Under the pieces are notes generated by a model. The model worked only from the letters and a program-made list of their open reading frames with translations. It was not told where the DNA came from and made no database searches. 64,000 nt of DNA from Buxus sempervirens (lineage: Eukaryota; Streptophyta; Magnoliopsida; Buxales; Buxaceae). The position numbers and the translations under genes are program-made. The stretch is taken from positions 28,448,766-28,512,765 of the forward strand of contig OX387184.1 of assembly GCA_947561395.2 (NCBI GenBank), written 5' to 3'. Positions 1-64,000 of the stretch are shown in pieces. Each line of letters starts with the position of its first letter. Positions within the stretch are counted from its first letter, which is position 1.

Positions 1-726
1 TTGCCTGTACATCATGTACAGGCGAGACATCATGTCCGCAATCATCGCAAATCGTCCACGTGGCAGATTCGCGTAGAGGATAAGATTTTCTGGATATCTT
101 CCAAAACTGTATGGGAAGTGCGGGCAGGCCATTTTTAGCTCAATTTTGCTCTACCTGAATTCTAAATACGGATTTTGAGATTTTCTTGGATTCTGGATAA
201 GGTTTTGGATAAGATTTCATCCGCATATAGTATACGGACAAGTCATGTCCGTACATACTGTACGGACACGACCTTCTCTCTCCTGGCTGGCTGATTTTAT
301 GTGATTTGACTAACCATAAATGTGATTTGATGAGGGAATGATTATCCAATTTTATTATTAAATAATTATGATATTTTTAAGAGAAATTGTTATTTTAATC
401 AAGATATTTCTTCTCTCCTGTCCTTTTATCCTTTGTTTTGCCACTTGGCAGTTGTGCTAGCACACTTGCCACATGGACTGGATATCTGCATTAATTTATA
501 GTTTGACCGTTAGGGTTGTTCTGCTCATATCTCCTTCATCTGGACTCCGATTCTGGCAAACTCAGTTGTGTTAGAAACGTGTCGGGATTTCCCATCCATT
601 GGGATGGAGTATGGTAGTTAATTCATGTTTGATCAGGAAGTCAATTTCTGCTCCCTAGGGTTTGACCCGCCTATTAGGGTTTTCATTTCCGGAACTTCCA
701 AGAGCTGCAAAAATGAGGTGCTTACA
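1..726 (-). mobile_element. LTR fragment, 5' end of an LTR reading leftward, cut by window edge
   Basis: Read on the minus strand, an LTR begins at 726 with TGTAAGCACCTCATTTTTGC. The same opening occurs at 10406 and, diverged, at 7577. The next few hundred bases follow the same order in all three copies: a TTGAC block, an 'aactgagtttgc' block and an 'atcggagtc' block. The body runs off the window, so the far end and target duplication cannot be seen. No gene is present; short reading frames here have no recognisable domain. Confidence 0.6.
4..273. repeat. Short inverted repeats, GTACGG-type word
   Basis: Three short palindromes occur: 4-22 (CCTGTA...TACAGG), 221-237 (CCGCATATAGTATACGG) and 249-265 (CCGTACATACTGTACGG). 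They resemble the CCCGTA...TACGGG arrays of the large element at 33-54 kb but have different spacers and arms. They lie inside the LTR fragment. Confidence 0.6.
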
Positions 727-2098
727 CTCCTTATGGATTCATCACCTTCAAAATCCTTTGACCAAATTTAAAATCAAAATAAAACTTCAGAAAATTTAAT
801 CAAATGACTCAATCGAGCATATAACTATTTCAAATCAGATCCAAAACAAATGAAACCAGTGCCATTTGATAGCTCATTTAATAATGAAAATACATTACAA
901 AATTCACTTAAAAAGAATTACAAACAAGTTGAATATGCTTGATTGAAGTTGTTGGTATTACAACAGTGGAAATACAAACCAAACCAACATCCCAGGTCTA
1001 TTTGTGGAGATCTACTTCATATAAATCCTTAAAAATTGGCTTAAATAGAGTAGGAAAATCCCTCTTTCAGATGACATAGGTCTCATATAGAGATTCATCA
1101 AACGAGAGTTGTGTGCATCCTCCAACCCACCAAAATCAACACAAATTAACCCTATGTTCTACTACAAAGCAACTCAAGGTCAATTAAACATTCAACCTTC
1201 AATATACATTTGAATCAAATTCATTTAAAAATAGACTCATAGATAATGACTTTGACATTAGAATCACTTGAACATGAGGACTTCATATGAATTGGTTATG
1301 CTTATTTGAAGTGATAGGTCTTGCAATTTATATTCTTTAGACCTATCCTTCTTCAATAAAGCATAGAAGAGGCTTGGCTCAATAAAAAAATCATGAAAAT
1401 TAATAGTATTGAAGTAGATACATATATCTTTCATATGGAATTGGAATCACTCAAAAATTCATCCAGATGATGAAGATATGAGTTTTTAAATTCCATATTT
1501 AAGAACAATCCAGGTTCTAGAAAAATTTGCGAAAAGCAATTATAAATTCTTTAGATTTGAGCATGGATATTTCTAAATCAAATCTAAACCATGAGGATGA
1601 TAATGAAAATTTTTTGACCATGTAGGATTCTAATTTGCTCAGATCTCTCATGAAATGGAGAGTCTAAGCAAAATCTAATAAAATTATTGTAGAATCACAA
1701 TCTAAGAAGATAAGACCATAAGGCCATCTCCTTATGAACAATTCATTTTAAAAAATATGTCAAGGTGCTTGGGATATTAATTTAAGGCTTGAATTTTAGA
1801 CCTATCCATATTGGACATGGTAGATCTGAGAAATTATCTCATGCCCTGAAAATTATACTTATATTATACCTATATTTATAATAATTAATTAATAATATCA
1901 AGAGTAATGGGTAATAGGGATACTATGACGTAATTACAGTTTCCACATACCCCAATGTGAAAACCCTAGCAAATTCCCAAAAACTCTCAAGTGCTCGATG
2001 TATGCTACATCTGTTCCATAAAATTCGAAGGAAATAAAATGAAATGCCATGATCTTGTGCATTAAGACAAATAAATCCAAATTGTATAGTAAAAAAAG
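727..2098 (-). repeat. Dispersed repeat; second copy near 30.85-31.6 kb
   Basis: The reverse complement of about 1060-1860 aligns by eye with about 30850-31605, including 'agatctaccatg', 'gagatg.ccttacggtc' and 'tggaggat.cacaa' blocks in the same order. The rest is AT-rich with no convincing coding sequence. It is probably part of an unclassified transposon. Confidence 0.5.
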
Positions 2099-2303
2099 TA
2101 TCAGAGTAGGGATGCTTAACGGGCCCGCTTCCTCGACGGGTCGTGCCGTGCTGGACCCGTCAAGGAAAACCCAGGCATGGCTAGGGCTAGGCCGTGCCTA
2201 GCGGGCCTGGGGTATTTTTCTGCAAAAAAAAAAATGTATATATAGAGAAAATAGAAAAAATAGTAAAAAAAAAGTTACTTACCTCTTGAACCGTGTCGAG
2301 ATG

Positions 2304-2387
2304 AGGAGTTGCAAAAGTGTTACTTGCATCGATTACTGCTTGGACAGCCAAGCAGTAATCGACGCAAGTAACACTTTTGCAACTCCT
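2304..2387. repeat. 40-bp-arm hairpin inside the hAT element
   Basis: The 40-nt arms 2304-2343 and 2348-2387 are reverse complements with one mismatch, around a 4-nt loop (ACAG). Such a foldback could form a long RNA stem if transcribed. Its position is internal, well away from the terminal repeats. Confidence 0.9.
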
Positions 2388-2453
2388 ATGTAGACGTGAA
2401 GAGGCAGAAACGAAGAAAGAAAAAAAATTGATAACTTTGTAAGAGCTTTGTTC

Positions 2454-2580
2454 AGTGATTTGCTAACGGTCGGGCTCAAGTAGCATTGTGACTCTTCCAG
2501 CCATTAGCAAAATCACTAACGGTCAGGCTCAAGTATCATTGTGACTTTGCCAGCCATTATCAAAATCACTAAACATGACT
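2454..2580 (+). repeat. Two-copy direct repeat of about 63 bp
   Basis: A unit running from 'ctaacggtc' through 'gctcaagta' and 'cattgtgact' to 'ccagccatta' occurs twice within the hAT element. A more diverged third copy follows near 2640-2730. Confidence 0.6.
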
Positions 2581-3244
2581 CTAAGAAGAAAATGAAGAAA
2601 GCCAAAAAAAAAAAATTCATAAATTTTTAAGAGTCCTATTAAAAGATTTTCCAATGGTCGGCCTAGGGATCCCATCTCCCCCCCATGTGAGCACTTTGCC
2701 GAGTCTACCGGTCATTGGCCAAATCTTTAAACAGGACCCTAAGAAAATAATAAGAGAAGAGAAGATGTGTGGTTTGGATTGGGAAGGGTTAGGCCTATTT
2801 ATAGAAAACCAAAAGTGGCTTTTTATCACCTTTACCCTTAAATATGGCTGTTATTTGGCAGTTGAAAGGGTGGAAATTGTCATTTACAGTCAATTACAAG
2901 CATACCCCCTAATATGGCTGTTGGGGGTAAAATTGTAAAAAGAAGTGGTAAAAACCACTTTTGGGGGTTTGTACCTGGCGGGCCGGTCCAGTCGGGCCCA
3001 ACAAGCCAGCATGCGGCACGGCCCAGCACGCCCGCTTAACGCGGGCCGTGCCGCCCGTTTGCCCGGCCAGGCCGCCATGCTTGGCAGGCCGTGCCTTAAT
3101 GGGCCACACGGGCCTAGAAGTAGGGCACTACGCGGCCAGAACCCACTAGCATGCACGGGCCAGCACGGGCACTCTTAAAGCTTGCTAGGCCATATCGTGC
3201 CGTGCCCATGCCGGCCCGACTTGATAAGCAACCCAATATCAAAG

Positions 3245-4439
3245 TATGCTATAAAATAAACATTCCAATATTCATAGCTCAATAATAAAAGAAATACAAA
3301 TTAGCCCTACTCTACTAGCTCATGATACCAAATAAATCCCTATCAGAAACTCTAGGTAGGACTATACCGACATCCAAATACGTTGAATCTTGTCCACATC
3401 CTAAGCACTATCCTGTTCCTCAAAAACTGCATAATACACACATGTAAAAATAGCAGGGAATGAGCAAATAGCCTAGTAGGTATCACCTTTACAGATCAAG
3501 TCCCATGAAGAACTCAAACCGTAGAAATATACTCTAAAAATATAAACAATACAAATAAAAGAAACAAATATAGCATGTTGAATTATTAATCAAAATATAG
3601 AAGCAATAATGAATGCAAATACATGAAAGACCCCTAATATCACTATATATGGTCAAGTATATGAATTCTTAAGGACTCTATATGAAAGAAATACTCCAAA
3701 ATCCACAAGTCATGCTCAATCATTCATCTATGTAATCAATGAAGTGAAAGTTTGTGAATAACCTCTAGAGATATTCATCTTCGCATCATAAACTACCTTA
3801 GAGTTGAAAATTATAAGGATCAATCTCCCCACCTCCTTACAAATGCTCGTGTTTGTGAAACTGTTTAGATATCTCCAACCCGATACACATTCTAACTTAC
3901 AGACACCACTTGGAGCAATCTGAAGTATTCTACATATACATCGTAGTTTTGCGGGCTTTCAACGGATCGGAGCACTATGCCAAGCCACTATTTGCAGAAT
4001 GGAGACCTAATCCCAAAATGCCCAAAACATCTTTGTGAAGCCCGGCTTTAAATAATAACATAGCCTCAACCTATTAATGTTTCTCAGAGATTTACCCTTC
4101 AAGGTCTTACATCACTTGGTATTCCCAACTTACACGCTAGGTATTGGACCCCGCGGAGAAGTCCTCACTACGACATGTAAGGATATCAAATCATATGAAC
4201 AAGGATTGTTGGTGACTATTGGTAGACCCTTACACTTCACCCATTCCAAAAATAGTGTCAAAAGCATGCTAGACTCATGCATGAAACACAACAAGTCCTA
4301 TCTAATGCTTAATGCAACTCATACATGGTCTTAACATACAACCATGGCAAATATTCCAACAAACGTGTCAAATTCTAATTTAATAGATACCAATGGTTAA
4401 TAACCAATTGTCAGCAACCCATTTTTGCACCATAGAATT
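3245..4439. other. AT-rich intergenic or LTR-like sequence, no gene seen
   Basis: I see no convincing gene. A reading frame at 4077-4334 has no recognisable domain. The stretch near 3450-3500 (gagcaaatagcctagtaggt) resembles a block seen in the LTRs near 58.05 and 59.57 kb, so part may be an old LTR. Confidence 0.4.
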
Positions 4440-4654
4440 GCCCAAAATGCATATCTTGAACCGGTACATATGTGGGCACATAAATCGAGGCTTTTATAGT
4501 GGACCCATCTTTTTTAAATAACACGCCTATAATAAAGAGAATTCTGAGCCAATTTTGATGCACCAAACCGTGCTCAAATCGGATCTCAAATAGCTAAGTT
4601 ATGGATAAAAGAAATGAAGGGTAGTTTGGGGATTTTTGATAAAACCAAAATTGG

Positions 4655-4876
4655 GTGCCACGTGGCAGCCATGGTGGCTGCCATGTGGTTAATGTGGCAT
4701 TAAAACATTGGGACCCCTTCTATTAAAAGAAATTGGGTTTTCCAATATGGTTGTTGGCCAATTTATTTATTTAAAAAGAAAAGTAATAATAAAAAAATAA
4801 TAATAAAAATAATAAAAAAATGCCAAGAGGCAAGATGAGTTGGACGTATGGTCCAACTCATAGCATAGCCTCTTGG
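4655..4876. repeat. Pair of strong palindromes upstream of a TATA box
   Basis: At about 4657-4687, CCACGTGGCAGCCA is followed after TGG by its near-perfect reverse complement. At 4821-4876, nested arms CCAAGAGGC and GAGTTGGAC are mirrored by GTCCAACTC and GCCTCTTGG. Both precede the TATA box at 5141. Confidence 0.75.
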
Positions 4877-5140
4877 AAATTGGAATGCTGTTGGGACTCT
4901 CTTGGCAATATACTACATGGTTAAAATTCCATACAACATGCCACATGGTTAAAAATTCAATGCAAAATAGGTGAGAGTTACTAAGAGAGGAAGAGGAGAG
5001 GTCTAGAAGATGAGAGGTTTGGGAGTTAAAAAAGAAGAAGTTAAGCAAGGGAGAGTCATTAAGAGAGGAAGAGGAAAGGTCTAGAAGATGAGAGGTTTGG
5101 GAGTTAAAAAAAAAAAGAAGTTGAAGGGGTGAGAGTCTCT

Positions 5141-5150
5141 TATAAAAAGG
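5141..5150 (+). promoter_or_regulatory. TATA box of LTR-like region
   Basis: TATAAAAAGG sits in a purine-rich leader-like stretch inside the proposed LTR. It is the best core promoter match between 4.4 and 7.0 kb. Confidence 0.5.
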
Positions 5151-5876
5151 AGAGGAATCTTAGAAGTAAGGGGGCAGCAAGTAAGAGAACTCTTTGAAAA
5201 AAAGATGAGACATGAAGGGAGGGGAGAGGACGTCCAACAGTAAGTAAGAGAGGTCTTTGCAGAAAATAGAAGAAGAAGAGAAGTTAAAAAAGAGGGAGAG
5301 GACATCCATTAGAAAAAGGGGGGTTCTCTAAAGAGAGAGGGGAGAAGAAGTGGAGAAAAGAGAGAGGACATCCATAGCACCTGAAGTTGAAACAAGAGTA
5401 GAACAAGAGGACTGCTGTTCACCACACCATTGCTCCACACCCAGTTCACATCAAATGCCATAGGTATGTCTCATGTTTAGATTTTGTATAAAATCGTTTC
5501 TTCTTCATCAAATATTTTGAGATGTGTTTGTCCTATGATCTGGATTGTGCATGTTTCTAAATAAGGATTTGCTTCATCTACTTAGTCATGAATGTTAGCT
5601 TGAGAAGTTCAGATTATTTAATCCAAGTTAGATTAGTTTTAAGCTATTGCTCTCCAACATATTTTCTAGTTCTATAATAAGCTATTTCAGTTTTAAGTTA
5701 GATCATCTACTTGCTTGAATGTAAGCAAGTTATAAAGGATAAGCTAGTTCTGTAAATTTTGCATCTTCAATATATATATATTTTAATTGTTTTATGCAAG
5801 TGGTCTTAACTTTTGCTGGTGGAAAGGAAAACCAAATAAAAAAAGGAGCCCTGTGTATGGGACCTCAAAAACAAAT

Positions 5877-5879
<3 letters not shown>

Positions 5880-5920
<41 letters not shown>
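5880..5920 (+). repeat. Poly(A) tract, 41 bases
   Basis: An uninterrupted run of A. It makes spurious lysine or phenylalanine reading frames on the two strands. Confidence 0.95.
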
Positions 5921-5922
<2 letters not shown>

Positions 5923-5940
5923 AAGGGGAAAAAGGAGACC

Positions 5941-6312
5941 ATGCATTTGGCAATGGCACAACACTACCGTGTTGGGCCATTGCCTAACACAATTAATAGA
6001 TTTTTTTTATGTGTGATTATTTACCTTGTTTTAATTCATAAAAAAATTGAGAAAAGAAAAAGAAAAGGCCACTTCCTTTGAAGTGGCCGAATTGTACATA
6101 TTTAGTTGTTTATTAGTTTTATTTGGTTTACTAGTTCATTTTAGTTTGGGTTCACCATTGGGTGACTTGAGATTTGTTTTGATAAACATATGCAAGCAGG
6201 AAATGCCAAGTGTGAACATGGGTCAATCTGACAGGAATTGAAATAACAAATGAAAGTGGATGAGCATTGGAGAGTTCGGCTATGTATATTGGAGCCATGC
6301 ATAGCCGAACAC
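5941..6312. repeat. Three successive palindromes with unrelated arms
   Basis: GGCAATGG...CCATTGCC lies near 5950-5987, CCACTTC-CTTT-GAAGTGG at 6069-6087, and GTTCGGCTATG...CATAGCCGAAC at 6273-6309. They sit downstream of the TATA box in the same LTR-like region. Confidence 0.75.
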
Positions 6313-7055
6313 ATTAGTTAGACTTCCCATTTTCTTCTTTGGTAAATGATCCCAATGACTGAAGATGCAAAATCATGACCATGTTTTATTGGATAGGAGG
6401 ACAACTCATTTTATTCTATAAAAGTGTCTAAATTTGGACAACTCATTTTATTACTAGCTCATTTTAGTTTGGATGTAACATTGGGTGAATTTTTTTACAG
6501 TTTAGTAGGATTTGTCTTTTTATTATTTGTCTTCTTGCAAGATGCAGCCTTGCAATCTTGCTGGTGGGCGAATGATTGCTTGCATCATGATTCGGCCACC
6601 CATGGCCAAACTCATTCGCTTTTGATACTTTTTTTATTGCTATTTTTTTATTATTGATTATTAGTTTTGAGTTCAGTTTATTGTTCATTTAGATTAAGTG
6701 AATTTTCAGATGAAGTGGTTTCAATTTCAATTATTTTAACATAACTTTGTTTTGTCCATATTTCTTTTCTTTAGATGTAATTTTATGCAGACCTTGTACA
6801 TATAGATTAATATTTGTTGTACACATAAAATGATAAAAAAATTATTAGAAAAGAAGATAAAATAAAAGAAATAAAATAATAAATAAATAAATAAATAAAT
6901 AAAAGAGCCCATTAAATATCCGACTAATTTAAGGGAACCCATTTTCGTGGGGCAACCCAGGGTGTTCAAGGACTTCCCTGGGTTGTAATCGGATCATTTA
7001 TCCAGAATCACTGGTGCACACCAAAAATCAATGGGTATCTACCTGTACCATTTCA

Positions 7056-7576
7056 GGTAGAGGCAACTCCATATAACACTTCTTACTCTTTTTTCGTGCA
7101 CCCGAGGTGCGCACACCAATCTATAAGCTTATAATCATGTATTTAGACATGTATCAAGGCATAGATACCATTATAATTGCACAAATAATCCAAAAACACA
7201 CAAAAACACAATTCTGGGCTAGTCACTCGACTTGGTGCTCCAGCCCTATCTTGAGCGCCCAATAAATTCATGTTTTATTACCGAGTGCTTGCTTTGGCAT
7301 TCGAGAGCCAATTTGGGTGTCCAAGATACTTAAACTCAGAAACCAGTGCTCGATTTGGTGCTCTAGCCTAGTATTGGGCATTGGTTTAGGCATTTGGTTA
7401 TCTTGCAATTTGTCACTCTTGGGTTTGAAAATAAATAAAAAGCAACAAGCGAGGCACCTGATGTGGTGCTCGAGTGATGTCGGGCGCCCATTTGTAAATT
7501 TTCCACATTTTGTGATGTTGAGTTTCCAAGCTAATTTTCTCCACATCCATTGATTCTAACATGTTTCTAAGCACCC
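7056..7576. other. Short stretch between two LTR-like regions, no gene
   Basis: This starts with a primer-site-like AGGCAACTCC (7061-7070). It then holds repeated, loosely palindromic 'gtgctcga'/'gagcgccc' words near 7215-7480, similar in style to the other word arrays. No coding sequence is recognised. Confidence 0.4.
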
Positions 7577-8286
7577 TGTTAGCACCTGATTTTTGCACCC
7601 CAAAAATGTAGATAATAAAAAATTCGAATTGAAAAGTTAAACTCGAAGGGGTCAAAAAGTTGACTTTCTGATCCAATGAAAGTCAACCACCTAACTTCTT
7701 CCCATTCAAAAGAGAGTTCCGACATGATCCCAACGCAACTGAGTTTGCGCAAATCGGAGTCTGGATGAAGAAGTTTTGAGTTGGTCAAACTTGTGGGGAG
7801 CAGAAATTGACTTTTTGCTCAAGCCCAATTCAGCTTCCTAACTTGATCCCAGTGGATAGGGGATCTCGACATGATTCCAACGCAACTAAGTTTGTTGGAA
7901 TCGGGGTCCCGGAGAGCAAGATATGAGCAAAACTCCATTCCGTGGAGCAGTTTTGTGCTTCTGCTAAAAATCCTGACTTTGCCATCAAGCTTTAGCTCAG
8001 TGGATAGGGAATTCTGAGCTGATTCCAACACCACTAAGTTTGCTAAAATTGGACATCAGACGGTAAAGTTATGGCTGGTCAAAGTTTCAAGAAAACTGCC
8101 CTGTGTAGCAAAAGAGCAGAAAAAGGAGCAGCAAATAAATATCGGGAATTAAATAATATTTTTATAAGAAATATCTTGATTTTTTATATTAAAATAATCA
8201 AAAATCTGAAAAAAATCGGACATAATCTGAATTATAAATCAAATTGGATAAATGGTTTCAAATCACACATTTTAAAAACGTGCGTG

Positions 8287-8490
8287 GCCGCATTTTAAGT
8301 GCGGTTTGGCCTAAACTGCACTTAAAATGCGGATGAAACCCTATCCCTAATGTCAGCTGTCGCTAGCTGGCAACAGCTAGCGAATTCGCGTGAGATTTGT
8401 GCACATGGGCGGCTCGACCGCATTTCAAATGCGGTCAAGGCCAAACTGCACTTGAAATGCGGTTTGGCCCAAACAGCATTTCAAGTGCGG
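8287..8490. repeat. Hairpin array, ACCGCAT...ATGCGGT word, directly upstream of a TATA box
   Basis: Several short inverted repeats (for example CCGCATTTCAAATGCGG at 8418-8434) occur in two clusters, 8287-8333 and 8417-8490, separated by 'tttggcc.aaact' linkers. The last unit ends about 15 bases before the TATA box at 8507. Confidence 0.8.
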
Positions 8491-8506
8491 TTTTGGAAAT
8501 TTGTTC

Positions 8507-8514
8507 TATAAAAG
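8507..8514 (+). promoter_or_regulatory. TATA box of LTR at 7577
   Basis: TATAAAAG is followed by a C-rich leader. It is placed immediately after the hairpin array, which suggests the array is an upstream promoter element. Confidence 0.6.
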
Positions 8515-9650
8515 GGGGCCCCAGCCCCCATTGCTCAAGTTTTTTGGTCCCCCCATTCTCTTCCACTGGCCCCCTACGTCCCAAAAACCACCTAAAGTCA
8601 TCTCTAACCACTCAACCCTCTATTTGTTCCCATTTTACCCCTCAAGCTTCGTTCTTCACCTCCTTTCTCCCCTTTCGATCACTTGAAGGCAAGGAGGAAG
8701 TCTTTTTCAAAGCTGAAGGAGGACGTTGAAGCGCTGTCCATTTATATGGAGGCCAACACTCGCTCCAAACAAAGAGGTAATAACAAGGTGATACTCCTGG
8801 TAACTTTGTATTCAACATATATTAAATCTAGAATTTTTTATAAGTTCTCTTTCTACTACCTATATTGGTTACTTGCTTCTCACTGTTTGCTCTTGTTGTG
8901 TATAATACTGGGCTCCCCATGGTGAGGGGGGAGATCCCACTCAAAAGGAGAAAAGAGAGTAACATTGACAACATGGTCAAGAGAAGTCGTTAAATAAGCC
9001 ATATTTGGTTTCCTTTGCTATTTTTATTCAAGAGGGCTTTGTCCTCTTTGTGCTATCCTTTGTACCCCTAATCCACTCACCCCTCTTTCCCTTCTTAGTT
9101 AGATTCATTTGTATGCATGGTTGTGATGTTTTTGTTTGGTCTTCTTAGTTCATTTTCAAGATCCTTCATCATGCATATTTAGTTCCACACCTATTATGTT
9201 AGCACACACGCGTGGGTTGTTTGCACACCTATAGGTTTCAGTATATATATGCATATCACTTGCATCTCCACACACCACTGCTCATGTATTCTATGTAGTA
9301 TATGCTCATAATCATGTCATATAGGTATATGAATCATACCATCAAAGTGTGGTTAAGGGTTGCCTTAATCCCTTTCATGCAATATTTCCCTGAGATCTTT
9401 GAATGGTTATATGTTTGCATATTCAGTAGTTTAGCACTTCATATGCATACTTGTGAATGGTTTAAATGGATGCTGATGAGCCAAGGCCTTTCTCGTTTGC
9501 GGAACACCAAGAAATAAGAAGTTTGAGCCAAAAGTGGGTATTAATGCCACTGTAAGCATGCATCGGGGCCAATAGAAGCTGGCGGACATCAAGCAGAACC
9601 TGGCGAACCAGACCCTAAGAGATTTCGGCCAATTTTCGCAACTTGAGCTG

Positions 9651-9755
9651 AACCGCATACTCAGTGCGGTTCGGGCTTGACCGCATTTCATATGCGGTCA
9701 GGTCTGAACCGCATTCAGTTTGCAGTTCAGCCCAGATCGCATTATATATGCAGTT
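9651..9755. repeat. Second ACCGCAT...ATGCGGT array in the same LTR
   Basis: Four units follow one another with linkers 'tcgggcttg', 'caggtctg' and 'cagcccag'. Arms decay toward the right end (TGCAGT in place of TGCGGT). It is the same word as at 8287-8490, about 1.2 kb downstream of the TATA box. Confidence 0.8.
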
Positions 9756-9829
9756 TACTTCCGTAATTAATTAAAAAATTAATTTCTTTGGTCCGGTTGG
9801 ACCTAATTCGACCCGTTTCAATGTAATCT

Positions 9830-10190
9830 AACCCTTTGGGCTCTTGGGTCAACCCAAGCCCATTTCGAGACCTTGGGTCCATCTGGGCCCACCAAGGCTT
9901 TGTGGGCCTTCCAACGGGGCCCACATTCAATCCAGCCCAAACAAAGCCCGTTTTCAATAAATGGGCCAAAGGCTACTCGATTAATTGCCATTGGGTCAAG
10001 TCCAAGCCCATTGGGCCCTAAAAGCCTTAACCAACTTAATTAATTTGTATGATTAATTAACTTTTTCAACCCAAAATAACCAAGTCCAATAAGGGTTATC
10101 CAATAACCCTGACGGAGTCATGGGCTCAAGCCCAATTCGGATTCCAATGGGCCTTCCAACGGGGCCCATACCTGACTCACTTCACCAAAA
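9830..10190. repeat. GGGCC palindromes
   Basis: Repeated units such as GTGGGCCTTCCAACGGGGCC occur near 9902 and 10148 among other GGCCCA/TGGGCC words. The same word recurs in the LTR at 10406 (12210, 12545, 12725) and on the minus strand at 62300-62870. Confidence 0.65.
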
Positions 10191-10405
10191 GGAAATTAAG
10201 AGATAAAATCAAGTTAAAAGGGGACCTACACCTTCAGAGGACCCCACCAGACCAACCAGAATACTTGCTGGATTAGGACAGGGTGAGATAGTTGACTCAA
10301 AACCAGGGAGACCCGAGGGACCCGTCAAACTGACGGGGCGGGCCGGGGTGTCTTCGGACTTCCCCAGACGTAATTGAGAACTTATCTGAATCTCTAAAAA
10401 GCCGC

Positions 10406-13039
10406 TGTAAGCACCTCATTTTTGCACCCCTGGAAGTGCCGGGAATGCAAACCCTAGTAGAAAAAGTCAAACCCTAAGGGGACAAAAAGTTGACTTTTTG
10501 ATCAAGTGATAATTGACCATCTTGCCTTATTTCAATGGATAGAAAATCCCAACACGGTTCCAACGCAACTGAGTTTGCTGGAATCAGAGCCCGGATGAAG
10601 GATTTACAGACCGGTCAAACTTGAGGGGGAGCAGAACTTGACTCTTTGCTAAACCCTAAATCAGATGCTTAATCCTATCCCAATGGATAGAGGACTTCGA
10701 TACGGTTCTAACGCAATTGAGTTTGCTCAGATCGGAGTCCGAATGAAGAAGATATAAGCAGTTGAAGTTTCCGGGCAGCAATGATAGAAACTACCCTCCT
10801 TCCTTTTACATTTTCAAGCCTTAAACCCTATTAAGGCCTTGTCCAATCTCTTGCACATCCATCTCCCTTCATTATTAGCACAAGGAGGAGCTTTGAAGGT
10901 GCCTTGGAAGAGGAGGAAGTGCTGCTCATCTATTGCTTTAGCTCCAAGTGGGACTTAGCACACTTTAGACAAGGATCCAAGCTCAAGGGTAGTGTGTTCC
11001 CCTTGTAGCTCGTCTAATGTATCCCTTTGAGTAGCCCCCCTTCTCCTTCATCTCAAGCACAAGAACAAGTCTTGGAGGTGTTCTTGGAATGAAGGAGGTG
11101 TTGTCCAAGTGTTGTCTCAGTCCAAGAGGAGGTCAAGCACACCTTGAATAGAACTTTCAGGCTCAAAGGTGAGTTTCTCCATGTCATTTGTTTCATATAT
11201 ATAAATACGGGATGATTTGAGGCATGTGTATGTGTATGATTTTTCTGTTATGGGATATTGCATGTTTTCCTTCTCTGCCAGGTTTTTCATGCTCTTTTAA
11301 GAATCGGTGTTCCCACAAGGTAAGAAAGAGTCTTCGGTAGTTTGAGGAGAGGAGGAGAGAAATCTCCATGCTCGGTCTTAGAGTTCTAAGACTACTTTTG
11401 TGCTAGTGTTCTTTTTTTTTTTTTCCTCTCTTGCTATCATCTATTTCTTCTCATTAAAAGGGGGAGGGTGTTCCCCTTATCTCTATCTCATGTATCCCAA
11501 TAAAATCCCCTTTGTCCTTCCTTTATTTGTTCGCTAAAATCCTTATGCATGTTTCCATGTGATGCCATGCTAGGGAACGGAGGTGGGTACTAGTAGGCTT
11601 GGCTAGTAAGCATACCCACCTCCACATGATACACTTAATGTTTTGGTTTGTCCTTCCATGTATATTATGTGCACAATATCACCTATGTGTGCACACACGC
11701 ACATAGGAAGCATGCTAGTCTTTTGTCTCGCTCCCATTGTAGGATAGCATGATCCCCTTCCCCCTTTGACCCCAACAAGTCCCGAAGGAATGACCAAAGT
11801 GGCCATCCCCTTTGTTTTCAAGCCATTGTGGGCCCACACAGAGGCCCACATAGACTTTATACATGTCCACAGGCACCAAAGAGTGGTTCTCGGTTGAAAA
11901 ATTGAAAAGATGGATTTTTTCAGGTTAACTGAGAACACAGATCAGTTATGGTGGTTTTCTGGCTTAGCCAAAATTTAATTTCAGTTAAACCAGAAATACA
12001 GTATAACCGAAATCAATTTTCGGTTATACTATACATTATGTTTGGCCAAAATGGATTTTCGGTTGTGTTACAGGTTTGATAAAAACCAGTTTTTTTATGC
12101 TTGTTGATTTGCTGTGATTGTTTAAGCCGAACCGGTTGAACCAGCAGGGTTTCCGGTTGACTCGGAAACCCAAAGTGGGATATGGGCTTCTAAGCCCAAT
12201 TGGATTCCTTGGTGGGCCTTCCAACAGGGCCCACCCAGCCCAAGATCATTTTTGAAGATAAAGAAAAAAATTGAAGTAATCTAAATGGGCTGAACCCTAT
12301 GAGGCCCATAAAAAGCCCAAAAAGGAAGCATGCATGCTTAGGATAGGTGGTTTGGCCGTGATCGGGGGTGCAGGCCTATCGGGCCCACTAAACCCATCAA
12401 CCAAATTGGGTAGGGTCAAAAACCCTAACCCACTGAAACCTTGGGCTTTTAAACCCAAGTCTAGACCACGGGCCCTAAGCCCATGTCTAGTCTATTTCGA
12501 AATAACTTAAACAAGATAAATCAAATTGCTTGGAAACCACTGTGGGCCTGCCCAATGGGCCCACAAACCAATCCGGCCCACCAGGAATAAAATGTAATTT
12601 AATCTTTCAACTTGAACTTTAAAGTAAAATCAATTCGTTAAACCAAAGCCCAAAGGGCCTCCTAGGTTTAGACTGAGGCCCACCAGAGGCATGTGGGCTG
12701 GACTCAGCCCACCAAGGAATCCGCGGGCCTTCCAACGGGGCCTGCCCAATTAGGCTCACATCACCTTAAGCTAAAAATATAAAATCAAGTAAATGGGACC
12801 CACACCACTTTGGCGGTCCAACCAGACTCAATAAACTGTGTATGTTGGAATAGGAATCGGGTGAGATAGACCAAAATTGACTCAAACCAGGAAAACCTAG
12901 GGGACCTGTCATCTGACGGGGTAGACCGGGGTGTCTACGGACTTCCCCAGACCGCAACCGAAAACTTGCTTAGAATCTCAAGCTGCAGACCAGTCTAATA
13001 GAAAACATAGGCACCTTGGTGTTTGCCTGCACCCCATCA
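10406..13039 (+). mobile_element. LTR (TGTAAGCACC family), about 2.6 kb
   Basis: It starts TGTAAGCACCTCATTTTTGC and ends ...CACCCCATCA, five bases before an arginine-type primer-site-like TGGTGACTCC (13045-13054). The start matches the minus-strand LTR ending at 726. The end matches the minus-strand LTR beginning at 62007. A TATA-like TATATATAAATAC lies near 11196. No partner LTR with the same flanks is seen, so this is either an incomplete element or a nested solo LTR. Confidence 0.55.
11880..12150. repeat. Inverted-repeat array, AACCGA...TCGGTT word
   Basis: Repeated AACCGA/TCGGTT words form several inverted pairs, the clearest being TAACCGAAAT...TTTTCGGTTA near 12003-12026. It occupies the same LTR class as the ACCGCAT arrays at 8.3 and 9.7 kb but uses a different word. 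Confidence 0.6.
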
Positions 13040-14984
13040 GGCAGTGGTGACTCCAACTTCTATCTGGAGGCACGCATAAATACGTGCGCCCCGTCGTGCG
13101 ACCCTGCGCACAGCCGCAGACTAGAAGAATTAGACCCGGTTAGGCACCATTGTGTCTGCTTGCACCTCTCAGGAAGTGGCGACTTCGCTAGTCCCGAGGC
13201 ACGCATCTTGCATGCACGTCGTCATGCGAAATCAAGTGCGCACACACGCAATAACAATTTCCTAACTATCCAAATACACAAAATTCACTCGGATTACAAT
13301 TTGACCATCTCACCATTGAAATCCTAAAGTTCTAAGTTTCGATTTCATACCCAACTTTCAAGTTCTCAATCAAACACACAATCAATCATACAAACCAACC
13401 TAGTAGCATGTTTCTAGACATGTTTGAAGCAAATCCCAAGAATAAAAACAAGGTTTTATCATTGGAGTCATAATTTCACTCTATCATGCAAATTTCTAGG
13501 ATTTTCACATAACCATGCTATTAATCAATTGAATCACCATACAAATCATGAATTCTCTGCTAAATCATCATAATATTGCTAATAAACATCATCTCATGCA
13601 CCTAGAATTTACAAAGATAAGTTTAGGTATGATCTCCTTAGTTAGGGTTCTACAAACGACTTGAAAATTGTAGATCAACCTAACTCCATGCTTTGTAATT
13701 ACTTTGCTACTGATTTTCTTGATTTTGATCCTCAAAATCTCCTCTAGAAGCCTAGGGTTCCTCCACAAAAATCACCACATGCCCAAATAAGAAAAGAGAA
13801 TTGCCAAAAGATCCTAATTCTAATTTAAAACTTATAGTTATACTAGGGATCTAGTATGTCTAATTACCATCCTTATTTAATTGATCTAATTGTAATTGTA
13901 AAATTACTATTTTACCCTTTTTATAATTGCAAGGCATTACAAATTACCTAAACATGAAGAAAAACATGCAAGCGAACTTGTGTGTATATGTGTATAAGTA
14001 AGATGCATGGATTAAAATTGATTAATATGGGGAGGAGTGCAGGTTTGGGATCATTGATTAATCTAGTCTTATAGGAACCTACCAAAATGAAGAATAATCA
14101 ACAAAAACTCTAATTAAATACAAGACAATTTAAAAATCATTTTAGATCTAAATAGATTTTGAAAGTTTAGGTTCTAAATCTAGGATCCATTCCTTGATCT
14201 TTTCCCTAGCTCTCTCTTCATGTTTTACGACTAGAGAGAAGTTGAGATACTTAGAACAAGGTTTGGGGTTACAGACACATAGAAGCTCTATCTTAAAGGA
14301 GTAGAAGAAAAGAGTTGCTCAAAATTAAAGAGAGTTGTTGAATCTTAAATGAAATCATACCTATAGCAAGGATCTTCCAAAGTGAGTAAGCAAGGATAAT
14401 TGATCTTGGAGTTTGAGTGAACAATTGGGCAGAGCTTTCGCTCTTCAAGTAAAGTCTTGTCTCTCAGAAGTTGCAACACTTTGCAAGGAGGAGAAGACTT
14501 CTACTTATAAGCAAAAATGAGGACAAAAGAGTTCCAAGGGTAGGCATAAAATAGGATCAAGATCCTTATAAAGTTGGCTCAAAGCATGGATTCGAGGTCA
14601 ATTGATTGAGATCCGAGGGTCAATTGTGTCGACCATGCTTGGTAGAGAGAGATAATCGTGTAATAAATAAGTAGATCTTGGCTAAATTTGTAAATGACAA
14701 ATTTACATTTCACCGTTCATATAGAGAGATGCAACACAAAACTCTAGTGTACCTTCCTAGTGAATGGTGGAACAAAAAAATAGTTCAACACCGTTTTACA
14801 AAGATAGTGCAAATTTGTGTTACTATGTTTTCTAGAAATGGTGCAATGCTGAAATGACAACTTAGAATATTCTGCATAGTTCTTACCCTTATATGCGTCG
14901 GCAATACTTATTTATATATAATATCGTTTAAATAAATGTCCTTGTATTTTGTAATCTCCATTTACTTAAGATATTAAATATAAA
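13040..14984. other. Internal and diverged LTR-like sequence, no intact gene
   Basis: 13040-13230 holds two primer-site-like copies (TGGTGACTCC at 13045 and TGGCGACTTC near 13178). From about 14190 to 14520 the order 'ctagctctctcttcatgttttacg', 'ctagagag', 'gatacttaga' and 'ttataagcaaa' parallels the LTR of the large element at 33.2 kb, so a much older relative probably lies here on the minus strand. No coding sequence is supported. Confidence 0.4.
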
Positions 14985-15006
14985 CACTACAAAAACGAGG
15001 AGAATT

Positions 15007-15840
15007 AGCGGCGCCTTTTAGCGGCGGTAACGGAATTCCCGCCGCTAAAAGCACTATTACTGGCGGTAAAAGCACTTCCCGCCCCTAAAAATTAATCTAC
15101 CATTTTTTTCGCGCGAAAATTCTATGGCGCGCATTTTTTCAGTGCGAAATAGCCTTTAGCGACAGTACCTACCGCCGCTATATAAAGTTTTACCGGCGGT
15201 AACATATCTACCGCCGGCAACAAGTTGGCGGGAAGGTCTCGCCAAAAAAGCCTTATTCCCGGCGGTATCAGTCCATCGGTAATAACACTTTTAGCGGTGG
15301 TAAACCTATTACCGCCCCTAAAAGCTGGTTTTCAGAGGCGGTGACATCCTTCCCGCCCCTAAAAGCCATATATTAAAAAACGAAAAATTATTTTTAGCGG
15401 CGGTACACACATTACCGCCCCTAAAAGTTCCTTTAGGGGCCGTAAACCCATTACCGCCCCTAAAAACCATATATTAAAAAAACAAAAAAATTACTTTTAG
15501 CAGCGGTACATTCATTACCGTCCCTAAAAGTCTCTTTTAGGGGCCATAAGCCTCTTACCGCCCCTAAAAGCCATTTATTAAAAAACGAAAAATTACTTTT
15601 AGCGGCGGTAAACAAATTACCGCCCCTAAAAGTCCATTTCTTAAAAAAATGTAAATGACTTTTAGCGGCGGTAAGCTTTTTACCGCCCTTAAAAGTCCCT
15701 TTTAATGGCTGTAAGCCTATTACGGCCCGTAAAAGACATTTATTAAAAAACAAAAATGACTTTTAGCGGCGGTAAGCTTTTTACCGCCCCTAAAAGACCC
15801 TTTTAGGGGCTGTAAGGCCATTACCGCCCTAAAAAAATTT
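15007..15840. repeat. Left subterminal array of the CACTA element
   Basis: More than a dozen copies of the word TTAGCGGCGGTAA or TTACCGCCCCTAAAAG alternate in direct and inverted orientation, roughly every 30-60 bases. The pairs can form short hairpins. A reading frame at 15460-15753 (minus) is a by-product of the repeats. Confidence 0.9.
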
Positions 15841-16268
15841 GTCTAGGCGAAACCACGTGAAATTTTTACCGGCGGTTTTTAAAACCGCCGGTAATAACCC
15901 AATAACACGTTCTTTACCGGCGGTTAAACCGCGGGTAAAGAACTTTTTCATTTTTAAAAAAAAAACTCAACTACTACTAAAGTTGGAGAGAGAAATCGAC
16001 TTTTAAGGGCGGGAATCTACCGCCAGTAAAAGCAAAAGTGGGAATTTTCGCGCGCTTCAAATCAAATGAATTTTTGTTAGACTTTTAGGGGCGGGAACTA
16101 CCGCCGGTAAAAGCAAAAGCGGGAATTTTCCCGCGCTCGAAATGAAATGAATTTTTGTTTGACTTTTAGGGGCGGTAAGCTACCGCCGCTAAACGTTAAA
16201 GCTCCAATTTTCAAATGTTATTCGACTTGTAGCGGCGGTAAGCCTGTTACCGCCCCTAAAAGTCTCTT

Positions 16269-16340
16269 CTATATATACGAGCCGAACTCTTCTTCTTCAA
16301 CTTGTCTCCTTCTTCTTGTTTTTTTTCTTGCAATCCAACT
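16269..16340 (+). promoter_or_regulatory. Surviving TATA box and leader of a deleted CACTA gene
   Basis: A CTATATATAC TATA box is followed by a pyrimidine-rich leader, a donor-like CAG|GTATGC near 16343 and an acceptor-like CTACAG near 16429. This order suits the first non-coding exon and intron of a gene whose coding part is missing. Confidence 0.45.
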
Positions 16341-16431
16341 ACAGGTATGCATTTTTTTTACCCATCATTTATATTTTCTTTTTTGCAAATTTACTCTCTC
16401 ACTAACATGTTACTCTTTCTCTCTCTACAGA

Positions 16432-16544
16432 TTTCTTCCAATGTCTCACTCTCTCTTTCTATCTCTATCTCTCTTTCTCTCTCTCTCTATGCCTATATCC
16501 TTCTCTCTCTCTCTCTATATATCTCTTTTTCTCTCTCCCTCTCT

Positions 16545-16613
<69 letters not shown>

Positions 16614-16624
16614 CCTCCCTCCCT

Positions 16625-16676
<52 letters not shown>
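16432..16676 (+). repeat. CT-rich microsatellite
   Basis: Long (CT)n with CCCT interruptions inside the CACTA element. It yields serine/leucine-repeat and arginine/glutamate-repeat reading frames with no gene meaning. Confidence 0.95.
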
Positions 16677-16678
<2 letters not shown>

Positions 16679-16733
16679 ATATCTCTGCTGCCGAACAACG
16701 GCAGCAAATTTTTTTTATTTTTTAATATAGTTT

Positions 16734-17120
16734 TTAGCGGCGGTAATGCCCGCCAGTAAAGGTCGTTAATTTATTTTTTATTTACTTTTTAGCGGCAGTA
16801 ATTAGTGTCAGTAAAATTCGTTAATTTATTTTTTTATTTTTTAAATGTTATTTTTAGCGGCGGGAAATATCCCGCCGCTAAAAGCTGAAATTACCGCCGG
16901 TAAAAGTCGTTAATTTATTTTTTTATTTTTTAAATTGTTATTTTTACCGGCGGTAATTACTGCCACTAAAAGTCATTATGTGGCTTTTTTATTTTTTTTT
17001 ACCGGCGGTATTGTTCCGACGGTAATGACCTAGAAATAGCGGCGGTAAGAAAATTACCGCCGCTTAAACCTTTACCGTCAGCATTGTTTGGGGCGAGAGT
17101 CATTACCGCTGGTAAAAACT
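16734..17120. repeat. Right subterminal array of the CACTA element
   Basis: AGCGGCGGTAA and TTACCGCC words repeat to within about 15 bases of the right terminal repeat, often followed by 'cgttaatttattttt'. Confidence 0.88.
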
Positions 17121-17138
17121 TGCTTTTTTGTAGTGAAA

Positions 17139-18348
17139 TAAGCAAATACCACCCCCCCTGAATCTATTAAAAATAGTTTCAGACCCGAATTCCAAAGGAA
17201 CAAAAAGTCAACTTTCCAGTTCAAGGACAAAATTTGGTTTTTAAGGCCTAGTGGAAAATTTCACTATCAATACTGAGGTATTTGTCAAATTTTGAAGACT
17301 CAAAAATTCAATTATACCAAAACATTTCTAAAACTTTGATTTTCGGTGAAAAATTATCTTGAACTCTTGTTTTAAATAATATTTCGTTTTGTAGTCAAAA
17401 GTCAACAAAATTTTAATAGGAAAAGTTTGACTTTGTGCAAAAGGTTGATTTTGGGCCTTTCCTTTGTTATTCTGGATTCAAATGGGCTATGGATCTCAAG
17501 CCCCATGTTAAGAGTTGAAAATTTCAATAAAATATTTCTCTCATTTATGATTTATTCAAAATTGTGCATTTTTGGGGTATCTTGTCGAGTAGAAACTTTA
17601 CAGCCAAAAACTGTCTTCTGGAAATTTCAAGATTGTGCAGGTAGCTAGGCTTACTAGGGGTTTCTGGGCCTTCTGAATTCATTGATTATGCTGGTTAGTC
17701 CATCCAGAAAAGTATTGGGCCTCCTTGGGACAAATCTGTGTGTCTTCTTGGCAAAAGAGGACATCTTTTGATCTGCCACATTTGTAGTTTTTGGTCAATA
17801 AGACTTCGAAATTTTTGGTCCTTGATTTTAGGCAGATGTCACCCAAATATTTCATGCTACGTGACTAAGGGATGATGACTTGTGCTTTGGTTCAAAAACA
17901 GTCATCTAAACCATCTAATTGACGAATTAAAATTGAAATAAAATTCATTATTTAAAGTTTTTGGATCATTGTATGTCATTTAATATGATTCAAAAGTCAA
18001 CAGTTAAGAACCACTGGAAACTTTTTAAGCTCCTATGCCCAAGATCCGACCATCTTTAAATTGATCCAAAAAAAATATAAATATATCTGACAATCAATCC
18101 TATTATAGTCCTATAAAAAACTATTTCAGTTACACACCTATCAATACACGAACAACTGAATGAAACAAAAATGGCTAAAAAATGTTTTATAATTAAAAAA
18201 TTTTATTTTGACCAATCAACCAAGCAAGCTTTCTTTTGGTTTCCTGCTTCCTTCACACATTAAAAAAATGTTCTGTCCCTCCCATTTTCAATTCTTCGTC
18301 CGAAAATGGGCAAGGAAGTTCTGTGGGGGTTAATCTCGTTAAATTTAA
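17139..18348. other. Intergenic, no gene seen
   Basis: AT-rich sequence with repeated 'aaaagtcaac' phrases, as in old LTR remains. Short open frames at 17427 and 18236 show no domain. Confidence 0.4.
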
Positions 18349-18762
18349 GGAAAATTATGAAAAGGGTCACTTTTGGCCTGTATTTATAAAAACAGTCAAT
18401 CAAAAATCTCATCTTAGAGAAAAGGGTTACTTTTCAAACGTAATTGATGTGCAGGGGTTACTTTAAAAAAAATTTAAAAATAATATCACTTTGCTGTGGG
18501 TAAAAAACAAATTTATATATCCATGTACGATGGGCTCGTGTCCCACGTAAGATGCACTCATATTCGGGCTCGTGTCCCACGTATGATGCACTCATATTCA
18601 TGTAAGGAAACTTGTATCCCACATAAAATGAACTTCTCCTCCAAGTGAAGTGATCCTATAATTTAATTATTTCTAAAAAGTGATTCTTTTTTAAAAAAAG
18701 TTTTTTGATAGACTGTTTTTATAAATACCGGCCAAAAGTGACACTTGTTTCATAATTTTCCC
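18349..18762. mobile_element. MITE with about 60-bp terminal inverted repeats
   Basis: The left end (ggaaaattatgaaa...tcacttttggcc...atttataaaaacagtc) is mirrored at 18700-18762 with few changes. Flanks on both sides contain TTAAATTT, a possible target duplication. Length is about 414 bp with no coding capacity. Long terminal repeats of this kind suggest a Mutator-type MITE, but the superfamily is not proven. Confidence 0.7.
18530..18602 (+). repeat. Two-copy 36-bp tandem repeat inside the MITE
   Basis: The unit 'gggctcgtgtcccacgta.g' followed by 'atgcactcatattc' occurs twice head to tail, with a partial third trace after it. Confidence 0.7.
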
Positions 18763-18769
18763 TTAAATT

Positions 18770-18903
18770 TTACACCCTTTACAAATCAAATGCAGTTTTT
18801 TTCTTAATTTAGCACGCATAATGGAAAGACATCCTTAAATTTACACGCTTTACAAATCAAATGCTTTTTTCTTTACTTTAGTACTGTAGAATGGAAGACA
18901 TTA
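18770..18903 (+). repeat. Two-copy diverged tandem duplication
   Basis: 'ctttacaaatcaaatgc' through 'atggaagaca' occurs twice, about 70 bases apart, directly after the MITE. Confidence 0.55.
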
Positions 18904-19628
18904 TCAGTTACTTCTTTAAAATTCAAAGGAATTTTCAGTTTCCTTGACATGATCGTCAACCCCATTTATAGAACCAAGGAAACCAGTATGGCCTTTAAAA
19001 GTATTCTTGGATGCCACATCCGTGTTTAACAGAAAATTGAAATAGAAATAATCAAAGCCCTTGTCTCTTGTAAATGTCTTTCTAAAACTTCACCACTGTA
19101 CCCAATCTCCCAAAATGGATGCTCTTTGGAAATGCCCCATGGACCCAATTAATCCAGATGTATCCGAGCCCATAGTGTGTTAAAACTATTTCAGATATGA
19201 CAAGTAGTAATCTATACTGTTATATAAATCTAACCCCATTTTTTTTCCTGATATTCTATACCGAAAATGCCCTTCAAATTTTTTTTTTTATAAATTTACT
19301 CCAATACCCAATTGTTAACTACAACTTGTATTATTATAACTTACTGCCCACTTCTTTGTTTATTCTTTTGTGACGCTCATATGTGCATGCCCCTAGTAAA
19401 TAGTGAAGGCAAGGTTGATCGTGTCAGACATTGGATGGAAAAACAAATGGGTTTGGTTTCCCTCCATGTTTAAAAATACATTGATATCTGCTAGGTTTAG
19501 AAGAGTCAATTTATTTCAGAAAAAAATTGATTTTTATAAGGTATTTTCGTATTTTTTCGATTAAAATTCCATGAGTTTACTCGAGAAATGTTGACTGATA
19601 AACATGAAAATCTAGCTAGCTAACTGTA

Positions 19629-19701
<73 letters not shown>

Positions 19702-21322
19702 GAACCAACTAGGGAATGATTGCCATGGTAGCTGAAATATTAATAAGTGGTGCAGATCTGACATATGTTGCTTGAGATGGTAGCTGAAGAGACACCCACT
19801 TTCTTGTGTTGGTGGCAATCCTATCTTTAGTTTGTGGTGTAAATTTCAGTTTCATCAACACATAGTTTCAAGCAACAAGAGCCCTTGGTTTCCCTTTTTT
19901 TCCCCCTCCCCATTAAACATTTGAGGAGGGTGAAAGTACTGCAAGTTCATTAGAAGGAAGAGAAACATATAAAGTTTTGTAAGGCCAGAATTAAAGAGGA
20001 AGAGATAGGGAGAGAGAACTTTAATTGTCAGAATTTCTTATAAATTTATGACTAAGCCTAAAAAAGCAGCCAAGGATATATATATATATATATACATATA
20101 TCTAGTAATATAAAACATGTAAAATGTGAGCAAATTTGTAAGAGGAAAGTATGTTATATGGTAAAGATAATAATTACTAGTGTCTGAAAAAGAACCATCA
20201 ATAATTCTCCTTCTCTAGCATGTTGAAGATGCATAAATCAAAAGTATAACTTATCATCACCCTTCTTTAGCATGTGAAAATGTAGTCCATCTTTTGTGAC
20301 AAGTTGGTATTAATGGCATTGCATCTTGGAACTTATGTAACCATCTATATAACTGGCACCTTGTGTGGTATGATAGTAACTGTAGTCTTCATGTGTGTGA
20401 AATGAAAGAGATATCAGCTTGACAGGATTTGAACATCATGTGAAAGGCAAGAAAATTAAGGAACTGCTATATACTCTGACATTCAAGCCAACATCAAGAG
20501 ATGGAAAAGAAGCAAAGAAAGAAAATCAAAGCAACAGCATGAGTATGAAGTGAGCAAACATGATATCCTCTTGGTGGTCACTCTTTGCCACTACTGTCAG
20601 AGATATGTTCTTGATCTTCTGAGTAGAGGAGGCCAAGCCCTCAAGTATGTTACAGAGAAAAGCTATACTTCCCATCTTGCACAAGTAAACTTGCTGCAGT
20701 GACCCCATACCCATGCATACTCTGACAAACCTTCACTGACAGCCCCAAAGAGAAGCTATCGATCAACATTTGAAACACAAAATATTTGCTTTTGTTACTA
20801 GAGCTGGAATAGCAACTTCCCATAGTGGGAAAGGAATAGTAAGCAAAACAAGTTCGGCAATGCGTCGTTATGGGTACAACTCGAAAATATGATTCATAGG
20901 AGAATTTGCAAAGATGAAAAGGTCCTCCTTTATTCACGTGTAGATATGATGTGGCCATCAATATCCATCAACATGATGAGGTGACATACGAATCCCAACT
21001 GTGCAGAGCCCCTAATTGATATATTACAAAAGACATATCAGGAAACCATCTTCTGATAACCTTTTTACAAATTCTTCTCCTTTTCCCTCTTTTTTCCTTT
21101 TTTTTTTCTTGTCTATTTCTCAGCTCAATAGAATTGTCTTTTATCATCTTAATCTTTCAATATATTGAGTCATGTATACTCAAATAATCCAATTAATCCT
21201 ACTAATTGTAGTCATTGAACAATAAGTAAAAAATATATATCAAATGACAGCTCCAAGTTGTTTGTAAATGCAAGCCACATATATTGAATATTTCTCTCAA
21301 AGAAAGCTAAACAACATCAGGG
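18904..21322. other. Intergenic, no gene seen apart from microsatellites
   Basis: I found no recognisable coding sequence. A 103-codon minus frame at 20650-20961 has no domain, and neighbouring frames contain stops. Simple repeats are at 19630-19697 and about 20079-20102. Confidence 0.4.
19630..19697 (+). repeat. (AT)n microsatellite
   Basis: About 34 uninterrupted AT units. Confidence 0.97.
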
Positions 21323-22227
21323 GTGTTGTATTTCGTGTATTTGAGAAGCCTCAAAATTGAAACTTGAAGTGGTTTTCCATCCTTTTATTGTGCTTTACTT
21401 TAATCCCACATTGGAAATCTATTAAAATCTTTTGCTAGCTCTTTATTATGATTGTGAGAGTCCCTGAAGTGAAGCCCCACAAGGGCATGGGCCTATGGAC
21501 TATTGGTGGTGTATCTAGGGTGCTTTTAGTTCACACGCACAAACACCGTCACCGTTAGGTCATGGCATGCGCGTGTGTGTATATTGATTATTTTGTTGTC
21601 GTTATTTATTTCATTTATTTTATTTTATTTTATTTTATCTGGGTTAGATATTGCTTGAACAAGGCCCAAATCTCACATTTGTTCATTGTGACATGGGCAT
21701 TCCAGCAACCACTTGATCGCTCAAGCGATGCACCAAGCGGTCTCTAACGCCACTCTTTGTCTGTGCTTTCTATTTTATTTTTCTGCAACCTGAGAGTTGT
21801 GTGCGACACCGTGAGACTAATTACTTGAGTGATTAGATGCGCTAGTCCCGTGCTCAACTCGCGCTCGAGTGGCTGAATGAGTTTTTATGGTCATTTTTTA
21901 ATCGGTTGGAGCAATCAGGTGCATTGGTTCACGCACTATATAAAGGGTTTTTTCTACATTCGTGTATAGAACATCTCAAAACCTATTTCTGCAAAAAAGG
22001 CTAAGGAAAATCCTTACTTTTCATCATATTCTTCTTCCTTTATTCATTTACAGTCTAATTTGAGTGCACTCAAGGTGGTTCATTGTTGTTGATATTTTCG
22101 TGCGATCTATTGGTGACGTTTTAGACCATTGAATGCTGGGAAACTGGACCCTAGAAGCCCATCGCATTGAGGATATCATTGGAAGGCCTCTAAAGGTTTC
22201 AAGTACAAGATTAGCAAATTTCGCCTC
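21323..22227 (+). mobile_element. LTR-like fragment with TATA box
   Basis: The sequence has 'tcccacattggaaat' and 'gccccacaagggcatgggcc' phrases typical of plant LTRs. GATCGCTCAAGCGAT and CGCTCGAGTGGC word pairs follow (21714-21873), then TATATAAA at 21937. The solo LTR at 22228 inserted into its right side. Ends are not resolved. Confidence 0.35.
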
Positions 22228-23871
22228 TGTGAGACATGGGAAAAAATCAAAAATCCTTTTGACTTCCTCTATCATCACACGGGATTAAATAAAACAAAGA
22301 GTAGCCACCATTCAATTTAGGTGTAAATGGACACCAAAATATTAAATAAGCACAAAAGGCAATTTTAGGGTAAAAATAACCCTCCTAAAAAAAACAACCA
22401 GAGATAGGTAAGGGGATTAGGTTATGAACAGGGGAAGGTGTTAGGCACCCCTATTCATCCACACAAGGTGGTTTCCAGGTATTGTTCATGTTTTTCAAAT
22501 AAAAAAAAGGCTTGCTATAAAAATCATGAAATCACAAAAAGACAAAATTATATGGTTTTTTCATATGAATAGCCTAATTGATCCAGAACTTTCAAATATG
22601 ATCATACCATTCCTAGGGTTTCATGATCAACACAAAATTGAGATAAAATCAATTTAAAGTGAAAAATCAACAAATCTGGCTTCAAGTCAAATTCTAGAAA
22701 TCTGGAAAAATATGATTTTTATAAAATATTTCAAAATTGAACTTGAATAGTCCAGGACATAGGTATAGCCCAAATTTCACATTAAATCTGAAAATCAAAA
22801 CCAAAAATACCCACGTTGATGAAAAACACCAAAAGGGGAGAATTTAGACCGTAGGGTCTTCTCTCAATAATGAAAAACAATTTAAAAAAACACATCACGA
22901 AACCCTAGAATTTACTTTCAGGCTTTTGGATCCAGATCTATCATATTGATCATGATAAATCAAAGATCTTAGCCTAAAATCACAAAAATCACGAAAACAG
23001 TGCTGTAGGTGCAAATATGTGGAAAATCCAAATTTTGGAAAATAGTGGGGATCTCATGCTATAGACATCATGGATTCATGTATTCAATCAGATATATCAT
23101 AAAAACAATTAAAACACGATCAAGATATCCAAAGCAGCCACATCTCACAGATTAGAGCACATGGGGGTCTACCCTACGGATCCACCTGTTCTCTTTTCCC
23201 CTAGCTCTCTCTTCACGTTTTACGGCTAGAGAGACTCTTGAGGTACTTAGAGGCAAGTTTAGGAATACCAAATACAAAAGATGGCCTTATTCTACAGCAA
23301 TAGAGATGATCCTATTACTTCTAGAATTGAAAATATGAAATAAAAGGGAAAGGGACTTACCTGGATTGAGCAAGCACGGCAGCAGGGGTTCCTCTTCTCT
23401 TTGAGCTCTTGAGTCTTCAAAATTTCGTGGCTCTTCAGCTTGAGAATCTCACCTCTATTTATAGGCAAGCACAGGGGCAAGGCTGGTCCAGAAGGATATA
23501 TCCTGATCCTTAAGATAGAGTGAAAGACAGAGATAATGCCCATCCATAGCCAACCAAGGTGGCTTCAGTGAATAAAAGACGTAATTCGCTCATTTAAAGA
23601 TATATTGGACTAAAGATAAAGCTCGGAAATCGAGAGAAGAATAAAACTCGCACGAGTCTTTAGTGACCGTAAATGAATTACGGTCCAACGGTGACCGTAA
23701 TTTCAATACGGGTGCGCCTGACCGTAGAGAGATCTCGGGCGCGACCGGCCCGTGAATGAAATACGGGCAAAGCCTGCTTAGTCAATTTTTATGCATTTTT
23801 GACCTGTTTTAAGTTCTAATTACATGTTTTTATTACTTTCTCATTCTGTAGTACAATTTGGGATGTCTACA
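22228..23871 (-). mobile_element. Solo LTR of the same Tat family as the 21-kb element
   Basis: The sequence is homologous along its length to the LTRs at 33213 and 52384, running TGTGAGACATGGG to GGATGTCTACA on the plus strand. It is flanked by perfect 5-bp repeats GCCTC (22223-22227 and 23872-23876). No internal sequence follows, so this is a solo LTR left by recombination. Orientation is minus, as in the large element. It carries its own CCCGTA-type hairpin array at 23665-23776 and a minus-strand TATA box in the CTCTATTTATAGG stretch near 23452. It is visibly more diverged than the two large-element LTRs are from each other. Confidence 0.92.
23665..23776. repeat. CCGTA...TACGG hairpin array of the solo LTR
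   Basis: Four units: CCGTAAATGAATTACGG, CCGTAATTTCAATACGGG, CCGTAG...TCGGGC and CCCGTG...TACGGGC. Positions match the four units of the large-element LTRs, while spacers have changed. Confidence 0.9.
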
Positions 23872-24382
23872 GCCTCAGTCACAAAAAGTCCTTTCCAATC
23901 TATACTTTCTTTATCATCGATTTCTGATTTGATTGTGATATGAACTTTTTGGGTTTTCATTTGAATTTTTTGCTACACATATGTGATTATATTGTGAGAT
24001 TTATTTGAATATTTGTAAAACCTTGACCCTGATTATATCTTAATTATTAAGTTTAATTATTTAAAGTGAGATTATTAGACTAATTAAGTACTTGTGTTAT
24101 GAAGGTGAGGTGGATGTCAATCATGCTTGAGAATTTGGGAAAGCAAATTGAACTTTATTGAAGGTTATTAAGGTAAGCTTAATTAAGGTTATGTTTAAAT
24201 TTAAATTGGCTAAAGTATCCTCCAATTAGTTCTAGTGAATTGGATATCAAATTCTGAAAAATTGAAATTAAATGTGAAAATGAGCCTTGACGTGTGGACC
24301 TTGAATCGCCTGTTGAACTAAATTCTTCAGAAACCATTTGATAAAGGTTTAATGCCCAAATGTCCAATCTTAACATTCGCAC

Positions 24383-26692
24383 TGTAAAACCTTGAATTTT
24401 CCTTAAATAGTAAAATAAATTAATAAATAATATTCTTGAGAGTTATAACTGATGGAAATATTTTATTAATGTAGGGGATGATATAATTAGTGGAGATCCA
24501 GAGTTGGACACAGATCCAACCGTCCGATCATGAGATATCTAGGTATGATTAACACTTAAATTTTAAGAGCTATGATTGGGCGTGCGTATGGAGTCTTTTG
24601 TATATGAGATACATGGGATCAAGGAGTATATATAATAGTTTATTAACCTAAACACATACGATTGGTATTTTTGTTCGTATACTTCAGCCGCAAGCGACAA
24701 ACCAAGCTGAGAACGACTGGAAGAAGGAGGAAGAAAAGACTTGGTTTTGTGTTCTTCATCGTCCAGAGTATTGCTGGGTGATAGAGTTCGTGGTTGTTTA
24801 GAGAAGAGAAGGAGAAACCATCATAGAAAGAGGTAGTGACACTGTTTTGATTGATTGATTGTATTTACGTTCGTTTAATCGCAAAAGCATGTTTTTATGA
24901 GATATATTGATGTATTTAGTTTGATAACCATGTTATAAGTATGTTAGAATGATATTGGACGAGAAAAATCACGTTTTGAAACGTCCAAAAATCGTTGATC
25001 CTTGGCGCTAGTTAAAATTTCAGACCGCCAAACATCGCTGGAAGACTTATCGTCGGCGACCTGTTTTGCACTACCGCCAACCTTTGACCGCCGGGGCGAT
25101 CCTAGGCGCTTCGTGTAGAAATTCTCGACTTTCATAATTTCGGACCTGATTCAATTCCAAACTATTTTTGGACAATTTTAATGATTAATTAAGATGTTTT
25201 AAGACCAAAATAAATTATCTAATTCCCTGTTTTACAGAAAAATAAATTAGGAAGATATTTAGGACATTAGTTGCCAAACTTTGAAAGTAATTGAGAAATC
25301 TAGTTTTTGGAAAACTTAATTATTAATTGATTATCAGAACAACTCTAAATGACACTATAAACCAGAAAACTTCATAAAGAGAATTCAGAGCTCAAATAAC
25401 CTGAATATTGAAGTAATTGACATATTTAACCTTTATATGCCGCTAGACACCAACCCTTATGGAACTATTATATTTTAGGGACTTTTGGAGTCTAGTGGGC
25501 ATAGCTGGTTATGGATCCATAGTTGTTGTTAGATAGTTGAGGGATATGTCATTTGGGTTGAGTTTCTCCCTTGTGTGACGCGCTTCCTTTGCAAGTTAGT
25601 TTGTCTGGGAATGTCCTATGTTTGGAGGGACACCCCGATGAACCGCTGGTGATTCCCTGTACATGTGGATAAGCGACCATCTCCATGTATTGATTCTGGT
25701 ACTGTGTGCTGATGGTACATGCCAACTCTGATGGGTACATGTGCAATAAGTCAGTGACTACGGCTCTTGTCTAAGCTGCGCTGCATGGGACTTGAGTATC
25801 ATTAGTAGCATTGCTCCTAAGCCACACGGTGGTATAGCGATTGGTTGAGAATCATCTCAAAAGGTTTATCTATCTTTGTGAGTCCTACAATGACACTGAA
25901 AATCATAAACACTTGATATTATTATTGTATGCATGCTGGAGGCATGTGATTGAGATATTGATCAGATGTGACTGTTTAGTGCATCCTAGCAATGTATGAA
26001 TTATGTTATTGATTTTGATATTGGATTCTTATAATAGAACTTGCTGAAATTCATCTTTAGAACTGTTTATAATACTATTTTGTATTCATGATTGATACGA
26101 ATGATTATACGAGCCTGCTTAATCGAGATTGCTTAATCGTGTATGAACTGTTATTTTATTTATATGAACTGTTTAAACATGCATGTGTTACCTACTGGGA
26201 TATTCGTATCTCACCCTACTTTTATTTCATTTTTCAGCTGATACGCGAGAGGGGGATCATAGTGATTTCCAGGGAGAGGTAGCTGAGTATTCACCGGAGG
26301 ATTACTTTTACCCAGATATTGTCTGAGGTGGAGGATTGATATAGACTTAGTTATTTTTGATAGATTATTATTCATTTGGTTTGATGTACTAGAGAGATGA
26401 GAGATTAGTGACATTTTATTTTTACCAGACTTTGATATTAATGTTGATGATTAACTATATTGGTTATTGAGGATTTTAGACTACACTTTTGCACATACTT
26501 GTTTCCGCACTCTGGTAGTTAATTAATTGAATGGATTATTTAATTCTTTAGTTTGGTATATTCTTGATGTATATTTGATATGGGCCAGTAACACCTCGGA
26601 TTTGGTTGTTGAACTGAATTCGGGTTGTTACAGTAGCGAACCGGGTTCAGGTCGGGTGCTGGTTTGCACTGACCCGGGTTCGGGGCGTTACA
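24383..26692 (+). mobile_element. Probable solo LTR (TGTAA...GGGGCGTTACA family)
   Basis: Ends are TGTAAAACC and GGGGCGTTACA. Flanks CGCAC (24378-24382) and CGCGC (26693-26697) agree at 4 of 5. A TATA box (TATATATAA, about 24635) and a leader follow 250 bases after the start. The family resembles the sequences at 27.4-29.9 kb and, inverted, at 57629 and 59124. No coding sequence is present; small frames inside show no domain. Confidence 0.6.
24985..25110. repeat. GCCG/CGGC word cluster in the transcribed part of the LTR
   Basis: Words GGCGCTAG, GACCGCC, TCGTCGGCGACC, CCGCC and GGGGCGATCC fall within about 120 bases, several as loose inverted pairs, roughly 350 bases downstream of the TATA box. 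It is less regular than the other arrays. Confidence 0.45.
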
Positions 26693-26789
26693 CGCGCGTC
26701 CAGTACAAAATTTCTAGATTTATTGTTTTGTGCCCAAATTTGAATTACAGCACTCCTATATCTTTCTTGAACCCTCATTAACACTAATT

Positions 26790-27335
26790 TGGGCCAAGTA
26801 TACCTAAGGTACATCCATATATTTCCTAAAGTACACCCATGTATTACCCAAGGTACCACCCAAGTATACCTAAGGTACATCCATGTATTTCCTAAAGTAC
26901 AATCATGTATTACCCAAGGTACCACCCAAGTATACCTAAGGTACATCCATGTATTTCCTAAAGTACAATCATGTATTACCCAAGGTACCACCCAAGTATA
27001 CCTAAGGTACACCCATGTATTACCCAAGTATACCTAAGCCAAACCCATATATTTCCTAAAGTACCCCCAAGTATTACCTAAAGTATACCCCTTGTATTAC
27101 CTTAGGTACCCCTCTTATATTACTAAGGTACCCCCATTATATAACTAAAGGTACACCTCTTATATAACTAAGGTACACCCCTTCTATAACTGAGGTACCC
27201 CTCTTGTATAACTAAGGTACAACCCCCCAAACATACATAAAGTATACCCCCTTGAATGGCTAAGGTAAACCTCTTGAAATGCCAAAGTATCCCTCAAATA
27301 ACACTAAGGTACCCCCCTAGTATGCCTTAGGTACA
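26790..27335 (+). repeat. Minisatellite with 66-bp higher-order unit
   Basis: A 66-bp unit begins at 26855, 26921 and 26987 (accacccaagtatacct...). It is built of shorter 20-22-bp units of the form 'aaggtacaccc..gtatta'. To the right it decays into single units to about 27335. Because 66 is divisible by 3, open frames run on both strands (26647-27027 minus and 26789-27037 plus). These are by-products. Confidence 0.9.
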
Positions 27336-27963
27336 CCATAAGGATTAAGTGGAATAAAGGCTTTGTTGAGGGGAAAATTTGAAAGATAAAAAATAGGGGA
27401 TATAAAAGGATACCCTAACTAAAATTCTAAGTGTTTTAAACCCTCTTCTCTTGTATTGGACATATAGAACGAGAAGAAGTATGTGAGCTTGCTTGAAAGC
27501 TTGAAGAAGAAGAAGGAGGAGAAGAAGAAAGATTGAAGAGAAGTGAGCTTTTCCATTAAACATGTAAGTAGCAAACCCTTCAAACTAAAGTGTATTGCCA
27601 AAATTCGTATTCTCTCTCTAGGGTTTGATTTATTTGAGGAAATGATCTTGCATGTTTGGTTTTGCTTCTAAAATTCATAGGGTTTTGGTTGTATAGCAAT
27701 CTGGTTTAGTTTTCTACTGATTTGTTGTAGATTTCCAACTTACATTGATTATATTTTAGTTTTGGGTTTGAGTTTGGTAGGTTCAATGAGGTTTCATGTG
27801 TTTGGATTTGTGTCCATGTGGATTTGAGAGGAACTTTTTTTTTGGAAGGTGTTTTTAAGTATGTTGGGATGCTTTATGATCATCCCACTTAATGTTGGAA
27901 AGATTAGAAATGGTTTGTATGAGTTTGGTGTTGAAAAATAGCCAAAAAAATTTCAAAACCCAA

Positions 27964-28160
27964 GCTGGCGATTAATTCTAAGAATTGGCGATTAATCCTG
28001 AACCAAAACCCCCCAAAAAAGTCACTGTAAGGACTAATCACGAGACAGGATTAGGTCTCGTGATTAATCTCGAATTAGGATTAGCTCAGTGATTAATGGC
28101 GGACTTAATTGCGAAGCTAATCGCCCAGGGGTGATTAATGGTAGAGTTAATCGTGAACCC
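27964..28160. repeat. Inverted-repeat array, GATTAAT word
   Basis: GCGATTAAT, GACTAATCACGAG, CTCGTGATTAATC, GTGATTAATGGC, GCTAATCGCC and GTTAATCG follow each other as inverted pairs over 200 bases, about 560 bases after the TATA box. This is the same style of array as elsewhere but with another word. Confidence 0.7.
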
Positions 28161-28724
28161 TGTTTTTGACAGTTTTCACCTTTTTCTTCCCCAATAGCTT
28201 CCCAAAAACCTAAAGCTCTTACACATATAAATATGGTTTTACCTCCCATTTGGAACCACTAAAAATACTCCCAAGACCTAATTCCTTACCAATAAAAAGT
28301 CAACTTTCCAGTTCATGCCTAAAATCCCAGTTTTGCCTGATTTTCATGAAAACCACTTCTTGAGTTTGATACCCAAATGAGTGAGTCAGAAGCCCATGAA
28401 ATTATAGAAAATTTGTCTATCCTTCATTAGACTACAATCAAAATTTGAGCCCGAAACTCCAAGTAGATTTGTCTAGAAAAATCATATACCCAAAAGGTCA
28501 ACGTTTTTAACTAGACTTGGAATATTTTTCAAGGTCGAAAACTTTTTGTTTCTGAATCCATTGATTTTTGGTATGGTGACTTTATTGGATATCCTAAGAC
28601 TATCCTACTCATCAAATATGTATTTTGAGGATTTTATAGCATTTGTTTGCTTGATTTGGATTTATGAAAGTGAGATTGAAAAATTCTTATGTGATTTGGC
28701 AAGGCTCTTAGCTTATGGTTTTAT

Positions 28725-28842
28725 TGGTGGTGGATGGGGAATTCCACTTGGCCTCGGTTGACTTGGTAGTGGATGGAGAATTTCACTTGGCATGTGTTAT
28801 GATTTGGCAGTGGATGGGGAATTCCACTTGGCTTGGTTTGTA
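28725..28842 (+). repeat. Three-copy short tandem repeat
   Basis: 'tggatggggaattccacttggc' (with small changes) occurs three times about 40 bases apart. A related single copy appears near 29052. Confidence 0.65.
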
Positions 28843-29887
28843 CACTGAAGCACTAGTTTTACACATTGATTTGAATGGTTTGGTTTTGAGTTGTGAGTCG
28901 TCTAGTTGGGCATTGCTCTTAGTGTAGATCCACAGTGAGTCTAGTCAGGGTGTTAGTGTTGGCTTGTTAGCCTTAATGTCCTTGTCCATATAGCTTTCCA
29001 CTGTGGGGTGTCAGTGAGGCCCTCTTGGGGCATAGAGGTGCTGCGGCAACCATCCACCGTGGGGTATTCCACTTGGCCTGGATTATTGGTTTGGTTGTCA
29101 CTTGCCAGTACATACGTGGGTGCTCCACTTGTTGAGTTGTCCCGAGCTAGGCTTCTCTCTGTAAGTCATGTAGGTGGCAAATGGGCAGTGGTCATTAATT
29201 TAATTTAAAGACACACTAACCCACGAATCCTACCAAGACATGCTTGCAGTGTATGATTGTGTTTATTGAATTGATTTCATGTGTTACATGATTGAGATAC
29301 TTTGACTTAGATTTACACTTTATATTTGTGAATATTATCATGATGTTATAAAATTGCATAAACTGCTTTTAGGCTTGCATGTTTGCTGCTTAGTGGGACT
29401 TTCGTCTCACGTGTGTTTTGTTTTACCGGTTTTGCTTTCAGATCCTCTTGGTGAGCCACGTATTGGGGTAGAGGTTGAGGGTGAGCTTGAGTACAAACCT
29501 GAAGATTACTACCACCCATAGTAGGATTCTCCTTGTGACGTTGTTGTCTTTAGTTTTTAAAACTGTAAATGGATTGTAAATATTCCTTTTGGACTTCTAC
29601 AAATGAGAGATATCTTTTGTATATGTATGTTCATATGATAGAGAGATTGTGAGCATCTTAGTTGCCTTTTTGTATATGCAAATATCATATTTTTTGAGGT
29701 TATTATATAGGTGACCTTTTGTTAGATGGAAACTTTCATTCCATGCTTCTTATGCTATTATGCACTCTGATGATTACATCGTAATTGCCCAGGTTGATTG
29801 TATTAATTTGGTTCTTTTGGATTCATAAGTAGGGCTCAGAGATGGGTCGATGCCATGATAGGGCAGATCCAATTCCGGGGCGCTACA

Positions 29888-31612
29888 ATATTGGTTTCCT
29901 ACTTGGTTTGGTCTTGATCCGCCCTCAATTTTTACAACAAGGGGTATATTTTATATCACCTCCCCATTGATTAGTTATTGGTTTGTATAAACCTTCTCTT
30001 CATTTACCTTCCCTTTTCTTTTTTCTTTTTTTCTTTTTCTTTTTTCAATTTAATTGTTTAAGGGGCACATATGAGACTTCCTTCCTTATGCAACTAGATC
30101 TCACTTTTAACTTCTAACAAGTTCAAGTTCAAACTAAAAATTTTCTATTGTGGAAAGAATTAGTCTTACTGTGATTTATAAGTTACACATAGTGAACAAA
30201 AACTGATTTTATTGTTGCACCATTCTAAATTGCATTGTACAACATAAAATTCATTATTTGGAAAGTTGGCTAAGACCTACTTCTTTATTACTATATTATC
30301 TCTCCTAAGGTTTGATCTACCACATGGGAAGGTTCTAGGCATATTCTTTGGATTGCCCTTTCCACTATTTCACCCCTTATTTTGCTTATAATAGAGGCAT
30401 AGGCCTCATTGTTAAGGGCTGAAATTTTGGGAGAACGAGATTTTGCTAGGATTACCATGCTTTGCTGAATTGCCTACTCATGCTTGCTTGCTTGCTTGAA
30501 GCAAAGAAGGATCTCTTCATAGGTAATTTGCTTTATTTTTCAGATATCTCTATTTCTACATCGTTCTCCTAAGTTGGAGCCTATATGTGCTTGTAAACCT
30601 AGCTAGATCTGAGTTTTTTAAGCTAAGGATGGAACCTAGATCTAGAACCTGAGTATATAGGTTTTGCCTAAATCTGATGTGATATACTTATTTCAGTGCG
30701 TTTTTATTTAATTTTCTTCAAATTACGAAGGCAATGGCTGCGTTGGATCAATCAATGATCTCATACCCAGAGTATTACCTATATTTATATGCATTTTTTT
30801 ATGATTTAACATGCATTTTAACTGATTACACAAGCACACAAGTCCACATGAATTGATTTCTTTATTTATAGGCCTATTATAAGATCTACCATGCTCAATT
30901 AGATATAATAATTTGGCCTTAACTCAAGTTCTCAGGCCCTCTAATATGATTTTAAGTATGAATTGATGATAGGGAGATGACCTTACGGTCAGATCTCCCT
31001 TTAGATTTAATTGAAATTAATCATCAATTTGGATATAAAATTTTACTTGGGTTCTCTCGCTTCATAGAGAAATCTAAGTGAATCATGATCCATGTTTTGA
31101 TTCATTTTAGTGTCATTAGCATGATGTTTGACCTTGATTTGAAATTGATCAAAGCTCAAATCCACTTCTTTTTTGCTATGTTTGAAAGGGTTTTCTTAGA
31201 ATGCAATCTATGTTGGAGTATGAACTTTCTGAACTCATAAGTTCATTATATGTATGAATTTTTTTGAGTGAAACTAGTTTCAGTTGAAATATACATGTTC
31301 ATACTCTTCGTAAATTAATTTTTAGCAATTTGCATGGAGCTAAGTTCACTCCATGCACATTTGAAGTTTGATAGTTTTACAGAATCCAATTACAGAATCT
31401 ATTAGTTCAATAGGAGCATATCTATTTCAATTCAAATCAATTTTGAATGATTTCTATTACTAAGTCTTCCCCTATAGGCCTAGTTTTAAACAAAATTTAG
31501 TTGAATTGGTTGACACTATACTACTCTGTAGAAGAATACAGGATCAACCATGATCTTTTTCAATACTTGGAGGATACACAAAAGCCTCAAATGGACGAAT
31601 CTCTAAAGGGGC
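29888..31612 (+). repeat. Intergenic; contains second copy of the dispersed repeat
   Basis: About 30850-31605 is homologous to the reverse complement of about 1060-1860. The remainder is AT-rich with no recognised gene. Homology ends where a Harbinger-like terminus begins (31613). Confidence 0.45.
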
Positions 31613-32835
31613 ATTTGGCGGGTATTATAGAATCTGGATTCTAGTAGAGTCTGATTCTATAATCTAGAAAGGGTGTTTGGTTGGGTTTTTGAGGCCGAAT
31701 TATATAATCTAATGTCATAATTAAGCCCATAGTCAGAATCTATCCTAAGATGATTATAAAGATTATAGGTATCGGTGTTTAACATCCCACAATCAGCGAT
31801 TATATAGATTGTAAAGAGAGCCCGACACTTTCTCCTCTCTTTGCGCTCCAAAACTTCTTCCAGCAAAAACACAACTCTTCTCCGTCTATAGAAACGATTG
31901 ATAGATACCATCTTTCTCACTCACTTTCTTGCTCTCTACCCCTTTCTTTCTCTCTCCTAGCTCCCTTTTCTTTCTTCCTCTCTCTGTCTCGATCGCTCGT
32001 TCGCTCTTTGCCTTTTTTCCCTCTCACTCTATGCTTCTCTCCCTGTTTCTATCTCCTTTGATCTCTCCCTATCTTTCTATCTCTATATCACTCACTCCTT
32101 GCCTTTCTCGCCCTCTCTTCATCTCACTTGCTCTCTTATACTCTTCCAAGTATAATTTTTTTGTTTTGCCATTTCAATCTAATAGGGTTCCAAGAACATT
32201 GATTTGTGATTCTTTTTTCATCTGTCTTATAGATCATTTCTTGAGGGTATAAGCTTGTTGCTTAAGGTGATTCAAACAACCCTCTCAATCTTTTTTTTTC
32301 TTTCTCTATTTCTCTAGCTTTGGGATTTGGGCTTGTTTGTTGATGATTAATTGTTCTTATAGATCAATTAGCATCCCTCAATCTTTTGCAAGTATATTTT
32401 GTTGCTTGGGGTTGTTTGTTGGCATTTGGTGGGATTTGCATATCATCTTTTTTTGCTTTGGATCTTTTTCTTTCTTTGTTTCTCTATCTCTTTCTTTCTC
32501 TATCAATTGCTCTTGTATTTAGATTTGAAATTAGGGTCAACCAATTGCTCTTGCTTCTTTTTCCCCTTTCTGTTCTATGGATGATCCATTTTGACAACGT
32601 GGAAAGCCTCTAGGACTTTAGGACAATTCAAATAAGCTGTAACATAATCCTCATTACAAGTATCAAAGCTCTCGACTAATTGTTCAAATTAATTACTCAA
32701 AAGTACAAATTTACCCTAGGCATGGCAAAATAATCTAGATAAGCATTTGGCATTCTTATCTATTTGACGAAGCAGCCAAATCAAGAAGATAAACCAATAA
32801 ATTAGTGTTATGAGGATTTGATATGTTGATCTTAC

Positions 32836-33105
32836 AAAGGTGGATGAGGATTTTGTAATGAATTTGGAAGATTGGCATGAAGGAGCATATATGTTATACA
32901 TATTAAGATCTTTTATTAAATCTATTGCTTGTTACATGGCCTTGAAGCAATCAAGACTTCTTTCCAAAACTTCTACAGAGTAATTGCAATTCTTCTTGAT
33001 ACTATCAAACGTCTCATCTGGTATGAGATCGTGTGACCATAAATATTGGAACCGAGCAAGACTATTGAAGTTTTCATCTTCATTGCTGGGCACTGCATTG
33101 CCAAC
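32836..33105 (-). pseudogene. Serine carboxypeptidase-like (SCPL) gene fragment, one exon
   Basis: Read on the minus strand, an acceptor TTTCAG is followed at 33105 by a 90-codon phase-0 exon ending at 32836 before donor GTAAG. It carries the family phrases VGNAV at its start, FQYLWSHDLIPDETFDSIKK, a Cys-Asn-Tyr and YNIYAPSC (around residue 70-77). These match the region of type II/III serine carboxypeptidases after the GNA motif. The catalytic Ser, Asp and His regions are absent. One in-frame TAA lies at codon 58. The fragment sits beside Harbinger-type sequence and was probably captured by a transposon or left from a disrupted gene. Confidence 0.7.
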
Positions 33106-33207
33106 CTGAAATATAAAGAGAAAGTATAGTAGCTTGATAGGATAATTAGCTAAGCTTTATTTTTGCTTAGACATGCAAGTTGTTGAAATGAAAATACAAA
33201 CTATGGC

Positions 33208-33212
33208 ATGGT
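33208..33212. repeat. Target-site duplication, left copy (CATGG)
   Basis: Identical to 54204-54208 on the other side of the 20,991-bp element. Five bases is the usual size for Ty3/gypsy integrases. Confidence 0.95.
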
Positions 33213-34615
33213 GTGAGACATGGGAAAAAATCAATCTAATGATTTCCTCAATCATCACACGGGATTAAATTAAACAAAGAGTCGCCACCATTCAATTTAG
33301 GTGTGAATGGACACCAAAATATCAAATAAGCACAAAAGGCAATTTTTAGGGCAAAATATCCCTCCTAAAAAAAACAACCAGAGATGGGTAAGGGGATTAA
33401 GTTATGAACAGGGGAAGGTGTTAGGCACCCCTATTCATCCACACAAGGTGGTTGCCAGGTATTGTTCATGTTTAAAATAAAGGAAAAAGCTTGCTATAAA
33501 AATCACATAAAATCACAAAAAAAGGCAAAAATATATGGTTTTTTCATATGAATAGTCTGATTGATCCAGAACTTTCAAACATGATCATACCATTCCTAGG
33601 GTTTCATGATCAACACAAAATTGAGATAAAATCAAATAAAATCAATTTAAGGTGAAAAATCCAAAAATCTGGCTTCAAGTCAAAATTCTAGAAATCTAGA
33701 AAAATATGATTTTTATAAAATATTTCAGAATTTAACTTGAACAGTCCAGGACATAGATAAAGCCCAAATTTCACATTAAATCTAAAAATCAAAACCAAAA
33801 ATACCCACGTTTATGAAAAACATCAAAAGGGGAGAATTTAGACCGTAGGGTCTTCTCTCAATAATGAAAAACAATTTAAAAATCATCTCATGAAACCCTA
33901 GAATTTATTTTCAGGCTTCTAGATCCAGATCTACCATATTGATCATGATAAATCCAAGATCCTAGCCTAAAATCACAAAAATCACGAAAACAGTGCTGTA
34001 GGTGCAAAAGTGGCAAAAATCCAAATTTTATCAAAAATAGGGGATTTCATGCTATAAACATCATGGATTCATGTTATTTATTCAGATATATCATAAAAAG
34101 CATTAAAACATGATCAGGATATTCAAAACAGCCATATCTCACAAATTAGAGCACATGGGGGTCTACCCTACGGATCCACCTGTTCTCTTTTCCCCTAGTT
34201 CTCTCTTCACGTTTTACGGCTAGAGAGACTCTTGAGGTACTTAGAGATAGGTTTGGTTACACAAACACAATCAAAGGCTTTATTCTAAAAGAAAAAGAAA
34301 AAAACAGATATGGGGTTCTATTCTAGGGATCCACCTGTTCCCCTTTCCCCTAGTTCTCTCTTCACGTTTTACGGCTAGAGAGACCCTTGAGGTACTTAGA
34401 GACAAGTTTAGGAATACAAAAACAGATATGGCCTTATTCTACAGCAATAGAGATGATCCTATTACTTCTAGAATTGAAGACAGAAAATAAAAAAGGATAG
34501 GGGACTTACCTGGATTGAGCAGGCAGAGCAGCAGGGATTCCTTTCTCTTCTCTTGTAGCTTCTTAGAATTCCTTGGACTCAAAATTTCGTGGCCCTTAGC
34601 TAGAGGAGAGGGCCT

Positions 34616-34625
34616 CTATTTATAG
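34616..34625 (-). promoter_or_regulatory. LTR TATA box (left LTR)
   Basis: CTATAAATAG on the minus strand. The same sequence is in the right LTR at 53787-53796. Transcription would start about 30 bases further along the minus strand. Confidence 0.7.
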
Positions 34626-34825
34626 ACAAACACAGGGGTATGGTTGGTCCAAAAAGATATAGCCTGATCCTCAGGATAGAGAGAAAGTTGGAGATAATGC
34701 CCATCCATAGCCAACCAAGGTGGCCTCAGCGAATAAAAGACATAATCCGCTCGTTTAAAGATATATTGGACTTCAAATAAAGCTCGGAAATCGAGAGAAG
34801 GACAAAACTTGCACGTGTCTTTAAT

Positions 34826-34936
34826 GCCCGTAAATGATTTACGGTCCAATGGTGACCGTATTGGTACTACGGGCGCGCCTGCCCGTAGATTTTTTGCGGG
34901 CGAGATCGGCCCGTGAAGCCAATACGGGCAAAGCCT
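34826..34936. repeat. CCCGTA...TACGGGC hairpin array (left LTR)
   Basis: Four units: CCGTAAATGATTTACGG; CCGTATTGGTACTACGG; CCCGTAG...GCGGGC; CCCGTG...TACGGGC. They are separated by 8-12-base linkers such as GCGCCT, GAGATCGG and AAGCCTG. The array lies upstream of the LTR TATA box in the direction of transcription. Confidence 0.92.
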
Positions 34937-35032
34937 GTTCATTCCATTTTTAGGCTTTTTTGACCTGTTTTAAGCTCTAATTACATGTTTTTATTATTTT
35001 CTCATTTGGCAGTGCAATTTGGGGTGTCTACA

Positions 35033-35048
35033 GCTGCCCCCTCTTTGC
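35033..35048 (-). other. Polypurine tract
   Basis: On the minus strand GCAAAGAGGGGGCAGC abuts the TGTAGACACC start of the 3' LTR. This is the expected site of plus-strand DNA priming. Confidence 0.88.
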
Positions 35049-35380
35049 TGGTAATTGGAATCAATTACAAGCAGAGAGCAAAAAGACCCGCCAATTGCAC
35101 TTTCTGAGATTTTTGTATAATCAATTGCACTTTGCAAGGATTAAAGGGATGATTTTTGAAAAAAATTGATTGTGGAAGATTTGCTAAGAAATCCCTCAGC
35201 TTAAGGGCCAAATCCTCCTCTCTCTTCTCACTGAGCACTTGTGGGCTATGAAGTGAGATTTGAGACAAAATTTTTAAACAAAAGTGGGTAATGTGGCAAT
35301 CCTTGCAACTTACAACTAATACAAACATTAATCTCCTAAAAATTGTGAGAAAATGATAAAATACGCAATTTATGGCTTCG

Positions 35381-35573
35381 CCCGTATTTGGCTTACGGAC
35401 ATACCTGCCCGTACAGAGTTCACGGGCGACCGGGACCGTAGTGCTTTCACGGGCTTCTGATGCCCGTACTGTTTTTACGGATTTTGAACTCCTTTTTAAT
35501 CTCGCGAACGCGACTTTTCCTCCTCTGCTCGCGTTTTGCCCTAATTCTCTGCTGCCCGTATCTTCTCTTACGG
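35381..35573. repeat. Hairpin array in front of antisense gene A
   Basis: Four adjacent units at 35381-35480 (CCCGTATTTGGCTTACGG first) and a fifth at 35555-35573 (CCCGTATCTTCTCTTACGG). The word is that of the LTR arrays, with different spacers. A pyrimidine-rich leader with ATCCGGCGAGC- and CTCTCTTCTT-type sequence overlaps and follows. Confidence 0.92.
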
Positions 35574-35845
35574 ACGTCTCTCTTCTTCTTCCACAATCCT
35601 CCGACGAACACTGTTCTTATCCGGCGAGCTTCTCATTTTTCCGGCGATTCTCACTGTTCTCCGGCAACTCTCTCGCGCGACCACTGCTCTCCATTAATTT
35701 TGGCGACTGTTCCTATTGCCGCGACTGTGATCAAGTCTTTGGCGTGCTTCATCCTTCCTCAATCGACTGTGGACACTCCTTGAAGTTTCGGTAGTGTAAG
35801 AACTCCTCATTTGATTGCCGATTTATTCTATCTCGACTGAATCCA
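35574..35845 (+). promoter_or_regulatory. Probable promoter-proximal leader of antisense gene A
   Basis: A pyrimidine-rich stretch with CTCTTCTTCTTCC and TTCTCCGGC words looks like a plant 5' leader with Y-patches. It ends at a perfect donor GTAAGT at 35846. No TATA box is obvious. A 140-codon frame (35372-35794) spans the hairpins and is probably not translated. Confidence 0.45.
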
Positions 35846-37003
35846 GTAAGTGGCCGCAATCCCCAACCATTTTGCAATTTGAGCTGCTGATTATTCTATA
35901 CCATGCTCATTGTATTCCATGCTCATTGCTTGCTCTTGATTGATATGAATTCCTCATGAATTGCTAGTTTATATTCAATCCATGCCCAATTTTTGCATCC
36001 TCAGTTTATGCTAATCAATGATATATCTAGACGAATCTGGTTCATGCACTAGCCTCTTGAGTGACCGAAATTCTCCTTATTTCTCAATTTCTTGTTATTT
36101 TGCTCTTGACTTCTGTTTCCACACTTAAGTAACAATTTCTGTTTCCACACTTAAGTAACCATCTGAATCATGCTGAGATTTCCTACCTGTATTGAGAATC
36201 CCATTGCTGGTATTACTATGCTTTACACAATTTCTCAATTTTTGCCTAATCCTTGACTGATTTTCTGCAATTGAGCTGATAGACTGTTTGCTTGCTTGTT
36301 GATACTTAATGATTCATATGTTACTTGCATTGATGCTATTGTACCAATTGACGCTTTTACATAAATCCCTCAATTTTTATGCTTTGATTTGGCACTTTTT
36401 CCTGATCTGTTTGATCTCACTTAATCATCTGCTACTTTGGCTTGATAATCAGTATAAGCCACTTGACTTTGAAACCAGATCCTTGAATGTTAATCTACTG
36501 ATCTGAACACTTGCTTGAAATGGCCACTCTTGAACTGACTTATGGCTTCTCCATGGATCTTTGAATCTTCTCTTGAATAAGCTTTGGTTTGTAAGCTTTA
36601 AACTCTGATTCAACCCCTTTTAATCATGCTTTGAAGGTCCTGAAATCAATCAAGATAAAACCATTAGGGATTATAAAATTTCAATCCTTAATACACCTTT
36701 CTTTTTTTTTCCTTTTTTTTTTTTTAGTCATATAAAAAGAATATACAAGTAGCCTTAACTCCCTGTATATAATTTTTTATATTTTCTTAATTGAAACAAA
36801 GACAATAAAAGGATGCAATAATTTTCTCAAGATATTTTTGAAGAAAGAAACTCCTTTAGTTGGCTTCTAATTTGATTGGGAGCTTTTTCCCTCATTCTTC
36901 ATTTTCCTTTTTCCTGCAAATCAATTAAACTTGGTTAGAATGATTAATCAAGCAAATAAAAATTTAAATAAATAATTAACTATCTCCCTGATTTGAACCG
37001 TAG
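35846..37003 (+). other. Probable 5' UTR intron of antisense gene A
   Basis: It opens with GTAAGT and is strongly T-rich. It closes with ATTAAC-like branch sequence and ACCGTAG directly against the ATG at 37004. Length would be 1,158 bp. Inferred from splice signals only. Confidence 0.5.
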
Positions 37004-39882
37004 ATGGCTCGTCTTCGATCAGCTTCTAGGGATCCTGCAGATGAGCCTTCCTCTTCGAGGGTTAGGCGAGATCCTGTTGATGTGGCCTCGTCTTCGAGGG
37101 CCGAGAGGGATTCCGATTCTGATATCCCAGATTTCCCTTCTGGGGATTCGCGTGAGGCGACCCCAGAGGTATACTCTAACCTTTCTGCAATTTCCTATCC
37201 TTTCCAAAATACATCTTCCTTATTCTTCCATTATTTTCTTTTAGCCAGCTGTTGAGGCTTCTGGCAGAGATAGGAGCCGTAGCAGACGCAAAGCTGGAGG
37301 CAGAGATGGAGGTCATGATGAGGGCCATAGAGGAGGCCGCAGAGGGAGCCGTGGCAGAGATGAGGCCAGGACCAGGGTTGAGATCCCTGAGGAGGTGGCT
37401 GCCCAGATTAGGGACACCGATCTTCTGCATGGTTTGAGGACTCATCCCTCAGCGTGCGTTAGGGCGGATATCCCTTTGGAGTATCCGATGTCCCACTATA
37501 GAGGGAGCTGGGCTAGCTTTACTAAATTTTTGAGAGCTTGCAGTTCGGCCTATCGTCGGGAGCTAGGATTGTACGGTTTCGGCATGTTTATCACCATCCC
37601 GGACGTTCGCTTGGATCGAGCCCTCATTGCAGCATTATTGGAGAGGTTTTTCCCAGAGACCTTGAGCTTCCACTTCCCAGATATTGAGATTGGGATCCGG
37701 CCTTCTGATTTCACGCTCATCACCGGGATTAGGATGATCGGTGATGTTATTCCTGAGATGACGATGCCAGAGGCTGATGAGATCGCTGGTTATCTTGGAT
37801 ATATTGTGCTGCCTCCAGAGGCCTGGGATCGGGGGAGAGCTAGATTGTCTCTGACATGGTTGAGAGAGACTTTCAGGAGGAGGCAGTTTGGCCAGCTTGC
37901 TGCCGGTGACCATGTTTTCCCATTTGCCTTCCGATTCCTCTTTCTATATATGATGGGATCCTGCTTCTTCCCAGAGGACACGACTTCAGTTAGTCCTCAC
38001 TTCTTGAGTCTTCTGGGAGATCTGCAGCGGGCGAGGAGGTATGCCTGGGGCCCGCTCATATTTGGTACTATTCTGGCTGGCCTGCGCCGATCAGTGAGCG
38101 GCCTCTCTACCTCCAGAGGGGCTGGAGTTGGGTGCAGGTTCTTCTGGCCCTTCTTGCAGGTGAACCTTATTTCCCTTCTTTTTCTTTATCTCTTTCTTTT
38201 TATCTCTCCTTTTATATTCTTCTGACTATTTTCTTCTTTCTTGCAGTTTTTTGCTAGGGTTTATATTCCCTATTTCCGCCCTACCTCTACGATGCCTGAG
38301 GAGACGTATCCCATGGCACTTAGATGGTGTCATGTAGAGCACGACTCTGAAAAGAGTCGTCCCAGGTCCGCCCGGGCCCACTTAGACAGGTTATACCGGT
38401 CTGAGGTAATCTTCTTTAATTCCTCTACTTCTTCTTTTCTTTTCTTCCTGGATCGCATATCTGATGTCCTGTTCTGTTTTTCAGCTATTTGTCCCCAGGA
38501 TGGAGGACATTCATGAAGTGCTGGCCCTGCAGGCTACGAGAGATGATGCATTTGTCCCTGACCAGAGACGACAGAGATACCAGTTCTTTATTGGTCAGCT
38601 GGGCAGCATCTGGTATTGCGGTGAGCGCTTCTTCTTTCAGCATGTGGGAGAGCCGCGGATTCCTGCCATCCCGCCAGATACTACTCCTTCCTATCCTCCT
38701 ATGCCTGTTGATCCTGCCCAGTTCTTAGACTGGACTGAGGCAGAGACATTATTAGAGGAGGGTGACTATGATGCCTGGTTCAGGCGAGCTTCTGTTGGGT
38801 GCCTCATGTCACCCATGCCTGTCCGTGACGGAGTCACGGAGATAGGAGGGGTAGTGATTAGGGCCTACGATACCACAGTATGCCTTCTTCCTTCTCTGAT
38901 CTTCTATTTCCATTTCATTAGCATTTTTTCTAACTTCTTTCTTTGCTATTTCAGGAGGCTCAGTTGGCAGAGATCAGGTCTCGCTATGCTGATTTAGAGC
39001 GCCAGCGTGATGCAGCGATCGCTGAGCGGGACGCCCTCTATATCACTATTTCCGATCTCCGGGGGCAGCTAGCCAGAGCCCAGGGCCAGGAGGGTCCATC
39101 TGATGCACAGGTTAATTTCTTCTTTTATTTCCATTCCTGCTTTTGTATTAGCCTATCTTGTTCTGACTGGATTTTTTTCTTAGTTTCAGGAGTACACAGC
39201 TGGCCCCTCTTCACCTGCTTCACCCGTGCCTATGCATTTCCGGGATGAAGTGTTTTCTGTGGCACGGGTGGAGTTTGTGACGTCTCCCAGTCCAGTAGAG
39301 GTTCCTGCAGCAGAGCCCGAGGTCGAGGCTGATATTGTACCTGCTGCTGAGGACGTGCCAGAGTCTGCCCCAGTAGCTGAGACTGCTCCTGCTGCATCTG
39401 CTGATATAGATATAGATTCGGCTATGGACGCCGCTGGGGTAGAGCCTACCGTGGAGACTGCAGTGATGGAGGAGGCTACAGCTGATCCTGTAGAGCCCGA
39501 GGTGGAGATGACTGCTACTGAGCCTGTGGAGCCAGAGGTTGAGGTACCTGGGACATCTGCTCCTGCTGGTCCTGCTATGGAGGCTGTAGAGGAGACGCCT
39601 GCTGCTGTTGATCCCTCTGCGGATTCTTCCCGTACAGAGTCTGATCCCGATTCTACGGGATATGTAGATACTTCAGGGTACGTCCCTCCTGATCATCGTA
39701 CTGCTGGCCTTGTGCCTTTATATATGTGGCATGATATTCAGTCTGTTTTGAGCAGGATGACGCGTAGCACAGCCCGTAATATTGTACGGCATGTCTTTGA
39801 GCGCAGGCGATCTACAGGCCGTGGTCGAGGCAGAGGACGAGGCCGTGGCCGTAGGGGTGGACCTGCATGGCCATTAGATTAG
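37004..39882 (+). CDS. Plant mobile domain (PMD) protein, antisense gene A of the Tat element, six exons
   Basis: Exons: 37004-37168, 37245-38159, 38247-38405, 38485-38877, 38955-39110 and 39190-39882. All five introns are 76-87 bp, GT...AG and phase 0, giving a predicted 826 aa with no internal stop. The N-terminus is rich in Ser, Arg and Gly (RDRSRSRRK, GHRGGRRGSRGR). The plant mobile domain (Pfam PF10536) covers roughly residues 115-480: LDRALIAALLERFFPET, FHFPDIEIGIRPSDFTLITG, YAWGPLIFGTILAGLRR, ALRWCHVEHD. Exon 5 is a coiled coil (LAEIRSRYADLERQRDAAIA). Exon 6 is acidic, Val/Glu/Pro-rich, and ends in an RGRGRGRG tail suited to RNA or DNA binding. Host PMD proteins (MAIN/MAIL family) act in gene and transposon silencing. 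Whether this one does is unknown. It lies opposite to gag-pol, so splicing of its own transcript would not remove its introns from the element's genomic RNA. Confidence 0.85.
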
Positions 39883-40090
39883 GATTCTTCCATGTACCTT
39901 TGTATTTTTTGGCAAAAGTGATGTAAACATTCATATATATAAAAGAAGTTTGATTTATTTCCATTTGTGTTCTTTCTTCTTTATTTACAGTATTTATTAC
40001 CTGATGAATGTTAAACAGGGACAGGTGAAGCTTAGGGAAACAAAGAAATTAAAACTTCTCACTTTTTTTTGCATTTTTTTTTCGAATAAA

Positions 40091-40218
40091 CCGTATTTAT
40101 ACTACGAGCAGGCTGTGTCCATAAAGTTATTACGGGTTTGCTTTGCCCGTGAAGTTTTCACGGTCAGGCGTGTCCGTAATTCCTATACGGGCGAGCCTTG
40201 CCCGTAATATAATTACGG
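40091..40218. repeat. Hairpin array in front of antisense gene B
   Basis: Five units: CCGTATTTATACTACGA, CCATAAAGTTATTACGGG, CCCGTGAAGTTTTCACGG, CCGTAATTCCTATACGGGC and CCCGTAATATAATTACGG. The array ends 25 bases before a TATA box. Confidence 0.93.
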
Positions 40219-40242
40219 AATTTACTGTCTTACGATTTTTTC

Positions 40243-40250
40243 TATATAAA
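40243..40250 (+). promoter_or_regulatory. TATA box of antisense gene B
   Basis: TATATAAA lies 92 bases before the ATG at 40342 and directly after the hairpin array. A start site near 40275 would give a leader of about 65 nt. Confidence 0.7.
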
Positions 40251-40341
40251 CTCCTAGGGAACATCATTGTGACACTTTTATTAATTGAAAAACTCCCTAA
40301 GCACGTCTTTTCTCGCTTTCCTTGGCTTCTTTGACGCTTCC

Positions 40342-42129
40342 ATGGCTTCCCCTACGCTGCTTTCTCCTGCCGTTGAATCTCCTCCTGCAAGACAACCTGT
40401 TAGATCAAAACCCCCTAATCTTACCAGGTACAATATTGTGGATTCCTTTTATGATAGATGGGTTAACTCCATGACCCTTGATGAGGAGATTCGTTGGGAT
40501 TCCATCCACTTAGGGCACATCCTACACCTCCCTAAAATTCCCTTTAAGTGGGAAATCATTGAAGCTTTGATTGGCCACTGGGTACCTGAGCTGAATCTCT
40601 TCCGTTTTGATGATAAAGAGATGACTCCCACCATAGAAGAGATTGAAACCATCCTTGGCCTTAGATTTTTTGAAAAAGTTGTGAACCCACCCCTAAAGCT
40701 TAGTTATAAAAAAGAGGCTTCCACTTTCTTGGGTATAGGGAAGAAGGACTTAGGAAATTCTGATGCCCTATTGACCTTGTCCAAGACCTTTTTGACTGAA
40801 AAACTTCTGAGGAGTAATGACAAGGACTCTAGGTTTAATGCATTGACCCTGGTAGTGGTCAATCAGCTGCTTTTTCCACGGGGTGATGACCAGGTTGACT
40901 TGGCTCTTATCTCAGTTATCTGTCAGGTTAGGGAACGCGAGAGGTTGGCCCCTATGATCCTAGCAGAGATATATCAGGCTCTTACTAATTGTTATTTCAG
41001 GAAGAAGAAACGCTTCCTTGCCTGCGCCCCTATCCTACAGGTAAAAAATATGCATATATATATTTTTTTTCTTTTTATTCTTTCTCTTTTTTTTTTCTTT
41101 TCTCTTTTTTTTTCTTTTTATTCTTCCTTTCTTTTTCTTTTCTTTTTTTCTTTTTTTCTTTTTCTTTCTCTCTTTTTTCTTTCTTTCTTTTTTTTTTCTT
41201 TTTGGAAATAAATTGAAATACTCCCTTTTCTGCAGCTTTGGTTGCTTGACCATTTTAGCCAGGTTGAAGAAATAACTCGCCGCTTCTTTCCAAGATTGAA
41301 AGTTCCTGTTTTGATGAGCAATAGGGGATGTCCTAACATCCAAGGTGGCAAGCAAGGCTGGTTCACTTTCTTGGGTACTCTCCAGGATGATCAAGTGAGA
41401 TGGCCTGGCACTTATCAGCCTACTCCAGAGACAGTGATTAGCTTTAGGGATAAAAACTTTCTGGCCCTAGCAGGCTTGAAATCTGCTGTTCTCTATCTTC
41501 CTTTGAGGGTTCTTCGGCAATTTGGAGCGACTCAGGGAATTATGATTCCCACAGGTTATGAGAGCTTTATAGGGCCACTTACATCAGCCACCATGGGGCT
41601 AAATGCTCAATTAATGAAAGAGTGGTCCTATGTTTGCTTTCTGCGGGGTCCCGTCTTTTCTGAGTCCCATGTGAAGGATTATCATTTCTGGATCAAAGAA
41701 CAGGTGCAGAGTCATGCCCCAGTACCAGAGGATCCTCCTGCAGTTCTTCCTCCTACTTATGAGGACATTCTGGAGTCAGAAAGGGCAACCCATAGGCGGC
41801 TTCATCAAATATGGGTACGGGAGGCTCAAGAACTTAGGATAAAAGTCCTTGTTCTGGAGAGGAAGCTTGAAGAGCAGAAGTCAGGCCGCATTGCCATGGA
41901 GAAGAAACTTGAAGAACAAAGGCAAGCTCGTCGTTTTGAAGTCCGAGTGATGCGGAAGAAGTATCAGGATTCCTTGGCTGACCTTAGGGCGTTGAAGAGC
42001 AAGCTTTCTTTTTCAGATGAGGTCATCTCCTTTTTGAGTGATCTTGATGCAGAGGGTGCTTCTGGAATCATTGCAACTCAGGCAGCTAGGATTAGGGAGC
42101 TTGAGGAGCAGTTAGGGAGTAGGGATTAG
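40342..42129 (+). CDS. DUF7745-like protein with C-terminal coiled coil, antisense gene B of the Tat element, two exons
   Basis: Exons 40342-41040 and 41236-42129 are joined across a 195-bp T-rich GT...AG phase-0 intron, giving a predicted 530 aa with no stop. The ATG is the first in the transcript after the TATA box at 40243. The N-terminal two thirds resembles the plant family catalogued as DUF7745, a relative of the plant mobile domain: LGHILHLPKIPFKWEIIEAL, LFRFDDKEMTPTIEEIETIL, LQLWLLDHF across the splice. From about residue 385 to the end it is a charged coiled coil (LERKLEEQKSGRIAMEKKLE) finishing RIRELEEQLGSRD. Function is unknown. The gene is convergent with pol, about 650 bp away, and tandem to gene A. 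Confidence 0.82.
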
Positions 42130-42782
42130 ATTTTTTCATCATTTTTTTTCTTTCTTTCATTTTTTCAATACTTTTTTACAAAAGCAAACTCCATTAGTGG
42201 AAAGATATTAGATTTAATTCAAAAATAGGTTTTATATTATTGGCCTCAGAATTCTCAGATGCTTATAAAAACAGAAGTTTTATGAAAAAGTATTTGATTT
42301 CTCATCATTGGCCAAAGTATAGTTTTTTTTTTTTTTTTTTGAAAGCTGATCCAAAACACTTAATCACATATAATTAAAGGAATTAAAATCAGGTTGAATA
42401 ATGAAAAGGGTAGTCCAAGCAATAGGGAGAGACCAAATTTGTCTACCCCGTGACCTTTAGAATCATCCCCTAATGATTTTTCCTTCATGATTGGCCTTGC
42501 TAAGCTGCTCAGTTTCCAGTGCTCATGCTGATTTGAAACCTAGCCCACATGATCAACTCAACCCTTGATTTTTTTCTTTTTTTTTTCTTTTTTTTTTTTT
42601 TCAAATTTTTTTTCTTTTTGCCCCTATTGGCCTTGCCCTTATTGGCTTTGCCCCAGTATAAGGCTGTAAGTCCAGTTTGGGTTTAACAAGAAAAACGAAC
42701 AGGCTCAAATTGGTTTGACTAGGGATTCAAATTTTGGGATATAAGGAACAATGGCCTCAGATCATTTCCTAGTAATATTCAT
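42130..42782. other. Spacer between convergent gene B and pol
   Basis: T-rich runs and no coding sequence. It should hold the 3' ends of the gene B transcript. A clear poly(A) signal could not be chosen. Confidence 0.4.
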
Positions 42783-42821
42783 TCATGGAAAATATCTCTT
42801 TACTGCATCAGAGTTAATTGG

Positions 42822-45800
42822 CTAAGGAAAATCCTTCCCATCCATTTCTGTTAAGATGAGAGCACCTCCTGATAGGACCTTCTTGACTATATAAGGCCCT
42901 TCCCAATTTGGTTTGAACTTTCCACGAGGATCTTCCAAAAAGGGTAAAATCTTTTTTAATACCAAATTTCCTTCTTGGAAAGTTCTGGGCTTTACCTTCT
43001 TATTGTAAGCCCTGGCCATCCTCCTCCGATATAATTGGCCATGACTAAGTGCCTTCAAACGTTTTTCTTCTATTAAATTGAGTTGATCATGCCTAGACTG
43101 TATCCATTCAGCTTCTTCTAATTCAGCTTCCATTAGTACTCTTAGTGAAGGTATTTCCACTTCCACTGGTAAAACTGCTTCCATTCCATAGACTAAGGAG
43201 TATGGGGTTGCCCCTGTAGAAGTCCGGATTGAGGTTCTGTAAGCATGTAGAGCAAGTGGCAGCATTTCATGCCAATCTTTAAAACTCACTACCATTTTCT
43301 GAATAATCTTCTTTATATTTTTATTCGCTGCTTCCACTGCCCCATTCATCTTTGGTCTGTAAGGCGCTGACTTGTGGTGGGTAATCTGAAATTGTTCACA
43401 CATCTTCCTCATGTCTTTGTTCTTAAGGTTTGAAGCGTTGTCTGTTACTATGGCACTTGGCAAACCATAGCGGCAAATGATGTTGTGCTTCAAAAACTTA
43501 AGAACATGGCTACTCGTGATGTTTGCATATGAAGCTGCCTCTACCCACTTGGTGAAGTAATCAATTGCTACAAGTATAAACCTGTGTCCATTTGATGCCT
43601 TTGGAGAGATCATTCCAATGACATCTATACCCCACATAGAAAAAGGCCACGGAGATGTCATACTGTGTAATTCACTTGGGGGTGCATTCTTGTTATCTGC
43701 GTACACTTGGCATAAATGACACCTTTTAACGTGCATATAGCAATCATGCTCCATAGTTGACCAGTAATATCCCAATCGCAGGATCTTCTTGGCAAGCATA
43801 TGCCCATTCATATGGGGTCCACACACTCCTCCATGTACCGTTTCAACTATCCTTTCTGACTCATTCTTTGCAACACATCTAAGTAGTATATCATTATGTG
43901 ATCTTTTGTACAACTGCCCACCACTTAGTAAGAACTGTCCTGCCAGCCTCTGTATTGTTCTTTTCTCTGTAGAGGTGACATTTTCTGGTAAAGTTCGATC
44001 CTTTAGGAAATTCTTAATGTCTTGAAACCATGGCACTTCTTCTTCTGGGGTTTCTTCTAGAACAAGGCAGTAAGCTGGTTCATCTCTGACTTCAATTTCC
44101 AATGGTCTAATATCAACCCCTTCTGGCATACTGACCATTGAAGCCAATGTTGCCAGAGCATCTGCAAACTGGTTTTTGGCCCTTGGCATATAATTGAAGG
44201 AAATTCGAGTAAACCTGGTGCTTATTTCTTCCAAATATTGGTGATAGGGGATCAATTTGTGATCCTTGGTTTTCCATTCGCCAGTTGTTTGGAAGATGAT
44301 AAGACTCGAATCCCCATATACGTCAAGTTCCTCTACTTCATGATCTAAGGCTGCTTGCAACCCAATTATGCATGCTTCATACTCTGCTATATTGTTCGTG
44401 CATTGAAACCTTAACTTCACTGCGATTGGGATATGTGCCCCATCTGGCTTGATCAGAACAGCCCCTATTCCATTTCCATTCATATTGGCGGCCCCATCAA
44501 AAAACATTTGCCATGAGCTTTCACCTTCTTCCTCTTCAGCAAACAGGATTGCCTCATCAGGGAAGTTGGTCTTTAAGGGTTGGTATTCTGGTAAAGGGTG
44601 TGCGGCTAAGTGATCTGCAATAGCTTGACCCTTAATGGCCTTCTGTGTGATATAGGTGAGGTCAAATTCAGAGAGTAACAACTGCCACTTTGCTGTTCTG
44701 CCAGTTAAAGCTGGTTTCTCAAATAGATACTTCAAAGGGTCCATGCGGGATATCAATAAGGTGGAATGACTAAGGAAATAATGCCTTAGTCTCTGAGTTG
44801 CCCATACTAAAGCACAACAAGTCTTTTCCAAAGGGGAATACTTTGCTTCATATTCTGTAAATTTCTTACTCAGGTAGTAAATCGCCCTCTCCTTTCTGCC
44901 TGTATCGTCATGCTGTCCTAAGACACACCCCATTGATGTCTCCAAAACAGACAAGTATAGGATTAGTGGCCTTCCTGGAGTTGGTGGTACTAGCACAGGT
45001 GGGTTTAATAAGTATTCCTTTATTGTGTCAAAGGCTTCTTGGCACTCATCATTCCAGACTGTCGGGTTATTCTTTCTTAGAAGTTTGAAAATTGGTTCAC
45101 AGATAGCGGTGAGCTGTGCTATGAACCGGCTTATGTACTGAATCCTCCCAAGAAAACCCCGAACTTCCCTCTCGGTTCTAGGTGATGGCATTTCAATGAT
45201 GGCTTTAGCTTTAGCTGGGTCAATCTCAATTCCCCTTCTGCTTACTATAAAACCCAATAATTTTCCTGATGTAGCCCCAAAGACACACTTAGCAGGGTTA
45301 AGCCTTAGACTGTATTTCCTAAGCCGGTCAAATACCTTCTTCAAGTTGATCAAGTGGTCTTCTTCCTCACATGATTTGGCTATCATATCATCCACATAAA
45401 CCTCCATCTCCTTATGGATCATATCATGGAATAAGGCTGTCATGGCCCTCTGGTAGGTTGCCCCAGCATTCTTAAGTCCAAATGGCATGACAGTGTAGTG
45501 GAAGGTACCCCAAGGGGTGATAAAGGCTGTCTTCTCTTGGTCTTCCTTAGCCATCTTAATCTGATTATACCCAGAAAACCCATCCATGAATGAGAATAGA
45601 CTATGTACAGCGGTGTTATCCACCAAGATGTCTATGTGTGGAAGTGGAAAATCATCCTTTGGACTTGCCTTATTCAAATCTCTATAATCTACGCACATTC
45701 TGACCTTTCCATCCTTCTTTGGTACTGGCACTATATTTGCAAGCCATTCGGGGTATGTGGACACTGCTAAGAATCCAGCTTGGAATTGCTTAACCACTTC

Positions 45801-45962
45801 ATCTTTAACCTTCAATGTCCATTCAGGTTTTAACCTTCTCAGTTTCTGCTTAACTGGCTTAGAGTCTGGTAGAATGGGTAGCCTGTGCACCACCATATCT
45901 GTGTCTAACCCCGGCATATCCCGATACGACCATGCAAACACATCTTCATAATCAGCCAAAAA
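42822..45962 (-). CDS. pol: pol: reverse transcriptase, two RNase H domains, integrase
   Basis: About 1,046 codons are open after the TGA at 45963. Residue numbers below count from codon 45959-45957. RT covers about 40-240, with VPKKDGKVRMCVDYRDLN, MPFGLKNA and the active-site YVDDM at about 188-192. The gypsy RNase H follows (about 325-435) with a degenerate catalytic start (LYLSVLETS). A second, archaeal-type RNase H covers about 483-610: FFDGAAN, NNIAEYEA, YGDSSL and NQFADALA. Integrase has a zinc region with CHLC (747-750), a catalytic triad D779, D840, E876 (35 residues between the last two) and a GPY module (NWEGPY). This order is diagnostic of Tat elements. The reading frame stops at TAG 42822, but 12 further family-like codons lie beyond it. 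Confidence 0.93.
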   Translation of the reverse strand, partial: FLADYEDVFAWSYRDMPGLDTDMVVHRLPILPDSKPVKQKLRRLKPEWTLKVKDEVVKQFQAGFLAVSTYPEWLANIVPVPKKDGKVRMCVDYRDLNKASPKDDFPLPHIDILVDNTAVHSLFSFMDGFSGYNQIKMAKEDQEKTAFITPWGTFHYTVMPFGLKNAGATYQRAMTALFHDMIHKEMEVYVDDMIAKSCEEEDHLINLKKVFDRLRKYSLRLNPAKCVFGATSGKLLGFIVSRRGIEIDPAKAKAIIEMPSPRTEREVRGFLGRIQYISRFIAQLTAICEPIFKLLRKNNPTVWNDECQEAFDTIKEYLLNPPVLVPPTPGRPLILYLSVLETSMGCVLGQHDDTGRKERAIYYLSKKFTEYEAKYSPLEKTCCALVWATQRLRHYFLSHSTLLISRMDPLKYLFEKPALTGRTAKWQLLLSEFDLTYITQKAIKGQAIADHLAAHPLPEYQPLKTNFPDEAILFAEEEEGESSWQMFFDGAANMNGNGIGAVLIKPDGAHIPIAVKLRFQCTNNIAEYEACIIGLQAALDHEVEELDVYGDSSLIIFQTTGEWKTKDHKLIPYHQYLEEISTRFTRISFNYMPRAKNQFADALATLASMVSMPEGVDIRPLEIEVRDEPAYCLVLEETPEEEVPWFQDIKNFLKDRTLPENVTSTEKRTIQRLAGQFLLSGGQLYKRSHNDILLRCVAKNESERIVETVHGGVCGPHMNGHMLAKKILRLGYYWSTMEHDCYMHVKRCHLCQVYADNKNAPPSELHSMTSPWPFSMWGIDVIGMISPKASNGHRFILVAIDYFTKWVEAASYANITSSHVLKFLKHNIICRYGLPSAIVTDNASNLKNKDMRKMCEQFQITHHKSAPYRPKMNGAVEAANKNIKKIIQKMVVSFKDWHEMLPLALHAYRTSIRTSTGATPYSLVYGMEAVLPVEVEIPSLRVLMEAELEEAEWIQSRHDQLNLIEEKRLKALSHGQLYRRRMARAYNKKVKPRTFQEGNLVLKKILPFLEDPRGKFKPNWEGPYIVKKVLSGGALILTEMDGKDFP

Positions 45963-45965
45963 TCA

Positions 45966-48617
45966 TATCATTTCATCCCGCTGTACCTCAGATAGACATA
46001 CGCCAATCTTCACTATTTTTGGGTCATCTTCGGTCCCTAGGTTGATTGATATGGTCTCTTCGATATTGGGTTGGACCCCCTTTTCATGACGCTCTAATTG
46101 ATATGTGATTTCTTTTGGAACGTCGTTTTCTTCGTCCTCGGTCTCTTCTTCAACCCCCATTAGGTCAAAGTCGAGCTCAAGGTCGAAGTCATACTCATCC
46201 TGATCCAATTCCGTTTGCTTATATGGTTCATAAATGGTTTGGACCTTTTTGAAAACTTTATCTTTTCTAGAAAAAACTGAAAAATCTTTTTGTGTTATTT
46301 GAGAGCCTTCTACAAAATCTTTCCCTGAAGACGAAGGCTCATTAAAGCCTTCAGGAAAAAGGGCATTCCACTTATAGAGTTTTTTTTTGGAAGCCATGTC
46401 TGTTTGCCAAACAAACGCGGCTTCAAAAGTAAGGGGAGTTTCCTCCCAATTATTCAGAATGAAAGAATCTGGGGCAGGGATACAAGCCTGCTCCTCAAGT
46501 TCAGGATCTGCATCTGAGATCACCAGTACTGGGTGAGTTGCATTGCCTGCTTCTTCGGTAGGGCCAGTTCCAGATGGAACTTCTACTGCAGCCCAATCAA
46601 TAAAAGGTAGCTCCTCTGCTACTTTTTCTTGCTTGCCTTCTGTCATGGCGAAGAACGCCCCTACGTCCTCAGAAAAGTCCTGCTCCTGTTCTGCCTGTAG
46701 CCCAGGCCCACCAGATGCTTGTGGAGGTGGAGGTGGAACACATGGTTGTATTGTGGAGGGTTTGGGTTTCTGGAATGGGTTGACATTGTAGTATGGGGGT
46801 TTGGCCTGATCCTCAGGAGGAGACAGCTGAATCAGGTGAGACAGCTTAGGAAAAGTTTCCCTGATGTGCGGGAATTTTATAGCTTCTATCTGCCCCTGAC
46901 TTTTCCATTTCCTTGGCTTGGACCCCAATCCTGCTCTGTGAACCATATTCTTAACCTGTACTGGTTCTATCCTTCCTTGTAGGTTAACCCCTAGACCTTT
47001 TCCAGGGTGAAAGTTGTACTTTTCTAGCACATTTTTGACCATTCTCTCAGCACAGGTCAACTTTCCTTCTTTTTCCTGATACCCCCCAGGTATATAATTC
47101 ACAGCTTCAAATTGAAAAGAGTGATATGTCAACTTATCTGCAGTCATTTCCATGCTAATACAGGGTACATCAGGGGACCACATGGGGGGAACCAAATTTT
47201 CCGCCAGGACGGTAATCACCTTTTGCCCTCTAATGTATTTGACTCTCTGGTGGAGGGTAGATGGTATGGCCCTAGCCGTATGAATCCACGGCCTTCCTAG
47301 GAGTAGGTTGAAAGCCGCAGGTATATCCATCACTTCAAATGTGATGTTGAAAATATACGGTCCAATTGTGACCGGCAGTTCAACCTCCCCTAGGGAGTGC
47401 GTTTTAGAGCTGTCAAATGCTCTTATGATTCTTCCATTTTGCTTTATTTTGTTTCGCTCCAGATTGAGCTTAACAAAGGTTACTAACGGGCAGACATTGA
47501 GGGCTGACCCATTATCAATCAAGACCCGGGCTATCATGCAACCCTTACTGAGCACAGCAATATGCAATGGGTCAACATGATGGTATCCTGCTAGACTAAT
47601 TTCAGTTTCAGAAAAGGTTATGACATTATGGGATAAAATTTGACCAACCATCCGGCCTAGTTGGTTTGGTTCAATGTTTTTAGGCACATGGGCCCCCTGG
47701 AGTATCCTTAACAAGGAGTCCCTATGTTTTTCTGAATTTAACAATAGGCCCAGTATTGAGATCTGGGCAGGGACTTTGTTCAATTGCTCGAGGACATTGA
47801 ACTCACTCTTTTTTATTACCTTCATGAGGTCAGCAGCCTCACTGTTAGTTACCTGAGGGGTCTCCTCCCCTACCTTGGCCTTTCCTTTATTTTTTTCGTC
47901 TTCTTTCTCCCTCTCTGTTTCTTTCTGTTTTTCTTCCACCCCTACACACTTTCCTGACCTCATCATAAGGTTTACTTCTTCCTTGCTTTCAACTGCAGGG
48001 CATGTAGTGGTAAATGCTTCACTGTAGTTCCATGGTACAGCCGATTCAATGTAGGAAGGTTTAGGGACGTTTACCACCAATGGGGGAAGTTTGGACTTGG
48101 CAATGGAAGTCTGAGTAATAGGAACATTAACAACCAATGGAGGAAGTTGTTTTGGTTGGGGGTTTGCAGAAGTGACTGATGCACTAAGGGGGTCACAATT
48201 TATGACCAATGGTGGCTTAGACTGAATGGGCGGAGTAAAAGTGGATGAATGGCAATTAATGACCAAAGGTGGCTTGGTGATGTTCATCTGGGCCATGAGG
48301 GATGAGACCCGGTCCAAAGATGAGCTAATGTTCTTTGCAGCACTATCATTCCCCTTTGAAATCATATTTATTTCTTTGCCTTCACTTCTCCTGTCAAAAT
48401 ATACTTTGACCGTTGTCCCTATGGGAGCAATTAATTGAGATGGGTCAAAGGTTATTTTGTCAGAAGAGATGACTCCTATGACATTAGATGGGCCTGCCCC
48501 GTGATGCTGGGGCAGTGGGTTTTGTCCAATATCGGTTCTTGGAGGATTGGAAGCCCCTGTATTGAAAGACAGGGTATTCTGGTCTAGTAAATCCTGAATA
48601 GCATGTTTCAAAGGCCA
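45966..48617 (-). CDS. Gag C-terminal/linker, aspartic protease and G-patch-like segment
   Basis: About 884 codons are open between two in-frame TGA stops. After a low-complexity linker with repeated 'PPLVVNV/INC' phrases comes a retropepsin: VLIDNGSALNVCPL (catalytic DNGS in place of DTG/DSG, as often in this lineage) and LLLGRPWIH. A G-patch-like stretch follows (KYNFHPGKGLGVNLQG, then HRAGLG). An acidic tail ends in LSEVQRDEMI before the TGA at 45963. The protease would cut the polyprotein. Codon use and lack of gaps suggest a recently functional sequence. Confidence 0.85.
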
Positions 48618-49340
48618 TCACTTGTCTGTAGGGTGCCCAGGTGCACCCATATGGTAATCGCAAGTGGTGGAGGGGTCAAAATTTCTCCCCTTAGATGCAT
48701 TCGGATTAGGTTCTCTTAAGGTGATATACCCTCCTTGCAATAAAGTGGGCAGCAATTGAGAGGGAGTCATTGGAATAGGGGTGAAAACCCTATTTCTCCT
48801 TGCTGCAAAATAGGCGTCCTTTTCCTCTTTGGTAAAAACCCTTTTTTGGTCTGAAGGTGCTGCTGGAACATTGACCCTCATAGGGGCCTGGGTGGATGGA
48901 GATGGAGTAGGAAAATGAGCAGGTACGTTGATTTGTATGGGCTTGTTAGGGCCAGATGGTGGCTGTACCATGTTTACCTCACCCTCCTTCTTGTTCCCAT
49001 TCTTTTTTGTCCCGCTTCCTTTCTTTAGGTTGGGGTCCTGCTGGCTTACCATGGCAGAGTGGTCAATTATTTTACCTGACCTGATCCCATCTTCTATTCG
49101 GTCAGCCACTTGAACCAAAGCTGCAAAATTGGTGGTGGTCTGACCCACCAAGTGGCTGTAGAATGGTTGACCCAAAGTGCTTATGAAAGTAGAAATCATT
49201 TCCTGTTCTAGCATGGGTGGCCTGACCTGGGAGGCCGTCTCCCTCCACCTCTTGGCATATTGCCTTACAGTCTCTTCCCTTCCTTTGCTCATTCTCATGA
49301 CGTCGTACCTATCTGGCATGATCTCTGAATTGAACCGGTA
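48618..49340 (-). CDS. gag: Gag, central and zinc-knuckle region
   Basis: The segment contains the retrotransposon gag core (GREETVRQYAKRWRETASQV, then a LVGQTTTNFAALVQVADRIE stretch), a lysine-rich linker, and the start of a zinc-binding CDYH...H motif whose last cysteine position is the TGA stop at 48618. Gag forms the virus-like particle and binds RNA. It is separated from the upstream Gag part by the in-frame TAA at 49341. Confidence 0.85.
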   Translation of the reverse strand, partial: YRFNSEIMPDRYDVMRMSKGREETVRQYAKRWRETASQVRPPMLEQEMISTFISTLGQPFYSHLVGQTTTNFAALVQVADRIEDGIRSGKIIDHSAMVSQQDPNLKKGSGTKKNGNKKEGEVNMVQPPSGPNKPIQINVPAHFPTPSPSTQAPMRVNVPAAPSDQKRVFTKEEKDAYFAARRNRVFTPIPMTPSQLLPTLLQGGYITLREPNPNASKGRNFDPSTTCDYHMGAPGHPTDK

Positions 49341-49343
49341 TTA

Positions 49344-49865
49344 AGCCAAGAAGGCATCGGCTAGGTCCTTCCATCTTTTGATCTTCCCATGGTCCAGAGT
49401 GGCGAACCATCTTAATGCGGTTCCTGTCAGGCTCCTTTGGAAAAGTTGGATCAAGATACCCTCATCCTGCCCGAACTGGCATAGGGCACCGCAATACAAC
49501 TTTAGGTGGCTCATGGGGCAACCAGTGCCATCATACTTGTCCAAGTCTGGGCACTTAAACTTAGCCGGCAGGTTAACATTGGGGTATAGGCACAGGTCTT
49601 CAAAATTGGTGCCTCCAAAGTTGTTTACCCCTTTGACTTCCCTAAGTTCATCTTGGATCATTTCTAGCTTATGCGTGAACTTTCTTTCAACCTCCTCCCT
49701 TATCCTTTCCTTTTCCTTAGCCTTGTTTGATTCAGCTGTCTCATCCCTGGTCAGTATAGGTTCAGGGGTGGGTTCATAGACGGGTTCAGGAGTTGGTTGC
49801 ACTGGAGGTGGAACGTTGACTTGGGGTGGAGGTGCAGGGTTGGATGTGGATGCCTGGTTCTGGGC
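49344..49865 (-). CDS. gag: Gag, N-terminal half
   Basis: Open between TAG 49866 and TAA 49341. It has a proline-rich start, a charged helix (EKERIREEVERKFTHKLEMI) and the gag-core entry (LCLYPNVNLPAKFKCPDLDK, then YDGTGCPMSHLKLYCGAL). No genuine ATG starts this piece, as expected for a broken longer frame. Confidence 0.8.
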
Positions 49866-49868
49866 CTA

Positions 49869-50093
49869 CATTTGTTGGGCCTGCACTTGTTGGGCCTGTA
49901 CTGACAGTATGTTCTCTAGCATTCGGGCTAGTCCTGCCACTTGTTCTTGGAGTAGAACAACATCTGGATGAGGAGCATCAACTTCATCTTCAATGGGATT
50001 CATGGCTCGAGCTCTTGATCTGGTTACAGGAGCTATGATTGCGAGTGTATTAGTACCTGGATACAAGATAAAGGAAAAGATATCAATGCTCAA
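49869..50093 (-). CDS. gag: Gag N-terminal leader piece before first stop
   Basis: About 75 codons in the same frame, with TRSRARAMNPIEDE and a short coiled coil (LLQEQVAGLARMLENIL), end QQM before TAG 49866. The true start could be the ATG at 50093 or the internal ATG of RARAMNP. Tat gag proteins often begin near such a TRSRAR phrase. Confidence 0.65.
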
Positions 50094-50295
50094 TTAATCT
50101 CATTTACATGCCTAAGAATGCCTATGTGCAAGCTGGGTGAACACGAGTTTGGATTTTTCTTTATTTGCTTCTTTTTTCTTTTTTTTATTTATTTATTTTA
50201 TTTTTATTTTTTTTTTGTTTTATTTCTTTTTTTTATTTTTTTTGAATTGAATTGTTGGAATATTCTAGGGCTTCCAACAGGTCCCACAAAAGAGA

Positions 50296-50872
50296 GAAAG
50301 ATCTGAAATTCAAAGGCTTTCAGAGGCCCGGGGGGTTTTTGAAAAAAGGTCTGAAATTCAAAGGGTTTCAGAAGCCCAGGGATATTTTTGGAAAAGGTCT
50401 GAAATTCAGAGGCTTTCAGAGGCCCAAGGATTTTTGATAAAAGTCTGAAATTCAAAGGCTTTCAGAGGCCCAGGGGTTTTTTTTGATAAAAGTCTGAAAT
50501 TCAAAGGCTTTCAGAGGCCCAAAAGAAAAAGGTCTGAAATTCAAAGGCTTTCAGAGGCCCAAAAGAAAAAGGTCTGAAATTCAAAGGCTTTCAGAGGCCC
50601 AAAAGTTCTGAAATTCAAAGGCTTTCAGAGGCCCGGAGTTTTTTTGAGAAAAAGTCTGAAATTCAAAGGCTTTCAGAGGCCCAGGGTTTTTTGAGAAAAA
50701 GTCTGAAATTCAAAGGCTTTCAGAGGCCCAGGGATTTTTTGAAAAATCTGAAATTCAAAGGCTTTCAGAGGCCCAGGATTTTTTTGAAAAATCTGAAATT
50801 CAAAGGCTTTCAGAGGCCCAAGAGTTTTGAAAAAGTCTGAAATTCAAAGGCTTTCAGAAGCCCAAGGAACCT
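50296..50872. repeat. Minisatellite of 13 units in the element's 5' leader
   Basis: Each unit is CTGAAATTCAAAGGCTTTCAG plus AGGCCCAGG and a variable T/A-rich spacer, 38-46 bp in all. The unit core is itself an inverted repeat (CTGAAA...TTTCAG). It lies between gag and the primer site, so it is in the genomic RNA. Confidence 0.95.
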
Positions 50873-51022
50873 TTCTCTATTTTTTTTTTTTTAATATATA
50901 TATATATTTTTTGTTTTTTTTTTTGAAGCATTTTATTCAAACTTGTTTCCCTTTATCATTATTTAAAGGTTAAATGAAGATTTTAGTGGGAAAAACTGAT
51001 TAAAGTTGAATATTCCGAGAAA

Positions 51023-51160
51023 ACCGTATACACAGTACGGTCCAGCCCTGCCCGTATTCAAATTACGAGCAAGCTGTGACCGTATGGAAAACACGGGCGA
51101 GCCTAGCCCGTATAACTAATACGGGCAAGCCCAGCCCGTGTACTAAATGCGGTTTTACGG
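51023..51160. repeat. Hairpin array in the 5' leader between primer site and gag
   Basis: Five units: CCGTATACACAGTACGG, CCCGTATTCAAATTACGA, CCGTATGGAAAACACGGGC, CCCGTATAACTAATACGGGC and CCCGTGTACTAAATGCGG. Linkers such as GAGCCTAG and AAGCCCAG match those of the other arrays. Confidence 0.93.
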
Positions 51161-52362
51161 AACTCTGTTATATTTTTCTCAGTTTTTACATGGTTTGGTC
51201 ACTTTCATTGTTCATCCAAACGTACGGTTCACCCATTGCAGAGCTTCTAAACTGTCCCAAAGTGGACTTTGGCCTTTTTGTTAAAACACATGCCTAGGAG
51301 GGCACATGTACCCTCCAAATTGACATCATACTCAAGAATTTGATACCCTTTTGTTGCCTCTTGTGTGTACATAGGGTAGGATTGATTCTAAACAGAGTTT
51401 GAAACTCTTCCTATGGGCTGCACCAACTTTTAGAAAATATGCATATTTTGGGACCAATTTTATCCCAATCCCATGGGTACCATGACACCCCTATGACATG
51501 AAAATAATGCAAAACAATAGGATTACCTTGTTACCTTGTTTACCTTGAATATAGCATCCGCATTATGCCCTGGTTTGTAAGCCATGCACACGGCCTTCCC
51601 ACAATCATACAAACCCGTATTCCCACGTAATTGTGTACTTTAGCCAAAAACGTGTAACTCCACCTTCAAGCGTAGGGGTTTTGGGTTTTGGCTTAATGGC
51701 AACTTAGCACTCAAGCCTAGTGATGACCAGAATCCCAGATCCACATTATCATCACATCATTAACTCAAAGTTCTAAGGTGAATGTTTTCACTTTCGCTTT
51801 CCGAAGTATCGACCTCGTTGCGCCAAGCTACACACATTCGGGTTCAACTTCCTATAGGTTAAGGGTAGGCCGTGTAAAAACAAAAGGTGCACAGTGCATT
51901 GTAAAAATAGGGTGCATTCACAATGTCCCAAACCCTTGCCACTCTTTTCGCAGCCATGCATAAACAAACCAAGGCATAATAGGAAAGCATATTTAAAATA
52001 AACAAGTAAATAAAGCAATCCTATAGCACCCAAAACATGCTCATAAAAAAAAATTATCTATCATGCAAACATATGATCATGTTATACACCCAAAATCATC
52101 ATGGAGATCATGCTGAAAATTAAAACATGCTATCCTAAAAATATAGCAAGAAATAAGCATGGTTCAGCAAAACGGACCTCCCCTACGCATGTTTGTAGAA
52201 ACAATCCTATAAATAAAAATTAAGCATGTTTCTACCCCCATGAATTCTTAAGCAATAATTCAGATTTAAAACATACTCAACATGCTTAAGAACACAAATA
52301 GCAAGCAAAAAAAAAAAAAATCAAAAACATGAACTAAAACACCTAAAGGCTTAAATCCACAA
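51161..52362 (-). other. Untranslated leader of the Tat element
   Basis: No coding sequence is recognised on either strand. AT-rich, between primer site and hairpin array. Confidence 0.5.
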
Positions 52363-52381
52363 ATCCCCAGCAGAGTCGCCA
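52363..52381 (-). other. Primer binding site, arginine-tRNA-like
   Basis: On the minus strand TGGCGACTCTGCTGGGGAT begins two bases after the 5' LTR. It fits the 3' end of a plant arginine tRNA (ACG) with two mismatches in 19, as recalled. Ogre-type elements use an arginine tRNA. Confidence 0.8.
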
Positions 52382-53786
52382 GTTGTGAGACATGGGAAAA
52401 AATCAATCTAATGATTTCCTCAATCATCACACGGGATTAAATTAAACAAAGAGTCGCCACCATTCAATTTAGGTGTGAATGGACACCAAAATATCAAATA
52501 AGCACAAAAGGCAATTTTTAGGGCAAAATATCCCTCCTAAAAAAAACAACCAGAGATGGGTAAGGGGATTAAGTTATGAACAGGGGAAGGTGTTAGGCAC
52601 CCCTATTCATCCACACAAGGTGGTTGCCAGGTATTGTTCATGTTTAAAATAAAGGAAAAAGCTTGCTATAAAAATCACATAAAATCACAAAAAAAGGCAA
52701 AAATATATGGTTTTTTCATATGAATAGTCTGATTGATCCAGAACTTTCAAACATGATCATACCATTCCTAGGGTTTCATGATCAACACAAAATTGAGATA
52801 AAATCAAATAAAATCAATTTAAGGTGAAAAATCCAAAAATCTGGCTTCAAGTCAAAATTCTAGAAATCTAGAAAAATATGATTTTTATAAAATATTTCAG
52901 AATTTAACTTGAACAGTCCAGGACATAGATAAAGCCCAAATTTCACATTAAATCTAAAAATCAAAACCAAAAATACCCACGTTTATGAAAAACATCAAAA
53001 GGGGAGAATTTAGACCGTAGGGTCTTCTCTCAATAATGAAAAACAATTTAAAAATCATCTCATGAAACCCTAGAATTTATTTTCAGGCTTCTAGATCCAG
53101 ATCTACCATATTGATCATGATAAATCCAAGATCCTAGCCTAAAATCACAAAAATCACGAAAACAGTGCTGTAGGTGCAAAAGTGGCAAAAATCCAAATTT
53201 TATCAAAAATAGGGGATTTCATGCTATAAACATCATGGATTCATGTTATTTATTCAGATATATCATAAAAAGCATTAAAACATGATCAGGATATTCAAAA
53301 CAGCCATATCTCACAAATTAGAGCACATGGGGGTCTACCCTACGGATCCACCTGTTCTCTTTTCCCCTAGTTCTCTCTTCATGTTTTACGGCTAGAGAGA
53401 CTCTTGAGGTACTTAGAGATAGGTTTGGTTACACAAACACAATCAAAGGCTTTATTCTAAAAGAAAAAGAAAAAACAGATATGGGGTTCTATTCTAGGGA
53501 TCCACCTGTTCCCCTTTCCCCTAGTTCTCTCTTCACGTTTTACGGCTAGAGAGACCCTTGAGGTACTTAGAGACAAGTTTAGGAATACAAAAACAGATAT
53601 GGCCCTATTCTACAGCAATAGAGATGATCCTATTACTTCTAGAATTGAAGACAGAAAATAAAAAAGGATAGGGGACTTACCTGGATTGAGCAGGCAGAGC
53701 AGCAGGGATTCCTTTCTCTTCTCTTGTAGCTTCTTAGAATTCCTTGGACTCAAAATTTCGTGGCCCTTAGCTAGAGGAGAGGGCCT

Positions 53787-53796
53787 CTATTTATAG
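53787..53796 (-). promoter_or_regulatory. LTR TATA box (right LTR, drives the genomic RNA)
   Basis: CTATAAATAG on the minus strand, about 200 bases after the hairpin array in the direction of transcription. Confidence 0.7.
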
Positions 53797-53996
53797 ACAA
53801 ACACAGGGGTATGGTTGGTCCAAAAAGATATAGCCTGATCCTCAGGATAGAGAGAAAGTTGGAGATAATGCCCATCCATAGCCAACCAAGGTGGCCTCAG
53901 CGAATAAAAGACATAATCCGCTCGTTTAAAGATATATTGGACTTCAAATAAAGCTCGGAAATCGAGAGAAGGACAAAACTTGCACGTGTCTTTAAT

Positions 53997-54107
53997 GCCC
54001 GTAAATGATTTACGGTCCAATGGTGACCGTATTGGTACTACGGGCGCGCCTGCCCGTAGATTTTTTGCGGGCGAGATCGGCCCGTGAAGCCAATACGGGC
54101 AAAGCCT
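53997..54107. repeat. CCCGTA...TACGGGC hairpin array (right LTR)
   Basis: Same four units as 34826-34936. Confidence 0.92.
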
Positions 54108-54203
54108 GTTCATTCTATTTTTAGGCTTTTTTGACCTGTTTTAAGCTCTAATTACATGTTTTTATTATTTTCTCATTTGGCAGTGCAATTTGGGGTGTCT
54201 ACA

Positions 54204-54208
54204 CATGG
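54204..54208. repeat. Target-site duplication, right copy (CATGG)
   Basis: Matches 33208-33212. Confidence 0.95.
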
Positions 54209-54321
54209 AATGAGATGGACCCAGTGCATCCCTAATTTGAAATTAGGGTGAACCAATTTGAGGCATGATGAAAACCTTTATCTTATCTTTGTATACATAG
54301 CCTCTTTGGACAAAAAAGCTA

Positions 54322-54330
<9 letters not shown>

Positions 54331-54364
<34 letters not shown>
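54331..54364 (+). repeat. (AT)n microsatellite
   Basis: About 17 AT units in the Harbinger-like flank. Confidence 0.95.
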
Positions 54365-54368
<4 letters not shown>

Positions 54369-54487
54369 ATGTATGTTTTATTCTCATTTATTTTTCATGC
54401 TCTTAGGGTGTTGCCACCATCAGTTTATCATATATCAATGGCAACAGAATTTGAATCAACAAATAAAGAAAAAAAGCCAAATTGAAG

Positions 54488-55330
54488 GCTGTTCAGAGTT
54501 ATAGTCTTGAGAAGATTCTCTGGGAAATTGCTATGGGAGAGGTTAAAAAGGGAAACAGGCAAACTACTACCTTCAATCAAAGATGATATGAGAACATCAT
54601 CAATGAATTTTATAAAAAGACAAGAATTAAATAAGAAAGAGGTTAATTTAAAAATATTCTTCGGAAGTTAAGAAATGAGTATAGGGAATGGAAGATTATC
54701 AAAGGGAGAGGTGGTTTGGGTTGGGATCCTGACAAAAATACAATTGTAGCAAGTGAAGAAGAATTGAAAGATTATATCAAGGTAATTACAAGATATATGT
54801 ATTTATTTTGTTTCATTAGTCTCCTACCTGTTATAAAATATTCTAATACAAGATAAATACACCCAAATTCTCACTATAATTTGAAGAACTATCTACAGTT
54901 TTTGATGGTACAATAGCTTTGGGAGAGGATACTATGTGTTTGTCTCAAGACGGGGGATCATCTCCAAATGTTGGATTGGATGAAGTAAAATCCCACTACT
55001 CCCAAAAAGGGTGAGATACGGGAGGCAATTGCTAGCTTAGTAGAATTCTCTAAACTCAAGTTACTAAAAGAGTCTACTCCAACACCAGTGGCACTGTCAC
55101 CTGTTTCACCACCATTACCCATACCACCACCACCACCAATTAACTACTCATATGTTGCTATGGTAAAAATTCTTGATGAGATGGAGGAGGTGGATATTAA
55201 TAGTAACTTCTATTTGGATGTGTTGGACATGTTCAAGGATAGTTATAAGAGAGAGCTATTTGTGGCTATGAACCCAGCTGTGTGTTTTAGGTGGTTAAGT
55301 CAAACTTTAGCTAGTAAAACGGGAGTTTAG
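54488..55330 (+). pseudogene. Harbinger-associated Myb/SANT-like protein, decayed
   Basis: Exon 1 (about 54488-54781) reads LEKILWEIAMGEVKKGNRQT, then stops and changes frame, then RNEYREWKIIKGRGGFGWDP and IVASEEELKDYIK. This is the pattern of the Myb/SANT-like domain (PF12776) in the partner protein of PIF/Harbinger elements. Donor AAG|GTAATT and acceptor CTACAG (54898) bound an intron of about 117 bp. Exon 2 has a frame change near 55009, then EIREAIASLVEFSKLKLLKE, a proline run and a C-terminal tail (LDVLDMFKDSYKRELFVAMN). In such elements this protein helps the transposase bind DNA. Several stops show it is dead. Confidence 0.72.
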
Positions 55331-55639
55331 TTTTGATATTAAGCTTGGTTCTCTTGGTTAGAATATTTTGGACAAGAGATTGTTTGTGCTGTACTTTGCT
55401 TATTATCTGTGTGGGATGTATTTTGTGGTATACTTTTGCTTACTGTACATGTGGGATGTATTGTGTAGTATACTTCTAATTTTTTGTATATAATACAAGG
55501 CTAAGGAAATGAGTTGAATTTTGTAATATACACTATTCCTATTGAATTTATTTGTTCAGTTATGCTCATTAGTTAAATTTCACCCATTTGTCACATACAA
55601 ATTTTCTATTTGGTTTTACTTGTTAATTAACCTTTACCC

Positions 55640-56835
55640 ATTTATAAATTGCTTGTAAAGTTTGCCTGGGTAAAAGGAGGGGGTTATTGGGTTTGGGGTA
55701 GTGGGTGTGGAGGATTTGAGGGTTTGGGTGTTGCTATTGCTACTCATAGAAGTAGTAATTGCACAAAACAAAAAGGGGGATGGGGATGGGGGTGGGAGAG
55801 GGAGGGAGGCAATGGGGTGGTGGTGTGGTGGGGGGAGGGGTAGCCAGCCTTTGCTCGCTGTTGTTGCTGTAAACAACAACAACAACAATAACAACAACAA
55901 AAATAAGTGAGGGTTTGGAGTGGTGGTCTTGGTGCTGGAAGAGGTAGGGTGGGGGCCTTTACTCAACTTGCAAGTAAGGGGAGGGAAAGAGAAGGGGGAT
56001 GGGAAAGAGGAGGGGATTTTTTGTGTGTTGGGGAAGGAGGCAGGGGCACTTTGCTCATAGCAATAGCAAAAGTTGTCGTTACTTGCAAGTCAATTCTGTT
56101 GTTAAGAAGGAAAGGTAGGGTTGGAAGAGGGAGGGGTGGGGGCCTTTGTTCAACTTGCAAGTGAGGAGAGGGAGAAAGAAAGGGGGATGGGTAGGAAGAA
56201 GGGGTTTTTTTTAGGGTGGGGGGGATTAGGGCTTTGCCCAAACAGTAGTTGCTGCTACTGGCAAGTCAGCAGTAACTGTAGCTATTGTAACCAACAACAA
56301 CAACAACAAAAGAGAGAGAGGAAAGGTGGGTGGGGCCTTTGCTTAGCTTGAAAATGGGGGAAGGGGAGAAGAGAGAAGAGGGATGGATATGAAGAGGGGA
56401 TATTTGGAAAAGGGTGTTGGGCGCCTTAATCATGATAGTAGCAACAACAGCAGCTGTAAACAACAACAAAAATAAAATAAAATAAAAATAAAAGGGTGGG
56501 AATGAGGAGAGGGAGGGAGGATGGGGGGGGCGCCTTTGCGCAGAGTTCCAATAGTTGATATTGTTGCTGTTGTGAACAAAAAAAGAAAAAAAGGAATGGT
56601 GGGGGTGGAATAAAGGGGGTGGGGGAACTTTGCTCATAGCAACAACAGTTGCAGTTGCTTGCAAGTGAGAGGATGGAAAGAGAGGGGCAATAGGGAAGGA
56701 GAGGGGGTTTGGGTGGGGCTTTGCTCGTAGCTACTGCTTGAAAGTCAGTAGCAGCAGCAGCTGTCAACAACTTAAAAAAAATGGGGGTGTTTGGGTGGAG
56801 GGGGTTTGCAATGGGACATGGTATATGCTCAAAAG
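55640..56835 (+). repeat. Degenerate G-rich tandem repeat
   Basis: Units of roughly 150-190 bp repeat the order 'gggtgggggccttt.ctcaacttgcaag', a purine-rich block, 'tttgctcatagcaa.agc' and an AACAACAACAA tract. The plus strand is purine- and G-rich with many GGG runs. Long frames on both strands here (for example 55634-55966 minus and 56426-56845 minus) are low-complexity by-products. Confidence 0.8.
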
Positions 56836-56847
56836 ATGGAGGCACAA

Positions 56848-57318
56848 TTACTTCTTTAAAAATTTTACGAAGGCATTTAAAACATTGTGAAAATGTTGGC
56901 TTATTGTCTCCCTAGAATGTTGAAATCTATTTTGAGTCATGAAATTTCTCTGGTTACGACCAAGCGTAAGAAGAAACATGCCAAGTTGCTCCTTAATAGT
57001 AATATGCCTTGTAGATTGCAATAGACCTTTGTTTCTCATTGCATTAGCAAGTCGATAGAAGGCATGTTTATCCATACAAGACAAACCATGATACTGTAAT
57101 GAAAAATTTGCTTCAAGCATCTCTTTTAACCAAGCATTAGCTTGTAATATTGAATTGTGCAATGGTTCTTTCCCAATTTTTGAATCAAGATACTCTTCTA
57201 TACAAATGGCTAATGTCAAGTAATATAAAGCCTCAACTTGTTCATCTGAGCTCATCTTGACTCTATGGATAAGCAACCCAAATTGTAAGCTATTTTTAGT
57301 CATAGTTGCATCCAACAT
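56848..57318 (-). pseudogene. PIF/Harbinger transposase, N-terminal part only
   Basis: A 156-codon open frame contains SCMDKHAFYRLANAMRNKGL, ITIKEQLGMFLLTLGRNQRN and RFQHSRETISQHFHNVLNAF, the conserved helical region before the DDE domain of plant HARBI1-like transposases. The catalytic domain should follow, but the frame ends at 56848 where the G-rich repeat begins. It is therefore truncated. Confidence 0.8.
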
Positions 57319-57427
57319 TCTATTAAGATTACTACTTAGTCGATCTCGATAAAGCTATTCTTAGGCAAGAGATAGTGTTGATGTAATAAACGTAACACAT
57401 ATTTCTACAAGTTTATCAATGGATTAG

Positions 57428-57628
57428 CAAGCTGCTTATCAATCTGGAAGGATAGGGACAATAACACAATATGTGATGGTTGTGTGCTCCATTGATATGC
57501 AATTGACCTGGATAATGGCAGGATGGGAGGGGATGAGAAATGATTCACGAGTTATGTTGGAAGCTATAAATGATCCAACTTTGCACTTCCCCTGGGCTCC
57601 ACTAGGTAAAATAGTTGGGAGGGAGGGA
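57428..57628 (+). pseudogene. PIF/Harbinger transposase DDE-domain fragment
   Basis: 67 codons on the opposite strand to the N-terminal piece read TITQYVMVVCSIDMQLTWIM then AGWEGMRNDSRVMLEAI. This matches the middle of the DDE_Tnp_4 domain (PF13359), with the catalytic Asp in the NDSR phrase. It is cut at 57629 by an LTR. The head-to-head arrangement with the N-terminal piece implies an inversion or two different copies. Confidence 0.72.
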
Positions 57629-59123
57629 TGTAACGCCCCGGATCTAGATCTCGTATCCAAACTCGGAGTGTTAAAGTAACAGTGGCCCAAAAGCCTGCTA
57701 AACCAGACAATAATTAAAATTGAACTTTATTCATAATCAGAGTGTGGAAGAAAAATATGAAATCTAAATAAAAGCGTGGATTACATAAATCAAAGTATCC
57801 AATCATAACCATTGATCAACAACAACCATCAATTAAAACTGTCTGGTATGGGTTTAACTACAGTACTCTAAAATAACCCATGATCAAATACTATAAACCT
57901 CCTACTCAAATGAATAGCAAAATAATAAATATCCCTAATCCTACACAGTGAAATAATATTCTTCTTTGTAATTAGAATAGTCCCCTTACCAATCAGGTTC
58001 CGCAACATCCTCACCAATATAATCTGAAAGCAAATCCGATAAAACAATATGAGATAATAAAATCTCAGCAAGTAGCCATGTAGAAAAGAAACCTTTACAC
58101 AGTTCTAAATATGTAAACGAATAATCAGATTAATCCAACAATTTAAATCTCAAAAACAGTCATTTACGATAAGTCTTGCCAAACTCATGAAATAGAGAAT
58201 AGAGAAATGACAAGTTATGCCAATATGCTACCTAACCGATTTACAAGTGGACCAGCTGCTACCGGTCAAGTTATTCAACACCCAATGGAAGAACTCAACC
58301 GATACCGGAGTGAGTTAGCATGTACGGCCCAACCAATCCAGGAGCGGTACCATCCTCGAGATGATGGAATGCCTATGACCCAAAATCCGAACTCTAATAA
58401 CATTTCACTTACTAACTATTCTATGGATCCATGTAAGAGCTAAGCCTACTCAACAGTGGCAAACCAAAAACAATCAATTTAGATACCGGAAACAACATTA
58501 GTAATCCACAAGACAACTCCAAGATACATGGAGGAAATCCAAGTCTCAAACTCAAGCTATATAAGTGAGAATAGTCACATCGAGGTATACAGAGGAAAAT
58601 AATAACAATTCTGCCATAGCAATACTGAAAACATCTTTAGGTAGGTGAAATACAAGTGTACAAACCAATAAAATCAAATAAAGTTTAAAATAAAAGAGTT
58701 TGGAATGATAAACTCGAATAAAAGCTCTTTAGTAGAATGTACCCAAAATCTTTATAAAAATTCGATTTAATCAACGGCTAGCGCAAACAATCTCTAAACA
58801 CTCTAATCTTATTGGTACATATGTTGGAATTCAATAAAAACAATTTTATAATTAAAAACTAGACTAATTTCATAAATATAGATTTACTGTCAGGAGTGCT
58901 TGAGCGACATTGAGCGCTCTTGCAGACACTCTAATAAAATCAACTTCCCAGATTCAGCCGCTCGGGATCGCGCTCAAGCGTTCTCCCAGGCGCTCGGTTT
59001 ACTAAAATTTGCTAACTTTCGCGTTTCAGAATTTTAAAAAAACACAGGCGGGGCACCTTGAGCGGCTCTTGAGTGGTGACAAGCATCCACTCTATACAAC
59101 ATGGCGCCTGGTGTGACACTCGA
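57629..59123 (-). mobile_element. LTR fragment (TGTAACGCCCC family), interrupted by a second LTR
   Basis: It begins TGTAACGCCCCGGATC on the plus strand, the inverse of the ends at 26692 and 29887, so orientation is minus. Blocks 'atctgaaagcaaa.ccgataaaac' and 'cctaaccga' recur in the same order at 59.5-59.8 kb. At 59124 a second copy starts abruptly. A small frame at 58207-58443 is not a gene. Confidence 0.55.
58890..59090. repeat. GAGCG/CGCTC word cluster
   Basis: TTGAGCGACATTGAGCGCTC, CGCTCGGGATCGCGCTCAAGCG, GCGCTCGG and TTGAGCGGCTCTTGAG occur as loosely inverted pairs. The second LTR inserted about 35 bases after this cluster. Confidence 0.6.
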
Positions 59124-61991
59124 TGTAAAGCCCCGGATCCAGGTTTATTTAAACACATAAACCCAAATCTGGTTCGTTAGGGAAAATGGCCCAAACACTA
59201 TTCCAGACTTAAACAACTTCATTTATTATATCAGAGTGCGGAAATAAAATCATCATTCAAAAACGTGGAATTAAACTACCAAAATAATCCTTTTATTTTT
59301 TGGGTTCAACTAAATAACATAAATAACATCCACCAAGGTGTGGATTCAAGATACCAATCATCCTTTAAATAACAATCAAAATACTTAATCAAAATAATAA
59401 AAATAATCCCTAAGAAAATAAATCTAAATGTCTCTCTAAGTCATACACAGGAATAAAATAATCTTCCTCCTGGTATTCACAATATTCTCCCAGTGTCTCT
59501 ACCCCGGCAACGTTCTCTCCAGGAATATCTGAAAACAAAACCGATAAAACAATAATGTGAGAAACACTATCTCAGTAAGCAGTCATGCAAATAGTTGACG
59601 ATAATAAAATATGCAATGCTTAATCCGAATAACCATAATAAGAATCAAGGCAACAATGAAATACAATTTGTCCACCTCATGGAAGTCATGAAATAGTATA
59701 CCAGATAAATAGAGTAGACATGTGTCAATATGCTACCTAACCGAATTACGATGGACTAGCTGCCCTGCAATCTGACGATTCAACACCAACGGAAGAACCC
59801 AACCATGAGTTAGCATGTACGGCCCAACCAATTCAGGAGTGGGTAACGTAGCGACCGACCAATCCAGGAGTGGTACCATCCTTGAGATGATGGAATGCTT
59901 CAGACACAGAATTCAAACCCCTCTAATACACATTTCATTTGCTAGCTATTCTATGGATCCACATAACTGCTAAGCCCACTCAACAGCGAGAAAACCAACT
60001 AGGGTAATGGACATACTTCTCAATGACACCCACCAAATACAGAACCATATCTGTAACCAAATCTGCCCATGCGAGATAAAACAAATCAGGCACCTGCCTT
60101 GTCACACCATGTGACCCAAAAACCAAATAGACTATACCAAGTCATATGTCCAAAACTCCAAGTTTCAACGGGTCAATATGTCCAGAATGTGTATCGACTC
60201 TATCGATGCACACAATACCTTTATATCACCCAACACAAGTGTATGCACACACAAAACCAACCTTGGTTAAAAATAAAACATTTTGGAACAATAGAATCAT
60301 GTAAAAGTTCTTCTTTAGAAACATCTACCCAAAATCTTTATAAAATTGAATTTTAAACTTCCACCAATGCAAACACTTCCCAAATACCCCAATCTTGATG
60401 GTACATAGGCTAAAATTGAATAGAACCACTTCCTTAGTGAAAACTAGGTTGAAAAGTCAAGTTTCCCAAAATCTGACAGACTGGTTGCTCGAGCGGCCTT
60501 ACAAAACAGGTAATTTCAGGGTAGGTCGCTCGATAGGTCGCTCGAGTGACTGTTCTAGCGGTAGTTCAATCTGGGTAAAATTGCTCTCGGGTTTTCAACT
60601 ATATACATAGATCGCTCGAGCGACTGCACAGGTGGTCCGATACATGAAAATCCGTAACTTTGCGAAATTTAATAAAAATTCCACAACTCAATACTCAATG
60701 CATAAAAACCATTCTAAATCATTCCAAAATACATTATACACATGCTAGAACAATTCCCAACACATAAAACATCATAAATAACGAAAACAACGCATTAAAC
60801 ATCGAATAACTATGAATATTGTCTAAACGCGAATTTAGATTTTATGTAAGTGTCAAGGGACTACTTACCTGGTTTTACGAACTTAAATCTCCTTTAAGAG
60901 CTTCGAAATATCACCCGAAGTTTTGTCAAATGATCCCAACAACCCTCGATCACGTCTGGGTTCAAAAATCACACTTTTAAGACTCTCAAACATATGGAAA
61001 TCTCCAAAACAGAACTTATCTCTATAGGGCTCTTACCTGAGTTCTTTGTGCTCGAAAATCCTCTCTTTTCCTTCTCTAAGACGGCTCCAACAGTTGTTTA
61101 GGGTTTAGGTTTTGATCACAAGGCAACTAAGAATAAGAATAGGAAACAATAGAAGTACACGGCTGGTATTTCTGTTTTTGTGATGGACGTGCACAACTCC
61201 ATGCACTACTAGGTCTTTGTTTAATTTATTTTAAAGTCTTTTTACTTATTTGCCCCTCCTTCATTAAACCCACTTAAATCAAACCATCTTAGACCAAATT
61301 AATCCCTTGGGTCAACCAACTATCCTTGGGTTCGACCAACCCCTTTATATTCTCCTTGATTATAATTCAATTAATTCTTACTAATAATGTATTAGCACAA
61401 TAATTAATATATTACAATTATATTTGATCAATAATTAAGAACTCACCTTATATAGGCTCTCCAATCATATCCGGTTCATCTTGAACTCCTTCGGGTTGAA
61501 CCAAGATCTCATCTCCTACATATTGTTAATCAATTAATCTAGTTACTAAAATCTGTGATTTTAAACTTGAGCTTCATTGCAGGTGTCCGCTATATTTCGT
61601 AAATTTCCAGAATTTGCGATTTTCAAACTTCAGATTTGTTTTTTCCAAATTTTTAACACTTTGAATCACTTCCAAATCTTGGGTTTTTATCTTCTAAACA
61701 CTCTAAATTATTCCAGATGATCAAATACATCAAACCACAAGTTGCCATAACAAATCATTCACAAACAACCAGAAAATCTCTCGTTTAAACATGTTCATCG
61801 ATAAACCAACACATATTCGTTTATGCAAGTTGTAAGGGGCTACTTATCTCTCTTCTGAGATTAAATCCTTCTCCAAACAATCCAAAAATTAACCTCCAGT
61901 AAATCCCACGAACTCAGCAACTCCTTTCTAATTTATCATTATAAATGTGCGCACCTGAAAAAAAGGTCGCACTGGTAGAAAACGGGAAATC
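59124..61991 (-). mobile_element. LTR and internal remnants (TGTAAAGCCCCGG copy)
   Basis: It begins TGTAAAGCCCCGGATCC and repeats the block order of the previous LTR. 60400-61060 holds 'gagcg' words, splice-like 'cttacct' phrases and an inverted promoter-like region. Beyond about 61.1 kb I cannot assign the sequence. No gene is recognised. Confidence 0.45.
60484..60630. repeat. GCTCGAGCGAC palindrome cluster
   Basis: GCTCGAGCGGCC, GGTCGCTCGATAGGTCGCTCGAGTGAC and ATCGCTCGAGCGAC fall within about 150 bases. The word is the same as in the neighbouring LTR cluster at 58.9 kb. Confidence 0.7.
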
Positions 61992-62001
61992 GGAGTCGCC
62001 A
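61992..62001 (-). other. Primer binding site-like sequence, arginine-tRNA type
   Basis: Minus-strand TGGCGACTCC lies five bases from the LTR end at 62007, as in the copy at 13045. Confidence 0.6.
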
Positions 62002-62006
62002 CCGCC

Positions 62007-64000
62007 TGATGGGGTGCAGGCGGACACCTGGGTGCCTAAGTTAGTCTAATTGGTTGGTCTACGGCTTGAGATTCTAAGTAAGGTCTCAGTTGCGGTTCGA
62101 GGAAGTCCGTAGACACCCCGATCCGCCCCGTCGGTTGACGGGTCCCTTAGAGTTTCCTAGGATTGAGTCAACTTTCTATTTGGTTCTCACCCGATTCCTA
62201 ATCCAGCATGCCATTTAGTTAGGTCTTGGCGGGACTACCTAAGTGGTGTGGGTCCCTTTAGTTGATTTTATCTTGCTTTACTTAGGTGATCTGGGTCTGA
62301 TTGGGTGGGCCCCGTTGGAAGATCCACGATGTCCTTGGTGGGCTTGGGTAAGCCCATGTACCCATGTGGGCCTCTTTCTAAGCCTAGGAGGCCCTGTGGG
62401 CTTAGGTGAAATGAATTGATTTTATATTAAGGTTTAAGTTTGGAACTTAAGTAATTTTCATGTCAGAAGTGAGTCGGCATTGGTTTGCGGGCCCCTGGGT
62501 GGGCCCCCATGTGGGTTGCCAAAAATTTTTTAACTTATCTTGCTTATATTGGCCAAAATGAATTGGACATCGGGCTTGGGGCCTGTAGTCCAAATTTGGG
62601 CTTGAAAGCTCGGTTCCTTGAGGTTTAGGGTTTGCACCCTTCTTAGGTTTAGTTAATGGGCCTTGGCGGACCTGATAGGCCCTTACCCGGAGTCTCGGCC
62701 AAACCATGCATTTCACACTTCATTCCACAAACAAGATTCGGGTGGGCCGCATTGGGTTTAGCCCGCCCGGTTCAACGGGTTGATTTCGATTAATCTTGCT
62801 TATTTGCATGCTTTCCGGTTTAGTGGGCTTGGTGGGCCTCGTTGGAAGGCCCACTAGTGTTCCAAGTTGGACCAGTGGTCCAGGTACCATGTTGGGTTTC
62901 CGGGTCTATTGGTTCATTCGGTTTAGTTATGAGATTATTCAAATCAATGAAAATCAAAGATCACACATAAAAATGCATTTTAAGGGTTTTGCAATGGGGG
63001 TGGTTTCATGGGCTTCCTAGGGGCTTTCAGTAGTTGTGTGGGCCCCTGCATGGGCCCACAATGGTTTAGGTAGTGGAGAAGCACCTCATTTGGTCTCTTT
63101 CGGGAGTTTCGCAATCATGGGAGGGGGAAGGAGGGAGGTATGGGGCTGCTGCCCCCACTCACTTTTCAACCACCTACAGCAGTGAGACAGAGGTTTTGGC
63201 ACCCCTGTTTGGTCTCCAAATTCATACACATACAGCAAGCCTCGAATATCAACACACAACCTAAGGCTAAGGACCTAACAAATGCCAATAACCCCCAAAC
63301 AATTACACATGCCCAGCAAACAATAAGAAAAATAAATGACAATAACAATGGCCTTTAAAGGAAGCTAAGCAATGCTAATAATAATGGCCTTTAAAGGAAG
63401 CTAAGCAATGCTAATAACAATGGCCTTTAAAGGAAGCTAAGCAATGCTAAGGATGGACCAAAGATAACATAAAGGTTATAGAAGGGAAGGGGACCTTCAT
63501 ACATGCCACTCCGACAATGACATATCTTGTGTGTGCACAAGCCAAACGACAAGTGAAGGGCTGCTGTAGGATGGGGAGGCATGGTTACTAACCACCGAGC
63601 AGCAAGTAAAAAAAACATGGGTACACAGAGATATATTGAGATTCAAAATAGTGGCCTCTTGGCTCGGTAAAAACAACAGCGGGGCATGCTACATATCCAC
63701 AAAAAAACAGTAGGTGAAGGAGGTAATGGATCATGTTCATGCAAACACATAGCAAGACATGGTGCTGTCTCCAACAGCACCTCTCATGGATTTTCCCCGG
63801 GGGTCATTTGGGGTTAAGGAGCATACTTTTTAATGTAGGAACAGATGCATGCTAAGGGATATGGCCACAGCAAAAACACACCAAAAGAAAATGAAAATGT
63901 AAACGAAAAGTGAGAGAAGAGATAATGTCAAGAAGGGTAATGGGGGGTTTACTTCGGGGTACATTGGACCAAAGAAGAGAGGAACATTCTCCTCTAATAA
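62007..64000 (-). mobile_element. LTR fragment (TGTAAGCACC family), 3' part, runs out of window
   Basis: Read on the minus strand, its end (…ggggtgtctacggacttcc…CACCCCATCA) matches the end of the LTR at 13039. It contains GGGCC palindromes near 62300-62340 and 62820-62850. No gene is present; the short frames are unrelated to known domains. Confidence 0.55.
63348..63455 (+). repeat. Three-copy 36-bp tandem repeat
   Basis: Units beginning 'atggcctttaaaggaagcta' start at 63348, 63384 and 63420. Confidence 0.92.

Follow-up and report, generated by a model that had tools for sequence, protein, structure and literature searches.

Plant mobile domain (PMD) genes are already described in Gypsy retrotransposons. 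In the available text of the two reports, Gypsy-only PMD clades and PMD ORFs in Ogre are published (PMC5418596, PMC6317226), and a PMD extra ORF is given for 57% of Ogre elements (PMC6317226). The Gypsy-encoded PMDs form the separate clades PMD-A1 and PMD-A2, and the direction of transfer is left open in the portion of the phylogenetic study at hand (PMC5418596). The PMD proteins MAIN and MAIL1 function in transcription and in transposable element (TE) silencing (PMC5418596, PMC7156037). A second RNase H (aRH) between RNase H (RH) and integrase (INT) marks Ogre and Retand (PMC6317226), and the excerpts on Ogre give it an intron region of ~274 bp between gag-pro and RT. Many Tat elements carry extra ORFs in antisense orientation, and the passages available describe the role of these ORFs as unknown (PMC11963269, PMC7264820). 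Grande carries an antisense ORF with its own promoter, and the same 2020 review urged that antisense as well as spliced transcripts receive attention (PMC7264820). VANC of VANDAL21 is the precedent for a TE protein that acts through motif arrays in its own noncoding DNA (PMC5735166, PMC10398659).

The window analyzed here is a 64,000-nucleotide stretch of Buxus sempervirens DNA (contig OX387184.1), and it contains a Tat-clade LTR element with two PMD-family genes, A and B, antisense to gag-pol. The element resembles Ogre in its length, its aRH between RH and INT, and its possession of a PMD gene (PMC6317226). It differs in having two PMD-family genes per element, six introns in the antisense genes, and phased arrays. 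Retand also has antisense ORFs between pol and the 3' LTR together with internal tandem repeats (PMC11963269), whereas the element here is larger (21 kb) and its LTRs are longer (1.8 kb). TRP28 (PF04195), the antisense ORF mark of Retand, had no match in A or B up to an E value of 0.1. The locus shares with VANDAL21 the combination of a TE-encoded protein and short-motif arrays in TE noncoding DNA (PMC5735166, PMC10398659). The VANDAL21 motifs have the same orientation (PMC5735166), whereas the half-sites described below alternate and are candidate binding sites. New here are the phased half-site arrays in the LTR U3, upstream of A and B, and in the gag leader. VANDAL elements are DNA transposons, and VANC is not known to be a PMD protein. 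Among the literature matches listed, the available text holds no spliced antisense PMD gene pairs and no such arrays; the 2011 Steinbauerova survey may mention them.

The carrier element and its gag-pol frame

33212-54203, minus strand: Tat-clade LTR element, ~21 kb
33212-35032, minus strand: 3' LTR, 99.78% identical to 52384-54203 over 1821 columns
52384-54203, minus strand: 5' LTR, pairs with the 3' LTR; its outer flank bears the target-site duplication CATGG
42822-50003, minus strand: gag-pol frame with RVT_1, RT_RNaseH, RVT_3, and rve in order (Pfam)

The element is a young, recent insertion. An alignment of its LTRs over 1821 columns shows 3 mismatches and 1 gap (99.8% identity), and the 5-bp target-site duplication CATGG is found on both outer flanks. 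The PBS-like TGGCGACTCTGCTGGGGA, which may be of the tRNA-Arg type that characterizes Ogre, adjoins the inner end of the 5' LTR, and a PPT-like sequence is present in the element. Comparison of the A, B, pol, and gag-pro pieces with the whole window by tblastn gave 9 rows, none of them outside the element.

The order of the pol domains places the element in the Tat clade. In the pol piece, the RT_RNaseH match ends at residue 433, RVT_3 spans residues 488-606, and rve spans residues 773-870 (Pfam), so that a second RNase H sits between RNase H and integrase. The gag matches in the frame are weak (Pfam). The frame also encodes a G-patch domain (Pfam), which has been reported in plant Gypsy elements (PMC9289625). 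No intron region was found between gag-pro and RT; the frame runs straight through, interrupted by nothing other than individual stop codons. An Ogre-related orchid element likewise has no gag-pro/RT intron in the text available (PMC9289625). The element is filed as Tat clade, not Ogre, because it lacks this intron region. The first-pass annotation called it a decayed Tat retrotransposon. The RNase H order upholds the Tat assignment, whereas the near identity of the LTRs and the sharing of one frame by the domains found show that the word decayed misleads. Young but gag-pol defective is the better label.

The gag-pol frame is read from an in-frame ATG at 50003 to the terminal stop at 42822 and contains four premature stops (49866, 49341, 48618, and 45963). 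A fifth stop counted earlier is the terminal stop itself. Given how far the LTRs have diverged, 0.27 stops should have arisen since insertion, and the probability of at least four is 1.8e-4 (0.0026 for at least three). With the LTR count raised to its 95% upper limit of 8.77, these probabilities become 0.0085 and 0.045, respectively. There are more stops than the LTR age permits, which indicates that most of them probably predate the insertion. Barring LTR gene conversion or an assembly error, this gag-pol-defective copy was probably mobilized in trans, a result that supports the earlier suggestion that dead copies spread in this way.

Antisense genes A and B

37004-39882, plus strand: gene A, antisense to gag-pol, six exons, 826 aa
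37004-37168, 37245-38159, 38247-38405, 38485-38877, 38955-39110, 39190-39882, plus strand: gene A exons
38160-38246, plus strand: gene A intron 2, phase 0, position aligned with the gene B intron
40342-42129, plus strand: gene B, antisense to gag-pol, two exons, 530 aa
40342-41040, 41236-42129, plus strand: gene B exons
41041-41235, plus strand: gene B intron, phase 0, position aligned with gene A intron 2

The joined exons encode 826 codons plus a stop in gene A and 530 codons plus a stop in gene B, with no internal stops. All six introns (five in A, one in B) are GT...AG and in phase 0; they are 47-68% T and 19-35% GC, and the exons are 44-60% GC. Under a model with the dinucleotide composition of the exons, and uncorrected for the choice of splice sites, the log10 probability of a stop-free frame is -17.6 in A and -12.7 in B. 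The exon boundaries, codon counts, splice dinucleotides, and phases proposed in the first-pass annotation were all reproduced, and the gene structures predicted by reading the sequence are confirmed at the sequence level. The gene A ATG lies immediately 3' of an AG, and a 5' leader with an intron is possible. The interval 35483-37003 is CpG- and pyrimidine-rich after the array that precedes it and continues as a long stretch up to the gene A ATG.

The spliced products were compared with the Pfam profiles. Protein A matches PF10536 (PMD) at residues 166-412 (E 6.9e-23, 81.8 bits; gathering cutoff 34.9). Protein B matches PF24924 (DUF7745) with an E value of 1.3e-29 (103.8 bits; cutoff 26) and PF10536 with an E value of 2.9e-20 (73.2 bits; cutoff 34.9), and its DUF7745/PMD region spans residues 57-390. 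These scores exceed the cutoffs and identify A as a PMD protein and B as a DUF7745 plus PMD protein, in agreement with the earlier placement of both genes in the PMD family. The match in A crosses one of its five junctions, and the match in B crosses its sole junction. Exon 2 of A alone scores 62.8 bits for PMD, and exon 1 of B alone scores 72.9 bits for DUF7745, the larger part of the signal in each case. Exons 3-5 of A, which follow intron 2, have no Pfam match when taken alone, and exon 2 of B alone reaches 17.5 bits, under the 26-bit cutoff. Composition by segment shows that the C terminus of A is Arg/Gly-rich. The top heptad scores, from a crude score without a control, are located at residues 551-600 of A and 501-530 of B.

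A and B share PF10536 with MAIN/MAIL1, and published trees put MAIN/MAIL in PMD-C, apart from the Gypsy clades A1 and A2 (PMC5418596). The proposed derivation of A and B from the host MAIN/MAIL family is not established, given this separation in the trees. A protein search with B identified 15 relatives (8000 candidates scored) that are 22-29% identical where aligned; 14 have DUF7745 plus PMD, one has DUF7745 only, and 13 are named Solanum. The search with A, whole and by region, returned no relative, and its biased composition may have filled the candidate list. In IMG/VR, scans with B, with its family alignment, and with a pol piece gave no relative, and neither B nor the PMD region of A had a match among solved structures. 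The C terminus of one potato DUF7745 protein, P0011, matches the gag piece of the element (E 5e-4, a single comparison); P0011 did not match the next piece after the gag piece (best E 1.2). This similarity is a weak indication that B-type genes may sit in the sense orientation in other elements.

One intron position is common to the two genes. In the B-family profile alignment, the LQ just before intron 2 in A (residue 360) is matched to the LQ just before the B intron (residue 233), with a local alignment confidence of 3-4 on a scale to 9. A stricter alignment ends short of the intron, at residue 354 of A and residue 230 of B. The other four A introns have no counterpart in B. The aligned parts of A and B are ~20% identical (21% and 19% in two alignments), and an aligned intron at this level of identity probably goes back to a common ancestor and has persisted through many cycles of reverse transcription. 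The first-pass annotation attributed the persistence of the introns to a genomic RNA that reads the opposite strand. This one aligned phase-0 position, with its moderate to low local confidence, supports the idea that introns survive because the replicated genomic RNA is complementary to the antisense pre-mRNA.

Alternating half-site arrays

34826-34929: array of 8 half-sites in the 3' LTR (U3)
53997-54100: the same array in the 5' LTR (U3)
35380-35482: array of 8 half-sites, 1.5 kb upstream of the gene A ATG
40089-40220: array upstream of gene B, 10 half-site positions (40117 degenerate)
51022-51140: array of 9 half-sites in the leader between the PBS and gag
22228-23873, minus strand: related solo LTR with target-site duplication GCCTC and an array at 23665-23768

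The half-site TACGG(G/T/A)C recurs on alternating strands in 13-14-bp steps and forms chains of 7-9 at several sites in the element. The gene B array was found as chains of 2 and 7 that were joined by hand across the degenerate position, and a further half-site pair lies beyond the gene A array at 35554 and 35569. The longest chain in 100 windows simulated with a first-order Markov model was 1 (65 runs) or 2 (35 runs). A pattern scan allowing up to 3 mismatches, which counts palindromes on both strands, yielded 15 matches compared to 0.10 expected, and 12 of the 15 are in the element. Shorter steps are found in 5/17 convergent pairs and 0/21 divergent pairs, solo LTR included. Among the 35 half-sites of four arrays, with a single LTR included, the central G never changes and the preceding A and C each vary once; the search demanded a CG core, so the CG invariance is partly by construction. 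The first-pass annotation starts at 35381, which falls on the gene A array, a feature it did not describe. Three alternating half-sites with 14-bp steps are also located at 233-267, outside the element at the window edge, and are perhaps part of another element.

The half-sites are more alike between arrays than the spacers. In the register that maximizes overall identity, the 10 pairs of arrays have half-site identities of 0.76-0.92 and spacer identities of 0.25-0.62. The spacer value of 0.62 comes from the 3' LTR and the solo LTR, and the other nine pairs give 0.25-0.50. The solo LTR is 90% and 85% identical to the element LTRs in two parts. Between the 3' LTR and the solo LTR, 51/56 half-site positions are kept compared to 32/48 spacer positions (p = 0.003). 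The half-sites are not better kept than the rest of the LTR (1401/1526, p = 0.80) or the rest of U3 (263/302, p = 0.51) in this comparison. The half-site CpGs are kept in 8/8 cases versus 12/20 elsewhere in the LTR (p = 0.06, with CG required by the search).

The arrays differ in their distance from TATA-like sequences. The gene B array ends 22 bp before the TATA-like TATATAAA at 40243, and in the LTR ~200 bp separate the array from a downstream TATA-like box (34624, minus strand). We did not detect a TATA-like box close to the gene A array. TATA-like matches at 36672, 36731, and 36766 are 240-330 bp before the gene A ATG and >1.1 kb from the array, and they could be the real promoter of gene A. 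The gene A array may not be the core promoter of A, because it has no near TATA-like box and is 1.5 kb before the ATG.

Candidate roles for the arrays

A common array at both genes, in the LTR promoter region, and in the leader suggests one shared control switch. In the mechanism we propose, a young and probably trans-mobilized Tat-clade element that is Ogre-like in its PMD genes encodes two PMD-family proteins antisense in its 3' region. The arrays would be binding sites for one DNA-binding factor, and this single factor would control LTR (sense) and antisense transcription together. The likeliest regulators would be proteins A and/or B, which would activate related copies or counteract their silencing. 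The introns would be kept because the RNA that is replicated comes from the strand opposite to the antisense pre-mRNA. We favor this coupling of sense and antisense transcription through a shared factor, most likely the element's own A and/or B, only tentatively. Our best guess is a shared regulatory circuit, possibly a VANC-like anti-silencing one. The arrays in the LTR, in the leader, and upstream of both genes provide a concrete DNA target for tests of the A and B proteins and may link PMD proteins carried by TEs with PMD silencing in the host. A role for A and B as antagonists of TE silencing, raised in the first-pass annotation, is possible; the arrays would sharpen that idea and make it testable, and they do not prove it. 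A more specific version has the two antisense PMD proteins recognizing the arrays in the LTRs, the leader, and their own upstream regions and thereby reactivating related copies in trans, and we place it on the unlikely side. If it is true, reactivation would extend to copies with a dead gag-pol, and the protein family with which plants carry out silencing would have given rise, independently, to a VANC-like system.

A host transcription factor is nearly as likely as the A and B proteins to bind the arrays. The LTR and both antisense genes would then share one host activator, and other tasks would fall to A and B, for example nuclear import, packaging, or chromatin tethering. The proximity of the LTR and gene B arrays to TATA-like boxes fits a host factor, as does the short similar array outside the element, and nothing physically links A or B to the arrays. 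The lack of a TATA-like box near the gene A array lowers the odds of a switch operated by A or B and raises those of a host factor. The gag-leader array, however, is >1 kb downstream of the 5' LTR, an unusual yet possible location for a simple enhancer. The arrays might instead act in the genomic RNA as hairpins that serve as packaging or processing signals. Convergent half-sites are palindromic, and the leader, 3' internal region, and U3 in which the arrays are found should be included in the genomic RNA. This role is nevertheless very unlikely, because partner half-sites match no better than shuffled ones. The matches were 80/98 columns versus 81.0 in shuffles for 14 convergent pairs and 95/119 columns versus 96.2 for 17 divergent pairs. 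This absence of covariation favors protein binding to DNA over an RNA hairpin, and the position of one array next to an antisense TATA-like box also argues against hairpins.

The intactness of A and B is weak evidence of selection, because neutral sequence with the same history would be expected to gain only 1.9 stops in A plus B and would have none with a probability of 0.15. All four stops would fall in gag-pol by chance with a probability of 0.21. This contrast is not significant; the argument that intact A and B beside a broken gag-pol prove selection was rejected, and the stop distribution does not show the selection on A and B relative to gag-pol that had been claimed for them. Both probabilities are compatible with A and B being passengers, that is, ancestral Tat extra ORFs that have no present function and are intact because the copy is young. 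We consider passengers unlikely, because the PMD matches of both proteins and the DUF7745 match of B lie well over the cutoffs and bridge an intron, because B has 15 relatives, most of them named Solanum, at 22-29% identity where aligned, and because PMD is so frequent among Ogre elements (PMC6317226). It is scarcely credible that the introns of A and B are artifacts of exon picking. The gene models rest on sequence, and exons 3-5 of A do not score by themselves, but the open-frame probabilities, the two junctions bridged by domain matches, and the aligned intron position all argue for genuine introns.

The half-sites are unlike the PMD-associated DOWN motif CATGCAGTTT of the MORC1 promoter. 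A link to the DOWN motif was rejected, as the motif is not enriched in the window (7 matches compared to 6.0 expected). The gag leader also contains 13 tandem units at 50282-50874 that are 34-49 bp apart, each with a CTGAAATTCAAAGGCTTTCAG palindrome. A tandem repeat with 22-bp steps is located at 26794-27226.
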